From contig CM049310.1 of the NCBI GenBank assembly GCA_026874595.1, positions 6,572,001 through 6,636,000 of the forward strand: 64,000 nucleotides of DNA, read 5' to 3'. A program made the position numbers and the translations under genes. The notes under the pieces were generated by a model that did not search any database, had not been told where the DNA came from, and saw only the letters and a list, made by a program, of their open reading frames with translations. Positions 1 to 64,000 of the stretch are shown here, piece after piece (the stretch's first letter is position 1; each line of letters opens with the position of its first letter). The stretch comes from Sipunculus nudus (Eukaryota > Annelida > Sipuncula > Golfingiida > Sipunculidae).

Positions 1-1241
1 TGCAGCAGTTACAGTGGCATCCGTTCTCTTAAAACAAGAGGTTGCGCAATTATTTTTTAAATTCATGTTGAAATGGGAATCTTGGTCGAGTAAGTGGTAA
101 ATATTATTTTCAATTATACAGTCAGTACACTCAGAGATAAAAACTTTATTATTAACAATTTTTAATAACTAATTAATCAGAAAATCAATATACACGTTCA
201 GAAATATTCAACATTTTTGTTTAGGTCTATGTATATGGCCATAAAGCCTGTATTTTAGTGCATCCGATATATTGCTCATATATCTGTCCATTACGAATTT
301 TGGAGACGAAAATTCCTCGGTCGGAGACCAAAAATATCGTTCGGATTTGGTGTGAATGAAATTTCGGATGCGACAGGATTTTAGTCAGAACGACAGAAAT
401 ATTCGTTCGTGTCATATTCGTTCGGACGCATCCGGTGTGAAACCGCCTTAACACTCAGACCAGCCGTATCACTGCTGTCAAGCCAATTCTCACCAATTGC
501 TTTTACTTTTTAAAAGCTTTTTAGTGCGTCCCGAAATAGACCAAAATCACGCTTCCAAGATAATCTTAAAAGTTATGAATTGTATTTCCTTCTTGTCAAC
601 AACCAATACATTTAGTGGAATATTCCCAGCAGTAAATGTCACATACCAGTATATACCTGATCAGAAACGCTTGAATATGCTGTGTCCAGCTGAATCAGTT
701 AAAAATCGGGAGGAGAGAGTGAGCTACCCCATGTTCAGATGGAAACAATGTTACCAACTGCACAGTGTAAATTAAACGGCACAGACACATGAAACACCGG
801 GGTACCTGGTTACGAGAGGCCCATGCAATAAGATTCTTGCTGTGATTTCCTGTTAATTATTATTATGATACATGATTGTGTATATTGCGAATGTCCCATA
901 TCCCTATGGCATCTTAGGATATTTTGTTAAAGACCATCTGTTTACCGGCGATGTTTTTAATTGCATCTGCAAGCAGTGATCAATACATTTATTGTTTTGC
1001 TGTGTTGTTTTGAGCATTAGTCTGCTAAGTCTGATTATGTATTGTTTTTATTAACGCCAGCCTTAAACAGAAGCCTGCCTTGTTTAAATGCCAGGTCAAA
1101 GCATGGTCTGAAAAAATAAATGTCCAGGCATCTGGTCAAGGAAATAAGGCAATTTAATAATAATCATTATTTTTATTACTATCATTATTATTATTAGGTA
1201 CAAACGTCTTGATAAATAAGATACTCATTGTGAAGACTCAC
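1..1241. other. Intronic sequence downstream of TBC1D13 exon 7; no exon seen
   Basis: The donor of exon 7 (AAC followed by GTGAGT) lies at its right edge, so this is the start of intron 7 of the minus-strand TBC1D13-like gene. I looked on the minus strand for the next expected conserved block (the region around AYVQGMNE in the family) and did not find it, so the next exon should lie left of the window. The open frames here are short and lack recognisable motifs. A stretch near 240-450 ending in a CGGTGTGAAACCGCC-like sequence next to TTAA could be an old DNA-transposon end, but no matching second end was found. Confidence 0.5.
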
Positions 1242-1407
1242 GTTTGTTCTTGTAATGCCCTGCCAGTTCTGACTGACATCCTGAGCCTTCAACATGGTGT
1301 GTTCAACTCGAGTTCGTAACGTCTCGATCCCTACCTCGGGCTGCACCAGCTTCTTACACGGGTGAGGTGTGGCTTGTTGAAAGAAGGCCAGGTCTGGGTA
1401 TAACCGT
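1242..1407 (-). CDS. TBC1D13: TBC1D13 coding exon 7
   Basis: Acceptor TTTGCAG then A, which completes an AGA arginine codon begun in exon 6; donor AAC|GTGAGT. It encodes 55 further codons from RLYPDLAFFQ to QGITRTN. The first full codon (CGG) is the arginine finger of the TBC IxxDxxR motif. Ends in phase 0. Confidence 0.92.
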
Positions 1408-4400
1408 CTGCAAAGAAAAACAAGGACTGGTACCCTCAATTTTACTCAATGCTGCTTCTGCATATACTTACCATCTTGGCTGGTGACTTTGCTGTACAAT
1501 CAATGATAACGTACCATCCACTACATGTTTAGCATCCAAAGTCATATATAAGTACCTAGCTAAATTAGTCACATGAATGTCAGCTGACAGTCTCAAAACC
1601 AATCTTGTACTGGCATAAATATGATTATAAATAAAAGAAGGCTTCACAAGTCTCAATCAAAGGGTTAAGATATCCAAGATGAACATGTACAATGTCAAAC
1701 AATGAGTTAGTATTTCAGAAATTGTAGCTTTAGTATAAATTTTAATCAATATGGGCCAAGAAAATTGAAATTTTACATATATTAATAATATTTTAAAAAG
1801 CTGATTGGGCCAATTATGTTCAAATGTTTGCATGCTGACAGGATATGTATGTAATTGAGGTAGATTTTATTCATTTTGTGATCCAACAATAAATATTTGT
1901 TCTATAGGCTTGTAAACACAGAAGAGGGTGACTTTTTGAGTGCTTAAAGTTTATTTTTATCAACACAGTTATCAGTATAAGGGTCACTGTGATTTAATTT
2001 AAGGTTTGCAAGAAGATTTTACCATAACCTGTCTGGATTTTAAGCAAGAACTAGGCTATTGGTTACAATTTCTGTTCTGCATATTGAGAGCCGGCCAACG
2101 GCCAGAGGGAAGAACAAGGGACAAAGATAGTTAACAATCACTGAAAAACAGCTGAGTAAAAACTAGTGCATCACAGCTATTTTTGTATCATACTACCTCA
2201 ACTGGACTAACAGAATGCAGAACAAATAGGTCTGACCAAGAACTGTCAATATCAATGTCATGGATAAATATATAGACAATCTGACATGCACTCAGCATAC
2301 AGATAATCCAACAAGCACTCACCTGCAATCTTTATCTATCTGTAGCAGCATTTCATTGTCCTTGAAGTACTGGCTCCAGTTACTTTCTGGATTTGGGTTG
2401 AGAGGCTGTAAGAGATATCATGTTAAAGCATGAAAGAGCTTATAGTTATATACAGCTGAAACCATTTTAACTGTTTCAGTGGGTCTCAGGTAAAATTATT
2501 TTTAAACTTCTCTTTTATACCACAGTTGGCATACAGTGATATGACATGTGTTATAGAATGGTTTGGATTGTTGATTTTGGTGATGGTTTCTTTTGTATGA
2601 ATGTAAGTGATCTTCAATTAAGAATTTTTATATTGTGCAATGAGGGACATACACTAAAATATTACCAAGGACAGCACTGTTGGCAAGTTTCTGCCATTGT
2701 CACTTCTGCCATGGTTTCTGCCAGCAGTTGCCAGGATGGCAGAGATACCTTTCTGTCCTCGTTTCTGCCATAATGGCAGAAAGACCCTGATAACTGTGAT
2801 GAAATGTATAAAGTGACCCAGGGATCATGACGCTCAGATGATGGACAGACAGACAGACAGACATACAGACAGAAGGACGATGAACAAAAGGTGATCGCTA
2901 TAGCTCAAATGACTTATAGTCTGCTGAGCAAAAAATGATAGGACATCTATTTGATGAGTCTAAGACACAATCAACTTAGATATTAAACAGTGGCTTTTAA
3001 AATTTAATGCATGTAACAGTGTAGGTCTAATCATTGTATCTGCCAAAACAGATTTTGTGAATACTATGTTTTCAGTCAGTAGAACTCCTCAGTAACTGCT
3101 GGGCAGAATTTTACGAAACCCAGGATTATGTTCGGGTCACATGTGAACTACTGCGCCCCGATTTTGTTTTGACCTCTGACCTTTCCTCTCTACCCAGCGT
3201 CCATTTGTGCGTCTGTTACCACACATAAACCCAAATATCTAAGGAACCGTTTGACCGATCAGGAAAATTTTTTTGTCCAAATGTAGCCCTTGGCTAGCTT
3301 TATAACATACACAAAAAATGGTGGTGCCACCTGCAACCATGTTTGCACAGTGTCCATCTGTTCATCTGCCTTGGGTTAAAAACATTCATATCTCTGCAGT
3401 GGTTTGACTAATTGACCTGAAATTCGGCATGCGTATACATCCTGGATAGCTTCTTTGATTTTATGACAGGTGGTGCCACCTGCATTCATGTTCATGCTGC
3501 AGACATCCATGCTTATATCTCAGGACTGGTTTGATGTATCTTCCTGAAAATTTGCATGTGAATAGATCTCACATAGCTTTTGTTCTATCGCAAAACTGGT
3601 AGCGCCACCTGCAACCATTTTTGCACAGTGTCCATCTGTTTGTCTGCCGTGGGATAAAATCACTCATATCTCGGCAGTGGTTTGACATATCTGCCTAAAA
3701 TTTTGCATGTTAATACATCCCGGACAACTTTCTTGATTTTATGACAGGTGGCGCCACCTACATTCTAGTTTTATACTGCAGACATCCAAGCTCATATCTC
3801 GGGAACCCTTTGACCGACTGGCCCAAAATTTTGCATGTGTACAGATCTCACATAGCTTTTTATCATACACAAAATTTGAGGGGCCACCTGCAACCATTTT
3901 TGCACAGCGTCAGTCTGTTTGTCTGCCATGGGCTAAAATCACTCATATCTCAGTAGTGGTTTCACTTATGCAGACATCCATGCTAATATGCAGCACACGT
4001 CACTCTATTTCCCCTTGCCACCTGTATTCTAGTTGTTGTATGATTAATGATAGGCAGAGCACCCTTGTGTTTGTGTTTATCAGTGATTATTTAAGCCATG
4101 TAAGTCCATATATAGGTCTAGGTAGCTAAACTGCACGACCATATCCTAGCTGAAACATATCTTGTAACGTAGTCCATTGCCCATGCTGACCCTTAAATTA
4201 TAGGCACATCAATCCCTCTCTGTGTCAGTCACTGAACCAGAACAAGTTGTGCATTATCTGCTCACACACATAATGAGCCTGCAGATAGTTTTAAGGTACA
4301 GACATTAATAAACATTACCCTATTATATTGTCTTCTATTACTCTTATTATTGCAACTATTTTTATCTGTTACTATTACTTTGAAATGCTGTTATTTTTTA

Positions 4401-7400
4401 AAATACAATATATGAGCATTACTGTTATTAACCCATGCCTAGTCACCAACTGATGAAACAAATATAACATTTCCATATATTTTGAGAAATGCTTGATTTA
4501 AGGGCAGCAATAATATGCAAATTTACTATGACTATTTTAATGATTAATCAGAAAGAACTTATTTAACAGTTTCTATCTGTCACCCCTAACTTAACGTGAA
4601 AACTTTACAACGGATATATCCTATAAAACCATACGATGGGTTTACGCTCGCCACTTGATTTCACTCATCAAGAAATTAGATCCCGGCCATTACAGGTGAC
4701 ATTTCCAGGTTCTTTTAAGGACGTGTATTAAAATACCAGACAATCATACACCCAGATCAATAGAAACTATGAGACATCAGGTTAAATTCACAAATATAAT
4801 TCAAGACAATACTTACAGAGACACAAATGTGAGTGTGTGCGTTGATGTGTCAATACGACAGTTCTTCACATTAAAATTACAGGATATTTACTGAGTCCAT
4901 GGTTTGTATAAAACCAATAAAGTCCAGTTCCTTCAGAGATCTCTGGTTACTGTTTTGTGTAGAATCTAGCGTATGGTTAGCACCATATAGATCTAGTCTT
5001 TCTGAGTTTAGCGATCTTCAACTGATCTTGCTTGTCAGCGACCCGGGTAGGTTTACGTTCACATGAATGCAATAGCGCTCTTTGTTTACGCAGAGCTTAG
5101 AGTCCTTGACCTTGCTCGTGTAGCAATGGTTTCACGGCTTACGGCGGTTATGTATCTAGGTCAAGCTGAACTAGGCCGGCAGGTGACGAGCGCTCTTTCA
5201 CTTTATCGCCAATACGAAGCTCTGTCGGCAGCATGGCTGAGTTCTCATGAGCTGGGTCCTTGCCTCATGTAGAAGCTTGCTTCTATGCCGTTTCTGGCGT
5301 TTCAATGTTCCTACTCCCGTGCGTGCGTGCTGCCACCTCAAGCTTCAAGACCCAACTGAACCAACGTTCAGCGTCTCTTCTTGAAGTCTGACGTCACAAT
5401 CGCCTGTTCACTGTGTACGGCAATCCGGTTCTCTGATTGGCTTATTTCTCAAGTGTCCCATATAAGGATATATGTGACCTAGTTTGACTGTTAGCGTCAC
5501 CATGGCGACCCACATACCAAATGTAATAATACACACGATGCGTGACACGGATAAATCAGCTGATAGCCGATGGGATTTCATACAAGAATACACAATATAT
5601 ATATACAATCAAGACCTGTCAACGCTTTAGGATGACGCTTCACGTCAATATCAATAGAGAACAGACTTCGTTAAACTATGATACAAAACACCGTACATAT
5701 TGTCACCTATTGTCTGGTGACATCACCCCCTCCTTTTAAAGAAAATACACGGTATTTTCTCGATACATCGTATCGTTCTATCTCACAGGGTCCAGCTAAA
5801 CATATACATATAGCAATACATAAAAGTCATGTAACAAGTTGTCATTAGTACATGCCCACGGTCTATGACACAGGGCAAAATCCTGTACATTTTTAGACTT
5901 ACCTGGCTAGACATTAAAGCTCATTACATCCTAACACTCAGGCAGTCTGCTAAGAAAATCAGGTCCATGGTTTAGTTTACCTGACACTGCTTCAATATCA
6001 AATCTAAACTCTTGTAGAACCAGTGCCCATCTCATTACTCTCTTATTAGCACATTTTGATTTGCTAATACACTTTAATGGTTTGTGGTCGGTCTGAATGG
6101 TGAACGGTCTACAAGCCAGGTACATCTCAAATTTCTGTACAGACCATACAATTGCTAATGACTCTTTCTCGATGGTGGAGTAATTTCTCTCCCTGGGCAA
6201 TAGTTTACGACTGGCATAAGCTACTGGGTGCATGATCCCCTCGTGTCTTTGCATCAGGATACAGCCAATACCCACATCAGATGCATCACATTTCAAATAA
6301 AATCGTTTACTGAAATAAGGTAGCTTCAGTATGGGAGGGTCTGACAGTTTAGCCTTTAGAGAACAGTACGCGTTCTCGTGTACGGGTTTCCAGTCTAGTT
6401 TGTTAGGTTGACCTTTACGCGTTAGATCAGTCAAGGGCACCGCTATTTCCGCATAGTTTGGCACGAATTTTCGATAGTACCCTGTAAGACCTAGGAATGC
6501 TCGCAAAGCCTTCTTTGTCTTAGGTCTATCAGTGCTCTGTATTCTCTTGAGCAAAACTGGATTAGTGGCCAAGTTGCCCGTGCCTACAAGGTGTCCCAAA
6601 AACTCTAGGCTCTGGTAGCCTATGAAGGTTTTAGCTGGTTTAGCTGCTAAGTTTGCACATTCTAGTCTAACTAGCACTTCTCTAAGAGTTCTTAAGTGCT
6701 CTTCCCAAGTCTCTGCGTGTATTAACACGTCATCTACATAACATACTACATTCGGCATGTCGCTGAATATTTTCCGCATCATGCGGGTGAAAACCGCTCC
6801 GGCAGTTACCAGGCCGAATGGCATAACCCTAAATTGGTAATGGCCATCGGGTGTAACAAAGGCCGTCTTATCCCTGGATTCCTCAGAAACAGGGATCTGC
6901 CAGTAACCTTTCGTCAGGTCAAGCTTTGTAAAATACTGGCTTTTCGCGACTTCGACAAAAAGCGTTTCTGGATTCGGCATGGGTTCCGGATCGAACACGA
7001 CTGATTGGTTCAGCTTTCGGTAGTCTATCACGAATCTAGTCTTACCGTCAGGTTTCCTAAGCAGGATACAGGGGGACGCATAGCTAGAATCTGACTGTTC
7101 AATAATGCCTAAGTTTAACATTTCCTGGATTTCTGTTCGCATTGTCTCTCGCAGTTCAAAAGGCACCCTATAGGGCCTAGTTTTTACAGGTACATCAGAT
7201 GAGAGTTTAATGCTACATTCTACAACATTGGTAAGCTTGGGTACATCTGTGAATACATCCCCATATTGCCTAAGCAGACTGAGTATTTCACGGCGCTGAC
7301 ACTTGCCTAGGTCAGCATTTACCTGAACATCTCGCTCAGTCTGGCGGCGCGCATACGACGGTAACGACATGTGGGCATCCTCATCAATCCCTTCTGGGTT

Positions 7401-10400
7401 TAACTCTCCGAACACGGGAGGCTCTGTTTCCCCGTCTACACCGTCAGGATCATGTATAGAATCAGGTGCGCCCTTGGCTACCACTGCCAGAATATGCTGG
7501 GGCTCGTTTCTAGCATGGTACCGTTTCAGCATATTCACGTGGAAGGTTTAAACCTTATCGCCAATCTTAATCCGATAGTCTAAGTCCCCAACCCTGTTTA
7601 CAATAGTATAGGGGCCTTTCCACTGTACCATTAATTTGTTCCGCTCCGTCGGGAGTAACAACATAACTTCGTCTCCGGCCTCAAACCTGCGCGTGCATTT
7701 ACCTCTATCATATAACAGTTTGTGTCTGTTCGCTGATTTGTTCAACGCCTCTCTAGCTAACGCGCATGTGTCGCTTAGTTTGTCTTGTAGGTCCAGGACG
7801 TATTGGTACGTGGTTTTAGTCTCGACGCTAGTATCTCGCTTGGTCCACAGATCCCTTAGAATCCGCATCGGTCCTCTAACGATCCTACCATAGAGCAACT
7901 CAAAGGGTGAGAACCCTGTGCTCTCATGTGGCGCTTCTCGGTACGCAAAAAGCACGGCGCTGAGGTACCGATCCCAATCTCGCGGTCTTTCCTCGCACAT
8001 CCGTTTCAACATTAACTTTAACGTTCCATTGAATCTCACCACCATTCCGTTGCACATAGGATGGTAAGGAGTAGTGGTGAGCTGTCTTACAGACAAAACA
8101 CGGCTAACTTCTCGCATGAGGTCTGACGTAAATTGTGTTCCCATGTCAGTAAGCACCTCTGACGGCACTCCTAACCGCGCATAAATATCAACTAGCGCAT
8201 CAGCCACAGAGACTGTATCTATGTTCTTTAAAGCAACAGCCTCCGGATATCTAGTGGCATAATCCATAACGGTCAGAATATACCTGTGACCTCTCTCAGA
8301 CGCTGGATGGATCGGCCCAACCAGATCCATCGAAATTCTACGCCAGGGCTCATCAATTAATGGCATCTGGCCTAACGTAGCTCCAGGCACCTTGCCTTTC
8401 GGTATGGTTTTCTGGCAAATGGGACAGGACTTGCAAAACTCAGCAATGTCATTATACATCCCTTTCCAGAAAAACTGATTTCTCACGCGGTCGTGCGTTT
8501 TGTCTATGCCCTGATGGCCCGCCATAACCGCTTCGTGGCCCATCCTCATTACGTCGTACCGTAACGTCTGAGGTACCACCACTCGAGATCCATCTTGATC
8601 TCCCCGTTTATCACTCACAACCCGAACTAAATATCCGTCCTCAATTCTAAACGGACTATCATTTCTAGCCTCTCTAGCTAGCCTCCAATACGGCGCTAAA
8701 GACCCATCCTCCTCCTGCGCCTTCAAAAATTCGGCCGGACTCACATCGGCAACTGGGCTTGCAACATTCAAGCTACGCGTCGGTATCTGTTTCTCTCGTG
8801 CAGCGCTCCGTGTCTCCACCGCGGACGACACCTCCTTTTGTGACTCTACACCGTCACACACTATGCCTGAGGACCGCTCAGACTTCCACGTCGGGTCCGG
8901 ATCATACGGATCACGCGCTCCCGCTACGTTACCTAGCGCTAAATCACATACAGCATCCCCGACCACCATTGCCTCGATAGTACCGACAAAGTACGCACAG
9001 TCCACATTAATCCTAGCCGTAGGAAATTGTCTTACAGACCCGTCGAACAACCTACACTCGACCTGGTGTCCGGTGAACTGATTCGGCTCCACGTACGACT
9101 CACGTATTCCTGCCGAGGAACATCCCGAATCCCGCAGCACCCTCGCTGACTTACCATTCACCAGCCCTTCACACACAGGTAACGAGATTCCGCCTTCTGT
9201 CTGGGCAGCAAATCCTAACGACTGACTCGGACTCTCTACTTCTGGTTTCACCGCACCGACTGTCTCCGTTTCCGCCTCGACTACTGCCATTGACATAGTC
9301 TCCGGTTTCTGTTTTGGGTTATACGGGGGGCTAAAATTAGTCCTATACCTCTGCTGATCGCCAGCAGCACGCCCTACTTGAGGGGAAGACCTAGGCCTTG
9401 ACCGGGCACTAGTCTTACATTCCCACGCCTTATGTCCCAGTTCATTACATAAATAACATCTGATGCCTCCTGATGGCTTAAATGTCTGACCGCCCGGACT
9501 GCGCTCAACCTCTCGCTTCTCTCTAGGCTGAGATACCGGTTGCGCTGGACGCAGCACATTATTGCCATAACGAGGACCTGCTGTAAGGCTGTGTACACCG
9601 TGAGCCTCCGTATAACTCTCGGCTAAGTCTACCATACTATCAAAGTCACGACACCGTCTCTTTTTCAAAAACATAGAGAGATCCCTACTACAGCAGTTTA
9701 CGAACTGCTCACACATCAACAGGTTAACTACCCCGTCGTAGTCACCTCCGACCACTGCCATCCCTATCCAATGGTCTAGGTATCCACTCAGTCTCACCGC
9801 AAACTGACTCGGCGTTTCGCCTCGCTCAGGCCTACAAGTCCGAAACTTGTGTCGATAACCCTCTTCGGTCATTTGGTATCGCTTTAACAAGGCTATCTTT
9901 AACTTATCGTAATCCATGGCCTCACTTACCGATAACTGTGTGTAAGTCCCTAGCGCCTTACCCCGCAGTAACGGACTCAGGTGTAACGCCCAATTCTCCC
10001 TATCATAGCCTTGACATACAGCTAATCGTTCAAATCGCTCAAGAAACGCATCTAGCTGATCGTGAGCCTCATCAAAAGGTGGAAGCTGGATTTTCGGGAA
10101 TACATCCCTACTTCTCTCTTCTTTAACCCCAGAGTCAGACTTTAACCTCAGAACCTCTAATTCGTGGGCTCTAGCCTCTCGCTCGCGCTCTAATTCCCGC
10201 TGCTCACGCTCTAATTCCCGCTGTTCCTTCTCTATTTCACGTTGCCTAGCTCTTTCCTCACGTTCCTCATCCGCACGCCGTCTAGCCTCAACATAATCTT
10301 GTAAAGCCTGGTCCTTAAGTCCCAAGGCCTGTCCGCATCTAACAAGTGACTCTAACGTTTCCATGGTAACGCTCTAACCTAGTAAGATTCCAGTATCTAG

Positions 10401-13400
10401 TAATATCCGCTCTTAAAAATCCGTAAATACGTACTGTTAAAGCCAACCTAACGAACCGGCGGTATCCGTACAATAACACTACTTTAGCTCTACGCATCAA
10501 AATCTACTTATACGGATGGACGGACGGAAGGTCGGACGAAGGGTCAGACGGATGGACGGATGGATATCAAGATATCAATAAACACCATGCACCTATGATT
10601 ACCATGCCAATCGGGAGGGGTAAACTTACCTGTCAAGAGACCCTACCACGTGACCAATCACAAACTAGTGTAGAAAAAATTATACCAGGGCGTATCTAAC
10701 AATATCAAAAATTTTCACTCTAATCTGGGTTTATATCAACCCAATAATGATGTCCAGGTATCACTGAACTAGCATTACTCACAAAACATGCATGTGCTCT
10801 AGCCAAATCTACAAGGTATATGCCGATCTTGAAACAATGTTGTGCTTCAGGTAATATTCTCACTGAATAAATATTAACTCCTAACAGTGGGGTAATTTCA
10901 TTGTGCAAGTATACACTACAACATCAGTTTGGTGTCATTTCCAATTATTAATTCAGATCAACTCTAGTTTGAGTATATGAATGTCTGGTTTCAGTACTGT
11001 TTTCTCAGTTCAAAACTTCTGAAACTTACTGTAATTAGCCAGTTTTTTTTTAAGGCTAATTATATCCTGGCACGCTCGCCATACAATGTCACCCCTAACT
11101 TAACGTGAAAACTTTACAACGGATATATCCTATAAAACCATACGATGGGTTTACGCTCGCCACTTGATTTCACTCATCAAGAAATTAGATCCCGGCCATT
11201 ACAGGTGACATTTCCAGGTTCTTTTAAGGACGTGTATTAAAATACCAGACAATCATACACCCAGATCAATAGAAACTATGAGACATCAGGTTAAATTCAC
11301 AAATATAATTCAAGACAATACTTACAGAGACACAAATGTGAGTGTGTGCGTTGATGTGTCAATACGACAGTTCTTCACATTAAAATTACAGGATATTTAC
11401 TGAGTCCATGGTTTGTATAAAACCAATAAAGTCCAGTTCCTTCAGAGATCTCTGGTTACTGTTTTGTGTAGAATCTAGCGTATGGTTAGCACCATATAGA
11501 TCTAGTCTTTCTGAGTTTAGCGATCTTCAACTGATCTTGCTTGTCAGCGACCCGGGTAGGTTTACGTTCACATGAATGCAATAGCGCTCTTTGTTTACGC
11601 AGAGCTTAGAGTCCTTGACCTTGCTCGTGTAGCAATGGTTTCACGGCTTACGGCGGTTATGTATCTAGGTCAAGCTGAACTAGGCCGGCAGGTGACGAGC
11701 GCTCTTTCACTTTATCGCCAATACGAAGCTCTGTCGGCAGCATGGCTGAGTTCTCATGAGCTGGGTCCTTGCCTCATGTAGAAGCTTGCTTCTATGCCGT
11801 TTCTGGCGTTTCAATGTTCCTACTCCCGTGCGTGCGTGCTGCCACCTCAAGCTTCAAGACCCAACTGAACCAACGTTCAGCGTCTCTTCTTGAAGTCTGA
11901 CGTCACTGTTCACTGTGTACGGCAATCCGGTTCTCTGATTGGCTTATTTCTCAAGTGTCCCATATAAGGATATATGTGACCTAGTTTGACTGTTAGCGTC
12001 ACCATGGCGACCCACATACCAAATGTAATAATACATACGATGCGTGACACGGATAAATCAGCTGATAGCCGATGGGATTTCATACAAGAATACACAATAT
12101 ATATATACAATCAAGACCTGTCAACGCTTTAGGATGACGCTTCACGTCAATATCAATAGAGAACAGACTTCGTTAAACTATGATACAAAACACCGTACAT
12201 ATTGTCACCTATTGTCTGGTGACACTATCCCTTATCTGCCATTACTGCCCAGCAGAAAGTATATCTGCCTGGCAAAGAGGTTTCTGCCTTATTTGTGTCT
12301 TTCAAAGAAAATCAACAGGAAACCAAAAGGACAGTCTTAACATAATGAATGAGACACTGTAGAGGATATTCTTTCTGGTTAGACTGTGAACTGTATGGCC
12401 ATGATATTCAATGGCTCTGATATCAAATGATATATACAATCATCAATGGCTCTGACAAGGTATGACATTCATTAGCTCTGACAAGAATAAACACAAACAA
12501 TAAATGCAGGCTGGTAGAGCAATGTCTAAAGAATGAGGGTGAAAGCAGACAACAGCAGACTTACATGATCCTCAAAGCCTCCTCCTGCTCCACTGTTAAA
12601 CTTCTGCATCCCTGGCTGAACTATCATTTCTTCTATAAACTGTTGATATGTTTGTCTGTAAATAATTACATGAAATGTGAAAAACAGCACATCCTTCTCC
12701 TGAATCTGGAGCAAAAACAATATAATTTTATGCATTGTGCAAAGAAAATTTTTTAAACAAAAATATTATTTGTTCCTTGATATCTATCTTCTACCTGACA
12801 GGGAGCAATTCACAATTCTTGTAGTCTGTTGCATCAACAGGATCCCCATAAGTCTTTGTTAATAACTTTGAAATAACTATAATTCTTATCTTTATTGAAA
12901 GGTTTGAGGACTCTGGTGGCAGAGACTGAAATTTTTTTTTCAAAATGTACACTTAGACTTTTTTTGGCACATCTTCTTGAAGTGACAGTGCTTGGAGGTG
13001 TATCCATGCTGACAATGTATAATTAATAGTAATAAGTATTACTGACATCAAATCAACATCTGTCACATTGGCCTCTGACCCTATCCCTTAAATCAGCTGA
13101 CACTTTGTGACTGACAAAGGAGGCTTTTCTAAAATAGTATTTTACTCATATTCTTAGTAAAGCAAAATTATTTATTCCTTTTAAATAGTTACTGGACAAT
13201 GTTCCTCATTCAATGACAGGTAACTGTTCATTTTAACTCTAAATTATGATGGGCATCCCTTGTTGGAACCTTAATTTTGACACCAGGGTTACTATCTGTT
13301 GCAAACATTGTTTGTTCTAATTAAGTAGACAATAAATTGGTGCAAGGAACCTTTTCATAAAAATCCACCCACCTTTGTTTCTGTAAATGTTCTTTCCATT

Positions 13401-16400
13401 CTGCTCTTTTAAGAGGTAGGTAATTCAACAGAAGCTGAAAATCAATACTGATAGGATAAAATTAATTTCATTATCAGCCAGTAAAGGCTTTAGCCAAATA
13501 CCATAAAATATACACCATACAGAAAGTAAGAGTTTTTAAGCCAGTTGAGTATCATATTTATACAATATTTGCAAACAAACAAAAATTATTATGGTAGTTA
13601 TGAAAACAATAAATAAACAAGGGACCCATGGGTCACATCGCTCAGCTGAATTTTGGAAAATATTAGTAACTGCAAAATATTTTTATTTCTTTTGGTTTTT
13701 CATGTATATTATCATTAGAAAAGCTATGAGAAAATGGCCCTGCTAAAATGAAACTCTGTAAATTATAGAATAATGGACATGAGCTAAACCATTTAGTAAT
13801 GCACCAAGGGAACAAATAGGCCTATGGTAAGTGTTATATAACAGTAACATTTCATAAACAAATAATGTGTGTACGTAATTAAGTTTTCATAAGTTAAATA
13901 TATGGCCATGAGTTGAAAAAAATTAATACCACAAAGTTTGACCAATATTCCTAATTTTAAATCTAAGTTAACAGTGTCATTCACACCTAGGCCCCGCCAA
14001 CTTTAACAGATATGAGTGAAATGCTATAAAGTATTTATATCTTCTTAAATCTCCCCCATTCCCTCCCTGTGAATGGTGGTTTTGTTAGTAAACTGTTGTG
14101 AGCTTTTCTGTATTAATGAGAATTTTCTCTGTTAAAGTTTATACGCCAGAGTAAGCCAACCGAAAATTTTCCCTTATTGGGCCTATTATTGCCCATCCCG
14201 CCTCGTTCCCGTGTATCTAGGTCACACTTCTGTTTCCTGTAATCACATTTTTCGAAGGCGGAAGGAAGTGGACTGGGAGGGAGTGTTGTTTGTAATACAG
14301 AAAAGCTCACAACAGTTTACTAACAAAACCACCAATCACAGGGAGGGAATGGGGGGGTTTTATTACGTAAACATAATTGTGAGCTGTTTCTGTATTAATG
14401 AGAATAGAACAGATAGACCTTGGGGAGAGGACACCTACCTGTAACGACGGAATGAGGGGAACCTCAGTGCTGGGACGGCGCAGAAGACGACGTCGCCGGG
14501 GGAACAGACAGAGAGGACGATGATGGCCTGGAAAACTGGAGGACCTCACCTGCGGCGATCACAGGGCCCAGGGAGTAAAGGCCCGAAGCTTGTAGCTGAA
14601 CATCCTTGAGATAAAAGCGGGTGAATGTAGACGGGGACTTCCAGTAGCCCTTCTTTGATCTACGGTGAAATCCCTGAGAAGTGGCCCAACGATGTAGAAA
14701 GAGCTCGAATGTCATGAGCCTTGATGTAAAGTTGCTCTAAGGTTGATGGAGAAGCCGATTCATAGGCGGCGACAATAGTAGCTTTGAGCCACGCACTAAT
14801 GGTGATAGGGCTAATTTCCTTATTGGAAGTGGTGACTTTTGTTGAAACAAACAACTTCTTGCGCCCTCCCCCCCCGCCCCTGTAAAGAATGAGTAGCTTT
14901 AATAACGTAACGCACGAACCGGGCAATTGGTAGCCCCATAACGGTATTGACTGTTAGGGAGGGCTGAGCTGACGGAGGATCATCGAAATTTTGGTTCTTT
15001 CTATAACAAAGCCTACAGGCCTAATGCGAACCTGTGCATATGGATATACACCAGGTATAACGCTTCAATGCTGAACCACTACTTTTCATATATATGAACA
15101 ATGCAAGTACTAAACATTTTGAACAAGAAACAATACACAAACATCACTGCTGAAATTCTGGCAAGGGTGCACACAACACAAAAATTATTGTAGGTGGCAC
15201 CACCAGTCTTGTATATGACAAAGCTATTTGACATGTATAAATATGCCCAATTTCAGGCTGATATATCAAATTCCTCCATAGAATTAAGCAGGCACATACA
15301 CTTTGCAAAAGTCATTGTGGATGGCGACACCTGTCTTGTGAACGAGAAAGCCATTAAAGACACATAGTCAGGTCAGAATATCAAGCCTTGAGTCTGATGC
15401 ACCGGGCTGACCAGGCTTTGGTGAGAAAGGCTGTTGCCCCCGAGTGTACTGTGACAAATTACTGGCTCAGGCTACTGCACTGAGTGAACTCTTGACCTGC
15501 ACCTGGCTAGACTGAGTGAACTTTTGACCTGTACTTGGCTGCACTGAATGAACATGAGGTAATCACATGATACTCATGAGGTGATCACATGCTACCCATG
15601 AAATGATCACATGCTGCCCATGAGGTGATCACATGCCTTGTGCTTGGCTGCACTGATTGAACTCTTGGCCTAAATCTGGCTGCACTGAATGAACTCTTGA
15701 TCTGTTGCCAAATCTGAAACAGTTGGCAGTTTCTCAACCTATTCAAGAAACACACAATCTTGGCCTGTTATGTAACTCTGCTAAAATTTATCCAACACAA
15801 ACCATTTGAACAAACTTGAGAAGGCTCGCCTCTGGGATCATTTCTGTAAAATATTGAACAATTTGGCTGGACTCTTTAAAACAAGAAGTTTTTATCAGCT
15901 TTTTCCCTGTAAAATCTAAGTAAATGCAGATAGCAAAAATAAGCTGAATCCATCAACATTTGATATATGACTGATAACTGCATAAAATTTGGGGATGGTT
16001 GCTCCTGCTATTCCTGAGAAATTATGAATAATGTACAGATGATATGTAATATAATAAATCTACATTTTTTAAAAGCTTTTAAAAAACATTCTTGTCAATA
16101 TTTTCCATAGATATTCTAAAATCTAAATGTCTAGAGGCATGATGTAATGGATGCTGATAAACTGGTGCTAGGCTAGATGTATCTGCTTCACACAGCTAAC
16201 ATATATGGTAAAATGACTCAATTCAATCTTTATAATTCAGCCAAAATTCATTTTTTGGAACCATAAAAGACGATTATTATAAGAATGATTCAGGGAATTA
16301 TTCTTGCAAAATATTAAACAAACTGGCCTCAGTATCATCAGTTGAAAAACGTTTCGTAGGTTTAGAACTCGTATGGGAAAATACAGCACAATGGCAAAGT

Positions 16401-19400
16401 TCAGCTTCCCATAACTCAGCCAAAAATCATTGAACCAAAACCATTTGAACAAACTTGAATTATCAACTTCTAAGGATAATTAATGTGTGAGATTTAAGAA
16501 TGTGGCCCAGTGGTTTTTGAGAAGAAGATTTTTGTAGCCACTTAGCTAACATGGGCTGTTATGGCATATGACTAAATTCAGCTTCCCATAACTCGGCCAA
16601 AAGTCACTGAACTGAGACCATTTGAACAAACTTGAATTATCAACATCTAAGGATAATTAATGTGTGAGATTTAAGAATTTGGCCCAGTGGTTTTTGAGAA
16701 GAAGATTTTTGTAGCCACTTAGCTTACATGGGCTGTTATGGCATATGACTAAATTCAGCTTCCCATAACTCAGCCAAAAGTCACTAAACTGAGACCATTT
16801 GAACAAACATGAATTATCAACATCTAAGGATAATTAATGTGTGAGATTTAAGAATTTGGCCAAGTGGTTTTTGAGAAGAAGATTTTTGTAGCCACTTAGC
16901 TTACATGGGCTGTTATGGCATATGACTAAATTCAGCTTCCCATAACTTAGCCAAAAGTCACTGAACTGAGACCATTTGAACAAACTTCAGAAAGCACTAC
17001 CCTAGGATCATTTCTGTGCGATATTAAACAATTAGGCCATTTCGTTTCATAGAAGAAGTTATTTGTAGCTGTCAGTATGATAAGGGCACTGATGACCCCC
17101 GTACAAAAAAGGCTGATGCAGGTGGCGCCACCAATACCTCAATTTCAGATATGACTCATGTGACCAACATTGGCATAAAATTTGGTGATGATAGCTCAAG
17201 CCATTTCTGAGATTCTAATTTTAGTATGCTTTTTTGGACAGATGACTAAGTTCAACTTCCAGTAACTCGGCCCAAAAATCACCGAACTTAAACCATTCGA
17301 ACAAACTTGAGAGAGATTGTTCTAGGAATCATTTCTGTAAAATATTGGACAATTTGGCTGAACAGATTCAGAGAAGAAGATTTTTTAAGCTTTTTTTAGC
17401 TTTTTCCCTTTAAAATCTAAGAAAATGCAGTTAGCCAAAAAATAAGCAAAATCTGATAGAGTTTTTTAGATGACTAATTTTATGCATAAGATTTCGTGAT
17501 GCTAATTCTTGCCATTTTCAAGATAGTATGGGTTAACGTACAGACGACGGACGACACCACACCATCGCATAAGCTCACAGGTTTGCTAAAAATCCGGAGG
17601 AAAATGGAGGGTGGCTGACGAACCGTCGGCCTCAATTTGTGTGAATTTCGAATCAGCCACAAGGGCATGAAGCTCAGAGCGGCGACCGGCAGAGGCAAGA
17701 GCGAGGAGGAAAACCGTTTTCCAAGACAAATGGAGAAGATGGGCCGAACGCAGGGGCTCATAAGGGGGTTCCCGGAGGTGACGTAAGACGACGTCCAGGC
17801 GCAAGGAAGGCGCAACATACCGAGGACGAGACGCGCGGGCATGAACCCCCTTGAGAAAATCCAACACCAACGGATGAAGGACGCGATCGTGACCGAGCGG
17901 ACGGAGTACGGACAGCAGGGCGGCACGATAGCCACGCAGAGACGGATAGGATAAATGTTTATCCTGCAGTAAAAACACGAAAAAATCCAAAACCTCTGCA
18001 AGCGACGGAGCTAATGGGGAGATTCCCCGGGAAGATGCCCACCTCGGTGAAGAGACGCCATCTGGAGTCATAGATGCGGTCCGAAGAACGGCGAGGGGGA
18101 GCCGAGGCAAGGAGAGCAGCCGGACTTGAAATGCCCTGATCCTTGAGGGGTCCGATGAGAGCACGCATGCGCACAGAGGGCACGACTGAAATGGGGGACG
18201 CGCTCGTGGGAACGATGGGAGAGCGATCTGGAGCAGTAGAGACCACACGGACGGCGGGGTGTCGGGGAGACGGTCGTGAGGGTGCCGTAGACACGTTGCG
18301 GTAGGCTGGAGAACGGGGGAGGACGCCCCAGGCGAGCGAAAATACTCCGAACAACCGGGAGCGGAAGGAGCACCAGTGGAGGAGGAGACGCAGGGCGACA
18401 GGAAAGTGCGTCGGCAAGAATGTTCGACACGCCCGGAAGATGCGACGCATGAATCGAGGCCCAGAGAGAGATGCATAGATCGAACAAATGGTAGGTCTCC
18501 GGAATCAGTGAGGGAGACCGAGTACCGCCCTGCCTGTTGATATATGCCACGACCGCAGTGTTGTCAGTCCAGACGAGAATGTGACGGTCGATCAAGTGGG
18601 GGGACCAGCTGGAGATCGCCATTGGGCAGCACGCAGTTCCAGGATATTGATATGCAGCAGACGTTCCGACGGGGACCATATCCCTGAGGCGCGAAGATCA
18701 GCCATATGGGCCCCCCAACAGAGGAGAGACGCATCGGTATATACGGTGCAATCGACTACCTGAGAGAAAGGAACACCCCGCAGGAGAAAGGGAAGGTCCA
18801 GCCAGGGAGGAAGGGACCTGCACAGGAGCCGAAACTGGAGGACCGTAGGACGAACCGATGTTAAACGGAGAAGGCCGTGACGGCGCAGGAGAGACTGAAC
18901 CAGACGTAGGAACAGTCGGCCCAACGGGAGAAAAGTGGAGGCCCAGTTGAGGGCGCCGTGCAGAGAAGCCGCAGTCCGAGAGTCTACACGGCGCAGTGCG
19001 AGAAAGGAATGAATCTGCCGGCGGAGTTTGAGAGCAAAATCACGTGGGAGAGATGCTGTGCTGGACGCAAAATCTAGCGTGACACCCAGAAATTGCAGGG
19101 ACTGGGTGGGAGTGAGAAGGGATTTCTCCGCATTGACAAGAAAGCCAAGGGCCTGAAGTAAGGCGAGAACCCTGGAGTGATGAGACAGTAATAGGGAGCG
19201 ATTGGCCGCATGGACAAGCCAATCGTCCAGATAAGGGAGCACAGAAATGCCCTGTGATTGGAGATAACGCGTGACCATGTGAACAAGCATGGTAAAAATC
19301 CAAGGAGCAACATTGATCCCGAACGGGAGGGCCCAGAATCGAAAAACGCAGTTCTGATATGCTAAACGAAGAAATGGTTGAGACAATGGATGGATTGGAA

Positions 19401-22400
19401 CATGAAAATAGGCATCCGTAAGGTCTATTTTGAATGCCCAATCCATCCGACGGACAATGCGGAGAACAGCATTGATATTGAACATCCGAAATGGGGGTGG
19501 TTAGATGAACGAATTTAGGCACTTTAGGTCTATGATGGGGTGCCACCGCCCGTGCGGCTTGTGAACAAGAAAAAGGCGGGAGTAAAACCCCATGGTGGAC
19601 GGGGAAACCTCGAAAAATCGCCCTTTTTTCGATCATAGATTGAATCGCCTACTCCAAAGCGAGGCGTTTGACGAGATCGGACGGAGGCGGAGTGTAGAAC
19701 GGGTGCAGGGTGACGGCAGGAGGGTGCAAAAACATAAGACGGAACCCGAACTTTATGGTGCTGAAAACTAACCGATGTGAGGTGATGCCCGCACAAGCGG
19801 GAAAATGGGCGCTGAGACGAGCACCGGCCGGAACGAATGAGTCATTTCTTGGTCGAACCCCGCTTAGAGGAATGACCACAAAAAGGCTGGGAATGGCTGT
19901 TCAGCCGGAAGGACGAGAAGACTGAGCAGGAGCGCGACACACCGCAGCGGGAGCCGCACTAGAAGGGCGAGGTCGCGGGACGCGGAAGGACGGCCGAGGC
20001 GCAAGAGAGGCCGAGCTGAGGCGGGCCTGACGATCCGAGCGCTCCAAGGCACGGTCAAAAAGAGGCCGTAATTGGCCGCCAAACAGAAGGGAGCCGGTGA
20101 AAGGTTGAGAATAAAGCTCAGTCAACTCCGCTTGGGTAAGTTCAGGCTTCAAGTGCTTTAAAGACTGAAGGCAAGCCGTGCGGCGTAACAAGATACAATT
20201 TTCAACAAGTCGCCAGACAACCTGTTGCAACTCAGCACAGGTATGGGCAGGTGGGCGAGTCAGGAGAGACGGCGAGCAGGCTAGTAACGGCCAGCAAGTT
20301 GTTGACCATACCAGCCGCCTGCCGGCCGAGCCCCTCCAGATCCGACAGTTGACGATTGGATAACTGGACAGACGAAGGAAACAAGGATTTACCGTCCACG
20401 AATGGCTGTTCAAGGCTGGACTCAAGACGCATCGGAGCAGACGGAATATCCGGATGATCAGGAAAGGGTATCAGACGATCAAAGCAGGTAGCGCGGTACC
20501 CACGGGAATTCCATAGGGCACCGGGGGACCAGGGTTTATCAGAACCCGGCGGAAGCGGGGCCCCAGTATTAGTAGATCGAGACTCCGAGACCACAGCATG
20601 GTGCTCACGTAAGAGATCCACTGTGTGTCCAAACTCCATACACACGGCAGGTGCAGAGGAAGGTGTTTGAGGGGCGGCAGGATTCAAATAAGAACCGGCC
20701 GCCGACGCTGTGGAAGACCAAGGCTGTAACCTACGGAACTTCGGACCACTAGGGTGGGCCTCCTGCGTGGAGGTAGCCACGAGGTCCAGAAGCGCAGATT
20801 TGCGCGTACGCCAAGCCTGGTGTCGCAGCGCGATCTCCGACCACTGATCTTGTGCCAGGGTGGGGTCGGCAGAATGAGAAGACGGCGACACTGGAGAACC
20901 CCGGGAAGGGGGATCCAGGGAGACCCGCGGAGCTGGAACTACCGGAGGCTAAAAAAAGGAAGCCGACGACCGGTCAGCAGCAGGGACCACCCAGGAAGTC
21001 ACAGGAACCGGAGCCACAGGCAGCACAGCAGACAGGAACTGAAAGAAAGGGCCGGCTGGCCGGTCAGGAACGGCCGAACGGACCACCGGAGCAGCCGGAG
21101 TAACCGGAGGCGAGGTCTGCTGCAAGGTAAGGGAGGCAGGAGGGTCGGACGCACTTACCTGCACACCAGAATGGCCCGGGCGAACCAGTGGGATGGCCCC
21201 GGCCGGCCCAGGGGATAAGGAAGGAAGCCGGCGAGGAGCCGGGGGCGAAGACAACGGCCTGGGAGAAAGCACCGGGGGAACAGGCGAGGCCGCCGGGCGG
21301 ACTGACTCGAGTATAGACAAATCGTCGAGATCTGACATAAGGGACGAGCAAAATCGAGATAATTTATGTAAGTTGGAATAAGCTGACGGGCCATCGGCAC
21401 GGGAAGCCGCAGGAAGCGGGGAAGACTTCCTTTTACGGGTATGGGAAAGTAAGGACTTGACCGTCGAAACTACCGGGGAGGCTCCACCCCCCCCCCCCGG
21501 AGGCAACCACGGGACCAGATAAAGGAAGCGTGGAAGGGTAACCCCCAACTACTGGGGAATGTGACCAATCGTGAAACAATGCCCACTTGTCTGAAGACCA
21601 TGTTTGACAGTAGAAACAGGGATCCGCCGGACCCCGGCAGGAGTCATTGTTCGAACGGTTATTGAAACAAGTGGGGTGGGAATCCCAAACCGGGATTAAG
21701 GAACCACAAGAAACACAATAAGTGGGGTTCTCCATGGCGGGAAGGGAAAAGAAACACAACTTACAGTTCAGTTGGCAAACTCGACTGCACAAACCCAACA
21801 GTGGACGAATCGCGCAGAGCTTGATCACATGTCCATCATGGCTGACGCCTGAAGAAAAATGTGATTACAGGAAACGGAAGTGTGACCTAGATACATCGGA
21901 ACGAGGCGGGATGGAGCGATAATAGGCCCAATAAGGGAAAATTTTCGGTTGGCTTACTCTGGCGTATACTTTAACAGAGAAAATTCTCATTAATACAGAA
22001 ACAGCTCACAATTATGTTTATGTAATAAAACTTGTCAGTTAGCACTTACATTAGATCCAAATATTTTATCACATTTGAATATTAGGATTAAATTCCTGAA
22101 ATTTTTTCTTTAAAATAATCAAAATTGTCAAAGTCTCATAAAAAAAGAATTTATTTAACATTAATATAATAAGATTCATCTTGTTTATTAGTCCTGTGTA
22201 TTGAAGGGGTGGGTGGGGGAGGGGTCTTTGTTGTTACTGCTCGTTGCTGGAAAAAATGTTAATTTTAAGATTCATCTAGTTCATAGTACAGGTCTGTCAA
22301 CAGAATGGGGTGGGGGGCGGGGGAGAGAAAAAGGCTCCCTGTGGTATGGTATTAACTGCAGACAGCCTGATCAAGCTCATCTCAGTGGAGAGAGGGCTTG

Positions 22401-25400
22401 CCCTAGGATGGGATTGCATAACATTATGCCAACAGCCTGGGGAGCATAGAGAGCTGCACTAGATGACCTACAGTGACCAAAGTGGACTGCTTGAAAATGT
22501 AAGGGAATACAACAAGAGCCTCCAAAAAAATACAATAACTAGCCTCATTTTGCAGCTTTTATTTTTAAATTTCAGATTTTAACAGATTAAATCCTTATGT
22601 GCACATGCTGTGAAAATTAAATCCACAATACTTACAGGAAAAAAATGTGCCGTGGCCAAAGTTGGGCAAAATTTAAGTACAAATTTTTATTTTTGCTAAT
22701 TTTTTAAAAAATTTGAAAGATTTTGATCAAATTTTGGGTATACAATTTAATTTTAATTAATTAAAGTTATATTACTGGAAAAAAGTCCTAAGCTTTAACA
22801 TGTTTTGTGTTAAGCGATCAAATATCCTTCCTGATTTTTTACAAAATGCATTATGTTTGAGCCCATAACTTTTTTAAATTATATAATACAGACCTTATTT
22901 CTGGAATGTACATAGAAACTATATAGAAGAATATTTATGGCAAATATGAGGAAAAACAGATGAGTGGTTTTGATATTAGGCAGTCCTGAAGTGTGAAAAT
23001 AGGTTTTTAATAAAAAATTGAGGTTTTTCCTTAATTTCTCCAAGGAACAAAGTCGCAAAGACCCAGTTTTTGGCTTGGTAGGAGATCTTGGGGACACCTA
23101 ACATTATGCTGAATTTTGGATTCCTAGGTCTTACATTTTCAAAACGTGCCACATCTACGGACGGACAGACGGACGATGGACAATGGACCACGACTATAGC
23201 TCAGATGACTTATAGTCAGCTGAGCTAATAAAAAATTGAGGTTTTTCCTTAATTTCTTAAAGGAACAATGTCACAAAGACCCAGTTTTCGGCTTGGTAAG
23301 AGATCTTGTGGACATCTAACATTATGCTGAATTTTGGATTCCTAGGTCTTATGGTATCAAAACGTGCCACATCTACGGACGGACAGACAGACAGACAGAC
23401 GGATGAACGACGGACAATGGATCACAACTATAGCTCAGATGACTTATAGTCAGCTGAGCTAAAAACTCAATATTAATTTTCCCAGATCTTATCTCAAAGT
23501 CACATAATCTTATGACATAATTTAGTTAAACTGATTAAACACATAAGTATCACATCCTTAACAGTTGTCACAAACATCACAAACTTATCTGAATTCAAGA
23601 GAAATAGAAGTCAAACATAACAGGAAAACTGTAATACTACTAATTTTCTCTCCTGCAATAAACCAGTAACTATTTATTATACACTTAAAATGGAGTCATC
23701 AACCCCTCAAGGGAAGTTCTGAAGAAATTTATGCACCTAAAAACTGTGAGGTCATGGCCTAAATACTGTGAGGTCACAGCCTGAATACTGTGAAGTCACA
23801 GCCTAAATACTGCAAGATCACAGCCTAAATACTGTGAGGTCACAGCCTAACTCCAGTATGACTGTGCTCAGATACTGCACTCAGCAAACTGGCATTCATT
23901 ACTCCTACAAATGCTTCAATGCATGAAGACCACAGACAGCAAGTAAACCCCGTCATTAATCAATGATGCATAGCCTGAGTGTATTTATCCCCATTAGAAT
24001 TATCTACTGAGCAAGTTCTGAGCAATGTAAGACACCAATCACCATGCTGAAAATCCTAACTGTGAGGACTGTTGATCCAGGCTGAAGATAGGAATAAGAT
24101 ATTCATGAAATGTATTGATTTTCTGCTAGAACTGGTCAACTAAAGTTAGAATGAAACTCAGAGTGACTTATATACACTTTGATTTGCACCTATATACACT
24201 TTGATTTGCACCTTAACTACCACTTTTACCACATAATAACATATGGGGCTGCTGAAAAAAATTCATACTTGAATATATAATTGAAAGTATTACATGATTC
24301 TTATAAGTTTTTTATTTTTGATTATTATTTTGAGATGGGACTTCAGACTACATTTGCATCTGTACTTGTAATATCAAATGTCTTAAAGTATAATTATTGT
24401 TTGAATCCACTATATATAAAATCAGTCCAAAAGTGGTTTATATTAATATAAGACCCCACAAAGTATACATTATTTTTAACCTGGTACAGTGATCTTTCTG
24501 ATGGTATACACATTTATGAATTTTTCACTCATTTTCACATAATTTTGTAACATTAAAAAATAATAAATCTTTAAAAGGTACACTATTTTCAGCCCCGAGT
24601 AACAATAATCCTGTTTTAAACAGACTAATATTAATCTACATGACAATATCTCAATGATGTTTTTTTTTTCCTCTTTCATGTTTCTATCTAGCCTAAAACT
24701 GAAATGTTATATTTTAATTCAATAAAGCAATTTTTGCAATGTATACACAGATGTCCTAATGGGAATATAAGTAAAGCTTGTTTTTATCAGTGGAAGGTTG
24801 ACTGTCTTATGTATTCAATGGACAGCTTTTAACCAACTTAGGAGATGGAAGAGAGTTATCCTTGTGGCACAATTGTTGTCAATAACTCAGGTAATCCATT
24901 CTTGACGTACACAGTACATACAGTTAGAACAAAGACCACAAGGAAGATGATGTTATAATGAAACTGCTAAGTTTAGGTATTAAAATTTACATCCTACCTT
25001 CCAACATCTGGATCTGATACTCTTCTCAAAAGGACAACCTGGATGAAACAAAAGATGTAAAACATTCATTGCTTTAAAGAAAAAAAAATTACTTCTTATG
25101 GCACAAGGGTGAAGACCCTAAAGGTTGCCTGATTGCCAGGGAATTTTCAGAATATACCAATTCATAAACTACAAAACAGGGATTAATTTTTTAGTGCAGA
25201 GGATTCTTTGCAATGAGTCTATTTTCCACTAAACCTTTTTTAAAGCAGGAAGAAAATACAGAAGAAACACCCATATGACAGACAATGTGGTTACAAGTAG
25301 GAAATAAGTCAACTAATCAGATTGCTCAGTTGATAAGGTATTAAGGAAATTGTTACAACTGTTGATTTACAGCATGGTTTTATGTAGAGTCAACACTATT

Positions 25401-26942
25401 ATCCTAATTGTCCTTATATCACAACAAGCGCTCAAGCAACAACTGAATACTTAACTGATATACTGTTATTGTATGCTTTACATTTGTATGTACTTTAAAT
25501 TGCTTAACACTGAACAGTTCATTATCTTATCAGAAGTCTCATAACATTTACTTCCAATGTCCTCTGGTGACTGAAATGGGGGGGGGGGGGATGTAAGATT
25601 CACTTATTGGTTATACAAAAAATTAATGCTGATGATAAATTCCAAGCTAGGTGATATTATTTAAACCTTGTACCGGATAATATTAAATGCATATATATTA
25701 ATTAAAAGATTTAAAAGGCTACACAGGCCCATTTAAGAAACTACAATTTTTCCAGATGTTGTAGAAATTCATTTTTACTATTAAATTTGCTTTACCTATT
25801 CACAATTAAATGCACATTTCATATATTATTCAAAGGTGTAATCCAAAGGAGAAAATATATATATCCATTGATAAAAGTTTTAGTAACAGGAAGGGTCGGA
25901 GCCATTTTCTAAACAAAGTATGTCCAGAATTCATAAGACCAAGGCAGCAAAGTTGAATAATACTAGGAAAAGGCTCAACAGGCCATTTAATATAAAAAAT
26001 ATTGAGCATGGTCATATTTCAGATATGTTAGAATATTTTGCTCACATGATTTTCATCCACTTTGAATGAAGGTATATTTTTAGTCTTCCCCCGATTGAGT
26101 AAGCTACACCACATAAGGTAAATTTGGCCATTTGGTCACTTTATCATGACAATTTAATATTCCGTATGTTTGTATTATTTTGTAAAAATTTTTGATAAAA
26201 ACTTTTGTAAAACTGTATCAATTGCAATGGCACATTCTTTATAACATAAATTCCTTGATACAAGCATTATTTCCCCAATGGGCCAAGTGGCAATCAATAG
26301 ACAATAATGCTTAATGTTTCAGAAAGTATTTTTTTAAATGACATTACTTCACAGACAAAAATAATGATAAAATTAACTAAGCATCTATTGTTAGCCGAGT
26401 GAACCAAAATTGCAACAAAGAATAACCATGATTATTTTAATACTTTAATAGGCTCAATAGAAACGCCTATAATAATTTACAGTGCACTGGTGGAAGTATT
26501 GAGTCACATATTGTGAGTAAGCAAATGGTTAGTGAAGGTTTAATAAGAAGAATCTTCAATATCCAATGCAAACTCAAAATGCAATATAACATTTCATTAT
26601 ATTCTGATCGACTGCAAGACATTAACCAGCACCGACAATTATTTCCTGGAGTAACTTCAAACCTCAAACATTGTCGCCATAAGGGGGCGTGTCAACATAA
26701 ACAACGCCTTGCCCGTGTAAAACCCCTCACTCAGCATGCGCTCACTGGCGCCGAAAACTTACCCCCAAAGGAAAGCTTCTGGAGCGTTTTCAGGTCGATG
26801 GCATCAGCCTCCAGCACATCCTGGAACTCCTGCACCCTAAAATGCACAGTGAGATGTTATAGCTTTCAACAATATTGTTAGTTATTAAGAAATTGCACTG
26901 TCCGCAGCACCCAGGAACTTACTTCTGCTTGTAAGTCGCCAT
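1242..26942 (-). CDS. TBC1D13: TBC1 domain family member 13-like Rab GAP, spliced, 5' seven exons (3' part off window)
   Basis: Spliced gene with coding pieces 26942-26923, 26836-26763, 25038-24998, 13434-13373, 12655-12565, 2405-2323 and 1407-1242: 537 nt, 179 codons, phase-consistent at every junction. Each internal boundary has an AG acceptor and a GT donor. The product starts MATYKQK and carries the TBC1D13 landmarks FQDVL, LLLNYLPL, EEMIVQPGM, PLNPNP, YFKDNEMLLQIDKD, RRLYPDLAFFQQAT and LRTRVEHTMLKAQ. The TBC-domain IxxDxxR signature is present (IDKDCRR), with the arginine-finger codon CGG at the start of exon 7. TBC1D13 proteins stimulate GTP hydrolysis by Rab GTPases (RAB35 for the mammalian protein) in endosomal trafficking. 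About half the protein, including the rest of the TBC domain, must lie left of the window. Introns 3 and 5 are inflated by retroelements; introns 1, 4 and 6 are short (86, 717 and 915 bp). Confidence 0.93.
1408..2322. other. TBC1D13 intron 6, nothing else recognised
   Basis: AT-rich intron of 915 bp with GT-AG ends. I see no coding segment, repeat end or RNA gene in it. Confidence 0.6.
2323..2405 (-). CDS. TBC1D13: TBC1D13 coding exon 6
   Basis: Acceptor TTACAG, donor AG|GTGAGT. It encodes PLNPNPESNWSQYFKD followed by NEMLLQIDKDC plus two bases of an Arg codon. This is the most conserved block before the TBC arginine finger and the piece that identifies the paralogue as TBC1D13. Starts in phase 0 and ends in phase 2. 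Confidence 0.94.
2811..2936. repeat. Short hairpin-ended interspersed repeat (HINE/pearl-like), minimal copy
   Basis: A 126-bp copy with both ends of a family seen many times in this window. The left end reads GTGACCCAGGGATCATGACG then CTCAG; a run of (GACA)n follows; the right end is GCTATAGCTCAAATGACTT then a partner arm TAGTCTGCTGAGC and an A run. The right arms fold into an imperfect hairpin. No coding capacity. It lies in TBC1D13 intron 5. Class assignment (Helentron-derived) is inference from end structure. Confidence 0.5.
3190..4010. repeat. Tandem-like palindrome repeat family S3 (copy 1)
   Basis: Non-coding repeat with a unit near 277 bp that alternates two half-units. Each half-unit contains a GGTGG(C/T)GCCACC palindrome (near 3471, 3600 and 3749) and a phrase of the type TCATATCTC..GGTTTGA..AAATTTTGCATG. 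Related blocks lie near 15180, 28600-29700, 40380-41170 and 41600-42180. The short open frames in it look like by-products of the repeat. Confidence 0.6.
4010..4572. other. TBC1D13 intron 5 sequence before the LTR element
   Basis: AT-rich intronic DNA. It contains no recognisable gene and ends with CTATC (4573-4577), the left target-site copy of the LTR retrotransposon. Confidence 0.5.
4573..4577. other. Target-site duplication, left (CTATC)
   Basis: Five bases directly before the TG of the left LTR, identical to 12225-12229 after the CA of the right LTR. Five-base duplications are usual for Ty3-type integrases. Confidence 0.9.
4578..5722 (-). repeat. 3' LTR of the Gmr1-like element
   Basis: 1145 bp, starting TGTCACC and ending GGTGACA on the plus strand, so the ends are inverted (TGTCACC/GGTGACA). 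It pairs with 11087-12224. Differences seen: a 7-bp insertion in the GACGTCAC...GTTCACTG region near 5396-5405, and C versus T near 5530. Open frames inside it are antisense and occur in both LTRs. Confidence 0.93.
5723..5737 (-). other. Polypurine tract
   Basis: On the minus strand the bases just before the 3' LTR read AAAAGGAGGGGGTGA, a purine run in the place where plus-strand priming starts in LTR elements. Confidence 0.7.
5738..5930. other. 3' untranslated part of the LTR element
   Basis: Short non-coding segment between the stop of the RT-RNase H region and the polypurine tract; no motif recognised. Confidence 0.6.
5931..7538 (-). CDS. Reverse transcriptase-RNase H region of the Gmr1-like element
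   Basis: 535 codons open. Ty3-type RT motifs in order: KPDGKTRFVIDYRKLN (about 162-177), LDLTKGYWQIPV with Asp207, MPFGLVTAGAVFTRMM (239-254), and YVDD at 267-270. RNase H follows, with all four acidic residues in place: CDASD (Asp418), IEKESLA (Glu457), TDHKPL (Asp484) and HGPDFLSR (Asp527). The region ends RLPEC with no integrase after it, unlike ordinary Ty3 elements. The frame is the same as the upstream Gag-PR-IN frame and is separated from it by one TAA at 7548-7550. The true translation start is therefore probably not here; the GTG at 7538 is just the first start-like codon after the stop. The sequence across the junction (HVNMLKRYH) is the usual tail of a Ty3 integrase. Confidence 0.93.
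   Translation of the reverse strand: MNMLKRYHARNEPQHILAVVAKGAPDSIHDPDGVDGETEPPVFGELNPEGIDEDAHMSLPSYARRQTERDVQVNADLGKCQRREILSLLRQYGDVFTDVPKLTNVVECSIKLSSDVPVKTRPYRVPFELRETMRTEIQEMLNLGIIEQSDSSYASPCILLRKPDGKTRFVIDYRKLNQSVVFDPEPMPNPETLFVEVAKSQYFTKLDLTKGYWQIPVSEESRDKTAFVTPDGHYQFRVMPFGLVTAGAVFTRMMRKIFSDMPNVVCYVDDVLIHAETWEEHLRTLREVLVRLECANLAAKPAKTFIGYQSLEFLGHLVGTGNLATNPVLLKRIQSTDRPKTKKALRAFLGLTGYYRKFVPNYAEIAVPLTDLTRKGQPNKLDWKPVHENAYCSLKAKLSDPPILKLPYFSKRFYLKCDASDVGIGCILMQRHEGIMHPVAYASRKLLPRERNYSTIEKESLAIVWSVQKFEMYLACRPFTIQTDHKPLKCISKSKCANKRVMRWALVLQEFRFDIEAVSGKLNHGPDFLSRLPEC
7548..10364 (-). CDS. Gag-protease-integrase polyprotein of the Gmr1-like element
   Basis: 938 codons. Domains in order: charged coiled coil rich in E/R/Q (25-75); a capsid region (95-260) with the pattern FRTCRPERGETPSQFAVRL and EQFVNCCSRDL, resembling the SCAN-type capsid that vertebrates took from Gmr1-like elements; a CCHC knuckle CYLCNELGHKAWEC (303-316); a retropepsin-like site RDSG (411-414); an integrase zinc-binding region (His610, His617, Cys647, Cys650); and a DDE core with Asp680 (SMDLVGP) and Asp740 (LTDMGTQF). 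The glutamate expected 35 residues later is Val776 (NGMVVRFNG, codon 8037-8039), so strand transfer should be lost. The frame stops at TAA 7548-7550 and stays open beyond. The ATG at 10364 is the first in frame and precedes the coiled coil. Confidence 0.92.
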   Translation of the reverse strand: METLESLVRCGQALGLKDQALQDYVEARRRADEEREERARQREIEKEQRELEREQRELEREREARAHELEVLRLKSDSGVKEERSRDVFPKIQLPPFDEAHDQLDAFLERFERLAVCQGYDRENWALHLSPLLRGKALGTYTQLSVSEAMDYDKLKIALLKRYQMTEEGYRHKFRTCRPERGETPSQFAVRLSGYLDHWIGMAVVGGDYDGVVNLLMCEQFVNCCSRDLSMFLKKRRCRDFDSMVDLAESYTEAHGVHSLTAGPRYGNNVLRPAQPVSQPREKREVERSPGGQTFKPSGGIRCYLCNELGHKAWECKTSARSRPRSSPQVGRAAGDQQRYRTNFSPPYNPKQKPETMSMAVVEAETETVGAVKPEVESPSQSLGFAAQTEGGISLPVCEGLVNGKSARVLRDSGCSSAGIRESYVEPNQFTGHQVECRLFDGSVRQFPTARINVDCAYFVGTIEAMVVGDAVCDLALGNVAGARDPYDPDPTWKSERSSGIVCDGVESQKEVSSAVETRSAAREKQIPTRSLNVASPVADVSPAEFLKAQEEDGSLAPYWRLAREARNDSPFRIEDGYLVRVVSDKRGDQDGSRVVVPQTLRYDVMRMGHEAVMAGHQGIDKTHDRVRNQFFWKGMYNDIAEFCKSCPICQKTIPKGKVPGATLGQMPLIDEPWRRISMDLVGPIHPASERGHRYILTVMDYATRYPEAVALKNIDTVSVADALVDIYARLGVPSEVLTDMGTQFTSDLMREVSRVLSVRQLTTTPYHPMCNGMVVRFNGTLKLMLKRMCEERPRDWDRYLSAVLFAYREAPHESTGFSPFELLYGRIVRGPMRILRDLWTKRDTSVETKTTYQYVLDLQDKLSDTCALAREALNKSANRHKLLYDRGKCTRRFEAGDEVMLLLPTERNKLMVQWKGPYTIVNRVGDLDYRIKIGDKV
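8037..8039 (-). other. Integrase catalytic Glu position occupied by Val
   Basis: Codon 776 reads GTG where DDE integrases carry an acidic residue exactly 35 residues after the second Asp (Asp740). The flanking residues (NGM..RFNGTLK) are conserved, so alignment is not in doubt. Confidence 0.85.
10365..11064 (-). other. Leader of the Gmr1-like element
   Basis: About 0.7 kb of non-coding leader between the primer binding site and the Gag start. It contains a GGACGGACGG-type simple repeat at about 10510-10565 and an AT-rich part at 10660-11060. No ORF with known motifs. Confidence 0.6.
11065..11081 (-). other. Candidate tRNA primer binding site
   Basis: Five bases inside the 5' LTR the minus strand reads TGGCGAGCGTGCCAGGA, beginning with TGG as expected for pairing to a tRNA CCA end. 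It resembles the 3' end of tRNA-Arg(ACG) of animals, but the tRNA identity is from memory and uncertain. Confidence 0.5.
11087..12224 (-). repeat. 5' LTR of the Gmr1-like element
   Basis: 1138 bp, TG...CA ended, nearly identical to 4578-5722; followed by target duplication CTATC. In element orientation this is the upstream LTR. Confidence 0.93.
12225..12229. other. Target-site duplication, right (CTATC)
   Basis: Matches 4573-4577 exactly. Confidence 0.9.
12565..12655 (-). CDS. TBC1D13: TBC1D13 coding exon 5
   Basis: Acceptor TTACAG then A completing an Arg codon; donor CAT|GTAAGT. It encodes QTYQQFIEEMIVQPGM then a Gly-rich segment ending GGFEDH. EEMIVQPGM matches the family closely. Ends in phase 0, joining PLNPNP of exon 6. 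Confidence 0.92.
12656..13372. other. TBC1D13 intron 4
   Basis: 717-bp AT-rich intron with GT-AG ends; no other feature recognised. Confidence 0.6.
13373..13434 (-). CDS. TBC1D13: TBC1D13 coding exon 4
   Basis: Acceptor TTTTCAG, donor AG|GTGGGT. It encodes LLLNYLPLKRAEWKEHLQKQ plus two bases of Arg. LLLNYLPL is a hallmark of the N-terminal part of TBC1D13. Confidence 0.93.
13617..13660. repeat. Isolated end of the hairpin-ended repeat family
   Basis: AAGGGACCCATGGGTCACATC then GCTCAGCTGA matches the left end of the family (palindromic GACCCATGGGTC plus GCTCAGCTGA). No right end was found nearby, so this is a fragment. Confidence 0.4.
14053..14250 (-). repeat. DIRS right inverted terminal repeat
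   Basis: The inner part (about 14095-14250) is the reverse complement of 21853-22008. The outer part (14053-14112) matches only the internal complementary region. Confidence 0.82.
14293..14404 (-). repeat. DIRS internal complementary region
   Basis: 14293-14350 is the reverse complement of 14053-14112 (outer end of the right repeat). 14355-14404 is the reverse complement of 21982-22031 (outer end of the left repeat). The two halves meet at a G run near 14351-14357, which marks the circular junction. No known role other than templating element ends. Confidence 0.82.
14464..15004 (-). pseudogene. DIRS tyrosine recombinase, C-terminal half
   Basis: This part begins KNQNFDDPPSAQPSL and continues to KAHDIRALSTSLG (HxxR box) and YWKSPSTFTRFYLKDV (Trp and the nucleophile Tyr), ending near 14464. 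It covers the C-terminal catalytic residues of a DIRS-family recombinase. Frameshifts are visible at a G/C run near 14870 and near 14665. The N-terminal half lies on the far side of the nested insertion at 15005-17585, so the gene cannot be expressed whole. Confidence 0.82.
15553..15640. repeat. 22-bp minisatellite, about four units
   Basis: Units of the form CATGAGGTGATCACATG plus five bases, repeated four times with a few substitutions. Each contains TGATCACATG. Confidence 0.75.
16380..16990. repeat. 177-bp tandem array
   Basis: The phrase ACTAAATTCAGCTTCCCATA recurs at 16571, 16748 and 16925, exactly 177 bp apart, with partial units on both sides. Unit content includes CAAAAGTCACTGAACTGAGA and GTGGTTTTTGAGAAGAAGA. 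It lies inside the nested insertion. Confidence 0.85.
17586..18450 (-). pseudogene. DIRS tyrosine recombinase, N-terminal half
   Basis: Frame-broken. The part near 18080-18020 reads DRIYDSRWRLFTEVGIFPG (typical recombinase start). After a frameshift near 17990 it continues LSYPSLRGYRAALLSVLR and ASAGRRSELHAL, the box with the first catalytic Arg, to LHFPPDF at 17586, where the nested repeat interrupts it. It overlaps the end of the RNase H region, as in DIRS elements. Confidence 0.8.
18340..19600 (-). pseudogene. DIRS reverse transcriptase-RNase H
   Basis: The first part reads RLFLVHKPHGRWHPIIDLKC, then has an in-frame stop near 19503. The main frame 19485-18592 has KIDLTDAYFHVPIHP (catalytic Asp), LPFG, YLDDWL (catalytic pair), LQFLGV, and the RNase H start VYTDASLLCWGA and NILELRAA. 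A frameshift near 18612 moves the rest of RNase H (WTDNTAVVAYINRQGG and GVSNILADALS) into another frame. All core motifs are still readable, so decay is moderate. Confidence 0.86.
19870..21735 (-). pseudogene. DIRS Gag-like ORF
   Basis: The start ATG at 21735 opens MENPTYCVSCGSLIPVWDSH, with a CxxC..H..C..CxxC-type metal-binding head as in other DIRS Gag proteins. The following region is Pro/Ser-rich and broken. A 219-codon segment (20891-20232) and a partly overlapping frame down to about 19901 (LVENCILLRRTACLQSLKHL) carry the rest. At least two frameshifts are needed, including near the C run at 21490. Upstream ATG in the same frame (21828) is less likely since the metal-binding head starts at 21735. 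Confidence 0.65.
21853..22031 (-). repeat. DIRS left inverted terminal repeat
   Basis: Reverse complement of the right repeat over its inner part, with its outer end (21982-22031) copied in the internal complementary region. Element 5' end. Confidence 0.82.
22415..23460. repeat. Hairpin-ended interspersed repeat, with duplicated end
   Basis: Shares long similarity with 49536-50365 (for example AACAGCCTGGGGAGCATAGA and GCCGTGGCCAAAGTTGGGCA). It ends with a GGACGGACAGACGGAC tract and the hairpin AGCTCAG...CTGAGCT at 23199-23227. The last 233 bp are repeated, ending in a second hairpin at 23432-23460. In TBC1D13 intron 3. Non-coding. Confidence 0.7.
23738..23850. repeat. 22-bp minisatellite, about five units
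   Basis: Units of the form TGTGAGGTCACAGCCTAAA plus three bases; five tandem copies with substitutions. Confidence 0.75.
23851..24997. other. TBC1D13 intron 3, unassigned part
   Basis: AT-rich intronic DNA up to the GTAGGA donor of exon 3; nothing recognised. Confidence 0.5.
24998..25038 (-). CDS. TBC1D13: TBC1D13 coding exon 3 (41 bp)
   Basis: Very short exon: acceptor ATCCAG, donor AAG|GTAGGA. It encodes the end of a Gly codon then CPFEKSIRSRCWK, which lines up with the family segment between LSF-G and LLLNYLP. Phase fits both neighbours exactly, which is the main support for a 41-bp exon. Confidence 0.88.
25039..26762. other. TBC1D13 intron 2
   Basis: 1724-bp AT-rich intron with a G run at about 25580. 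No exon, RNA gene or complete element recognised. Confidence 0.5.
26763..26836 (-). CDS. TBC1D13: TBC1D13 coding exon 2
   Basis: Acceptor TTTTAG, donor GGG|GTAAGT. It encodes VQEFQDVLEADAIDLKTLQK then LSFG, matching the family N-terminus (FQDVL and LSF). 74 bp. Confidence 0.92.
26923..26942 (-). CDS. TBC1D13: TBC1D13 coding exon 1 (start)
   Basis: ATGGCGACTTACAAGCAGAA then GTAAGT. The 20-bp coding part gives MATYKQ plus two bases of a Lys codon completed in exon 2. Chosen as the start because the phase fits exon 2 and the short N-terminus before FQDVL equals that of the family. Confidence 0.85.
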
Positions 26943-26953
26943 GTTTGTTACCG

Positions 26954-26971
26954 TCCCACAATGCAGCAGCG
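26954..26971. promoter_or_regulatory. ZNF143/Staf-like promoter motif
   Basis: TCCCACAATGCAGCAGCG fits the remembered Staf/ZNF143 consensus (CCCAnnATGCnnnGCG). It lies 12 bp upstream of the TBC1D13 start codon, in a locally CpG- and GC-richer patch. Motif-based call only. Confidence 0.45.
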
Positions 26972-28600
26972 ATGTTCCCCTGATCAGGGAGATGAACTTT
27001 AGCTAGTTAGCAGTTAGCACTTGTAAGCGTAATTTAAGACATGATCGCTGGCACTGCCTTCCCATAGATTCGCATCCTGTCCCCGGGACTGGTTAATTAA
27101 TTGTTATTCTAAATGATAGTCCCGATATTTATGATGGTGGTATTTTTTTTTAACAAAATACAGTGATGTATCCATGCGCTTCAAATAAGAAAAGAGGGGG
27201 GGGGGGGGGGGAGACCAAGTAAGTCCAGATATATATATTTATTTCAGAATATAAGAAATACTGTTAAATGAATTAAACAATTGATTATGTGCATTGTTTA
27301 ACACGTGCATAGCCTGCATTTGGGAATCCTGTGATAAAAAAAACATGCAGAAAACCGCCAGGCGCGGGCAAAGCGGCATGCATGTAGGCCTAAAATCTAC
27401 GCATGACGTGCACTACTAAGCCTACAGAATAAAATTCACTAATTCATTCAAATCTTGCGTATTATACGCCAAGTTAATGTTATATACGCTTTTCCGTGCA
27501 AAAGAGATTAAAAAATCCAAATATATGGATTAAGCCTATAACTGCATGATTAAATGTGGCTTGTATAGGTATCCAGGATACAGCTAGGATACCGCCGCTT
27601 AAAAAAGGTTCAGAGGAGGACTATAAGCTAAGATTCATTATATCAAGATAAATTTCTTGGTAATTGGAATGAATTGCTATTTACTAAGTTACCCCACATT
27701 AAGTAAGCCTTGCTTGTCCCTGTCTCAGATGCAATACATGTAGGGCCTATTTGATTTTTTATTATTTTCCCCCAGCAAGAGATTTTAAGTTGGTATTTTC
27801 CGGATCTGCGCATAAGGATTCTCACCTTATTTATTTAGTGTATATTGATTTTATCGGCATTTCCGTATTCCACATGCAGGATATCCGCCTTTCGTGCATA
27901 ATTATGTTTATAAACGAAAACAGCTAGAACTCTTCTTAACAACCCCGGCGCTTGAAACTGCTTCTGAATCATAAACAATCAACTGCGTGACCTGTGCTAA
28001 GTTAGGCCCCTAGCTATGGAAACCACACCGCTTGCACTTTCGGAAGGTAATATAAACGCATTCGACTAAAAAACACGTTTGTAATATGATGATTATGACT
28101 CTTTTAGCCGGTATCATTATTTTATCATAACGTGGGATGGCTCTAGTTTCCTATAAAAAAAGGATAGGCTACTGTAGGGCTCTCGCAGAGCGTAGCGTAT
28201 ATGGGGAGCATACGGGAGATAGGCCTATATAAGGCTAGATATATGTAATTACCATAAGCATTGCATTAATATAGGCCTATCTAATTATAAAATAGAGCTT
28301 AACATCAGGTTCTTTGGAATGGATTTAAATGATCATAACATGAAGGATGAAACAGTTTTTAAATTTTTATGTGTAACAAGTTTTTTTTTTATAGAAAGGG
28401 GGGGGGGTATAGGACCCTATAGCCTTTAACAGTGCGATAGAATTTCTACAAGCTACTAGTATGTATAGCGGCCTGATGCCATTAATATCTAGAAAATGGG
28501 CATTCGACAAGCGACTATATACAAGTATCCGCCAAATCACAAATTAAGGCATGGGTAAAGTAAGGCATTGAATGTTCCTGACATGACTTAACTCCAAATA
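26972..28600. other. Upstream flank of TBC1D13, no gene seen
   Basis: Contains a G run near 27197-27211 and another at about 28397; otherwise AT-rich. No exon or element end recognised. Confidence 0.45.
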
Positions 28601-29700
28601 TATGTGGCATCAGGGATGCCAATTAATCTTCTCATATATGTGCAATTTTCACCAAAAACAGATCTACGGATGGATACGAGAGGAAAGGATTGTAGATGGC
28701 CCAAGCAGTCTTGTTTAGAAGATAAACCATTCAAAGGTCTATGGACATGCAATTTTTTAAGGGAATTCATCAACCACTCCTGAGAATAAGGCAGTATATC
28801 CCAAGGAAGCAAAAAGGTAGGTGGCGCCACCTGTCTGATCTATGCTAGATCTACTCTATGTGAAAATGATTTATAGGTCGCGCCACCAGGCTTGTGTACA
28901 AGATGGAGGTACACATGTGAAATTTCAGGCTGATACGTTACACCAGTCTTGAGATGAACTGATGGACGTATTCTAAAAATACGTGATTACAGGTGGTGCC
29001 ATTAGTCTCGTGAATGTGAATCTGCCCAAGACGGATAAACATACAAAATTTCATGCCGAGATACCGAACCACTACTGAGAAAAAGTGCATCAAAGTATTC
29101 TACAAAACAGAAAGGCATGTGACGCCACCTGTGTGGTCTACAATAAAGCTTTCCAAGACGGATAAACTTGCAAAATTTAGGCTGATACATTTATCCACTC
29201 CTGAGATATGAGCGATTTTAACGAAAAGCAAACGAACAAAATAACGCGAAAACAATTGCAGAGCGCACCCCATTCGTGAATACAAGATGGAGAGATCCAA
29301 AATCTATGAACATGAACAATTTCAAGCCAATATGGCAAACCACTCCTGAGAAAAGGGCATTAATGTATTCAGTGAAAACGCTTGGAAAGGTAGGTCGTGC
29401 CCCCTGCCTGGTCTACGAGAAAACTCTCCAAGATGGGTAAAATGCCAAATTTCAGACCAATACATTGAACCATTCATGAGGTATGAGCAATTTTTACTCA
29501 AGGCAAACGCGTGAATGGACGCCACGCGAAAACTATTCCAGATGGCGCCACCAGTCTTGACTACTAGATTTAGGTATCCAGTGTCTATAGACATGCCTAA
29601 TTTAAAGCCAATACATTGGACCACTATTGAGATATGGGCCATTATCACTAAGACACCCAGGTTCATACTGCACGAAAAGGATTGCAAGTGGCGCCACTAG
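28600..29700. repeat. Palindrome repeat family S3 (copy 3)
   Basis: Degenerate tandem half-units, each with a GCGCCAC core (clear at 28820 as GGTGGCGCCACC, others mutated) and phrases such as AAATTTCAGGC and CTCCTGAGA. The run of open frames on the minus strand reflects the repeat unit and not a gene. Confidence 0.6.
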
Positions 29701-30770
29701 CCTATGTTAGCATCAGTTCACATGAGACCAAATAATTAATTATGCTGGGTTTCGGAAAGATCGACCCAAGTGTCTGAGAGGAATTCTTTGGAAACGAACT
29801 CGGAGGCAAAGGCGGAACCCGCGTTTAAAACATAGTATCCACAAAACTCTGTTTGGCCGATATAATTAAAGGTCGAACCCCAGATTTGGACCACCTTATT
29901 TAGAGCCATTCTGTATGCTCTTCAGTGAAGGACCGATTTAGTTTCTATGGAAAACCTTTAATTTACAAAATTACACAGAAATGGTTAAACGTTTATAATG
30001 AGAATACCATACAGACAAATATCACATTCCAGAAAAAAAAAATATTGATTAAAGTAGCCCCGTCAAATCAAAGAATTTCTTTAAGATTGTCTCGGTCATC
30101 AGGGACAGACACAGAATCTTTAAGCAAAAGGGGGCTCAGCACTCTGGCACAGGATACATATGGACCGGGAGTGCTAGAAAACTTACTTTGTACATAACTC
30201 TCGCATGCAGAACTTTATGGCAGAAAGTGAAACGACGCATATCCAGTGTTGCTACTTGCATTAAGCGTTTATGCCACTATTTCGCCATTAAGCGTTTATG
30301 AACATAAATCCAATTATTTATAGGTAAAATTTAACCTTTCCTGTATATATTTATTTTATTGACACTCTGTACGTTTAAAAGAGTTAGACCACACTAAAAA
30401 TATTATTCATTATCTACATTTTAGTAATCAGTGCTCACACAATAAGCGAACAGCATGTGCATTTTCAAGACACAGAAACATCGCCACGCATACGTAAATT
30501 ACACGATGTAACCACATGTATATCGATTTATTTTAGTTGGCAGACTATTCAGCTACAGGTATATCCTAAATAATATAAAATTGAACTGATATATTTATTA
30601 GTTTCACAAGCATGCACACAGTTGGTGTAAAGTGTCCGATAGATGGCGATGTGATAGACCTTTCGCGAATTTATCTCTAATTAGTTCACTCTGTGAACTT
30701 ATGCCATGGCGCAGCGTCCGCCCTCCGCTGTCCACTGTCAACCGTCCACCGTCTGTTACCAAATATCTCA
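29701..30770. other. Unassigned sequence before satellite S1
   Basis: AT-rich, with one degenerate S1-like start near 30760. No gene recognised. Confidence 0.4.
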
Positions 30771-31640
30771 ACAGCCACAGCAGCTACCTTCATGAAACTT
30801 TGCAGAATTACTGATCATGGGATGGACATGCAAAGATAAGCTTTTGGTGGCGCCACCTATGACTGCTAAATGATTTTGACCTCCAGGTGGTGCCACCTGT
30901 GTTGACCTACTTTCTGCGGGACAAAATGATTCTTTCTACTTCTTCCAAGATAAGTCACAAAGTATTGATATTTTGGCCTTCATATTATAACCAACAGATC
31001 CTAAGAGGAAGGGGAATAATTTGAGTATAAATTCAGTCAAGTCATTTTCAAGATGGCGTCTCTACGTAACTTCAGATTCTGTCGATCGCAAAATATGACA
31101 GCTTGATGTGTTTCTAAACATAATGTATTGTCTGTTACCAAATATCTTAGGAACTGCTGCAGCCTTCAGTTTCAAATTTCACAGGAATATTGATCATGTG
31201 ACTGCTAAATGATTTTGACCTCCAGGTGGCGCCACCTGTGTTGACCTACTTTCTGCGGGACAAAATGGTCTTTTCCTCTTCTTCCAAGATAAGTCACAAA
31301 GTATTGATATTTTGGCCTTCATATCATAGTCAACAGTTCCTTAGAGGAAGGGGAATAATTTGAGTATAAATTCATCCAAGTCATTTTCAAGATGGCATCT
31401 CTACGGAACTTCAAATTCTGTCGATCGCAAAATATGACAGCTTGATGTGTTTCTATACATGATGTATTGTCTGTTACCAAATATCTTAGGAACTGCTGCA
31501 GCCTTCAGTTTCAAATTTCATAGGAATATTGATCATGTGACTGCTTAATGATTTTGACCTCCAGGTGGCGCCACCTGTACACTGTTAACCTACTTTCTGC
31601 GGGACAAAATGGTCTTTTCCACTTCTTCCAAGATAAGTCA
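30770..31640. repeat. 339-bp satellite S1, left block
   Basis: Tandem units with the landmark TCTGTTACCAAATATCTTAG (31131 and 31470, 339 bp apart). The palindrome GGTGG(C/T)GCCACC sits at 30886, 31225 and 31564, again 339 bp apart. The block ends inside a unit at the target site of DNA transposon A. Confidence 0.9.
31635..31640. other. Target duplication of transposon A, left (AAGTCA)
   Basis: Identical to 35808-35813; the intact S1 unit has a single AAGTCA here. Confidence 0.75.
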
Positions 31641-31735
31641 TAGGGGCGTAGCCAGAGGGGGGCCGCAAGGGGCCATGCCCCCCCCCCGGTCGCATCCATT
31701 ACTCGCCGTCCTTTCATAATTTCATTAATCTAATA

Positions 31736-31777
<42 letters not shown>

Positions 31778-32537
31778 TACATATATATGTATTAAATTGC
31801 CTTTGCTATTAGTGGCGGATCCAAAGGGCGCCCCCCCCCCGTTGAGCTGCAATATATCTCATTTTATCTAATTTCCAAATTTTCGTGATTAATTTTCGTA
31901 TTTCATATTTTTTTATCAATTATCAATTAGATTATATTAAAGTTATTCGCAGTTTATTACTTTTAACTTTATTTGTTGAGAATAAGGATATTTATGAACA
32001 GCTGCAGAACAAATGCAGAGCACCAAGCCCTGCTTTGGGTCGACCGTGAACAATCTCCCGGCTCCTCTGGTGATACCGGTACTCGAACTCGCGGTCTGTG
32101 CTCTTAGGAGTCCTGCGTGCTGTCGAGACCACGAAACCCGGTAAAATGCAAAGTTTAACATAAGACTTCAACATATCAGTTATTTCACTCCGAGCATTAC
32201 ATTTAAAAGATAATATTTTGCAAGTTTCAAACGTAAATGCGCCTTTGGGCCAACGACTTGTCTGAAAACGATTAAAATTTTATATCCTCATTTTGAAGAA
32301 ATATAAATATTAAATATTGACCCTTCCTACAGTTTGACTACATAACGCAAAGACATAAGGGAACAGTTTTTCAGGAACAGGAAATCCTCATTATTTTGTG
32401 AAAATTGCCTCAAAATGTCCTCTTTACATTACATATTCAAAAAAGTTCCCAATATGGGAGGGGGATACCCCCTCCCATACCCTCCCCATGTACCTGTAAC
32501 TAACCTTAATGAAACCATCGTACATAATTGAAAATAA

Positions 32538-35500
32538 CAAGTGACCCAGGGGTCATGACGCTCAGCTGACCAGGAAGACATTGACAAAAGTAATTTTATC
32601 ATCTGAATGCCAAATTTGAATGAAATACTTTTTCCAAACTTGACCTTTTGTATAAAATCATCCAATATTCATTGGGGTACTATGGAGCTCTGTAGCATGA
32701 AGGATATGGATAACAGACACCTATTTTCAAGGTTTACAAGATGACTTTTCAGGGGTCTCCCAGCATGTCAAAAAATAAAATTCTAGGTCCAGTTATTATG
32801 ATTTGTGCCCTGTTAACAAATCCAAATGTTTATTCTGGGGGGTATTTCAAAGCCACATAGGATGAAGGATATGGGTAACAGAGATGTAATTTCAGGTGCA
32901 CAAGGAGACTTTTCAGGGGCCTCCCAGCATATCAAGAAAGGAGATTCTAGGTCAAGTCATTATAATTTGTGCTCTGTTAACAGATGACCAAATCTTTATT
33001 CTGGGGAGTACTTCGGAGCCCCAGAGCATGAAGGATATGGGTAACAGGGACCTTATTTCGGGTTTCCATGTAGACCTTTTATGGGCTTCCCTGGAGGTGA
33101 GGACAGAAGATTCTAGGTCCAGTCATTATGATTTGTGCCCTGTTAATATATGACCAAATCTTTATTCTGGGGGGGGGGGGGGTACTTCAGAGCCCCATAG
33201 CTCACAGAATATGGGTAACAGGGACCTTATTTCGGGTTTCCATGTAGACCTTTTATGGGCTTCCCTGGAGGTGAGGACAGAAGATTCTAGGTCCAGTCAT
33301 TATGATTTGTGCCCTGTTTACAGATGACCAAATGTTTAAAGATCACAAAAGTAGAGAAAAAAAATCGTAAAAAATAAAAAAAATATAGGTGGCGCCACCA
33401 ATCTCCAGAAATTGATGAAACACTCCATGATCAATATCCATGCAAAGAATCATGGTGATTAATGCATTAGTTGTTCAGATACTTGAGCTTTTGTATTAAA
33501 TTTTGCATTATTCTGGGGGGTACTTCAGAACCCCATAGCTCGAAGAATATAGGTCACAGTGACCTAATTTCAGGTTTACAAGGAGAATTTCCATAGACCT
33601 CCCAGGATTTAAGTAAGAAGATTCCCGGTCTAGCGGTTACGATTTGTGCCCTGTTAACAGACAGACGCCTGGATGGCCGGACGGACGACGGAAAAAAGGT
33701 GATCCCTACAGCTCAGATGACTTTCAGTCAGCTGAGCTAAAAATTGAAAAAATACAGGTGGCGCCACCAGAATGCAGAAACTGATGAAACATTTCATGAT
33801 TAATATCCATGCAAAGAATCATGGTGATCAATATAATAATTGTTCAGATACTTGAGCTTTTGTATCAAATTTTCCATTATTCTGGGGGGTACTTCCGAGC
33901 CCCATAGCTCAGAGGTTATGGGTAACAGAGACCTAATTTCAAGTTTTTAAGGAAACTTTTCATGGGCCTCTCAGCATGTCAAGAGAGAAGATTCTAGGTC
34001 CAGTTGTTACGATTTGTGCCATGTTAACAGATGACCGCATCTTATGAGGTCTCAAAAAAAGAGAAAAAAATTCGTAAAAATAAAAAAAATACAGGTGGCG
34101 CCACCATACTGCAGAAACTGATGACACATTCCATGATCAATATCCATGCAAAGAATCATGGGGATCATTGCAATAGTTGTTTAGATACTTGAGCTTTTGT
34201 ATCAAATTGGCCATTATTCTGAGGGATACTTCAGATGACTTACAGTCAGCTGAGCTAAAAACACTTAATGGTCAATATCCATGCAAAGAATCATGATGAT
34301 CTCCGTATTAGTTGTTCAGATACTTCAGCTTTTGTATCAAATTGTCCATTATTCTGAGGGATACTTCAGAGTCCTATAGCTTGAAGGATATGGGCAACAG
34401 AGACCTAATTTCAAGTTTCCACAGGCACTCTTCATGGGCCTCCTTGCATGACAAGAATGAAGTTTCTAGGTCCAGTTGTTGCAATTTGTACCCTCTTGAT
34501 AGATAACATAGGTGGCGCCACCAGTCTGCAGGAACTGATGGAACATCTCATAATCAATATGTATGCCAAAAATCATGACCATCAGTGATGTAGTTATTGA
34601 GATATTGAAGTTTTTGTATGAAATTTTAGACTACTCTGGGGGGGGGGGTACTTTGGGGCCCCATAGCTCGAAGGATATGGGTAACAGAGACCTAATTTCT
34701 GGTTTCCATGGAGACTTTTCATAGGTCTTCTAGTGTGTCGAGAATGAAGATTCTAGGTCCAGTCGTTACGATTTGTGCCATGCTAACAGATGACAGCATC
34801 CTTAAAGGTCTCAAAAATAGAGGAAAAAATCGTAAAAAATCGAACAATAAAGGTGGCACCACCAGTCTCCAACAAGTGATGACACATCTCATGATCAATA
34901 GTTATGCCACAAATCATGACCATCAGTCAAGTAGTTAATGAGATATTGAAGTTTTTGTATGAATTTTTTTACTTTTCTTGGGGGTACTTTGGACCCCCAT
35001 AGCTCAAAGAATATGGGTAACAGAGACCTAATTTCTGGTTTCCATGGAGACTTTTCACAGGTCTCTCAGTGTGTCAAGAATGAAGATTCTAGGTCAAGTC
35101 TTTATGATTTGTGCCTTGTTAACAGATGTTTACATTTTGAAAGGTCTCAAAAATAGAGAAAAAAATTCGTAAAAAATCGAAAAATACAGGTGGCGCTACC
35201 AGTCTTCAGGAACTGATGGAACCTCTCATGATCAATATGTATGCCAAATATCATGACCATCAGTCAGGTAGTTAATGAGATATTGAAGTTTTTGTATGAA
35301 ATTTTGGACTTTTCTGGGGGGTACTTTGGGGCCCCATAGCTCGAAGGATATGGGTAACAGAGACCTAATTTCTGGTTTCCAAGGAGATTTTTCATGGACC
35401 TCCCAGGATGTCAAGTAAGAAGATTCCAGTTCTAGCGGTTACGATTTGTGCTGGTTAACGGACAGACAGACGGACAGACGGACAGACAGACAGACGGACA

Positions 35501-35557
35501 GACGGACAAAGAGTGATCGCTATAGCTCAGATGACTTTCAGTCAGCTGAGCTAAAAA
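32538..35557. mobile_element. Hairpin-ended element carrying satellite S2
   Basis: The left end reads AGTGACCCAGGGGTCATGAC then GCTCAGCTGAC. The right end has (GACAGACG)n and the hairpin AGCTCAG...CTGAGCT (35524-35552) followed by an A run. Comparison with copy B of the host transposon, which lacks this block, defines the insertion limits. Internal hairpins also occur at 33710-33738 and 34228-34256. Non-coding. Confidence 0.7.
33050..35450. repeat. Satellite S2, roughly 340-bp units
   Basis: The palindrome GGTGGC(G/A)C(C/T)ACC occurs at 33388, 33757, 34094, 34511, 34852 and 35189. Spacings are 369, 337, 417, 341 and 337 bp. Other landmarks per unit are CCATAGCTCGAAGGATATGG, GATTCTAGGTCCAGT and GATTTGTGCC. 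The unit sequence does not resemble S1 outside the palindrome. Confidence 0.85.
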
Positions 35558-35613
35558 CTAAACACTACACTAAAATATATAACGTATAGTAATAATAATG
35601 TTAGTAATAATAG

Positions 35614-35671
<58 letters not shown>

Positions 35672-35807
35672 ACATATATACGTATATATAACCGTTTTCA
35701 TAGTACCCATACATGCATATTAGCCCCCCCCCCACACACACACACACTTTCTTGCTCTGCCAGTGCTCATGGGCCCCTCCCCTCCCTCAAACCTGGCTAC
35801 GCCCCTG

Positions 35808-35934
35808 AAGTCACAAAGTATTAATATTTTGGCCTTCATATCATAGTCTGCAGTTCCTTAGAGGAAGGGGAATAATTTGTGTGTAAATTCAGTCAAATAA
35901 TTTTCAAGATGGCGTCTCTACTAGCAGGGGCGTA
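35808..35934. repeat. S1 satellite remnant between transposons A and B
   Basis: The middle of one S1 unit (TTTTGGCCTTCATATCATAG through TTTTCAAGATGGCGTCTCTAC), cut on both sides by transposon insertions. Confidence 0.85.
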
Positions 35935-36580
35935 GCCAGGATTGAGGGAGGGGAGGGGACCATCATCAGTGGCGGATAAAGAAAAACGGGGGGGGGGGGG
36001 GGGGTAGGGGCGCTAATTTGCATGTATGGGCAATTGGAAAACGGTTATATATACAAGTATATATATATATATATATATATATTATTACTATTATTATTAT
36101 TATTGTTATTATTATAAATTTTTACTATATTTTATATATTTTCGTGTATGAATATAATTTTTTTTTATTTTCAATTATGAACCATGGTTTCATTAAGGTT
36201 AGTTACAGGTACATGGGGAGGGTATATTGGGAAATTTTTGAATATACAATTTAAAGAGGACATTTTTAGGCAATTTTCACAAAAAATAAGGATTTCCTGT
36301 TCCTGAAAAACTGTTCCCTTATGTCATTGCGTTATGTAGTCAAACAGTTGAGAGGTTCAATATTTAATATTTATATTTCTTCAAAATTAGGATATAAAAT
36401 TTCAATCGCTTTCACAACGAGTCAATGGCACAAGAGCACAATCACATTTGTAACTATCAAAATATTATCTTTTAAATGTAATTCTCGTGGTGAAATATAA
36501 CTGATAAACTGAATTATTATGTTAAACTTTGCATTTTGCCGGGTTCCGTGGTCTCGACAGCACACGGTACTCCTAAGAGT

Positions 36581-36588
36581 TCAACACG
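36581..36588. other. LINE target duplication, left
   Basis: TCAACACG, matching TCAACACAG at 37820-37828 apart from one base. Confidence 0.6.
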
Positions 36589-37819
36589 TAACTTAGCATG
36601 TGAAGATGTTAAAGACAATGACTTGTAATGCACCTTTCTGGGAGGAAATTATGAATTATTGGTGTGACTATAATTATTATAACCCAGATTCATATGAAGA
36701 TATCTTGTCGCAATGTATTTGGTTTAATTCTCATATAAAAGTACAAAACAAAACGTTACTATATAAAAATCTGTATAATAGTGGAATTTTATACATTAAA
36801 GATCTGTTAAAACAAACAAAAATACAGTTCATGAGTTATAAAGAAATATGTTATAAATACAGATGTAAAATTGATTTTCTCAGTTATGCTAGTTTACTAA
36901 AAGCAATTCCAAACAAGTATAAACTAATTATCCAAGGGTTAATAAAGATATGCTAGCACCAATAGAATTAGACATTAATTTAAAAGAATTTCTAAACAAA
37001 GAAAATACAAAACAGATATACAATAGTATTGTTTACAAGCATAAAGTTAAACCTGAAAAAGCATTAAAAAATGGTCAGACGAATTAAACATCTTGGAAGA
37101 CAATGTCTACCAGGGTTTCTCCAAACTTTATAAAACCACAATATCATCAAAATTACGAATGTTCCAATATTATATATTACATAGAAAACTTACATTAAAC
37201 CCTTTTCTACATAAAATACGTATTATTGATACAAGCAAATGCACTTTCTGTAAAGAAGAAAATGAAACTCTTGCACACATTTTTTGCGAATGCCCATTTA
37301 CAGTGATATTGTGGACGGACATTTGGAGAACCTTAAATGCGAATTCTTCAAACACAGTGACCATTAAACCATCAAATGGCAATGTGCTACTTGGTAACAG
37401 TAAATATGTTTGGCTGAATATGCTTTCTCTTGTTGTAAAGAAATATATATATAATTGCAGATGTTACAAGAAGAAACCAGACTTGAAGGGTTTTTTGCAA
37501 TTCATAACTGGAATATATTTAATAGAAAGAATGATAGCAATCAAAAGAGGTAAACCCAACGAACATAATAATAAATGGTCAAATCTTGTTTGCATCTTAA
37601 AGACATAACAGTATTTTGTTATTTTTTATGTATGTATCACTTTTTTCTATTAACAAACATGGACAAAAAAAGTAAACTGCAACCTGGCAGATGTAAAACT
37701 TTTAAAAAATTATAATATTGAACTTTGTTATTATAAACTTGTTTTTCCATCTCATTTACATAATGTATAACACGTTCTGGATTCATTTGTTATTGTTTTG
37801 TAATTTGTTACGTCATGTA
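36589..37819 (+). mobile_element. 5'-truncated LINE insertion
   Basis: Defined by comparing transposon copies A and B and by near-identical target duplications (36581-36588 and 37820-37828). It carries only the end of an ORF2-type protein and about 210 bp of 3' tail without a poly(A) run. Confidence 0.72.
36600..37608 (+). pseudogene. LINE ORF2 C-terminal remnant with zf-RVT-type knuckle
   Basis: Pieces in more than one frame: 36600-36956 (FWEEIMNYWCDYNYYNP through IDFLSYASLLKAIP), a linker in another frame, then 37093-37608. The last piece contains SSKLRMFQYYILHRKLTLNP and CTFCKEENETLAHIFCECPF, the CxxC..H..C knuckle found after the RT in L1/Tx1-type and related LINEs. Frameshifts occur near 36950 and 37075. 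Neither endonuclease nor RT domain is left. Confidence 0.72.
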
Positions 37820-38169
37820 TCAACACAGATTGCGAGTCTGAGTACCGGTATCACCAGAGGGAGCCGTAAGATTGTTCACGGTCGACCCCAACCAGGGCCC
37901 GGTGCTCGATCGATCTGCAGTTGTTCTGCAGCTGTTAATAAATATCCTTATACTCAGTTAAAAAATTTGAAAGTAATTGTAACTGCAGATACTTTAAATA
38001 AAGTCTAATTCCTTATTAATCATAAGAAACATGAAAAACGAAACTTAATCACTAAAATCGGAAATATGATAAAATGAGAGATTTTGCAGCTCAACGGGGG
38101 GCCGCGCGCCGAAGGCGCCCCCCTCTGGATCCGCCACTGATAGCATATATTTATCCGCCACTGATTTAA

Positions 38170-38218
<49 letters not shown>

Positions 38219-38324
38219 ATTAAATTAAGTGAAATTCGACGGCGAGTACTGGATACCAGCGGGCTGGGGGGGGGGGGGGCATGGCCCTCTGCGCCCCCCC
38301 CCCCCTTCCTTGGCTACGCCCCTG

Positions 38325-40200
38325 TTCTACAGAACTTCAAATTGTGTGGGTTGCAAAATTTAGCAACTTGATGTGTTTCCATAAAGGATGTATTGTCTGT
38401 TACCAAATATCTTAGGAACTGCTGCAGCCTTCAGTTTCAAATTTCACAAGAATATGGATCATGTGACTGCCAGATGATTTTGACCTCCAGGTGGCGACAC
38501 CTGTGTTGACCTACTTTCTGTGGGACAAAATGGTCCTTTCCACTTCATCCAAGATAAGTCATAAAGTAATAATATTTTAGCCTTCATATTATAGTCAACA
38601 GTTCCTTAGAGGAAGTGAAATAATTTGAGTATAAATTCAGTCAATTCATTTTCAAGATGGCGTCTCTACGGAACTTCAAATTGTGTCGATTGCAAAATTT
38701 GACAGCTTGATGTGTTTCTATACATGATGTATTGTCTATTACTATCTTAGGAACTGCATCATGGGACTGCTAAATAATTTGACCTGCAGGTGGCGCCACC
38801 TGTGTTTACCTACTTTCTACAGGTTTTAATGGTCTTTTCTGCTTTTTCCAAGATATGTCACAAAGTATAAATACTTTGGCTTTCATATCATAGTCAACAG
38901 TTCCTTAGAGGAAGAGGAATAATTTGAGTATAAATTCAGTCAAGTGATTTTCAAGATGGCATATCTAAGGAACTTCAAATTGTGTCAATTGCAAAATTTG
39001 ACAACTTGATGTGTTTCCATACAGGATGTATTGTCTGTTACCAAATATTTTAGGAACTGCTGCAGCCTTCAGTTTCAAATTTCACAGGAATATTTATCAT
39101 GTGACTGCTAAATGTGGCGCCACCTGTGTTGACCTACTTTATACAGGCTGTTATGGTCTTTTCTGATTTTTCCAAGATATGTCATAAAGTATAAATACTT
39201 GGGCTTTCATATCACAGTCAGCAGTTCCTAGGAGGAAGGGGAATAATTTGAGTATAAATTCAGTCAAGTCATTTTCAAGATGGCATCTCTACGGTACTTC
39301 AAATTGTGTGGATGGCAAAATTTGACAACTTGATTTGTTCCTTTACATGATGTATTGTCTGTTACCAAATATCTTAGGAACTACTGCAGCCTTCAGTTTA
39401 AAATTTCACAGGAATATTGATCATGTGACTGCTTAATGATTTTGTCCTGCATGTGGCGCCACCTGTGTTGACCTACTTTATACAGGCTGTAATGGTCTTT
39501 TCTGATTTATCCAAGATATGTCATAAAGTATAAATACTTGGGCTTTCATATCACAGTCAGCAATTCCTAGGAGGAAGGGGAATAATTTGAGTATAAATTC
39601 AGTCAAGTCATTTTCAAGATGGCATCTCTACGGAACTTCAAATTGTGTGGATGGCAAAATTTGACAACTTGATTTGTTCCTTTACATGATGTATTGTCTG
39701 TTACCAAATATCTTAGGAACTACTGCAGCCTTCAGTTTAAAATTTCACAGGAATATTGATCATGTGACTGCTTAATGATTTTGTCCTGCATGTGGCGCCA
39801 CCTGTGTTGACCTACTTTATACAGGCTGTAATGGTCTTTTCTGATTTTTCCAAGATATGTCATAAAGTATAAATACTTGGGCTTTCATATCATAGTCAGC
39901 AGTTCCTAGGAGGAAGTGGAATAATTTGAGTATAAATTCAGTCAAGTCATTTTCAAGATGGCATCTCTACGGAACTTCAAATTGTGTGGATGGCAAAATT
40001 TGACAACTTGATTTGTTCCTTTACATGATGTATTGTCTGTTACCAAATATCTTAGGAACTACTGCAGCCTTCAGTTTAAAATTTCACAGGAATATTGATC
40101 ATGTGACTGCTTAATGATTTTGATCTCCAGGTGGCGCCACCTGTTTAGCTACTTTCAGCAGGCTGTAATGGTGTTTTCTGCTTTTATCCGAAATATGTCA
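38325..40200. repeat. 339-bp satellite S1, right block
   Basis: Landmark TCTGTTACCAAATATCTTAG-like at 38395, 38735, 39034, 39358, 39697 and 40036. Spacings are 340, 299, 324, 339 and 339 bp, the shorter ones caused by visible deletions. The last three units are nearly identical to each other, pointing to recent local amplification. The palindrome appears in every unit, one base altered in the TGTGGCGCCACC variants. Confidence 0.9.
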
Positions 40201-40379
40201 GTAAGTATTTATTTGTTATAATCCACAAAAACAGAGTTTCCTCCAGGACCCTTGGACTGATCTTTACTTGTTCCCTCACCTATGTAGTTGTAGGTAACAA
40301 TGATGGAGAACCTTTCTGTGCAGTACAAACCTGGGTTTCTTTTATATAACAACCCTCAATCTCCGGAGTGGTTCAATAT

Positions 40380-41170
40380 ATTTAGCTGAAATTTTGCATA
40401 TTCATAGATCTTGGACTCCTCCATCTTGTATTCAAGACTGGTGGCGCCATCTGCAATCGTTTTCCCATGGCGTCCTTCGGTAAATTTGCTGTGGGTGAAA
40501 ATTGCTCATATCTCAGAAGTGGTTGAAGGTATTGGTCTGAAATTTGGCATGAAAATCCATCTAGGAAAGTTCTCTAGTAAACCAGACAGTAGGCACCACC
40601 TACCTTCCTGTTTTTATAGAATAACTTAATGCCTTTTTACTGAGGAATGATTTGCTGTATTGACCAGAAATTGCGCATGTCCATAGATCTTGGACTCCTC
40701 AGACTTACACTCAAGACTGATGATGCCATCTGCAATCATTTTCCTGTGGCATCCATCCGTACATTTTCTTTGGGTGAAAATTGCTCATATCTCAGGACTG
40801 GTTCAATGTATTGGTCTGAAATTTGTCATGTCCATCCATCTTGAAAAGTTTTCTTGTAAACCAGACAGGTGGCGCCACCTACAATACTTTTTGCGGTGTG
40901 TCCAACTTTGCATTTGCCATCTGTTCGTCTTAGTGGTTGTTCTGTGTATTGGGTTGAAATTGTGCATGTCCATAGATTTTCGTCACCTCCATCTCGTAAA
41001 CAAGACTGGTGGCGCCATCTGCAATCATTTTCCTGTGGTGTCCATTCATACATTTGCTTTGGGTGAAAATTGCTCATATCTCAGGAGTATTGGTCTGAAA
41101 TTTGGCATGTGCAGTCATCTTGGAAAGTTTTCTCATAAACCAGATAGGTGGCGCCACCTACCTTGTGCAA
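40380..41170. repeat. Palindrome repeat family S3 (copy 4)
   Basis: GGTGGCGCCA(C/T)CT at about 40439, 40868, 41007 and 41146; the last two intervals are 139 bp, the half-unit length. Phrases such as AAAATTGCTCATATCTCAG recur. The 169-codon plus-strand frame here is a product of the repeat. Confidence 0.65.
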
Positions 41171-41599
41171 TAGGACAATGTCTACTTGGAAAGGAGTGAA
41201 TAGTATTTTCACATTCATTTTTTTTAATCACATGCCAAATTGCACAGTAATTCACAGAGTGAACATTAGACCCCTGGGTCTCTTGTTTGTAAAGACTGAT
41301 GGTAATATTAAACAAGGCCTACAGGCCTAATGCGAACCTGTGCAATGTTTGGGAGAATGAATGGAGGTTTATTTTTAAAATTTAATATTGATCCTCCTAT
41401 GTCCTGCATATCTACCTTAGTCATTCTGATTTCAGCAAACTGGACGTTTTGGACCTGCAAGTTTCGGACTAAGACATTTTAAAACTAGAATACGGGCAGT
41501 CAACAAGCGACTACGTGTATCCACCGAATTCAGAGTGGGACGGGTGAAGTGAGGCATGGATTGAGTGGCAAGGGGAAATAGAGTGAGGTGTGTTGCATA

Positions 41600-42180
41600 T
41601 TAGCATGGATGTCTGCAGCCGACATGTGTATGTAGGTTGCACCACCTAAAACAAAATCCAGAAAGCCGTCCAAGTTTTATACAAATGCAAAATTTTTGGC
41701 AGATAAGTCAAACCACTACTTGTATATGAGTGATTACATCCCACAGCAGACAAACAGAAGGATGCTGTGCAAAAATAGTGGCAGGTGGCGCCACCAATTT
41801 CGTGATTGATTAAGAGCTATGTTAGATCTATAGACATGCAAAATTTCAGGGGGATATGTCAAACAAGTCCTGAGATATAAGCCTGAATGTCTGCAGTGTA
41901 AATATAAATGTAGGTGGGGCCACCTGCCACAAATTTGAGAAAGCTGTCCAAGTTGTATACACATGCAAAATTTTAGGCAGATAAATCAAACCAGTACTTG
42001 CATATATGAATGATTTTATCCCACAGAAGACAACCAGAAGGATGCTGTGCAAAAATGGTTGTAGGTGGTGCCATTAATTTTGTGTATGATAAAGATCTAT
42101 GTAAGATCTGTTCACATGCAAAATTTTAGAAGGATACAGCAAACCAGTCCTGAGATATAAGCCTGGAACTCGGTTAAAAA
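41600..42180. repeat. Palindrome repeat family S3 (copy 5, opposite orientation)
   Basis: Reverse orientation of the copy at 3190-4010, with GGTGGCGCCACC near 41786 and degenerate versions near 41919 and 42064. Confidence 0.6.
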
Positions 42181-42520
42181 TCTAAAACTAAAACTGAACT
42201 AGAACCATTCGAACAAACTTGAGAGAGATTGTTCCAGGGAACATTTCTGTGAAATTTTGGACAATTTGGCTGGACAGTTTCAGAAAAGAAGATTTTTAAA
42301 GGTTTTTAAGCTTTTCTCCATTAAATCTAAATAAATGCAGATACCCAATAATAAGCTCTAGGGCACCAAGTTTCACGTGTGACTAATTCTTGCATGTAAT
42401 TTGGAGCTACTTGTTCAGACGGTTTCTGACTTACAGCCATGGACGGCGGACAGCCAACCTTGGACGGCAGACGGACGCCGCCGCGCCATCGCATAAGCTC
42501 ACAGGCTCGCTAAAAATATT
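42180..42520. repeat. Partial copy of the family nested in the DIRS element
   Basis: Matches about 17280-17590: GAACCATTCGAACAAACTTG, GACAATTTGGCTG, and the end CCATCGCATAAGCTCACAGG before CTCGCTAAAAAT. Only the terminal part of the family is present. Confidence 0.6.
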
Positions 42521-43730
42521 GAAAAAGTCCACTTATGACAGTCAGAAGCGGATCCAAGGGATCCGGCCCCCATCCCCGTTACAGCCGCGGTTACACTGCT
42601 TTTAAGGGTTTCAGACCATTTTCTTTGCGGCCTGCCCCGTCCCCCCCTCCAATTTTGCCGATCTGGCGATTTATTTTAAGATTTGTCATTATTTTTCCTG
42701 AGTTGGACCCCTCCTTTTCTTAAATCCTGGATCCACTCCTGTGACATACTTGGCATTGTCTCATTATGTCAAGTCTAAATTGTCCATTTCTGAAACGTAG
42801 CGCTAGAGGACTTGTGGGACAGCGATTTAGTGCCACCACCATCAGTTAACATACAGATAGTGAATGAATATCAGTGCTGTATTTTCTGTCTATTCACTTT
42901 CGATCCATCATATTTCAGTGAAGAGATATATTCTGTCTTGTCTCTCTGCTGAGTTACCAGTACCACCCATTTATAAATGCTGCTCTGAGTTTCGACACGT
43001 CAGTGGAACTTCAGTCGGGTTTGTGCAGGAGGGATGAGTCTATGGATGAAATAAAGAGTATTAAACAAATTTGCTAATCCCTTGTTGGTTCTAAAAACCA
43101 TAATCTCCACCAAAATGAATATTTACCATGTTGGTCTATTATTTTTGTATCTGTGACCAGTGAAAGACGTGGTATCCAAATGCTTGTTTGGGGCGGATTG
43201 GAGGTGATTTATCAGAATCTAGTTATCAAGTCATTCAAACAAAAAAAAAGGAAAAAAAAAAACAAAACTTCAGTTTTTTATGTCTAATATAGGCACATCT
43301 TAAGTGTCCTGTTTCTAGTCAAATGTGATGGTAGCATCAGATAGATGTATAGCTGTCCTCTAGTGGAAAAAAATGTATTACAACTATCTTGAATGGCTTT
43401 GTGCAGTTTGATAGATGGTGCTGCAATTGCCCCTTGGGAAAATAGTGAAATAGGTCAGGATTTCAGTGAAATGTGTGACTACCGTCAGTTATAACTAGAT
43501 GATCGAGACTGTTAACCACTTTTCAAATTTTTCATGTGAGGACACTTTTATGTGAAAGTAACACTTGGTTAATTTGATTTCCTTGGAATCCAAACGAAGT
43601 TCTTTCACTTGTTTATTTAACACATCACTATCTCAAATCCGAGCATGCCATAATTAACTGTCAAAAAATTGCTATAGACCATCAGGAGGGTTAACGCACT
43701 GACCAACCTCATTTTGAATCATTTCATAAA
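42521..43730. other. Unassigned intergenic DNA
   Basis: No gene or repeat end recognised. Confidence 0.4.
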
Positions 43731-43739
43731 TACCATTCT

Positions 43740-43895
43740 CTGTTCTCATTGGTCGGCGTCGCGCGTCAGGGCAAAGTGCATGAGCACCATCGTGGAATTG
43801 TTTATCATGAATATTAATGAGCCAACCAATGAGAGGGCTGCCGATCTCACGGAAACCACTCGGGCCTTATCGACGGTAATGGCCAAGAAGACAGG
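43740..43895 (+). promoter_or_regulatory. Candidate promoter and first coding exon
   Basis: A locally GC/CpG-richer patch with CTCATTGGTCGG and GCCAACCAATGAG (inverted and direct CCAAT boxes), then ATGGCCAAGAAGACAG at 43879-43894 followed by GTACAC, a possible donor. No downstream exon could be joined to it, so this is a weak call. Confidence 0.25.
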
Positions 43896-44569
43896 TACAC
43901 AATGCTCCGCTGTGCTTGATTAAACAGCTAATTATACGCGGCTAGTAGTCAGGGAGCAAATCCTGGAATTGTAAAACCTGATCACACCTCAGAGTAGAAT
44001 TCGCCAACCTAGTAATTATTATTTTGGAAATTATAACATCTGTTCTAGACAGGTTGTCATCTCCAACAATTATTTAATAGTCATTTTTGAGGCATAAGGA
44101 AAAAACAGGTAAAATCATAATGTCACCAAACGTACTTGACACTTAATTTCATATAGGCATTTACAACTGCATCTTTCTGTGTCAACTGCATGTACAAACA
44201 GTTGTAAAGATCTTAAATATATTGGCCACCAACCTGAATATACTATTATATTTTGGGTTAGTATTTTATTCTGTAGTTAGAGCTATTTGAGAGTCTAAGC
44301 TTTTGATACACATCCTGCCTTGCAGACTTTGCACGCATATATGTTGTATGTGTTTTTTACGATTGTGCATGCAGTCTTCACTTGATCATAGTTGCTAATT
44401 ACTATGTATGTATGCACATTATAAATTATGCACAAAATAAATTTTTGTTTTTATATTTTTTTCCTGGTGGCTCGCGACTTATCTGAAATATTTAAAAAAA
44501 AGAATTAAGAAGCATTTAGACTGGACTAAAGTGTCTTCCTCGTCTTAAGGGCAGGTATCTGACATCCAA

Positions 44570-44975
44570 TTTCGTTAACAGAGAAGCTCATTGCCTCCTA
44601 TTATATGGACAAAATGCATGTTTCATCAAGACAAAGTCAAGGGAAAAGCTGCAAAATGTTCAGACAATGAATTTGTCCAACAACATTCTTCAACTAGCTC
44701 AGCTTGATGCAATTTAGCGGTACAGATTTGCAGGTGTCAGTGACCTTATAGTTTCAGAAGGTAAATATCACCTGACTTACTACAGCCGTTTCCTGAGAAA
44801 ACACAAACAGAGCTCATTAAAATCCAGCCTAGATGATCAACAGAATATGTTTGCATGTGTGTCTTACTGTATATTAACAAATGGCCTGTGTATGAATTAC
44901 AAGTTGATGAAACCTGAAGTGATTGTATGTAAAGGTGTTAAATACACTCCTGATGTAACTTTTTTTCCATCTACA
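44570..44975 (+). pseudogene. Decayed fragment of a repeat-associated YH-box protein family
   Basis: One long plus frame with a single in-frame TAG (about 44714) reads REKLQNVQTMNLSNNILQLA, then RYRFAGVSDLIVSEGKYHL and SRFLRKHKQSS. The pattern DLIVSEGKYH resembles the D-L-V-A-x-E-x-K-Y-H signature of a large, poorly described family amplified in marine invertebrate genomes. Neither end is defined and there is no clear start. Confidence 0.4.
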
Positions 44976-45846
44976 TTTCTACCTGGGGTCTCTAATTAAA
45001 TTCCTTTTAAGTGGCAAATCAGACTTTTGCTTGAGATTGACAATTTTAGATTTGTTTCAAACCTCCCTCTCTGCAACTTGACTCTGTCTTTAAAGTTTTT
45101 TTTTTTTTCAAATTTATCTATCCTGTCCGATCAAATAAATGACTCATGAGCCCTCTCCCTTGTAAAACACTATTATATATAAGAAAATCTGACTGCATTA
45201 ATGGGATTTTTATAATTATAGAAATGTAAGATTTAATTCTATTTGGTGTGGTGCAGCATGCATTAATGACGTCAATTCACTATTTATAATGTTGTGTCTT
45301 ACCATGTAGTTCTATTAATGAAAACCAAGAGATGGGTGAATCAATGAGCTGTATTCCCTCTATTTTATTAGAACTGCAGAGGTTCTCATTATAACCAGAC
45401 TGATCAATCGTCTAAATCTGGGACCAATCAGCTTTTTGTATATTACAGGTTGTGTCGAGTGAATGGTATTTGTTTCTGACACAGCTGAAATAAAGATACC
45501 AGTAAATATAACCCCTTGATTTCTATGTTTTTATTTCCTTGATGTACATAAATGAACTGTGTATATAATATTCCTTTTGTTTTCCTCTGATAGATTTTTT
45601 TTTATACAAACCCGCCTAGTCACACTGGAAAAGATGCAAAGTTGCATATGCATGATTGAATATGACTATCTATGTCGCGGCTTAAAGAGAGACAAAGCCT
45701 AATAATGAAAAAAGTTGGTCACCATAAAATTATGGATCTATACAGGTAATTTTTAAGGCTCAACACTGAGTGCACTTCACAAACTTATATTCTTTATACA
45801 ATGAAACAGCTCCCGGTTAAATTGGCTGTTAAGGTCTATTGACACA

Positions 45847-46502
45847 TCATTTCTTTGACTCCATCTCTTCCAGCTCTTTCTTCTTGGCTTTTCCTGCTAA
45901 AATAGCTTCTTTGAATAATGACAAGTAAAGTTTGATTGCACTCGGAGTGTCATCATTGCCAGGTACTGCGTATGTGATCAAACGAGGGTCTGTTGCTGTA
46001 TCCACTATCCCAACTGTGGGAATACTCAATTTAGCAGTTTCTATAGTTGCAACATGTGGCTCAAAGATATCATTGTGACAGTTCATAAATATACACAGGT
46101 CAGGCAGCCTGGTTTCAGCACCAAACTGCACAGTAGAGTTTGTGAAAGTACCGCCCTTCCACCTGCGGCAGTGCGAATATTCTCCTACATCCACTGCTGT
46201 ATTTTCCACCCATGGTATGCTCTGCTGGTGGCGTGTCAAGAACAGTATAATGCCACCCCGCATGGCAATGTGTGCTGTGAAATTAAGTGCATCTTGTAAC
46301 AATGGAACAGTCTGTTCAAGATCTATTATATCAACTCCTAACCTTGAGCCACTGATGTATGGCAGCATGTAAGGATCTCGAAGGCCCTCTTTGTGCCCCA
46401 AATGTACCCGGGCTTCAAAAAGGTCCTTAAGGGTAAACAGTTTCTTCACCCCAAATAGATCTTCATTCTGCAACAGGCTTTTCTCTGTTTCCTTCTTGAC
46501 AT
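45847..46502 (-). CDS. MRPS2: MRPS2 coding exon 2 (conserved core, stop)
   Basis: Acceptor GCTTGCAG then AT, which completes an Asp codon; stop at 45847-45849. Contains the whole uS2 fold and a Lys/Glu-rich tail. Confidence 0.94.
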
Positions 46503-46974
46503 CTGCAAGCATACATATAAACATTTTACATATGAAGGAAACACAAATACTGTAACATAGTAGATCTACAGCTAAAAATATTAAATTAAATGACTGACAT
46601 ATGCAAATGAAATTATATAATCACAGTTTAATCTAAATAAATAAGTGACATGTATATAACTTATTAGGTAAATGTAGACCAAGACTGGTCAAAGAAAATC
46701 CATCCATATATTGGAGGTTTGGTAAATACACAAAACATGTATATATACACAGCTACGCCAAATGGTACATTCAAGAATTTCTAAACAACTGTTATTATTT
46801 TTCATATGTCAGTGCAGCTTTTCTCACAGACAGGATATATATATATGCTCTCTCACCTTTGACTGTCAGCTGTTCCTCTTGCTTTGTTGCTGCTGCTGTA
46901 CTCAGGTGACAAGCTGTTGAAGCTTGAAGCCACCTGTGAGAACACTGCAGTAATGACCGCCAGCTCTGCAACAT
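45847..46974 (-). CDS. MRPS2: Mitochondrial ribosomal protein S2 (uS2m), two coding exons
   Basis: Coding joins 46974-46857 and 46502-45847: 774 nt, 257 residues, one phase-1 intron of 354 bp. The N-terminus from MLQSWRSLLQCSHRWLQAS is Arg-rich and acid-poor, fitting a mitochondrial import signal. The uS2 core follows: LFEARVHLGHKEG, LPYISGSRLGVDIIDLEQT, LNFTAHIAMRGGIILFLTR, RLPDLCIFMNCHNDIFEPHV, IPTVGIVDTATDPRLITYAV and PGNDD. The protein is part of the small mitoribosomal subunit head. Length compares well with vertebrate MRPS2 (slightly under 300). An acceptor-like ATTACAG ends two bases before the ATG, so a 5' UTR exon probably lies upstream. Confidence 0.93.
46857..46974 (-). CDS. MRPS2: MRPS2 coding exon 1 (start)
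   Basis: ATG at 46974-46972, donor AAAG|GTGAGAG at 46856. 39 codons plus one base, encoding the presumed targeting peptide ending QEEQLTVK. The reading frame upstream of this ATG crosses the acceptor-like site, so upstream ATGs in the genomic frame are not credible starts. Confidence 0.85.
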
Positions 46975-49019
46975 GCCTGTAATAAAGAAATGTACCATAC
47001 AGCATTTGACAAGCAGGATATGCATACACAGGGACAGATTGTTTCAGACCATGTGTAATCATCCACAGTGATTTTTAAAAGGGTGTGCCTGACATCATCA
47101 ATCTTAAGTGAACCATCTATATTCAATTCTACTATCCTGGCAAGTGGCCACATGTTTTATTTCTGTTTTTTTTTAAATGCACTTAATCTTACCTTTTTGA
47201 CCAAGTGGCCAAACACATAAATGTGGCCATTCAGTGGCTGCAAAGTAAAGCTGGCCTCCCATCTACCGATTTTATGCCTGGCTGCATTTTACGCCTGGCC
47301 GCAAAAATCGGTGGGATCAGTAGATGTGAGGGTGCTGTCGCCAGATTTTTTAATAATTTTTTATCTTTATTTGATTAAAACAAGGGATCCATGGGTCATG
47401 GCGCTCAGCTGATCGTGATTGGACTATAAATGTTTCTCCACTGTGATACTATATCGAGTCAATAAAGCTTATGAATATCATGGACATGTTGGGCTATTAT
47501 AAAGGAATGTAATGTAATATGTGAGTAAATGATAAATGAAATTACCTGACTGATGGATTAATAGAGTCAAATATAGTGGTTTATTTTTTATTTATTTAGG
47601 AGGGGTTAAAAATTGTGATATATTTGAGCAAATATGAATGCAATGACAGCAGTAATAAGCAGTAGTAGAATGATGATAAGGCTATTTGTTGAAGGATCTA
47701 AAGTGTATGGTAGTCTGCAAGCTTTCAATTTGACAGATATGATGTTATGATTAACTATGCTGATGAAGTGATTTATGAATTTGTGACTGTATGACACAAT
47801 ATCTCTTTAGTCTTGACAAGGTACATTATTGTGATGCCCACTATGTCTACACAATATTGACATAACTTCCGGCATGTACAGAGGTACCTATAAAGGAATA
47901 GTTATACAAAATATTAAAGTATGAATATATCTGATTCATCTTGTTTTTGCTTACTGAGGCTGACTTTTGGATGGAGTTCGGAGAAGAGAAAAGTGAGGGC
48001 AGCACGAAGGTGGATGTAGAAATATTCTATTGTAATGTTTTTCATTTATATAAGAATATGAAAAGCTAAGAGGAAAGGGGCCCTGCTACTTGGTTATAGT
48101 AAAGTTCTAAATATATGATTGCAAACTAATACTCTGACAAGACTGTCATGAAGAAAAACAGTAAAAGTTTTGAGATACTGTGATGCATATGAAAATTTAC
48201 AGATGGACAGGCAAGTGGACAGAATGGACTAATACCTTTATTTCACTTTCAAGGGAATAATGCATTTAAGTTTATATATAATCCTATTTTTTTTAAGCAT
48301 ATCCACTTTTTCCATTAAGAAGTTTTTATCTGAATCTTTATTTATTTACAGGTTTTATAAATTTTTAATAAAAAAAAACTGAAAATATATGTTAAAATAT
48401 TAGAATTGTTGCAAAAGTTGCAATCATTATATATCCAGAGTGTATCTCATATTGGGTCATATTATGCATACACATATATTTTATTATTTTTAAATCATAA
48501 ATGTTTAAACTGAATTTAAAAGAAAATAATGCCACAACATGGCATCTACAAGAATATTCCTTGAATCACTATTAAAAAGTTTTGCACATTGGAGTTTTCA
48601 GTACATGCTTAATTTTATTCACCAAAATAAAATAAAAGATTAAGTAAATTTGATAAAATAAAACATCTTTTCAAATAAAGTATACACACTGTTGGTTGAA
48701 TGAGGGACAAACAATATCATTGTGCTAATTACTATCCCAGTTTTAATTTATTACTGGAATTAATAGTCAATTTCACACCTGGTGAAGTTTTTACTCTTCT
48801 GAAGTAAGGAATTACTTATCTCATGAACATCCACACTTTCATAGGGGGGGGGGGGGGAGTGCAGGGCAGAGGGGAAGCCTGCTGGTAGTGGCCAAGCTGA
48901 CCCATGGCAAGCTGCCTGGGGTGGGTTACATAATGCAAGTGAAGGCTGTACTACTAGGTGGGCTAGATGCAAACAACACTTGACATGGTGTATGAAAACA
49001 TGAATAAAAGCTATTCTTT
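46975..49019. other. Intergenic or 5' intron region of MRPS2
   Basis: AT-rich. It includes a fragment of the hairpin-family left end at 47383-47416 (GGATCCATGGGTCATGGCGC then TCAGCTGA) and a G run near 48846. No gene recognised. Confidence 0.45.
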
Positions 49020-50365
49020 CCAATCAATTTCTTGGAAATTTCAGAATTCAAAAGATTAAATCCTTATGTATATATGCTGTGAAAATTAAATCAACAGTGC
49101 CAAAGTTGGACAAAATTTAAGGTATTGATTTTTTATTTATGCTAATAACTTCAGATCTAAATTTGGGCAAACAACTGAATCTTGATTAAATAAAGTTATA
49201 TTCCTGAAAAAAAAAGTCTCTAGGTTCAGCAATTCTCATGTTAGGTGAGTAAATATATGTCCTGATTTTTTAAAAAATTGCATTATGTTTTGGCCATAAC
49301 TTCAAAATTATACCCAATACTGACCTAATTTTTGGTATGTTCATACAAAATGTATGAAAGAATGTGAATACTAAATACGATCAAAAACAGATCAGTGGTT
49401 TATATTAGGCAGCCTTGAAGTGTAACAATGGCTTTTTTTATGGAAAACAGAGTTTATTCCTTAATATCTCAAAGGAACGAAGTCCTAATGACCAAATTTT
49501 CGGTATGGTAGGAGATTTTGGGGACATCTAAAATTATGCCAACAGCCTGGGGAGCATAGAGATGTGCACTGAATGACCTACAGTCATCAAAGTGGACTGC
49601 TTGACAATGTAAGGGAATACAACAAGAGCGTCCAAAAAATTCAATAACTAGCCTAATTTTGCAGAATTTATTTTCAAATTTAAGATTTTAACAGATTAAA
49701 TCCTTATGTATACATGCTGTGAAAATTAAATCCACAGTACTTACAGGAAAAAAACATGCCGTGGCCAAAGTTGGGCAAAATTTAAGGTACCAATTTTATA
49801 TTTTAGCCAATATTTAAAAAAATTTAACAGATTTTGATCTAATTTTTGGTATACAATTAAATTTTGATATTAAAGTTGTATTACTGGAAAAAAGTCCCTA
49901 CCTTTAACACTTTTGGTCTGAAGTGACCAAATATCTTCCTGATTTTTTTACAAAGTCCATTATGTATGGGCCCATAACTTTTTTTAAATTATAAAATACT
50001 GACTTAATATCTGGCATGTACATAGGAACTATATAGAGGAATATTTATGGTAAATATGAAGAAAACCAGATGAGTGGTTTTGATATTAGGCAGTCCTGAA
50101 GTGTGAAAATAGATTTCTAATAAAAAATTGAGGTTTTTCCTTAATATCTCAATGGAACAAAGTCCTATTGACCCAATTTTCGGCATGGTAGGAGATTTTG
50201 GGGACATCTAATTGTATGCCGAATTTCAGATTCGTAGGTCCAACGGTGTCGAAACGTGCCAGTCTTACGGACGGACATACAGACTGACAGACAGACAGAT
50301 GGATGGACATCGGACAATGGACCACGACTATAGCTCAGATGACTTATAGTCAGCTGAGCTAAAAA
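49020..50365. repeat. Hairpin-ended interspersed repeat
   Basis: Closely related to 22415-23460 over 49536-50365. Ends with (GACA)n, then TATAGCTCAGATGACTTATA and GTCAGCTGAGCT (hairpin 50332-50360) and an A run. Related partial unit at 49020-49535. Confidence 0.7.
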
Positions 50366-51740
50366 CTATCATCGTATCTTATATCTGTATAATGTATGTA
50401 AAAAAGCATTCATATGTAATATAGCTAAAACACTGATGAATTGTACTTATAATTGTACATTTTAATGATTCTAAACACTTACACCAAATTGACATAAATC
50501 AGGTTAAAGTCATCCTTTGTTTATTTCAAAGATTGTGACAAAAATTATTGCTCATAAGCAATTTTTTAACGTTCAATTTCACTATTTATAAATAAACATA
50601 TATTTGTAATAACATACAACTATAATTCCTTTCTAAAACTCTATGAGATGAGATGGAAATTGGTCATTTTTTTCTTTAGAAAGAATTTAAAATGTAATCT
50701 CTGCCTGATGGGTTTACAATTTTCAAATCTGGTAAGAGCTGATAAAACTTGAAATTGATAGCTCTGTCTGATGAGAGAAGTACAATGATTTGTGTCTGCT
50801 GTGTACAATCATCATTTTTTATTTCCTTATATATAACAGCTTGAGCTCTTGGGTACCCTCTAATAAACTCTGAACAATTACCTCAGGGTGTAAAAATCAA
50901 ATCAAGTGGTCTACCTTGCCAGTAGTCAACCAGCTGGTCAAAACCCAGTATGCTGAAGCAAAATGCCACAGCCCATTTTGCTTAAAAAGAATTAACAATA
51001 TTTTACACTGTTAATTATTTGAAAATATAAAAGGATGGTATCAAATTATTCTTAGATAATTTAACAGACAATGTACTTATCACTTTACTGCGGCTTAATC
51101 AGGTAATGTCTTTTTAATTATTTTCTTTTTCTGCAAGATGGGCTTCGGCATTTCGAGTGTGTAAAAATTAATTTTGGCATTCTGGAATTGGCTAACTGGT
51201 CTACATTCACCTTACCGCCTTAAGAGCCTTTGCTGGCTTCAGTGGACAACCTAACCAGCTCAGCACAGTACTGCACTCCACTAATTAGACAAGTGGTACT
51301 TTTTGTACCTGAGCACTGCTAATTGATGGGTAAACATTGTCCCTGCCAACTTGGTAAACTAGATAACTAGGCTGACCACTACTCAGTCAAGTAGTGCATA
51401 CAGTCAGCTCAGTTTGCTCTCCTGAGCCTTACATCCACTCCCAATCCTCGCTCAGGCCGAGTGGCACAGTTTCAGTTGGGATGACATGGTGGACAGAGGG
51501 TTTCGAACACGAACGCTGCATTTCTTCAATGCAAAAATATTACTTTTTCCTGCCGCATCATGTATATATTAGGTCTCCGTATTTCTCAAGGTTTTATGGA
51601 TCATGTGCAAACGGAAACTAAATGCTGAATTACCTGTGGTTCCTAAAACTGTCCCCTGCCACTTGTCAGTGTACAAACGTTGCCCATGAGGTTTTGCAGG
51701 CCCTTGGCATAGCAGACTGCATCACTCCACGCAGTTCTCT
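50366..51740. other. Unassigned intergenic DNA
   Basis: No gene, RNA gene or element end recognised. Confidence 0.4.
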
Positions 51741-51946
51741 TCCGGAGAAATTGGAACATGGGAACTTATGAAATAACAGTATTTCGTCATCTAAGATGCT
51801 TTAATTCAAATAAAAGATATCATTCTACAACTATATGATAAACAATCAAATAAATATGTCCACAGAATCATAAAATTAACGATTATTTCATTGATCAGCC
51901 TAATTTGCATCTGTCTGGAGAGTGAGTACATGACCTTCACGTTATT

Positions 51947-51959
51947 CCACTTCCGGTGA
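51947..51959. promoter_or_regulatory. ETS/GABP-type motif between divergent genes
   Basis: CCACTTCCGGTGA contains a full ETS core (ACTTCCGG), the type common in promoters of nuclear genes for mitochondrial proteins. It lies between MRPS2 (minus) and the C6orf136-like gene (plus), in a GC-richer patch. Role is inferred. Confidence 0.35.
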
Positions 51960-52675
51960 ATGGCCATGGGTTGGCCAGAAGGACAGAACGCTTAACGTGT
52001 AGATCCTGACCGAGAGCTCACTTTCGATGCCAATGATGGCAATGCAAATACGATCACTTAAATTAAACCTCGTTAAACTTGCAAAAGTATATGCTAGACA
52101 ATGCGTCACCCAGGCCCAGGTGACGGGAGGCCAGGACTTGGGGCTGGGGACTGGATCCCAAGAATGCCAAGATGTAAAACTCATTCACGAGGTATATTCA
52201 AAATAAACAAATTATGCTTCCCATTGGCTTCATAAAACATAATTGCACATTAAGCTTTTGCCACAGATAATGAGTTAGTGAATTATAAAAGAAGTTTATT
52301 CAAAAGAATAAATGAAGTTATTCAATAAACAAATATGTAAACCCTAAGCTATTTAGTATTTATAATTCTAGTAGTAATTACATACTACTACTATTATTAC
52401 CACATAGCCTCATAAGTCATAAGAAAAGCCAGAATTACTTTCAACTGAAATTTTGTTTGTGGGGCTAGTAGCAACCAGTACTTGTTTAGAATCAGTAGTA
52501 AGTCCAGTTTTCTAATCAAATAAAAAATGAGCGCACCTAATGAAAGTGAGGCTAAAAATTATTTTTTACAGAGACTTTGTGGTTAATAGACTGATGATTT
52601 TGATGTACAGATATATACATGTTTATTTAAGGGTTAATTGATGAAATATATCTATCAATATTTGAATATTTTTAG

Positions 52676-53353
52676 TTGCAGGAGCAGATAGAGGAAGCGA
52701 GGATTCAGTTGAGGAGTCTGACATCACAGAATCTTTTGTCAGGATGGCAGCACCTGATGCAGATTGAAAACCCAAAACCAAAACAACATCAGACCATGAC
52801 CAATAAAACAGGAACAAAACCAAGCCAGCTTGTCGCACTGAATGAAGACTCAGTAAAAACCTTCTTGCAGACACCTGCACTGAGCTGTCAGAATACAAAT
52901 ATCAACCAAGAGCTTCAGGGTTGTGTGAAACCATACAGTCATACAACAGATGATATACTGCTACATCGCGAACTGAGTTACAGTCTTATCCAGAGCAAAC
53001 ACATTGAATCCCAACTTTCACCTATATCCTTCTTAGACAGCCTGGCTGGAAGTAAAGAAATATTTACAGTAAAGAAAACAGACATTTTACCTTTCGATCA
53101 CACCAATGAAGTGAGGCACAAGGTGTCACTGGTGTCAGAGCAAACCTGCAGAAAGGACACTCACAGGACTGATATATTGTACAGCCGGGGTTATGAGCAT
53201 CAGACACTGGGAATCACACCGGTGGACTTGTCCACCAAAGGAAAACTCTTGTGTTCCAGTGATAAAAAATCTACCACACCACCAGAGGAGGATCGACACA
53301 ACAGACCTTCTCTTGACCAGCTATACCTCATTAGAGATCATCTTTCAGACTAT
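52676..53353 (+). CDS. C6orf136-like (DUF2358) gene, internal exon
   Basis: Open from an acceptor (TTTTTAG at 52675, or TTGCAG six bases later) to the donor TAT|GTAGGT at 53354: 226 codons. The N-terminal part (EQIEEARIQLRSLTSQ) is polar and the middle is low in conserved motifs. The end LDQLYLIRDHLSDY joins in phase 0 to the next exon LPSFFLKRHDYRIY, matching the C6orf136 pattern of an LxxELP-type segment followed by LFLxxHDYxxY. Function of this family is unknown; a mitochondrial location is suspected for the human protein. The start codon and first exon were not found upstream. Confidence 0.55.
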
Positions 53354-53941
53354 GTAGGTATTTTCAACTTGTCTTCTTTGAAGTTTATTACCTACAAACT
53401 ATGTCTATCCTGGTGTCCGTGTATTTAGTTTATGGATTTATTAGATTAAAATGAAGGTTTTTGCACCAGTGCCAAATTGCCAGTCTGGAATTTGTTACAG
53501 TCAATAATTAACTCATAATGAAAGTTTTGTTAGACCAGATGGGTCTTGAGGCTATTGACTTGAGACACTTGAGGAGCTTAACTTTGGAATAATCAGATAG
53601 AAGTGAGACATTTTTGGAGGTTCAGTATGTGATAATTTTGTGTAGTCACCTTTTAATGGCCAGAAACAAGTGTGCACCATAGATGTTGTCAATTTATTGT
53701 AATTTATATGTATGGTTTAAGATTTTCTCCATGCTATTAGCATTAAAAATAAAAATAAATTCTGGAATATAAAACTATTCTGGAAACCTTCACATCCAAA
53801 AAACCTGGAATAAAATTTTATACAAGATTTATCAATAAAATTTAAAATAAAATTTTAGGAATTACATATTTTTTGAAGATAATAAAGGTTCTAGTGTCAT
53901 GTACTTTTCATGGTACTGACCATTTTGTTTCTCTCTGGCAG

Positions 53942-54036
53942 CTTCCATCTTTCTTCCTTAAACGACACGATTACCGGATCTACCAACCAGATGTGATCTT
54001 TGAAAACAGACTGGGCAAGCATGTAGTAATAACACA
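53942..54036 (+). CDS. C6orf136-like (DUF2358) gene, next exon
   Basis: Acceptor CTCTGGCAG, donor ACACA|GTAAGT, 95 bp. It encodes LPSFFLKRHDYRIYQPDV, then IFENRLGKHVVIT. The block HDY.(I/L)Y..DV.F is what identifies the family. Following exons (the transmembrane-like and C-terminal parts) are not recognisable before 64000 and may lie beyond the Ngaro element. Confidence 0.62.
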
Positions 54037-54174
54037 GTAAGTGTTGACGACAACCTGGAGGTTTGTAGTAATGTGGGTAAGGCCGTGGATTTAAGATCCC
54101 TAGACTAGTCTCATCCAGAGTCTCATGGAAAAATTCAGGAATATCAACAGAAACCAAGACTTGTTTCAATATTT

Positions 54175-55000
54175 TTAGCTCAGCTGACTATAAATCATCT
54201 GAGCTGTAGATTTACATACTGTTAGATTTACCCAAGTTTTCCTACCCAACCAAAAATTGAGTTCCTCCAGCTTCGTTCCTTTGAAATATTAAGGACAAAC
54301 CTCCCATTTTCTATTAAAAACCTGTGTAAAACTTCAAGACTGCACATCATGAAAACCTCTGGTGTTGTTTTGTTTGTATTTGGCATAACTATTTCTACAT
54401 ATATATCTTATGTACATGCAATGAATTAGTTATGGCCTGAACATAATGCACTTTGTCAACAATCAGGAAATTTATTTACTCACTAAACTTGAAGCTTGAT
54501 AGCTTATTTCAACAATATAACATTTAGTTTGTTTAAATTATATACCACAAATTAGATACAATTTATAATTTATAAGCTTAAATCTAGAATAAATACCTTA
54601 AATTTTGGACAACTTTGGCCATGGCACTTTTTTTCTGGTAAGGACTGTTGATCTAATTTTCACACCATGCAAACATAATGTTTTAATCTTTTATAATCTG
54701 AAAGTTTAAAGCAGTTGATAAAAAAAACCTATAGCTTTTATTGAAGTTTTAGAAGACAATCATATTTAACCGTGCAGAGGTTGACAGTGAACTTGTGTAC
54801 TTATAGTTTATTTTTCTGTAAATGTTATAAAGTTTATTTTTAACCTGTCTGAACGACCACCTGTAAAATGCGGACAACTGGTTTTCTGAGCAAAGTGATA
54901 TATTACTCATTGATTGACCTGCCTAATGCGGGCACTCTGTGTGCTACTACTGCCACTGCTATGCCTTGACCAGTGCTGTCAGGTTGGTTGAATGCTCATG
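54175..55000. repeat. Hairpin-ended repeat, reverse orientation
   Basis: Begins with the hairpin AGCTCAGCTGACTATAAATC and ATCTGAGCT (54177-54205), followed by the same body as 49020-50365 read in reverse (for example the AAACATAATGCA-type phrases). The far end is not clear. Confidence 0.6.
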
Positions 55001-56420
55001 CCTGAAGTTGCAGTCAATTGTATGCACGTCCCTGTTGGTGTGCGCATGTACTGAATATAGACTGGTACGCTGACCCTGGACACGTTGTCTTGGTTGGGCC
55101 ACAATACTTGCTCTTATGACCTACTAATCCATGTCAGTGGAGGTCTCCCAGAGTAAATCTTTGATCTTTGCCACCAGAGGTTTGTCTTTTATCTATTCAG
55201 AGCATTACATGAAAGGCTTTTATTACAAAGAGTGAATGACCTATGATGTTCTTAAGAAGCAAGTGATGTTAGTAACCAGTGGCGTCATCAAACAAGTTTA
55301 AGGCGTTCATATTTGCAGCCTCAGAAGGACCTCTATAAATATGAGCTCCAATTGTACCTCATCAGAATGTATTTAGGGATTGACTGACTCACATACAACC
55401 TCATATTATATTCCATTAGTATGTTGTAAATTTTACTGTATTGCCATATTGGTGTTGTACTGACAATATTGGTCCACCATGCCAGCACGCCCAACTTGAC
55501 CTGAATTAGAAGTAAAGCTCATTCATTTCTTTCATATATCCACACAATGGTTCAACACATATAAGTACATTTAACACAAAGATATTTCCATTTTTACAAA
55601 ATATGTACCTGAGTGGTAGTCATAAAGATGGTCTGATATGTATACGTCATTAATACATATATCATCTAGGTTTGGCAGTAAGTAAATTTTCAGTACCTGT
55701 CTGATAAGACCACCTGTCTATTACTGCCACTTGAGCCCAGTCCCTAAGGTGGTCACATTAGGCAGGTTCAACTGTAGGTTTAGTTTATGCCTAAGCCTAC
55801 TCTGAAGATCAATTTTGTTAATTATAGAAAATATAAGCTTCAAATGAAGTTTAATCTAAAAAACATCAACAAAAGTTACTTCCAGTTTGAACTTGGCACC
55901 ATTCTCTCCAAGCTCTTGATTTGTTTACTGATTCTGAATTTTGAAAGTAATTGCCTCACAACTGGACAAGTTTCAGAAGTTTTAAAAAAAACCATACCAT
56001 ATTTAACTGTATCAGCTGCTGGTCACTAAAGGTCAAGAATGAATTCCAGACAAGTTTCACATGCCCACCTGTTGGGTTAGATTAGCTTGGTTACAGCAGC
56101 AAAGTCAGATGCCTTGTAACCCAGAGCACAGCTGCTGTCAGTTGATATCATATTGTGTAACGACACAGGAGATGTAATAGTTTTCAGAGTTCACTTCATA
56201 CATCCTAGGACTGTTGATACATTTCCATTTTTGATGTCTGATATTACATAAAAGGAACAACATTTTTTTCCTTTTAATAACATTTATTGTATCTGCCAAA
56301 ACAAAGTTTTGCAGATACAATGTTTTTGGCAAAATTCCACCGTCTCCGCCGCTGCTGCATTTGTTTCCAGAAAAACTCCTCTGAGACCCTTGGACCAATC
56401 TTTCCAAAAACTGGCATAGT
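55001..56420. other. Unassigned sequence in the C6orf136-like locus
   Basis: No further exon with DUF2358 motifs found. AT-rich. Confidence 0.4.
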
Positions 56421-56423
56421 TTT

Positions 56424-57520
56424 TAGCTCAGCTGACTATAAGTCATCTGAGCTATAGTTGTGGTCCATTGTCCGTCGTCTGTCCGTCCGTAGATGTGGCA
56501 CGTTTTGAGACCGTAAGACCTAGGAATCCATAATTCAGCTTAATGTTAGGTGTCCCCAAGATCTCCTACCAAGCCAAAAACTGGGTCTTTGCGACTTTGT
56601 TCCTTGGAGAATTTAAGGTAAAACCTCAATTTTTTTATTAAAAACCTATTATCACACTTCAGAACTGCCTAATATCAAAACCACTCATCTGTTTTTCATC
56701 TTATTTACTATAAATATTCCTCTATATAGTTCCTATGTACATGCCAGAAATTATGTCTGTATTATATAATTTAAAAAAGTTATGGGCCCAAACATAATGC
56801 ATTTTGTAAAAAATCAGAAAAGATATTTGATCACTTAACACAAAACGTGTTAAAGCTATGGACTTTTTTTCCAGTAATATAACTTTAATTAACCAAAATT
56901 AAATTGTATACCCAAATTTAGATCAAAGTCTTTTAAATTTTTTAAAATATAAACAAAAGTAAAAAATTGGTACCTTAAATTTTGCCCAACTTTGACCATG
57001 GCACGTTTTTTCCTGTTTGTACTATGGATTTAATTTTCACAGCATGTTTTTGTTAGCATTTTGTCTGTTAACACCAAATATTTGAAACCAGTTGATCAAA
57101 AACTAGATTTTATTCAAGTTTCCAAGCACCATGTAACAAATTGTTTACATCAAGCTAGTGTTACGCAGTTTGCAAGAGCTCAGCTCCCCAGCTTCAGCTC
57201 TCAGTTCCTAAAATTTAGCATACAATTAGATGTCTCAAAAATCCCCTACCATGCCAAGAATTTGGTCACTAGGACTTAATACCTTCGAGAAAAACTTCAT
57301 TTTTCCATTAAAAACCCATTGTTACACTTCAAGACTGCCTGATCTGACTTATCAAAACCACTGATCTGACTTTAATCATATATAATATACATATTTTTCT
57401 ATACATTCTCTATGCACATGCCAGAAATGATGTCAGTATTGTGTAATTGTTTTAAGTTATGGGCCCAAACATAATGCATTTTTGTAAAAAATCAAGAAAT
57501 ATATTTATGCTCACACACGC
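56424..57520. repeat. Hairpin-ended repeat, reverse orientation
   Basis: Hairpin AGCTCAGCTGACTATAAGTC and ATCTGAGCT at 56425-56453, then GTCCGTCGTCTGTCCGTCCG and the body of the 22415-23460 family in reverse. Non-coding. Confidence 0.68.
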
Positions 57521-57904
57521 ACACACAACACATAGCAGATCATTCAGATGAATAAATCAATGTTTGGTGGTAAGGGCCGTAAGGCCAATTTACATAAACT
57601 TTATTTGAATATAATTTACAAAGCAGGGCAAAATTGCTGCCCTGAACCAGGGTGGGGCTCAGCACGCCATAGGCCACATGTGGCCCCCCACCATGGCCCC
57701 TACCTACTTGCTGCTGAGCTGGATATGGATGGTAACAAATTACATAAATATCTCTGCTCCTGTGGTGCAGTGCATTTAATATAATTACCTCAACAACAAA
57801 ATCGCTAATGTCCATATTTAGTGAAAGATCATAAGGAAGCCGTCCAATGTGAAAAGTCCAATCCATATATGATATGTATATGAAGTTACACCTTATACTG
57901 TGGG

Positions 57905-58890
57905 GGTGCCCACCTGGGTCACCTAATAAGAGTAAAAAGTCAAAACAGTATGCGATCTATACAATAAACTTTACACTATAGAGGTGCCCACTTGGGTCAC
58001 ACAACCAAAAGTGTAGCAATTCCAAACGGTATGCAATCAATACAATACACATAACATCATGGGGGTGCCCACTTGGGTCACCCCACAAAAACAAATAACA
58101 TAAATGTTCATATATTGCGCAGATATAAATAAAAACATGAAAGTGGCTGAACAGCTGCAGAGGTTACCAATACAGTCCAAATCTGTCTATGCACAGCCAA
58201 TTAAAACGGGCACTGATGTTTCCAATCATAAACGCATATGTAATACATCATGATGCACCCTGAGTCCTTTCCTTGGAAGCCCACATGGGTCTTCACATAT
58301 ATACACATACACAAGTTACATGCAATGAATGGTGAGGGCTCAAGCAGGCAAGGCAATAACATCACATTACTGACTAAGGTTGATAAATTTATTTCCCGGT
58401 ATACCTGTATGTACAGGTGCCCACTTGGGTCACCAAGTAAATATGAACCGACCTTACATGCAGAGCATGAACCACATTAAAATAAATGGCCTTATACGGC
58501 TGCCCACATAGGTCACAGACAGACCTTGCACCTAACCTATGATTCTATCATGTGGAGAAGAAAAAAAACAAATAAAATAGACCACTCAATCAGGTGCCCA
58601 CTTGGGTCACCCAGGCATAATCCCTATGTATAACCCATGACTCTATAATATAACCAGCAATAGCATAACCTCTCATTACGATTTACCAAACACTGGTGCC
58701 CAATTGGGTCACCGAACCATACACTGATCCTCAATCTATCTCATGTATAAGCCCGATGCAGGTGCCCACTTGGGTCACCTAGCGAAGCTTGCAAGTTCCA
58801 GCTTTGTAGCTTATATACAACGAAGTTGATGGCACTGATCTAAGGTATAGTCTAAAATTAAATACAGTTGAGGATGCCCCCTTGGGCCAT
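57905..58890. repeat. Ten dispersed near-palindromes around GGTGCCCACTTGGGTCACC
   Basis: Copies start at about 57905, 57983, 58064, 58274, 58416, 58502, 58593, 58695, 58761 and 58862, some mutated. Each can fold on itself (GGTGxCCCA/TGGGxCACC arms). Sequence between them is not repeated. They lie just downstream of the recombinase stop, in the 3' part of the retroelement. Confidence 0.8.
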
Positions 58891-58941
58891 CCAGCTACAG
58901 CTCATCAGGGTCTAATCCTAAATCAGGGCTCGTAACCTTAG

Positions 58942-59850
58942 CTACTGAGCTTGAAACATCCTAATATAACGCATGAAAGCATTGGATTTCCATCTTCCTA
59001 GGTTACGAATTTCACTGTCTGATTTACCAAGTATAGCAGCATCTGTAGCAGCTCCAATCCTAAACGAATGGCCTTTGAAAAGAGCCGGGTCAAGTTTACA
59101 GAATATGAGATCCTTGTTCAGCTGAGCTGTGAACTCTGAACGACTGACTGGGGAAGCTGAAGGGCTGCTAAACAGAGCACCTTTACGATTCCCTCTGATT
59201 TGTAAAAATGTGGCTAAGGCTCTGACAGGGCAAGGGCCTGGGGTTTTAGTCTGTAGGACTACCATTTGGCATTGACCTGGAGGCATGTTTTTTGCATGCC
59301 TAATCTTTATCCTTGCGTAACCACGAGCCGCCCCCACTGATACATCTGACAATTGTACTACAAGGTTTTGCTGGCTAAAGGACCTAGTAATGAGCTCACC
59401 AATACGGAAAAACCCATGGAAGGCTACAAGGTACAGAGCAGTGAACAGTTTACATTCATATACATTATTGGATGTGCATGGAAGAGCTCTAACTAGCTGG
59501 TGTAGAATACTAAGCGATATGGGATAACGTAGGTCTACTTTAGGGGTTAATTTCCTAGCTCCCTGCAGCAGCCTTTTGACAGCTTCCGAGGCTGTAGGGT
59601 CTGTCAAATTTGCTAGTTTGTGTATGAAAGAAATGGCTGATGCTGTTGAAGCTAAAGTGGAGCCACAACAGCCGGAAGAATACTTCTTGGACAAAAAAAG
59701 GAACACTGCAAGAGACTGAACTGGTAATAGAGACCACTGGGAGTGACCCTGGCTTTGACAGAATGAGTGGAAACTGCTCCAGACCTGTTTATATGCTTTT
59801 TTGGTCTGAAGTGATAAGCTATTGGCAACTAAGTACTGACCTACACCCAT
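58942..59850 (-). CDS. Ngaro-like tyrosine recombinase
   Basis: 302 codons with no break. Recombinase boxes: Arg149 in FHGFFRIGEL, His261 and Arg264 in KGHSFRIGAAT, Trp287 in LGRW and the nucleophile Tyr295 in FMRYIRM. An N-terminal core-binding part (SLQTKKAYKQVWSSFHSFC) is present. It would cut and join the circular cDNA during integration. The ATG at 59850 sits at the very end of the RT-RNase H frame (shared base), as in overlapping ORFs of this class. Confidence 0.9.
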   Translation of the reverse strand: MGVGQYLVANSLSLQTKKAYKQVWSSFHSFCQSQGHSQWSLLPVQSLAVFLFLSKKYSSGCCGSTLASTASAISFIHKLANLTDPTASEAVKRLLQGARKLTPKVDLRYPISLSILHQLVRALPCTSNNVYECKLFTALYLVAFHGFFRIGELITRSFSQQNLVVQLSDVSVGAARGYARIKIRHAKNMPPGQCQMVVLQTKTPGPCPVRALATFLQIRGNRKGALFSSPSASPVSRSEFTAQLNKDLIFCKLDPALFKGHSFRIGAATDAAILGKSDSEIRNLGRWKSNAFMRYIRMFQAQ

Positions 59851-60794
59851 TAGCTCAGTGATGCTGGGGGAGCTGGAGCAGGGGTCGGGTTTTTGTTCAC
59901 TCCGTGAGCCAGCTTGCGGAAGCGACCTACCTGCAATTGCGACAAAGTATAAGCTAGGTTTCCTTTCTGTTTTATATGCATACCTTTAACAAGAATATTG
60001 AACTTGAGAGATATCAGCACTAACCGCCTTATTAAGCACATTGTGTGCGGCTGTGGAGTGGATTTCTTGTTTAGAATATTAACTAACGCCAGATTATCGG
60101 TCATCAATCTCAACTTCTTGTTGGACAATCGTTCACCCCATACCTCAAGAGCAGCGACAATGGGCCACAATTCCAGGGTTACCATATCATAATCTTGCCA
60201 GGACACTGGCCATTTCCCATAGAACCATTCACTGCAGAGAACGGCGCCAAATCCTAAACTGACAGTGGCTTTAGTCTGTAAATGTAATTCATCAGAGGAG
60301 ATCCAGGATTCCTCGAGAAAAAATGACTTGCCATTAAAACAGTCTAAGAAATGTAGCCAAACCTTCAGGTCTAGTTTGACTTGATTTGTCAATCTGGTAC
60401 GATGGTGCGGTAGTTTTAACCCATAAGTACGGTCAATAAGGCGCCTGAGAAAGGCCCTACCAGGCAGGACTACGACACAGGTAAAGTTTAAGAACCCTAT
60501 CAGGGACTGGAGCTCCCGAAGTGTGGCCTTTTCCTTATACAGGAGGGCTGAAATAATCTCCCTAGCTTTTGTCAACTTATCCAAGGGCAACCTAGCATAT
60601 TGCGCCTGGACATCAATTTCGATACCCAGAAAAGTGATTATCTGTGAAGGACCTTCTGTTTTATCATGTACAATTGGGACCCCTAGTTTATGACAAAGAG
60701 CAAGAAAGGCTTCCAGCAATTTCTTGCAAGAGGACTCAGTTTCCGCAATGAATAAAAAGTCGTCCAGGACATGTACCACCCTATTGGTTTGCAT
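59850..60794 (-). pseudogene. Ngaro-like RT (second part) and RNase H
   Basis: Continues the RT after a frameshift at about 60785. VVHVLDDFLFIAE is motif C (LDD), followed by DKTEGPSQIITFLGIEID and the connection region. RNase H is recognisable (LGFGAVLCSEWFYGKWP, LRLMTDNLALVNILNKK). However, the first Asp expected before the GFGA box is replaced (QTKATVSLGFGA), and the last Asp near the end (GNLAYTLSQLQ) is also missing. RNase H is therefore probably inactive. Confidence 0.8.
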
Positions 60795-61686
60795 GAGTTT
60801 TGGTAATGAATTCTAATGCCGAACTAAATTTCTCAAAGAGACAGCATGACGACGAGCAGCCCATGGGCAAGCAGCGGTCAAAATAGTACTGTCCTTCCCA
60901 CTTAAAACCTAACAGAGGATAGTTGTTCGGGGATATAGGCAGCAGACGGAACGCAGATTCTATATCGGTTTTTGCCATAAATGCTGCTTGGCCCAAAGGC
61001 TTGAGAAGTCTAATGGCATCATCAAATGTAGCATAATTAACGCTTATCAGTTCCCTGGGAATGCCTTCATTTACTGACTCGGATGAGGGGTAGGACAGGT
61101 TGTGAATTAACCTAAACTGACCAGGGTTCTTCTTCGGCACTACCCCAAGAGGAGACACTTTAAAATTTTGAAATGGAATTGTATCATAAGGGCCCATTAT
61201 CCTTCCTAACGAAAGCTCTTTGCTCAATTTGGCAGACACTACCTCGGGCTGACTGAGAGCTGAAGTGTGGTTTTCGCTTTGAGAATTTAATGCAGGCCCT
61301 TGGTATCCTATATCAAAACCCTCTAAGAAACCAGAATAGAGGAAATTCCTATCCCTAATGGGGTACCCTACCTCCGCAAGTAAATCATCTAGTGCCTGAC
61401 CGTTGATTGGGGAAGGCAACCTTTCTTTGGTTTGTATTAGGGGCCTGTCTCCTAACTTCCTGTCTCGGACCTGGGTACTGTTCTTTGCTGTTAGAATTTG
61501 CCTGGGGACGTTGTAAGCAGGATTTGAATGGGTGATTTCCCCCACAGAAACTGCATATGTGGGCATATGGGCATGGGTTTTTGGGACATTGCCTGTGCTT
61601 ATTGAACCCAAAGCAAACCCCTGTTGGGTTTGCGCGAAAGGGCTGACCAGACTTATTAGATTTGGCATGACCCCTGTGGTTGTCAC
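60781..61686 (-). pseudogene. Ngaro-like RT (first part)
   Basis: The RT-related sequence starts around FLYSGFLEGFDIGYQGP and includes SPLGVVPKKNPGQFRLIHNL, MAKTDIESAFRLLPI (motif A, Asp241) and LPMGCSSSCCLFEKFS (motif B). The frame stops at 60781 just before motif C, which lies in another frame from 60794. The frame's first about 95 residues overlap Gag in a different frame and have no known motif, so the ATG at 61686 is not reliable as a start. Confidence 0.8.
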
Positions 61687-62479
61687 GCTTGGTCACGGCG
61701 TCCATCCATAGGTCAGGATGGCGCCGATCCCAGCGTCTCCCTGTGTGCGCCCTGAGCTTACGGAACTCTAAGTCATAAGTACGCCAGTCATATCCCTTAC
61801 TGTACAGAGATCTAATAGACTCCATATAGGAACAAAGACGAGGGGCTTCACTACACAGGTTTGGGTTAGAACAATACACGCCCATGAATGTATGGAACGC
61901 AGACGTCCATTCGTACATATTCATTGAAGACTCAGTAAGGTCTTTCCTATCTTTAGAATTCTCAGATTTCTCTTTAGCAATGATCCAGTTAAGCTGGGAC
62001 AGGTCTACATACTCGCCTTTCCAAATGGCGTCCTTATGTTTGGGATCCACCCTGTCTAAAACATTTATAATATCGTCATCATCAATGTTTTGCCTGCCAT
62101 TATCTGGTGAGCCCTCACCTGAAATTTCTTCTACCATTTCCCCAGTGAGATCATCAGATCCTGCGATAAGTCCCTTTTTTACCAGCACGTCTTCAACCTG
62201 AGCTGCCACCGTCTCTTTCACTTGTGTGGAGACAGCGTTCACGATGGCATTGATACTCTCCTGGCTCAGCGTACCAGCACTGCTGGGTCCAGCTTGAGTA
62301 GGAGTGGCAGGTTCCTGGGCAGGTGTTGGTATACCAGTTTGTGGTAGCGTGGTAGGTGACACGAGCCTAGTTCTCTTTGGCGTGGAGTTGCGCGCAGCGT
62401 CTTCGATGAGGCGACGTGGGGCCTTCCTTTTCCTTGTTTCAATTCGACGTCTGGAGCTCATCTGACAAAAGAGAACCAA
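61385..62479 (-). CDS. Ngaro-like Gag
   Basis: 364 codons. Basic N-terminus (SSRRRIETRKRKAPRR), a Pro/Thr-rich stretch, an acidic segment near 120-140, a helical part with WTSAFHTFMGVYCSN and YDWRTYDLEFRKLR, then a zinc region. The zinc region has CFGFNKHRQCPKNPCPYAH (CCCH-like) and CSFCGGNHPFKSC (CCHC). It presumably binds element RNA and packages it. Two ATGs lie near the start (62479 and six codons later, MSSRRR); the second may be the real one. Confidence 0.82.
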   Translation of the reverse strand: MVLFCQMSSRRRIETRKRKAPRRLIEDAARNSTPKRTRLVSPTTLPQTGIPTPAQEPATPTQAGPSSAGTLSQESINAIVNAVSTQVKETVAAQVEDVLVKKGLIAGSDDLTGEMVEEISGEGSPDNGRQNIDDDDIINVLDRVDPKHKDAIWKGEYVDLSQLNWIIAKEKSENSKDRKDLTESSMNMYEWTSAFHTFMGVYCSNPNLCSEAPRLCSYMESIRSLYSKGYDWRTYDLEFRKLRAHTGRRWDRRHPDLWMDAVTKRDNHRGHAKSNKSGQPFRANPTGVCFGFNKHRQCPKNPCPYAHICSFCGGNHPFKSCLQRPQANSNSKEQYPGPRQEVRRQAPNTNQRKVAFPNQRSGTR

Positions 62480-62879
62480 ACCACCCCAGAATGTGACTTA
62501 TAATTATATGGATGAAATCTGCCACAGCGAGACCCTGTTGCCGTTATAATTTGCATTGGACCTTCTGGTACAACCAGAAATAGATTACTTGTTACTCTTC
62601 ATAAGTTCTTTCCAAATACATATGCAAGCTCCACAAATAAACAGACATTAAGGTTTCACAGACATTTTGACACAGCAAATGTATTGTTGCATGGGTTTAA
62701 AACAATTATGCAGTATGCGCCTCTGACATAGCCAGAATAAAATCATTGCAAAAGAAAATTCTTCTATAAAATCACAAATCCACAAGGCAAATAGAATGAA
62801 TGTCAGGAGAAGTGAACGTAACAAGCAAAAACACTAAAGCAGCAACATACCCCAGGTTTAGCCACCTGGGTTAAGGAGC

Positions 62880-63240
62880 CAATTTGTTCACCACGTGTGC
62901 AGCAAATCCCCCCCCCCCCCCAGGTCGAAAATCAACACTGCCTGGGTGGAACAAAAAGCGGGTTGCCAAATCCCCCCCATCACAAGTGTTAAAGAACCAA
63001 TACTTACGCCACCGGCGTAACATTCTCCCCATTTTCAATGATAATCAACAAGTGTCAGAGAACCAATACCTACACCACGGGTGTAGCAATGCCCCCCCTT
63101 CAAGAATAATCAACAAGTGTCAAAGCACCAAGATCTACACCACGGGTGCAGAAATCCCCCCCTTCAAGAATAATCAACAAATGTCGAAGAAATATCTACA
63201 CCACGGGTGTAGCAAATCCCCCTTCTTTCACCAATAAACA
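62880..63240. repeat. Short tandem array with CTACACCACGGGTGTAG hairpins
   Basis: Four to five units of about 55-60 bp with the phrase AATCAACAAGTGTC, then the hairpin CTACACC-ACG-GGGTGTAG-type arms and a C-rich tract. It lies between Gag and the SGNH ORF. Confidence 0.75.
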
Positions 63241-63383
63241 AAACCCCTTGATAACTAATAAATACAGACAGGAGTGCCCCCTCCCCCCCCCCCCCGTCAC
63301 TCATTAGCCTATCTATAAAAACCCCTGGATCTACCCCCAATGTTCCTTTGGGGAGCCTCCTTATACACTAAGCCTGATACATC

Positions 63384-63989
63384 TTATTGCCTAAGGGCAC
63401 AAATAAGGGACCCTCTGATACTCTGGTACCAGTGCTTCGTTCCAACCTCATTAAAATGGACCCCGTCTGTTGAGAATAAGTGTGCCCCCCAAGTAAACCC
63501 CTGGTGTCGCCATAAAGACGCATAGGTCGTATCCCCCAAAACAACATCTAGGTACTGGTTACAAATGTTCACACGGGAATTATAATCCTCAGGATACGGT
63601 CTCCCACAAAAAGGTGGGAATCTCGGGTTTAATTCCACAACAACTAGTCTATGAACTCCCATGTTCGTGTGGAGGAATTCACAAAGATCGGCTATTTTCT
63701 CACCGACAACTTCCGGCCTACCGTTGATGTCGAGACACGAGAGATCGTTTCCTCCTACGTGGAGGACCACAATATCAGGTTTAAATTTTTGGAATGGCGC
63801 AAGATCGCTCCCAAGACTAGTGACAGAATGGCCTCCCCTGCCTCGAACGGATATAATGCATGTAAGCGACGGGAATCCGAAATTAGGTCGCAAACGACCT
63901 TCGTGAGCCAACATGGCGGCCCCCAGGTTTCTGACTTCAGAGGCGCCTATAACTAGGGCTTTGTAATGGAGGAAAGAACGGCTAGCCAT
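63384..63989 (-). CDS. SGNH/GDSL-type hydrolase ORF, retroelement-associated, N-terminus open
   Basis: 201 codons from the ATG at 63989; the frame stays open to the window edge, so the protein may be longer. SGNH blocks: VIGASEVRNL (Ser17), a Gly-rich block near RGRGG, VVLHVGGNDL (Asn81) and STDGVHFNE (Asp175, His178). All catalytic positions are present. Such esterase-like ORFs have been reported in Ngaro elements and in some LINEs; their function there is unknown. It may be the first ORF of the element here or the last ORF of another element to the right. Confidence 0.8.
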   Translation of the reverse strand: MASRSFLHYKALVIGASEVRNLGAAMLAHEGRLRPNFGFPSLTCIISVRGRGGHSVTSLGSDLAPFQKFKPDIVVLHVGGNDLSCLDINGRPEVVGEKIADLCEFLHTNMGVHRLVVVELNPRFPPFCGRPYPEDYNSRVNICNQYLDVVLGDTTYASLWRHQGFTWGAHLFSTDGVHFNEVGTKHWYQSIRGSLICALRQ

Positions 63990-64000
63990 ATTGACGTAGC

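Follow-up and report, generated by a model that had tools for sequence, protein, structure and literature searches.

Why does a single 12-nt palindrome recur in satellite families that look different from one another, and does it have a significance of its own? The question is raised by the window analysed in the present study, a stretch of 64,000 nucleotides of the Sipunculus nudus genome (assembly GCA_026874595.1, contig CM049310.1, positions 6,572,001 to 6,636,000). The recurrence of the palindrome in the satellites S1, S2 and S3, originally predicted from the letters of the window, was confirmed. The exact 12-mer occupies 15 sites and appeared in none of 100 dinucleotide shuffles, and with up to two mismatches allowed there are 36 sites (shuffles: mean 0.68, largest 4). 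This relaxed search placed the S1 sites at 30846–31575 and 38490–40141, the S2 sites at 33388–35200, and the S3 sites at 3320–3758, 28820–29698, 40440–41158 and 41635–41924; further sites lie at 15193 (one mismatch), 15320 (two mismatches), 17121 (exact) and 21477 (two mismatches). The genome-wide count proposed together with the prediction gave 111,729 exact copies in the 1.43-Gb genome versus 14 copies of the reversed string, a control of equal composition that is likewise palindromic; with one mismatch allowed, the counts were 218,178 and 575. The palindrome is found once per unit or per half-unit. Among the first 100 exact places listed, many spacings fall at 128–131, 147–150, 276–280 and 335–337, which fits the S3 half-units, the S3 unit and the S1/S2 unit. 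A literature search for the letters of the 12-mer yielded, in the portions of text available, nothing beyond a chitinase study.

The arrays at 30.7–42.5 kb are the central repeats of HINE-type elements (non-autonomous Helentrons, pearl-like), three of which have both ends in the window. Element 1 (30684..41281, plus strand) opens with an LF subTIR/IR at 30684–30698 and a degenerate GTCC-type stretch at about 30714–30763, continues with the S1 array and then an S3 array (40379..41161, plus strand, core arm left of the palindrome), and closes with an RF subTIR (41251–41264) and an RF hairpin (41268–41281). The core arm is the flank of the palindrome that is compared between families below. Element 2 (32542..35551, minus strand) has its RF hairpin at 32542–32555 and subTIR at 32560–32570, a microsatellite at 35461–35508 and the LF IR/subTIR at 35525–35551, with a second LF copy at 33727. 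It holds palindrome-free 174-bp tandem repeats (32693–33338), which by eye resemble the palindrome-free half of the S2 unit, and the S2 array itself (33388..35459, plus strand), with units of about 337 bp, one palindrome per unit and the core arm on the right. Element 3 (41315..42510, minus strand) comprises an RF hairpin (41315–41328), an RF subTIR (41332–41342), an S3 array at about 41635–42165, a degenerate microsatellite and an LF subTIR (42500–42510). Subterminal inverted repeats thus occur at both ends of elements 1, 2 and 3 (matching at 14/14, 11/11 and 10/11 nt), and each element has a palindromic hairpin near its 3′ end at the positions given. Central tandem repeats are present in all three, with a microsatellite that is clear in element 2 and degenerate in elements 1 and 3. 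The order is the same throughout: LF subTIR/IR, microsatellite, repeats (ATATCTC-like box, arm, palindrome), RF subTIR and hairpin. Relative to the palindrome, the core arm is on the LF side in each element.

The S1 array (30846..40212, plus strand, 339-bp units, core arm left of the palindrome) had been described as two blocks, at 30.8–31.6 and 38.3–40.2 kb. The presence of the palindrome in each unit holds, but the blocks are really one array interrupted by two inserts, because the unit phase resumes after each of them. It stops at 31640 (phase 71) and resumes at 35808 (66), with 6 bases duplicated; it stops again at 35921 (179) and resumes at 38326 (175), with 5 bases duplicated. Insert 1 (31641..35807, no strand assigned) has the ends AGGGGCGTAGCCAG / CTGGCTACGCCCCT and carries element 2, which is hence nested within element 1; insert 2 (35922..38325, no strand assigned) has AGGGGCGTAGCCAG-like inverted ends and is of the same kind. 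The two inserts, of which the first holds a whole HINE, are related to each other, and both look hAT-like. Elsewhere in the window, all on the plus strand, there are an S3 array at 3295..3966, degraded S3-like units at 28820..29698, two S3-like units with one and two mismatches at 15193..15331 (an RF-like hairpin and subTIR lie upstream at 15009–15036), and an F5-family core with an exact palindrome plus arm at 17121..17231. The minus strand of the window also contains retroelement-like long reading frames at 5931–10373, 17480–21864 and 58942–62497, the last ending in what by eye is a tyrosine recombinase look-alike, and an open frame at 45847–46620 that by eye resembles mitochondrial ribosomal protein S2.

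The relationship between the families was analysed in a sample chosen by the palindrome itself: the first 100 exact places on contig C1 (47 clusters), fetched as 40 stretches. These stretches contained 175 sites with at most two mismatches, which together with the 36 sites of the window made 211; 206 of them had enough flank to be kept, and the 130-nt arms on each side were clustered. Right-arm clustering produced a few large families (S3, S2, F5 and F8) plus small ones, and S1 proved to be the same module inverted, with its matching arm left of the palindrome. The families S3, S2, F5, S1, F8 and F19 were represented by 122, 36, 14, 10, 8 and 2 arms. Seven of the 15 core-arm pairs reached a z of at least 3, the other eight falling below 3 (lowest 0.7); among the 63 control pairs, which joined left with right and left with left arms, none reached z 3 (highest 2.5), and no relation was seen beyond the core arm. 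In gapless, in-register comparison over about 90 nt, the arms of five of the six families showed an identity of 0.470, versus 0.274 ± 0.021 in 1998 shifted registers (maximum 0.366), and the identity per arm block ranged from 0.32 to 0.60. A GAGATAT-like box begins 76 nt past the palindrome in five of the six families and 74 nt past it in S3. The palindrome identity of 1.00 in the arm alignment is a matter of construction, the 12-mer having been prefixed to every arm. The consensus 12-mer read from the units themselves is the exact palindrome in all six families, which is partly a matter of choice, since F5, F8 and F19 were found via exact palindromes.

The view that the families are otherwise unrelated is therefore not supported, since their right arms are similar and in register for about 90 nt. 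Homology over the full length of the units, the finding named in advance as speaking against a functional core, was encountered by half: the arms are homologous over about 90 nt, but the left arms, with none of 63 controls at z 3, are not visibly so. By comparison of their letters, S1, S2, S3 and the other families evidently descend from one module of about 100 bp, the sequence around which has been replaced. Common descent of the different-looking families from one old module, carried in rolling-circle transposons, accounts for the recurrence of the palindrome, and apparently unrelated satellites are joined into one HINE-borne superfamily. Coding constraint on the arm was rejected, identity being flat by codon position (0.50, 0.43 and 0.45). 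A search of 28–43 kb for known RNA families gave six matches, none reaching the gathering score, and the F5 arm, used as the query of a DNA search, found no match, perhaps because its words are too common.

If the families share an ancestor, the palindrome might be no more than a part of the ancestral repeat that happened to survive and that stands out only because the copies were found by it. Both the homology of the arms and the way in which the C1 sample and the F5, F8 and F19 families were picked fit this explanation. Retention was therefore assessed in units found by arm-only profiles, with the palindrome left out. For S2, 71 distinct units were available, drawn from the window and from 16 loci selected for similarity of the arm. 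The palindrome is intact in a fraction of 0.37 of these units, compared with 0.38 for the median and 0.58 for the best of the other 12-mers; per-site means are 0.905 for the palindrome, 0.877 for the arm and 0.80 for the left flank, and the CpG positions of the palindrome are kept at 0.80 and 0.70. The 10 units of S1 gave a similar picture, with an intact fraction of 0.40 (other 12-mers: median 0.40, maximum 0.70) and per-site means of 0.92 for the palindrome versus 0.84 for the arm. In neither S2 nor S1, then, is the palindrome better kept than other 12-mers, as simple descent would have it. Against it stands S3, where 38 units (20 in the window and 18 in four of 32 loci) have the palindrome intact in a fraction of 0.32, no other 12-mer exceeding 0.18. 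This places the palindrome first of 137, despite the decaying CpG inside it. Per-site means in S3 are 0.86 for the palindrome, 0.70 for the arm and 0.58 for the left side, and both halves of the palindrome are kept about alike. The claim that the palindrome is better kept than the rest of the unit is thus borne out in S3 and fails in S2 and S1. S3 is the more divergent family, and the gap in retention between palindrome and arm grows with divergence.

Retention was also assessed in DNA chosen independently of the palindrome. In eight 10-kb stretches taken at preset places, one exact site and five sites with at most two mismatches were found, confined to two stretches (L063 and L064). Arm-profile matches to E 0.05 occurred in L063 only; four of the five have the palindrome at the tested place with no more than three mismatches, and the fifth is partial and lies just past a one-mismatch site at 6786. 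All five belong to one locus. These matches, too, count against chance survival, which we regard as a real but lesser possibility. A sixth arm-profile match (L061, E 0.44) is without the palindrome. In palindrome-blind DNA (the window and 32 loci, 260,513 bases), the F5 profile found five matches, one with an exact palindrome, two with one mismatch and two partial without it, and the F8 and F19 profiles found none. Among 325 arm-profile matches in DNA that had mostly been selected by the palindrome, 34 have more than three mismatches at the tested place; some of these are partial matches with the palindrome just beside, and others, for example at 15964 and in the F5 and F8 loci, look palindrome-free. 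For random 36-nt stretches drawn from the window, three mismatches or fewer were obtained in 72 of 3000. Weak core-like units without the main palindrome were noticed near 780–850 in L005, L020, L022 and L041; another palindrome, GGTCATGACC, stands near the tested place in three of these four loci, and L041 has it too, with a different base following. The idea that the palindrome is a feature of all tandem repeats was rejected: in six unselected stretches it is in no consensus of arrays with a period of at least 100 bp (closest 3 to 6 mismatches).

A common core that persists longer than its surroundings is thus supported in S3 and, with the caveat on how the families were found, between families, where extra retention is probable. 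The genome-wide one-mismatch class numbers 106,449 copies, of which 45,683 are CpG transitions. These observations fit resident copies that decay freely and a constraint acting on source elements and not on each copy. Since inserted copies are free to decay, the host apparently does not protect individual sites; since the sources seem to have retained the palindrome, in S3 as well as between families, it may be required by the element or for amplification of the element.

One such need could lie in the growth of the arrays, if the palindrome promoted breakage or a switch of template and so led tandem units to multiply and to be exchanged. Its presence once per unit or half-unit would suit this, and in the bivalve satellite phBglII400 the breakpoints lie at a 12-bp palindrome in 13 of 16 cases, according to the accessible text of PMC5139131. 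The same text, however, gives no statistical link between junctions and the conserved motifs of BIV160/Cg170. The few junctions read by eye sit some 8–30 nt off in the flanks, and palindrome-free arrays grow too, so that a recombination site appears unlikely. No evidence of cutting at the palindrome was found.

The explanation that we prefer, giving it about an even chance, is that the palindrome is the most constrained box of an old HINE central-repeat module of about 100 bp and probably a site for a two-fold symmetric protein used in amplification. Source elements would keep GGTGGCGCCACC while the arm changes, and resident copies would decay freely after insertion, CpG first. A two-fold symmetric protein, most simply a homodimer, would bind the palindrome in the array, and the bound putative protein would help the element multiply; selection would act on source elements rather than on resident copies. 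Weighing against this explanation are the F5, F8 and F19 results in palindrome-blind DNA, the 34 arm-profile matches with more than three mismatches, the eight arm pairs below z 3, the origin of 20 of the 38 S3 units in the window, and the lack of the palindrome in the shared parts of three autonomous Helitron-like copies. The common binding site in different repeats that had been proposed is, on these grounds, possible. It is also conceivable, although we lean against it, that a symmetric factor reads one exact palindrome common to many HINE families, that the more than 100,000 dispersed sites form one recognition network and that selection on sources fixes 12 bases during satellite turnover. 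Conserved boxes in fast-changing satellites are an old puzzle, for which two explanations become separable here. The clear 12-mer, with its many copies and its constant distance of 76 nt from a second box, provides a defined bait for finding the protein.

The genome contains 143 Helitron_like_N matches, of which at least seven among those listed lie inside open frames of more than 2,000 codons. In 20 kb around each of three matches with long open frames, two have no palindrome site and the third has seven, located at 1468–3921 of the oriented stretch, outside the parts common to the other copies. A general need for the palindrome in Helitron transposition is therefore not supported, as it is absent from the shared parts of the three autonomous copies examined.

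Could the reader of the palindrome be a known protein? The CTCF core consensus is AGRKGGCRSY, with an upstream module CCASY. A CTCF core, AGGTGGCGCC, is contained in the palindrome, and the satellites might therefore spread CTCF-binding sites. At 110,547 of the 111,729 sites (99%), AGGTGGCGCC can be read from at least one of the strands; the remaining 1,182 have no A beside GGTGG on either strand. An ortholog of CTCF is encoded on contig C11 in an open frame of 989 codons, with 56% identity over the zinc fingers, CTCF as the best solved-structure match, and fingers 3 to 5 nearly unchanged. The canonical pattern CCASYAGRKGGCRSY occurs 4,264 times in the genome versus 41 times for the reversed control. 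On a CTCF matrix drawn up for this analysis, the half-site GGTGGC ranks first among 30 permuted half-sites in 7/7 contexts, and the S1 context scores 24.8, above all 282,112 background 19-mers. The contexts of S2, S3, F5, F8 and F19, however, score only 6.3–8.8 on this matrix, near the published mutated CTCF oligo (8.2) and under its wild-type counterpart (15.4; oligos from the accessible part of PMC6925871). A p of 1e-3 is attained by 85% of 115 exact sites but a p of 1e-4 by just 4%, and the upstream half of the motif is missing in five of the six scored families, the full motif being found in S1 only. The S1-type 17-mer has just 831 genome copies, 0.7% of the palindrome count. In addition, S3 keeps both halves of the palindrome alike, a symmetry for which a one-sided reader has no use. 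For most families, the scores on this matrix thus do not support CTCF as a binder common to all, and, judged from sequence, CTCF is unlikely as the common explanation; the S1 arrays are kept as a candidate and a separate, testable case. Satellite units with a CTCF-like site (CTGCCACCAGGGGGAGTGG and similar) were also noticed in another stretch, L065 (C12:25000001-25010000), where 51 19-mers score at least 15 in 10 kb on the same matrix. In one squid, CTCF sites lie at the borders of domains, according to the available portion of a spiralian review (PMC10658181). E2F, whose consensus is TTTGGCGCCAAA, was considered as a further reader and set aside: the inner TGGCGCCA fits and the conserved outer GG/CC do not.

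Several known systems can be set beside the palindrome. Rodent B2 SINEs are repeats that have spread CTCF sites, and the satellites described here are similar in being a repeat family with a CTCF-like core; S1 would qualify by its sequence, but five of the six scored families appear, unlike B2 SINEs, to be without the upstream half of the motif. The CENP-B box is short, is kept across diverging satellite monomers and is thought to bind protein. It differs from the palindrome in being longer, non-palindromic and of a different sequence, and the arrays of the present study are short and dispersed and reside in elements. The accessible text of PMC5139131 mentions satellites with CENP-B box-like motifs.

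The closest parallels seem to come from bivalves. The window elements match the HINE and pearl descriptions in the available parts of PMC7492417, PMC4067079 and PMC5139131, which suggests that their anatomy resembles that of the published bivalve elements. As far as the accessible text of PMC7492417 goes, Cg_HINE of Crassostrea gigas has a subTIR and IR, a GTCY/GTCC-type microsatellite, central satellite-like repeats, a 3′ subTIR and a palindromic hairpin, an end-to-end anatomy that the window elements share. In one Cg_HINE group, two conserved segments are common to otherwise dissimilar monomers; an internal palindrome common to many families, as found here, is not described in that portion of the text. 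The bivalve satellites BIV160/Cg170, in the part of PMC5139131 available, likewise have divergent monomers with two well-conserved motifs, and related repeats occur in pearl elements. Their monomers measure about 160–170 bp, unlike the 140, 280 and 337–339 bp observed here, and the motifs are compared by description, not by letters. The same part of that report places a conserved palindrome close to the repeat junction of DTC84, an element of the pearl family in Donax trunculus; the palindrome of S. nudus is likened to it by description and not by sequence. Bivalve satellites with two conserved motifs and a pearl element with a conserved palindrome were thus already known from that source, and it is beside these, by description, that the palindrome of the S. 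nudus HINE elements is placed.
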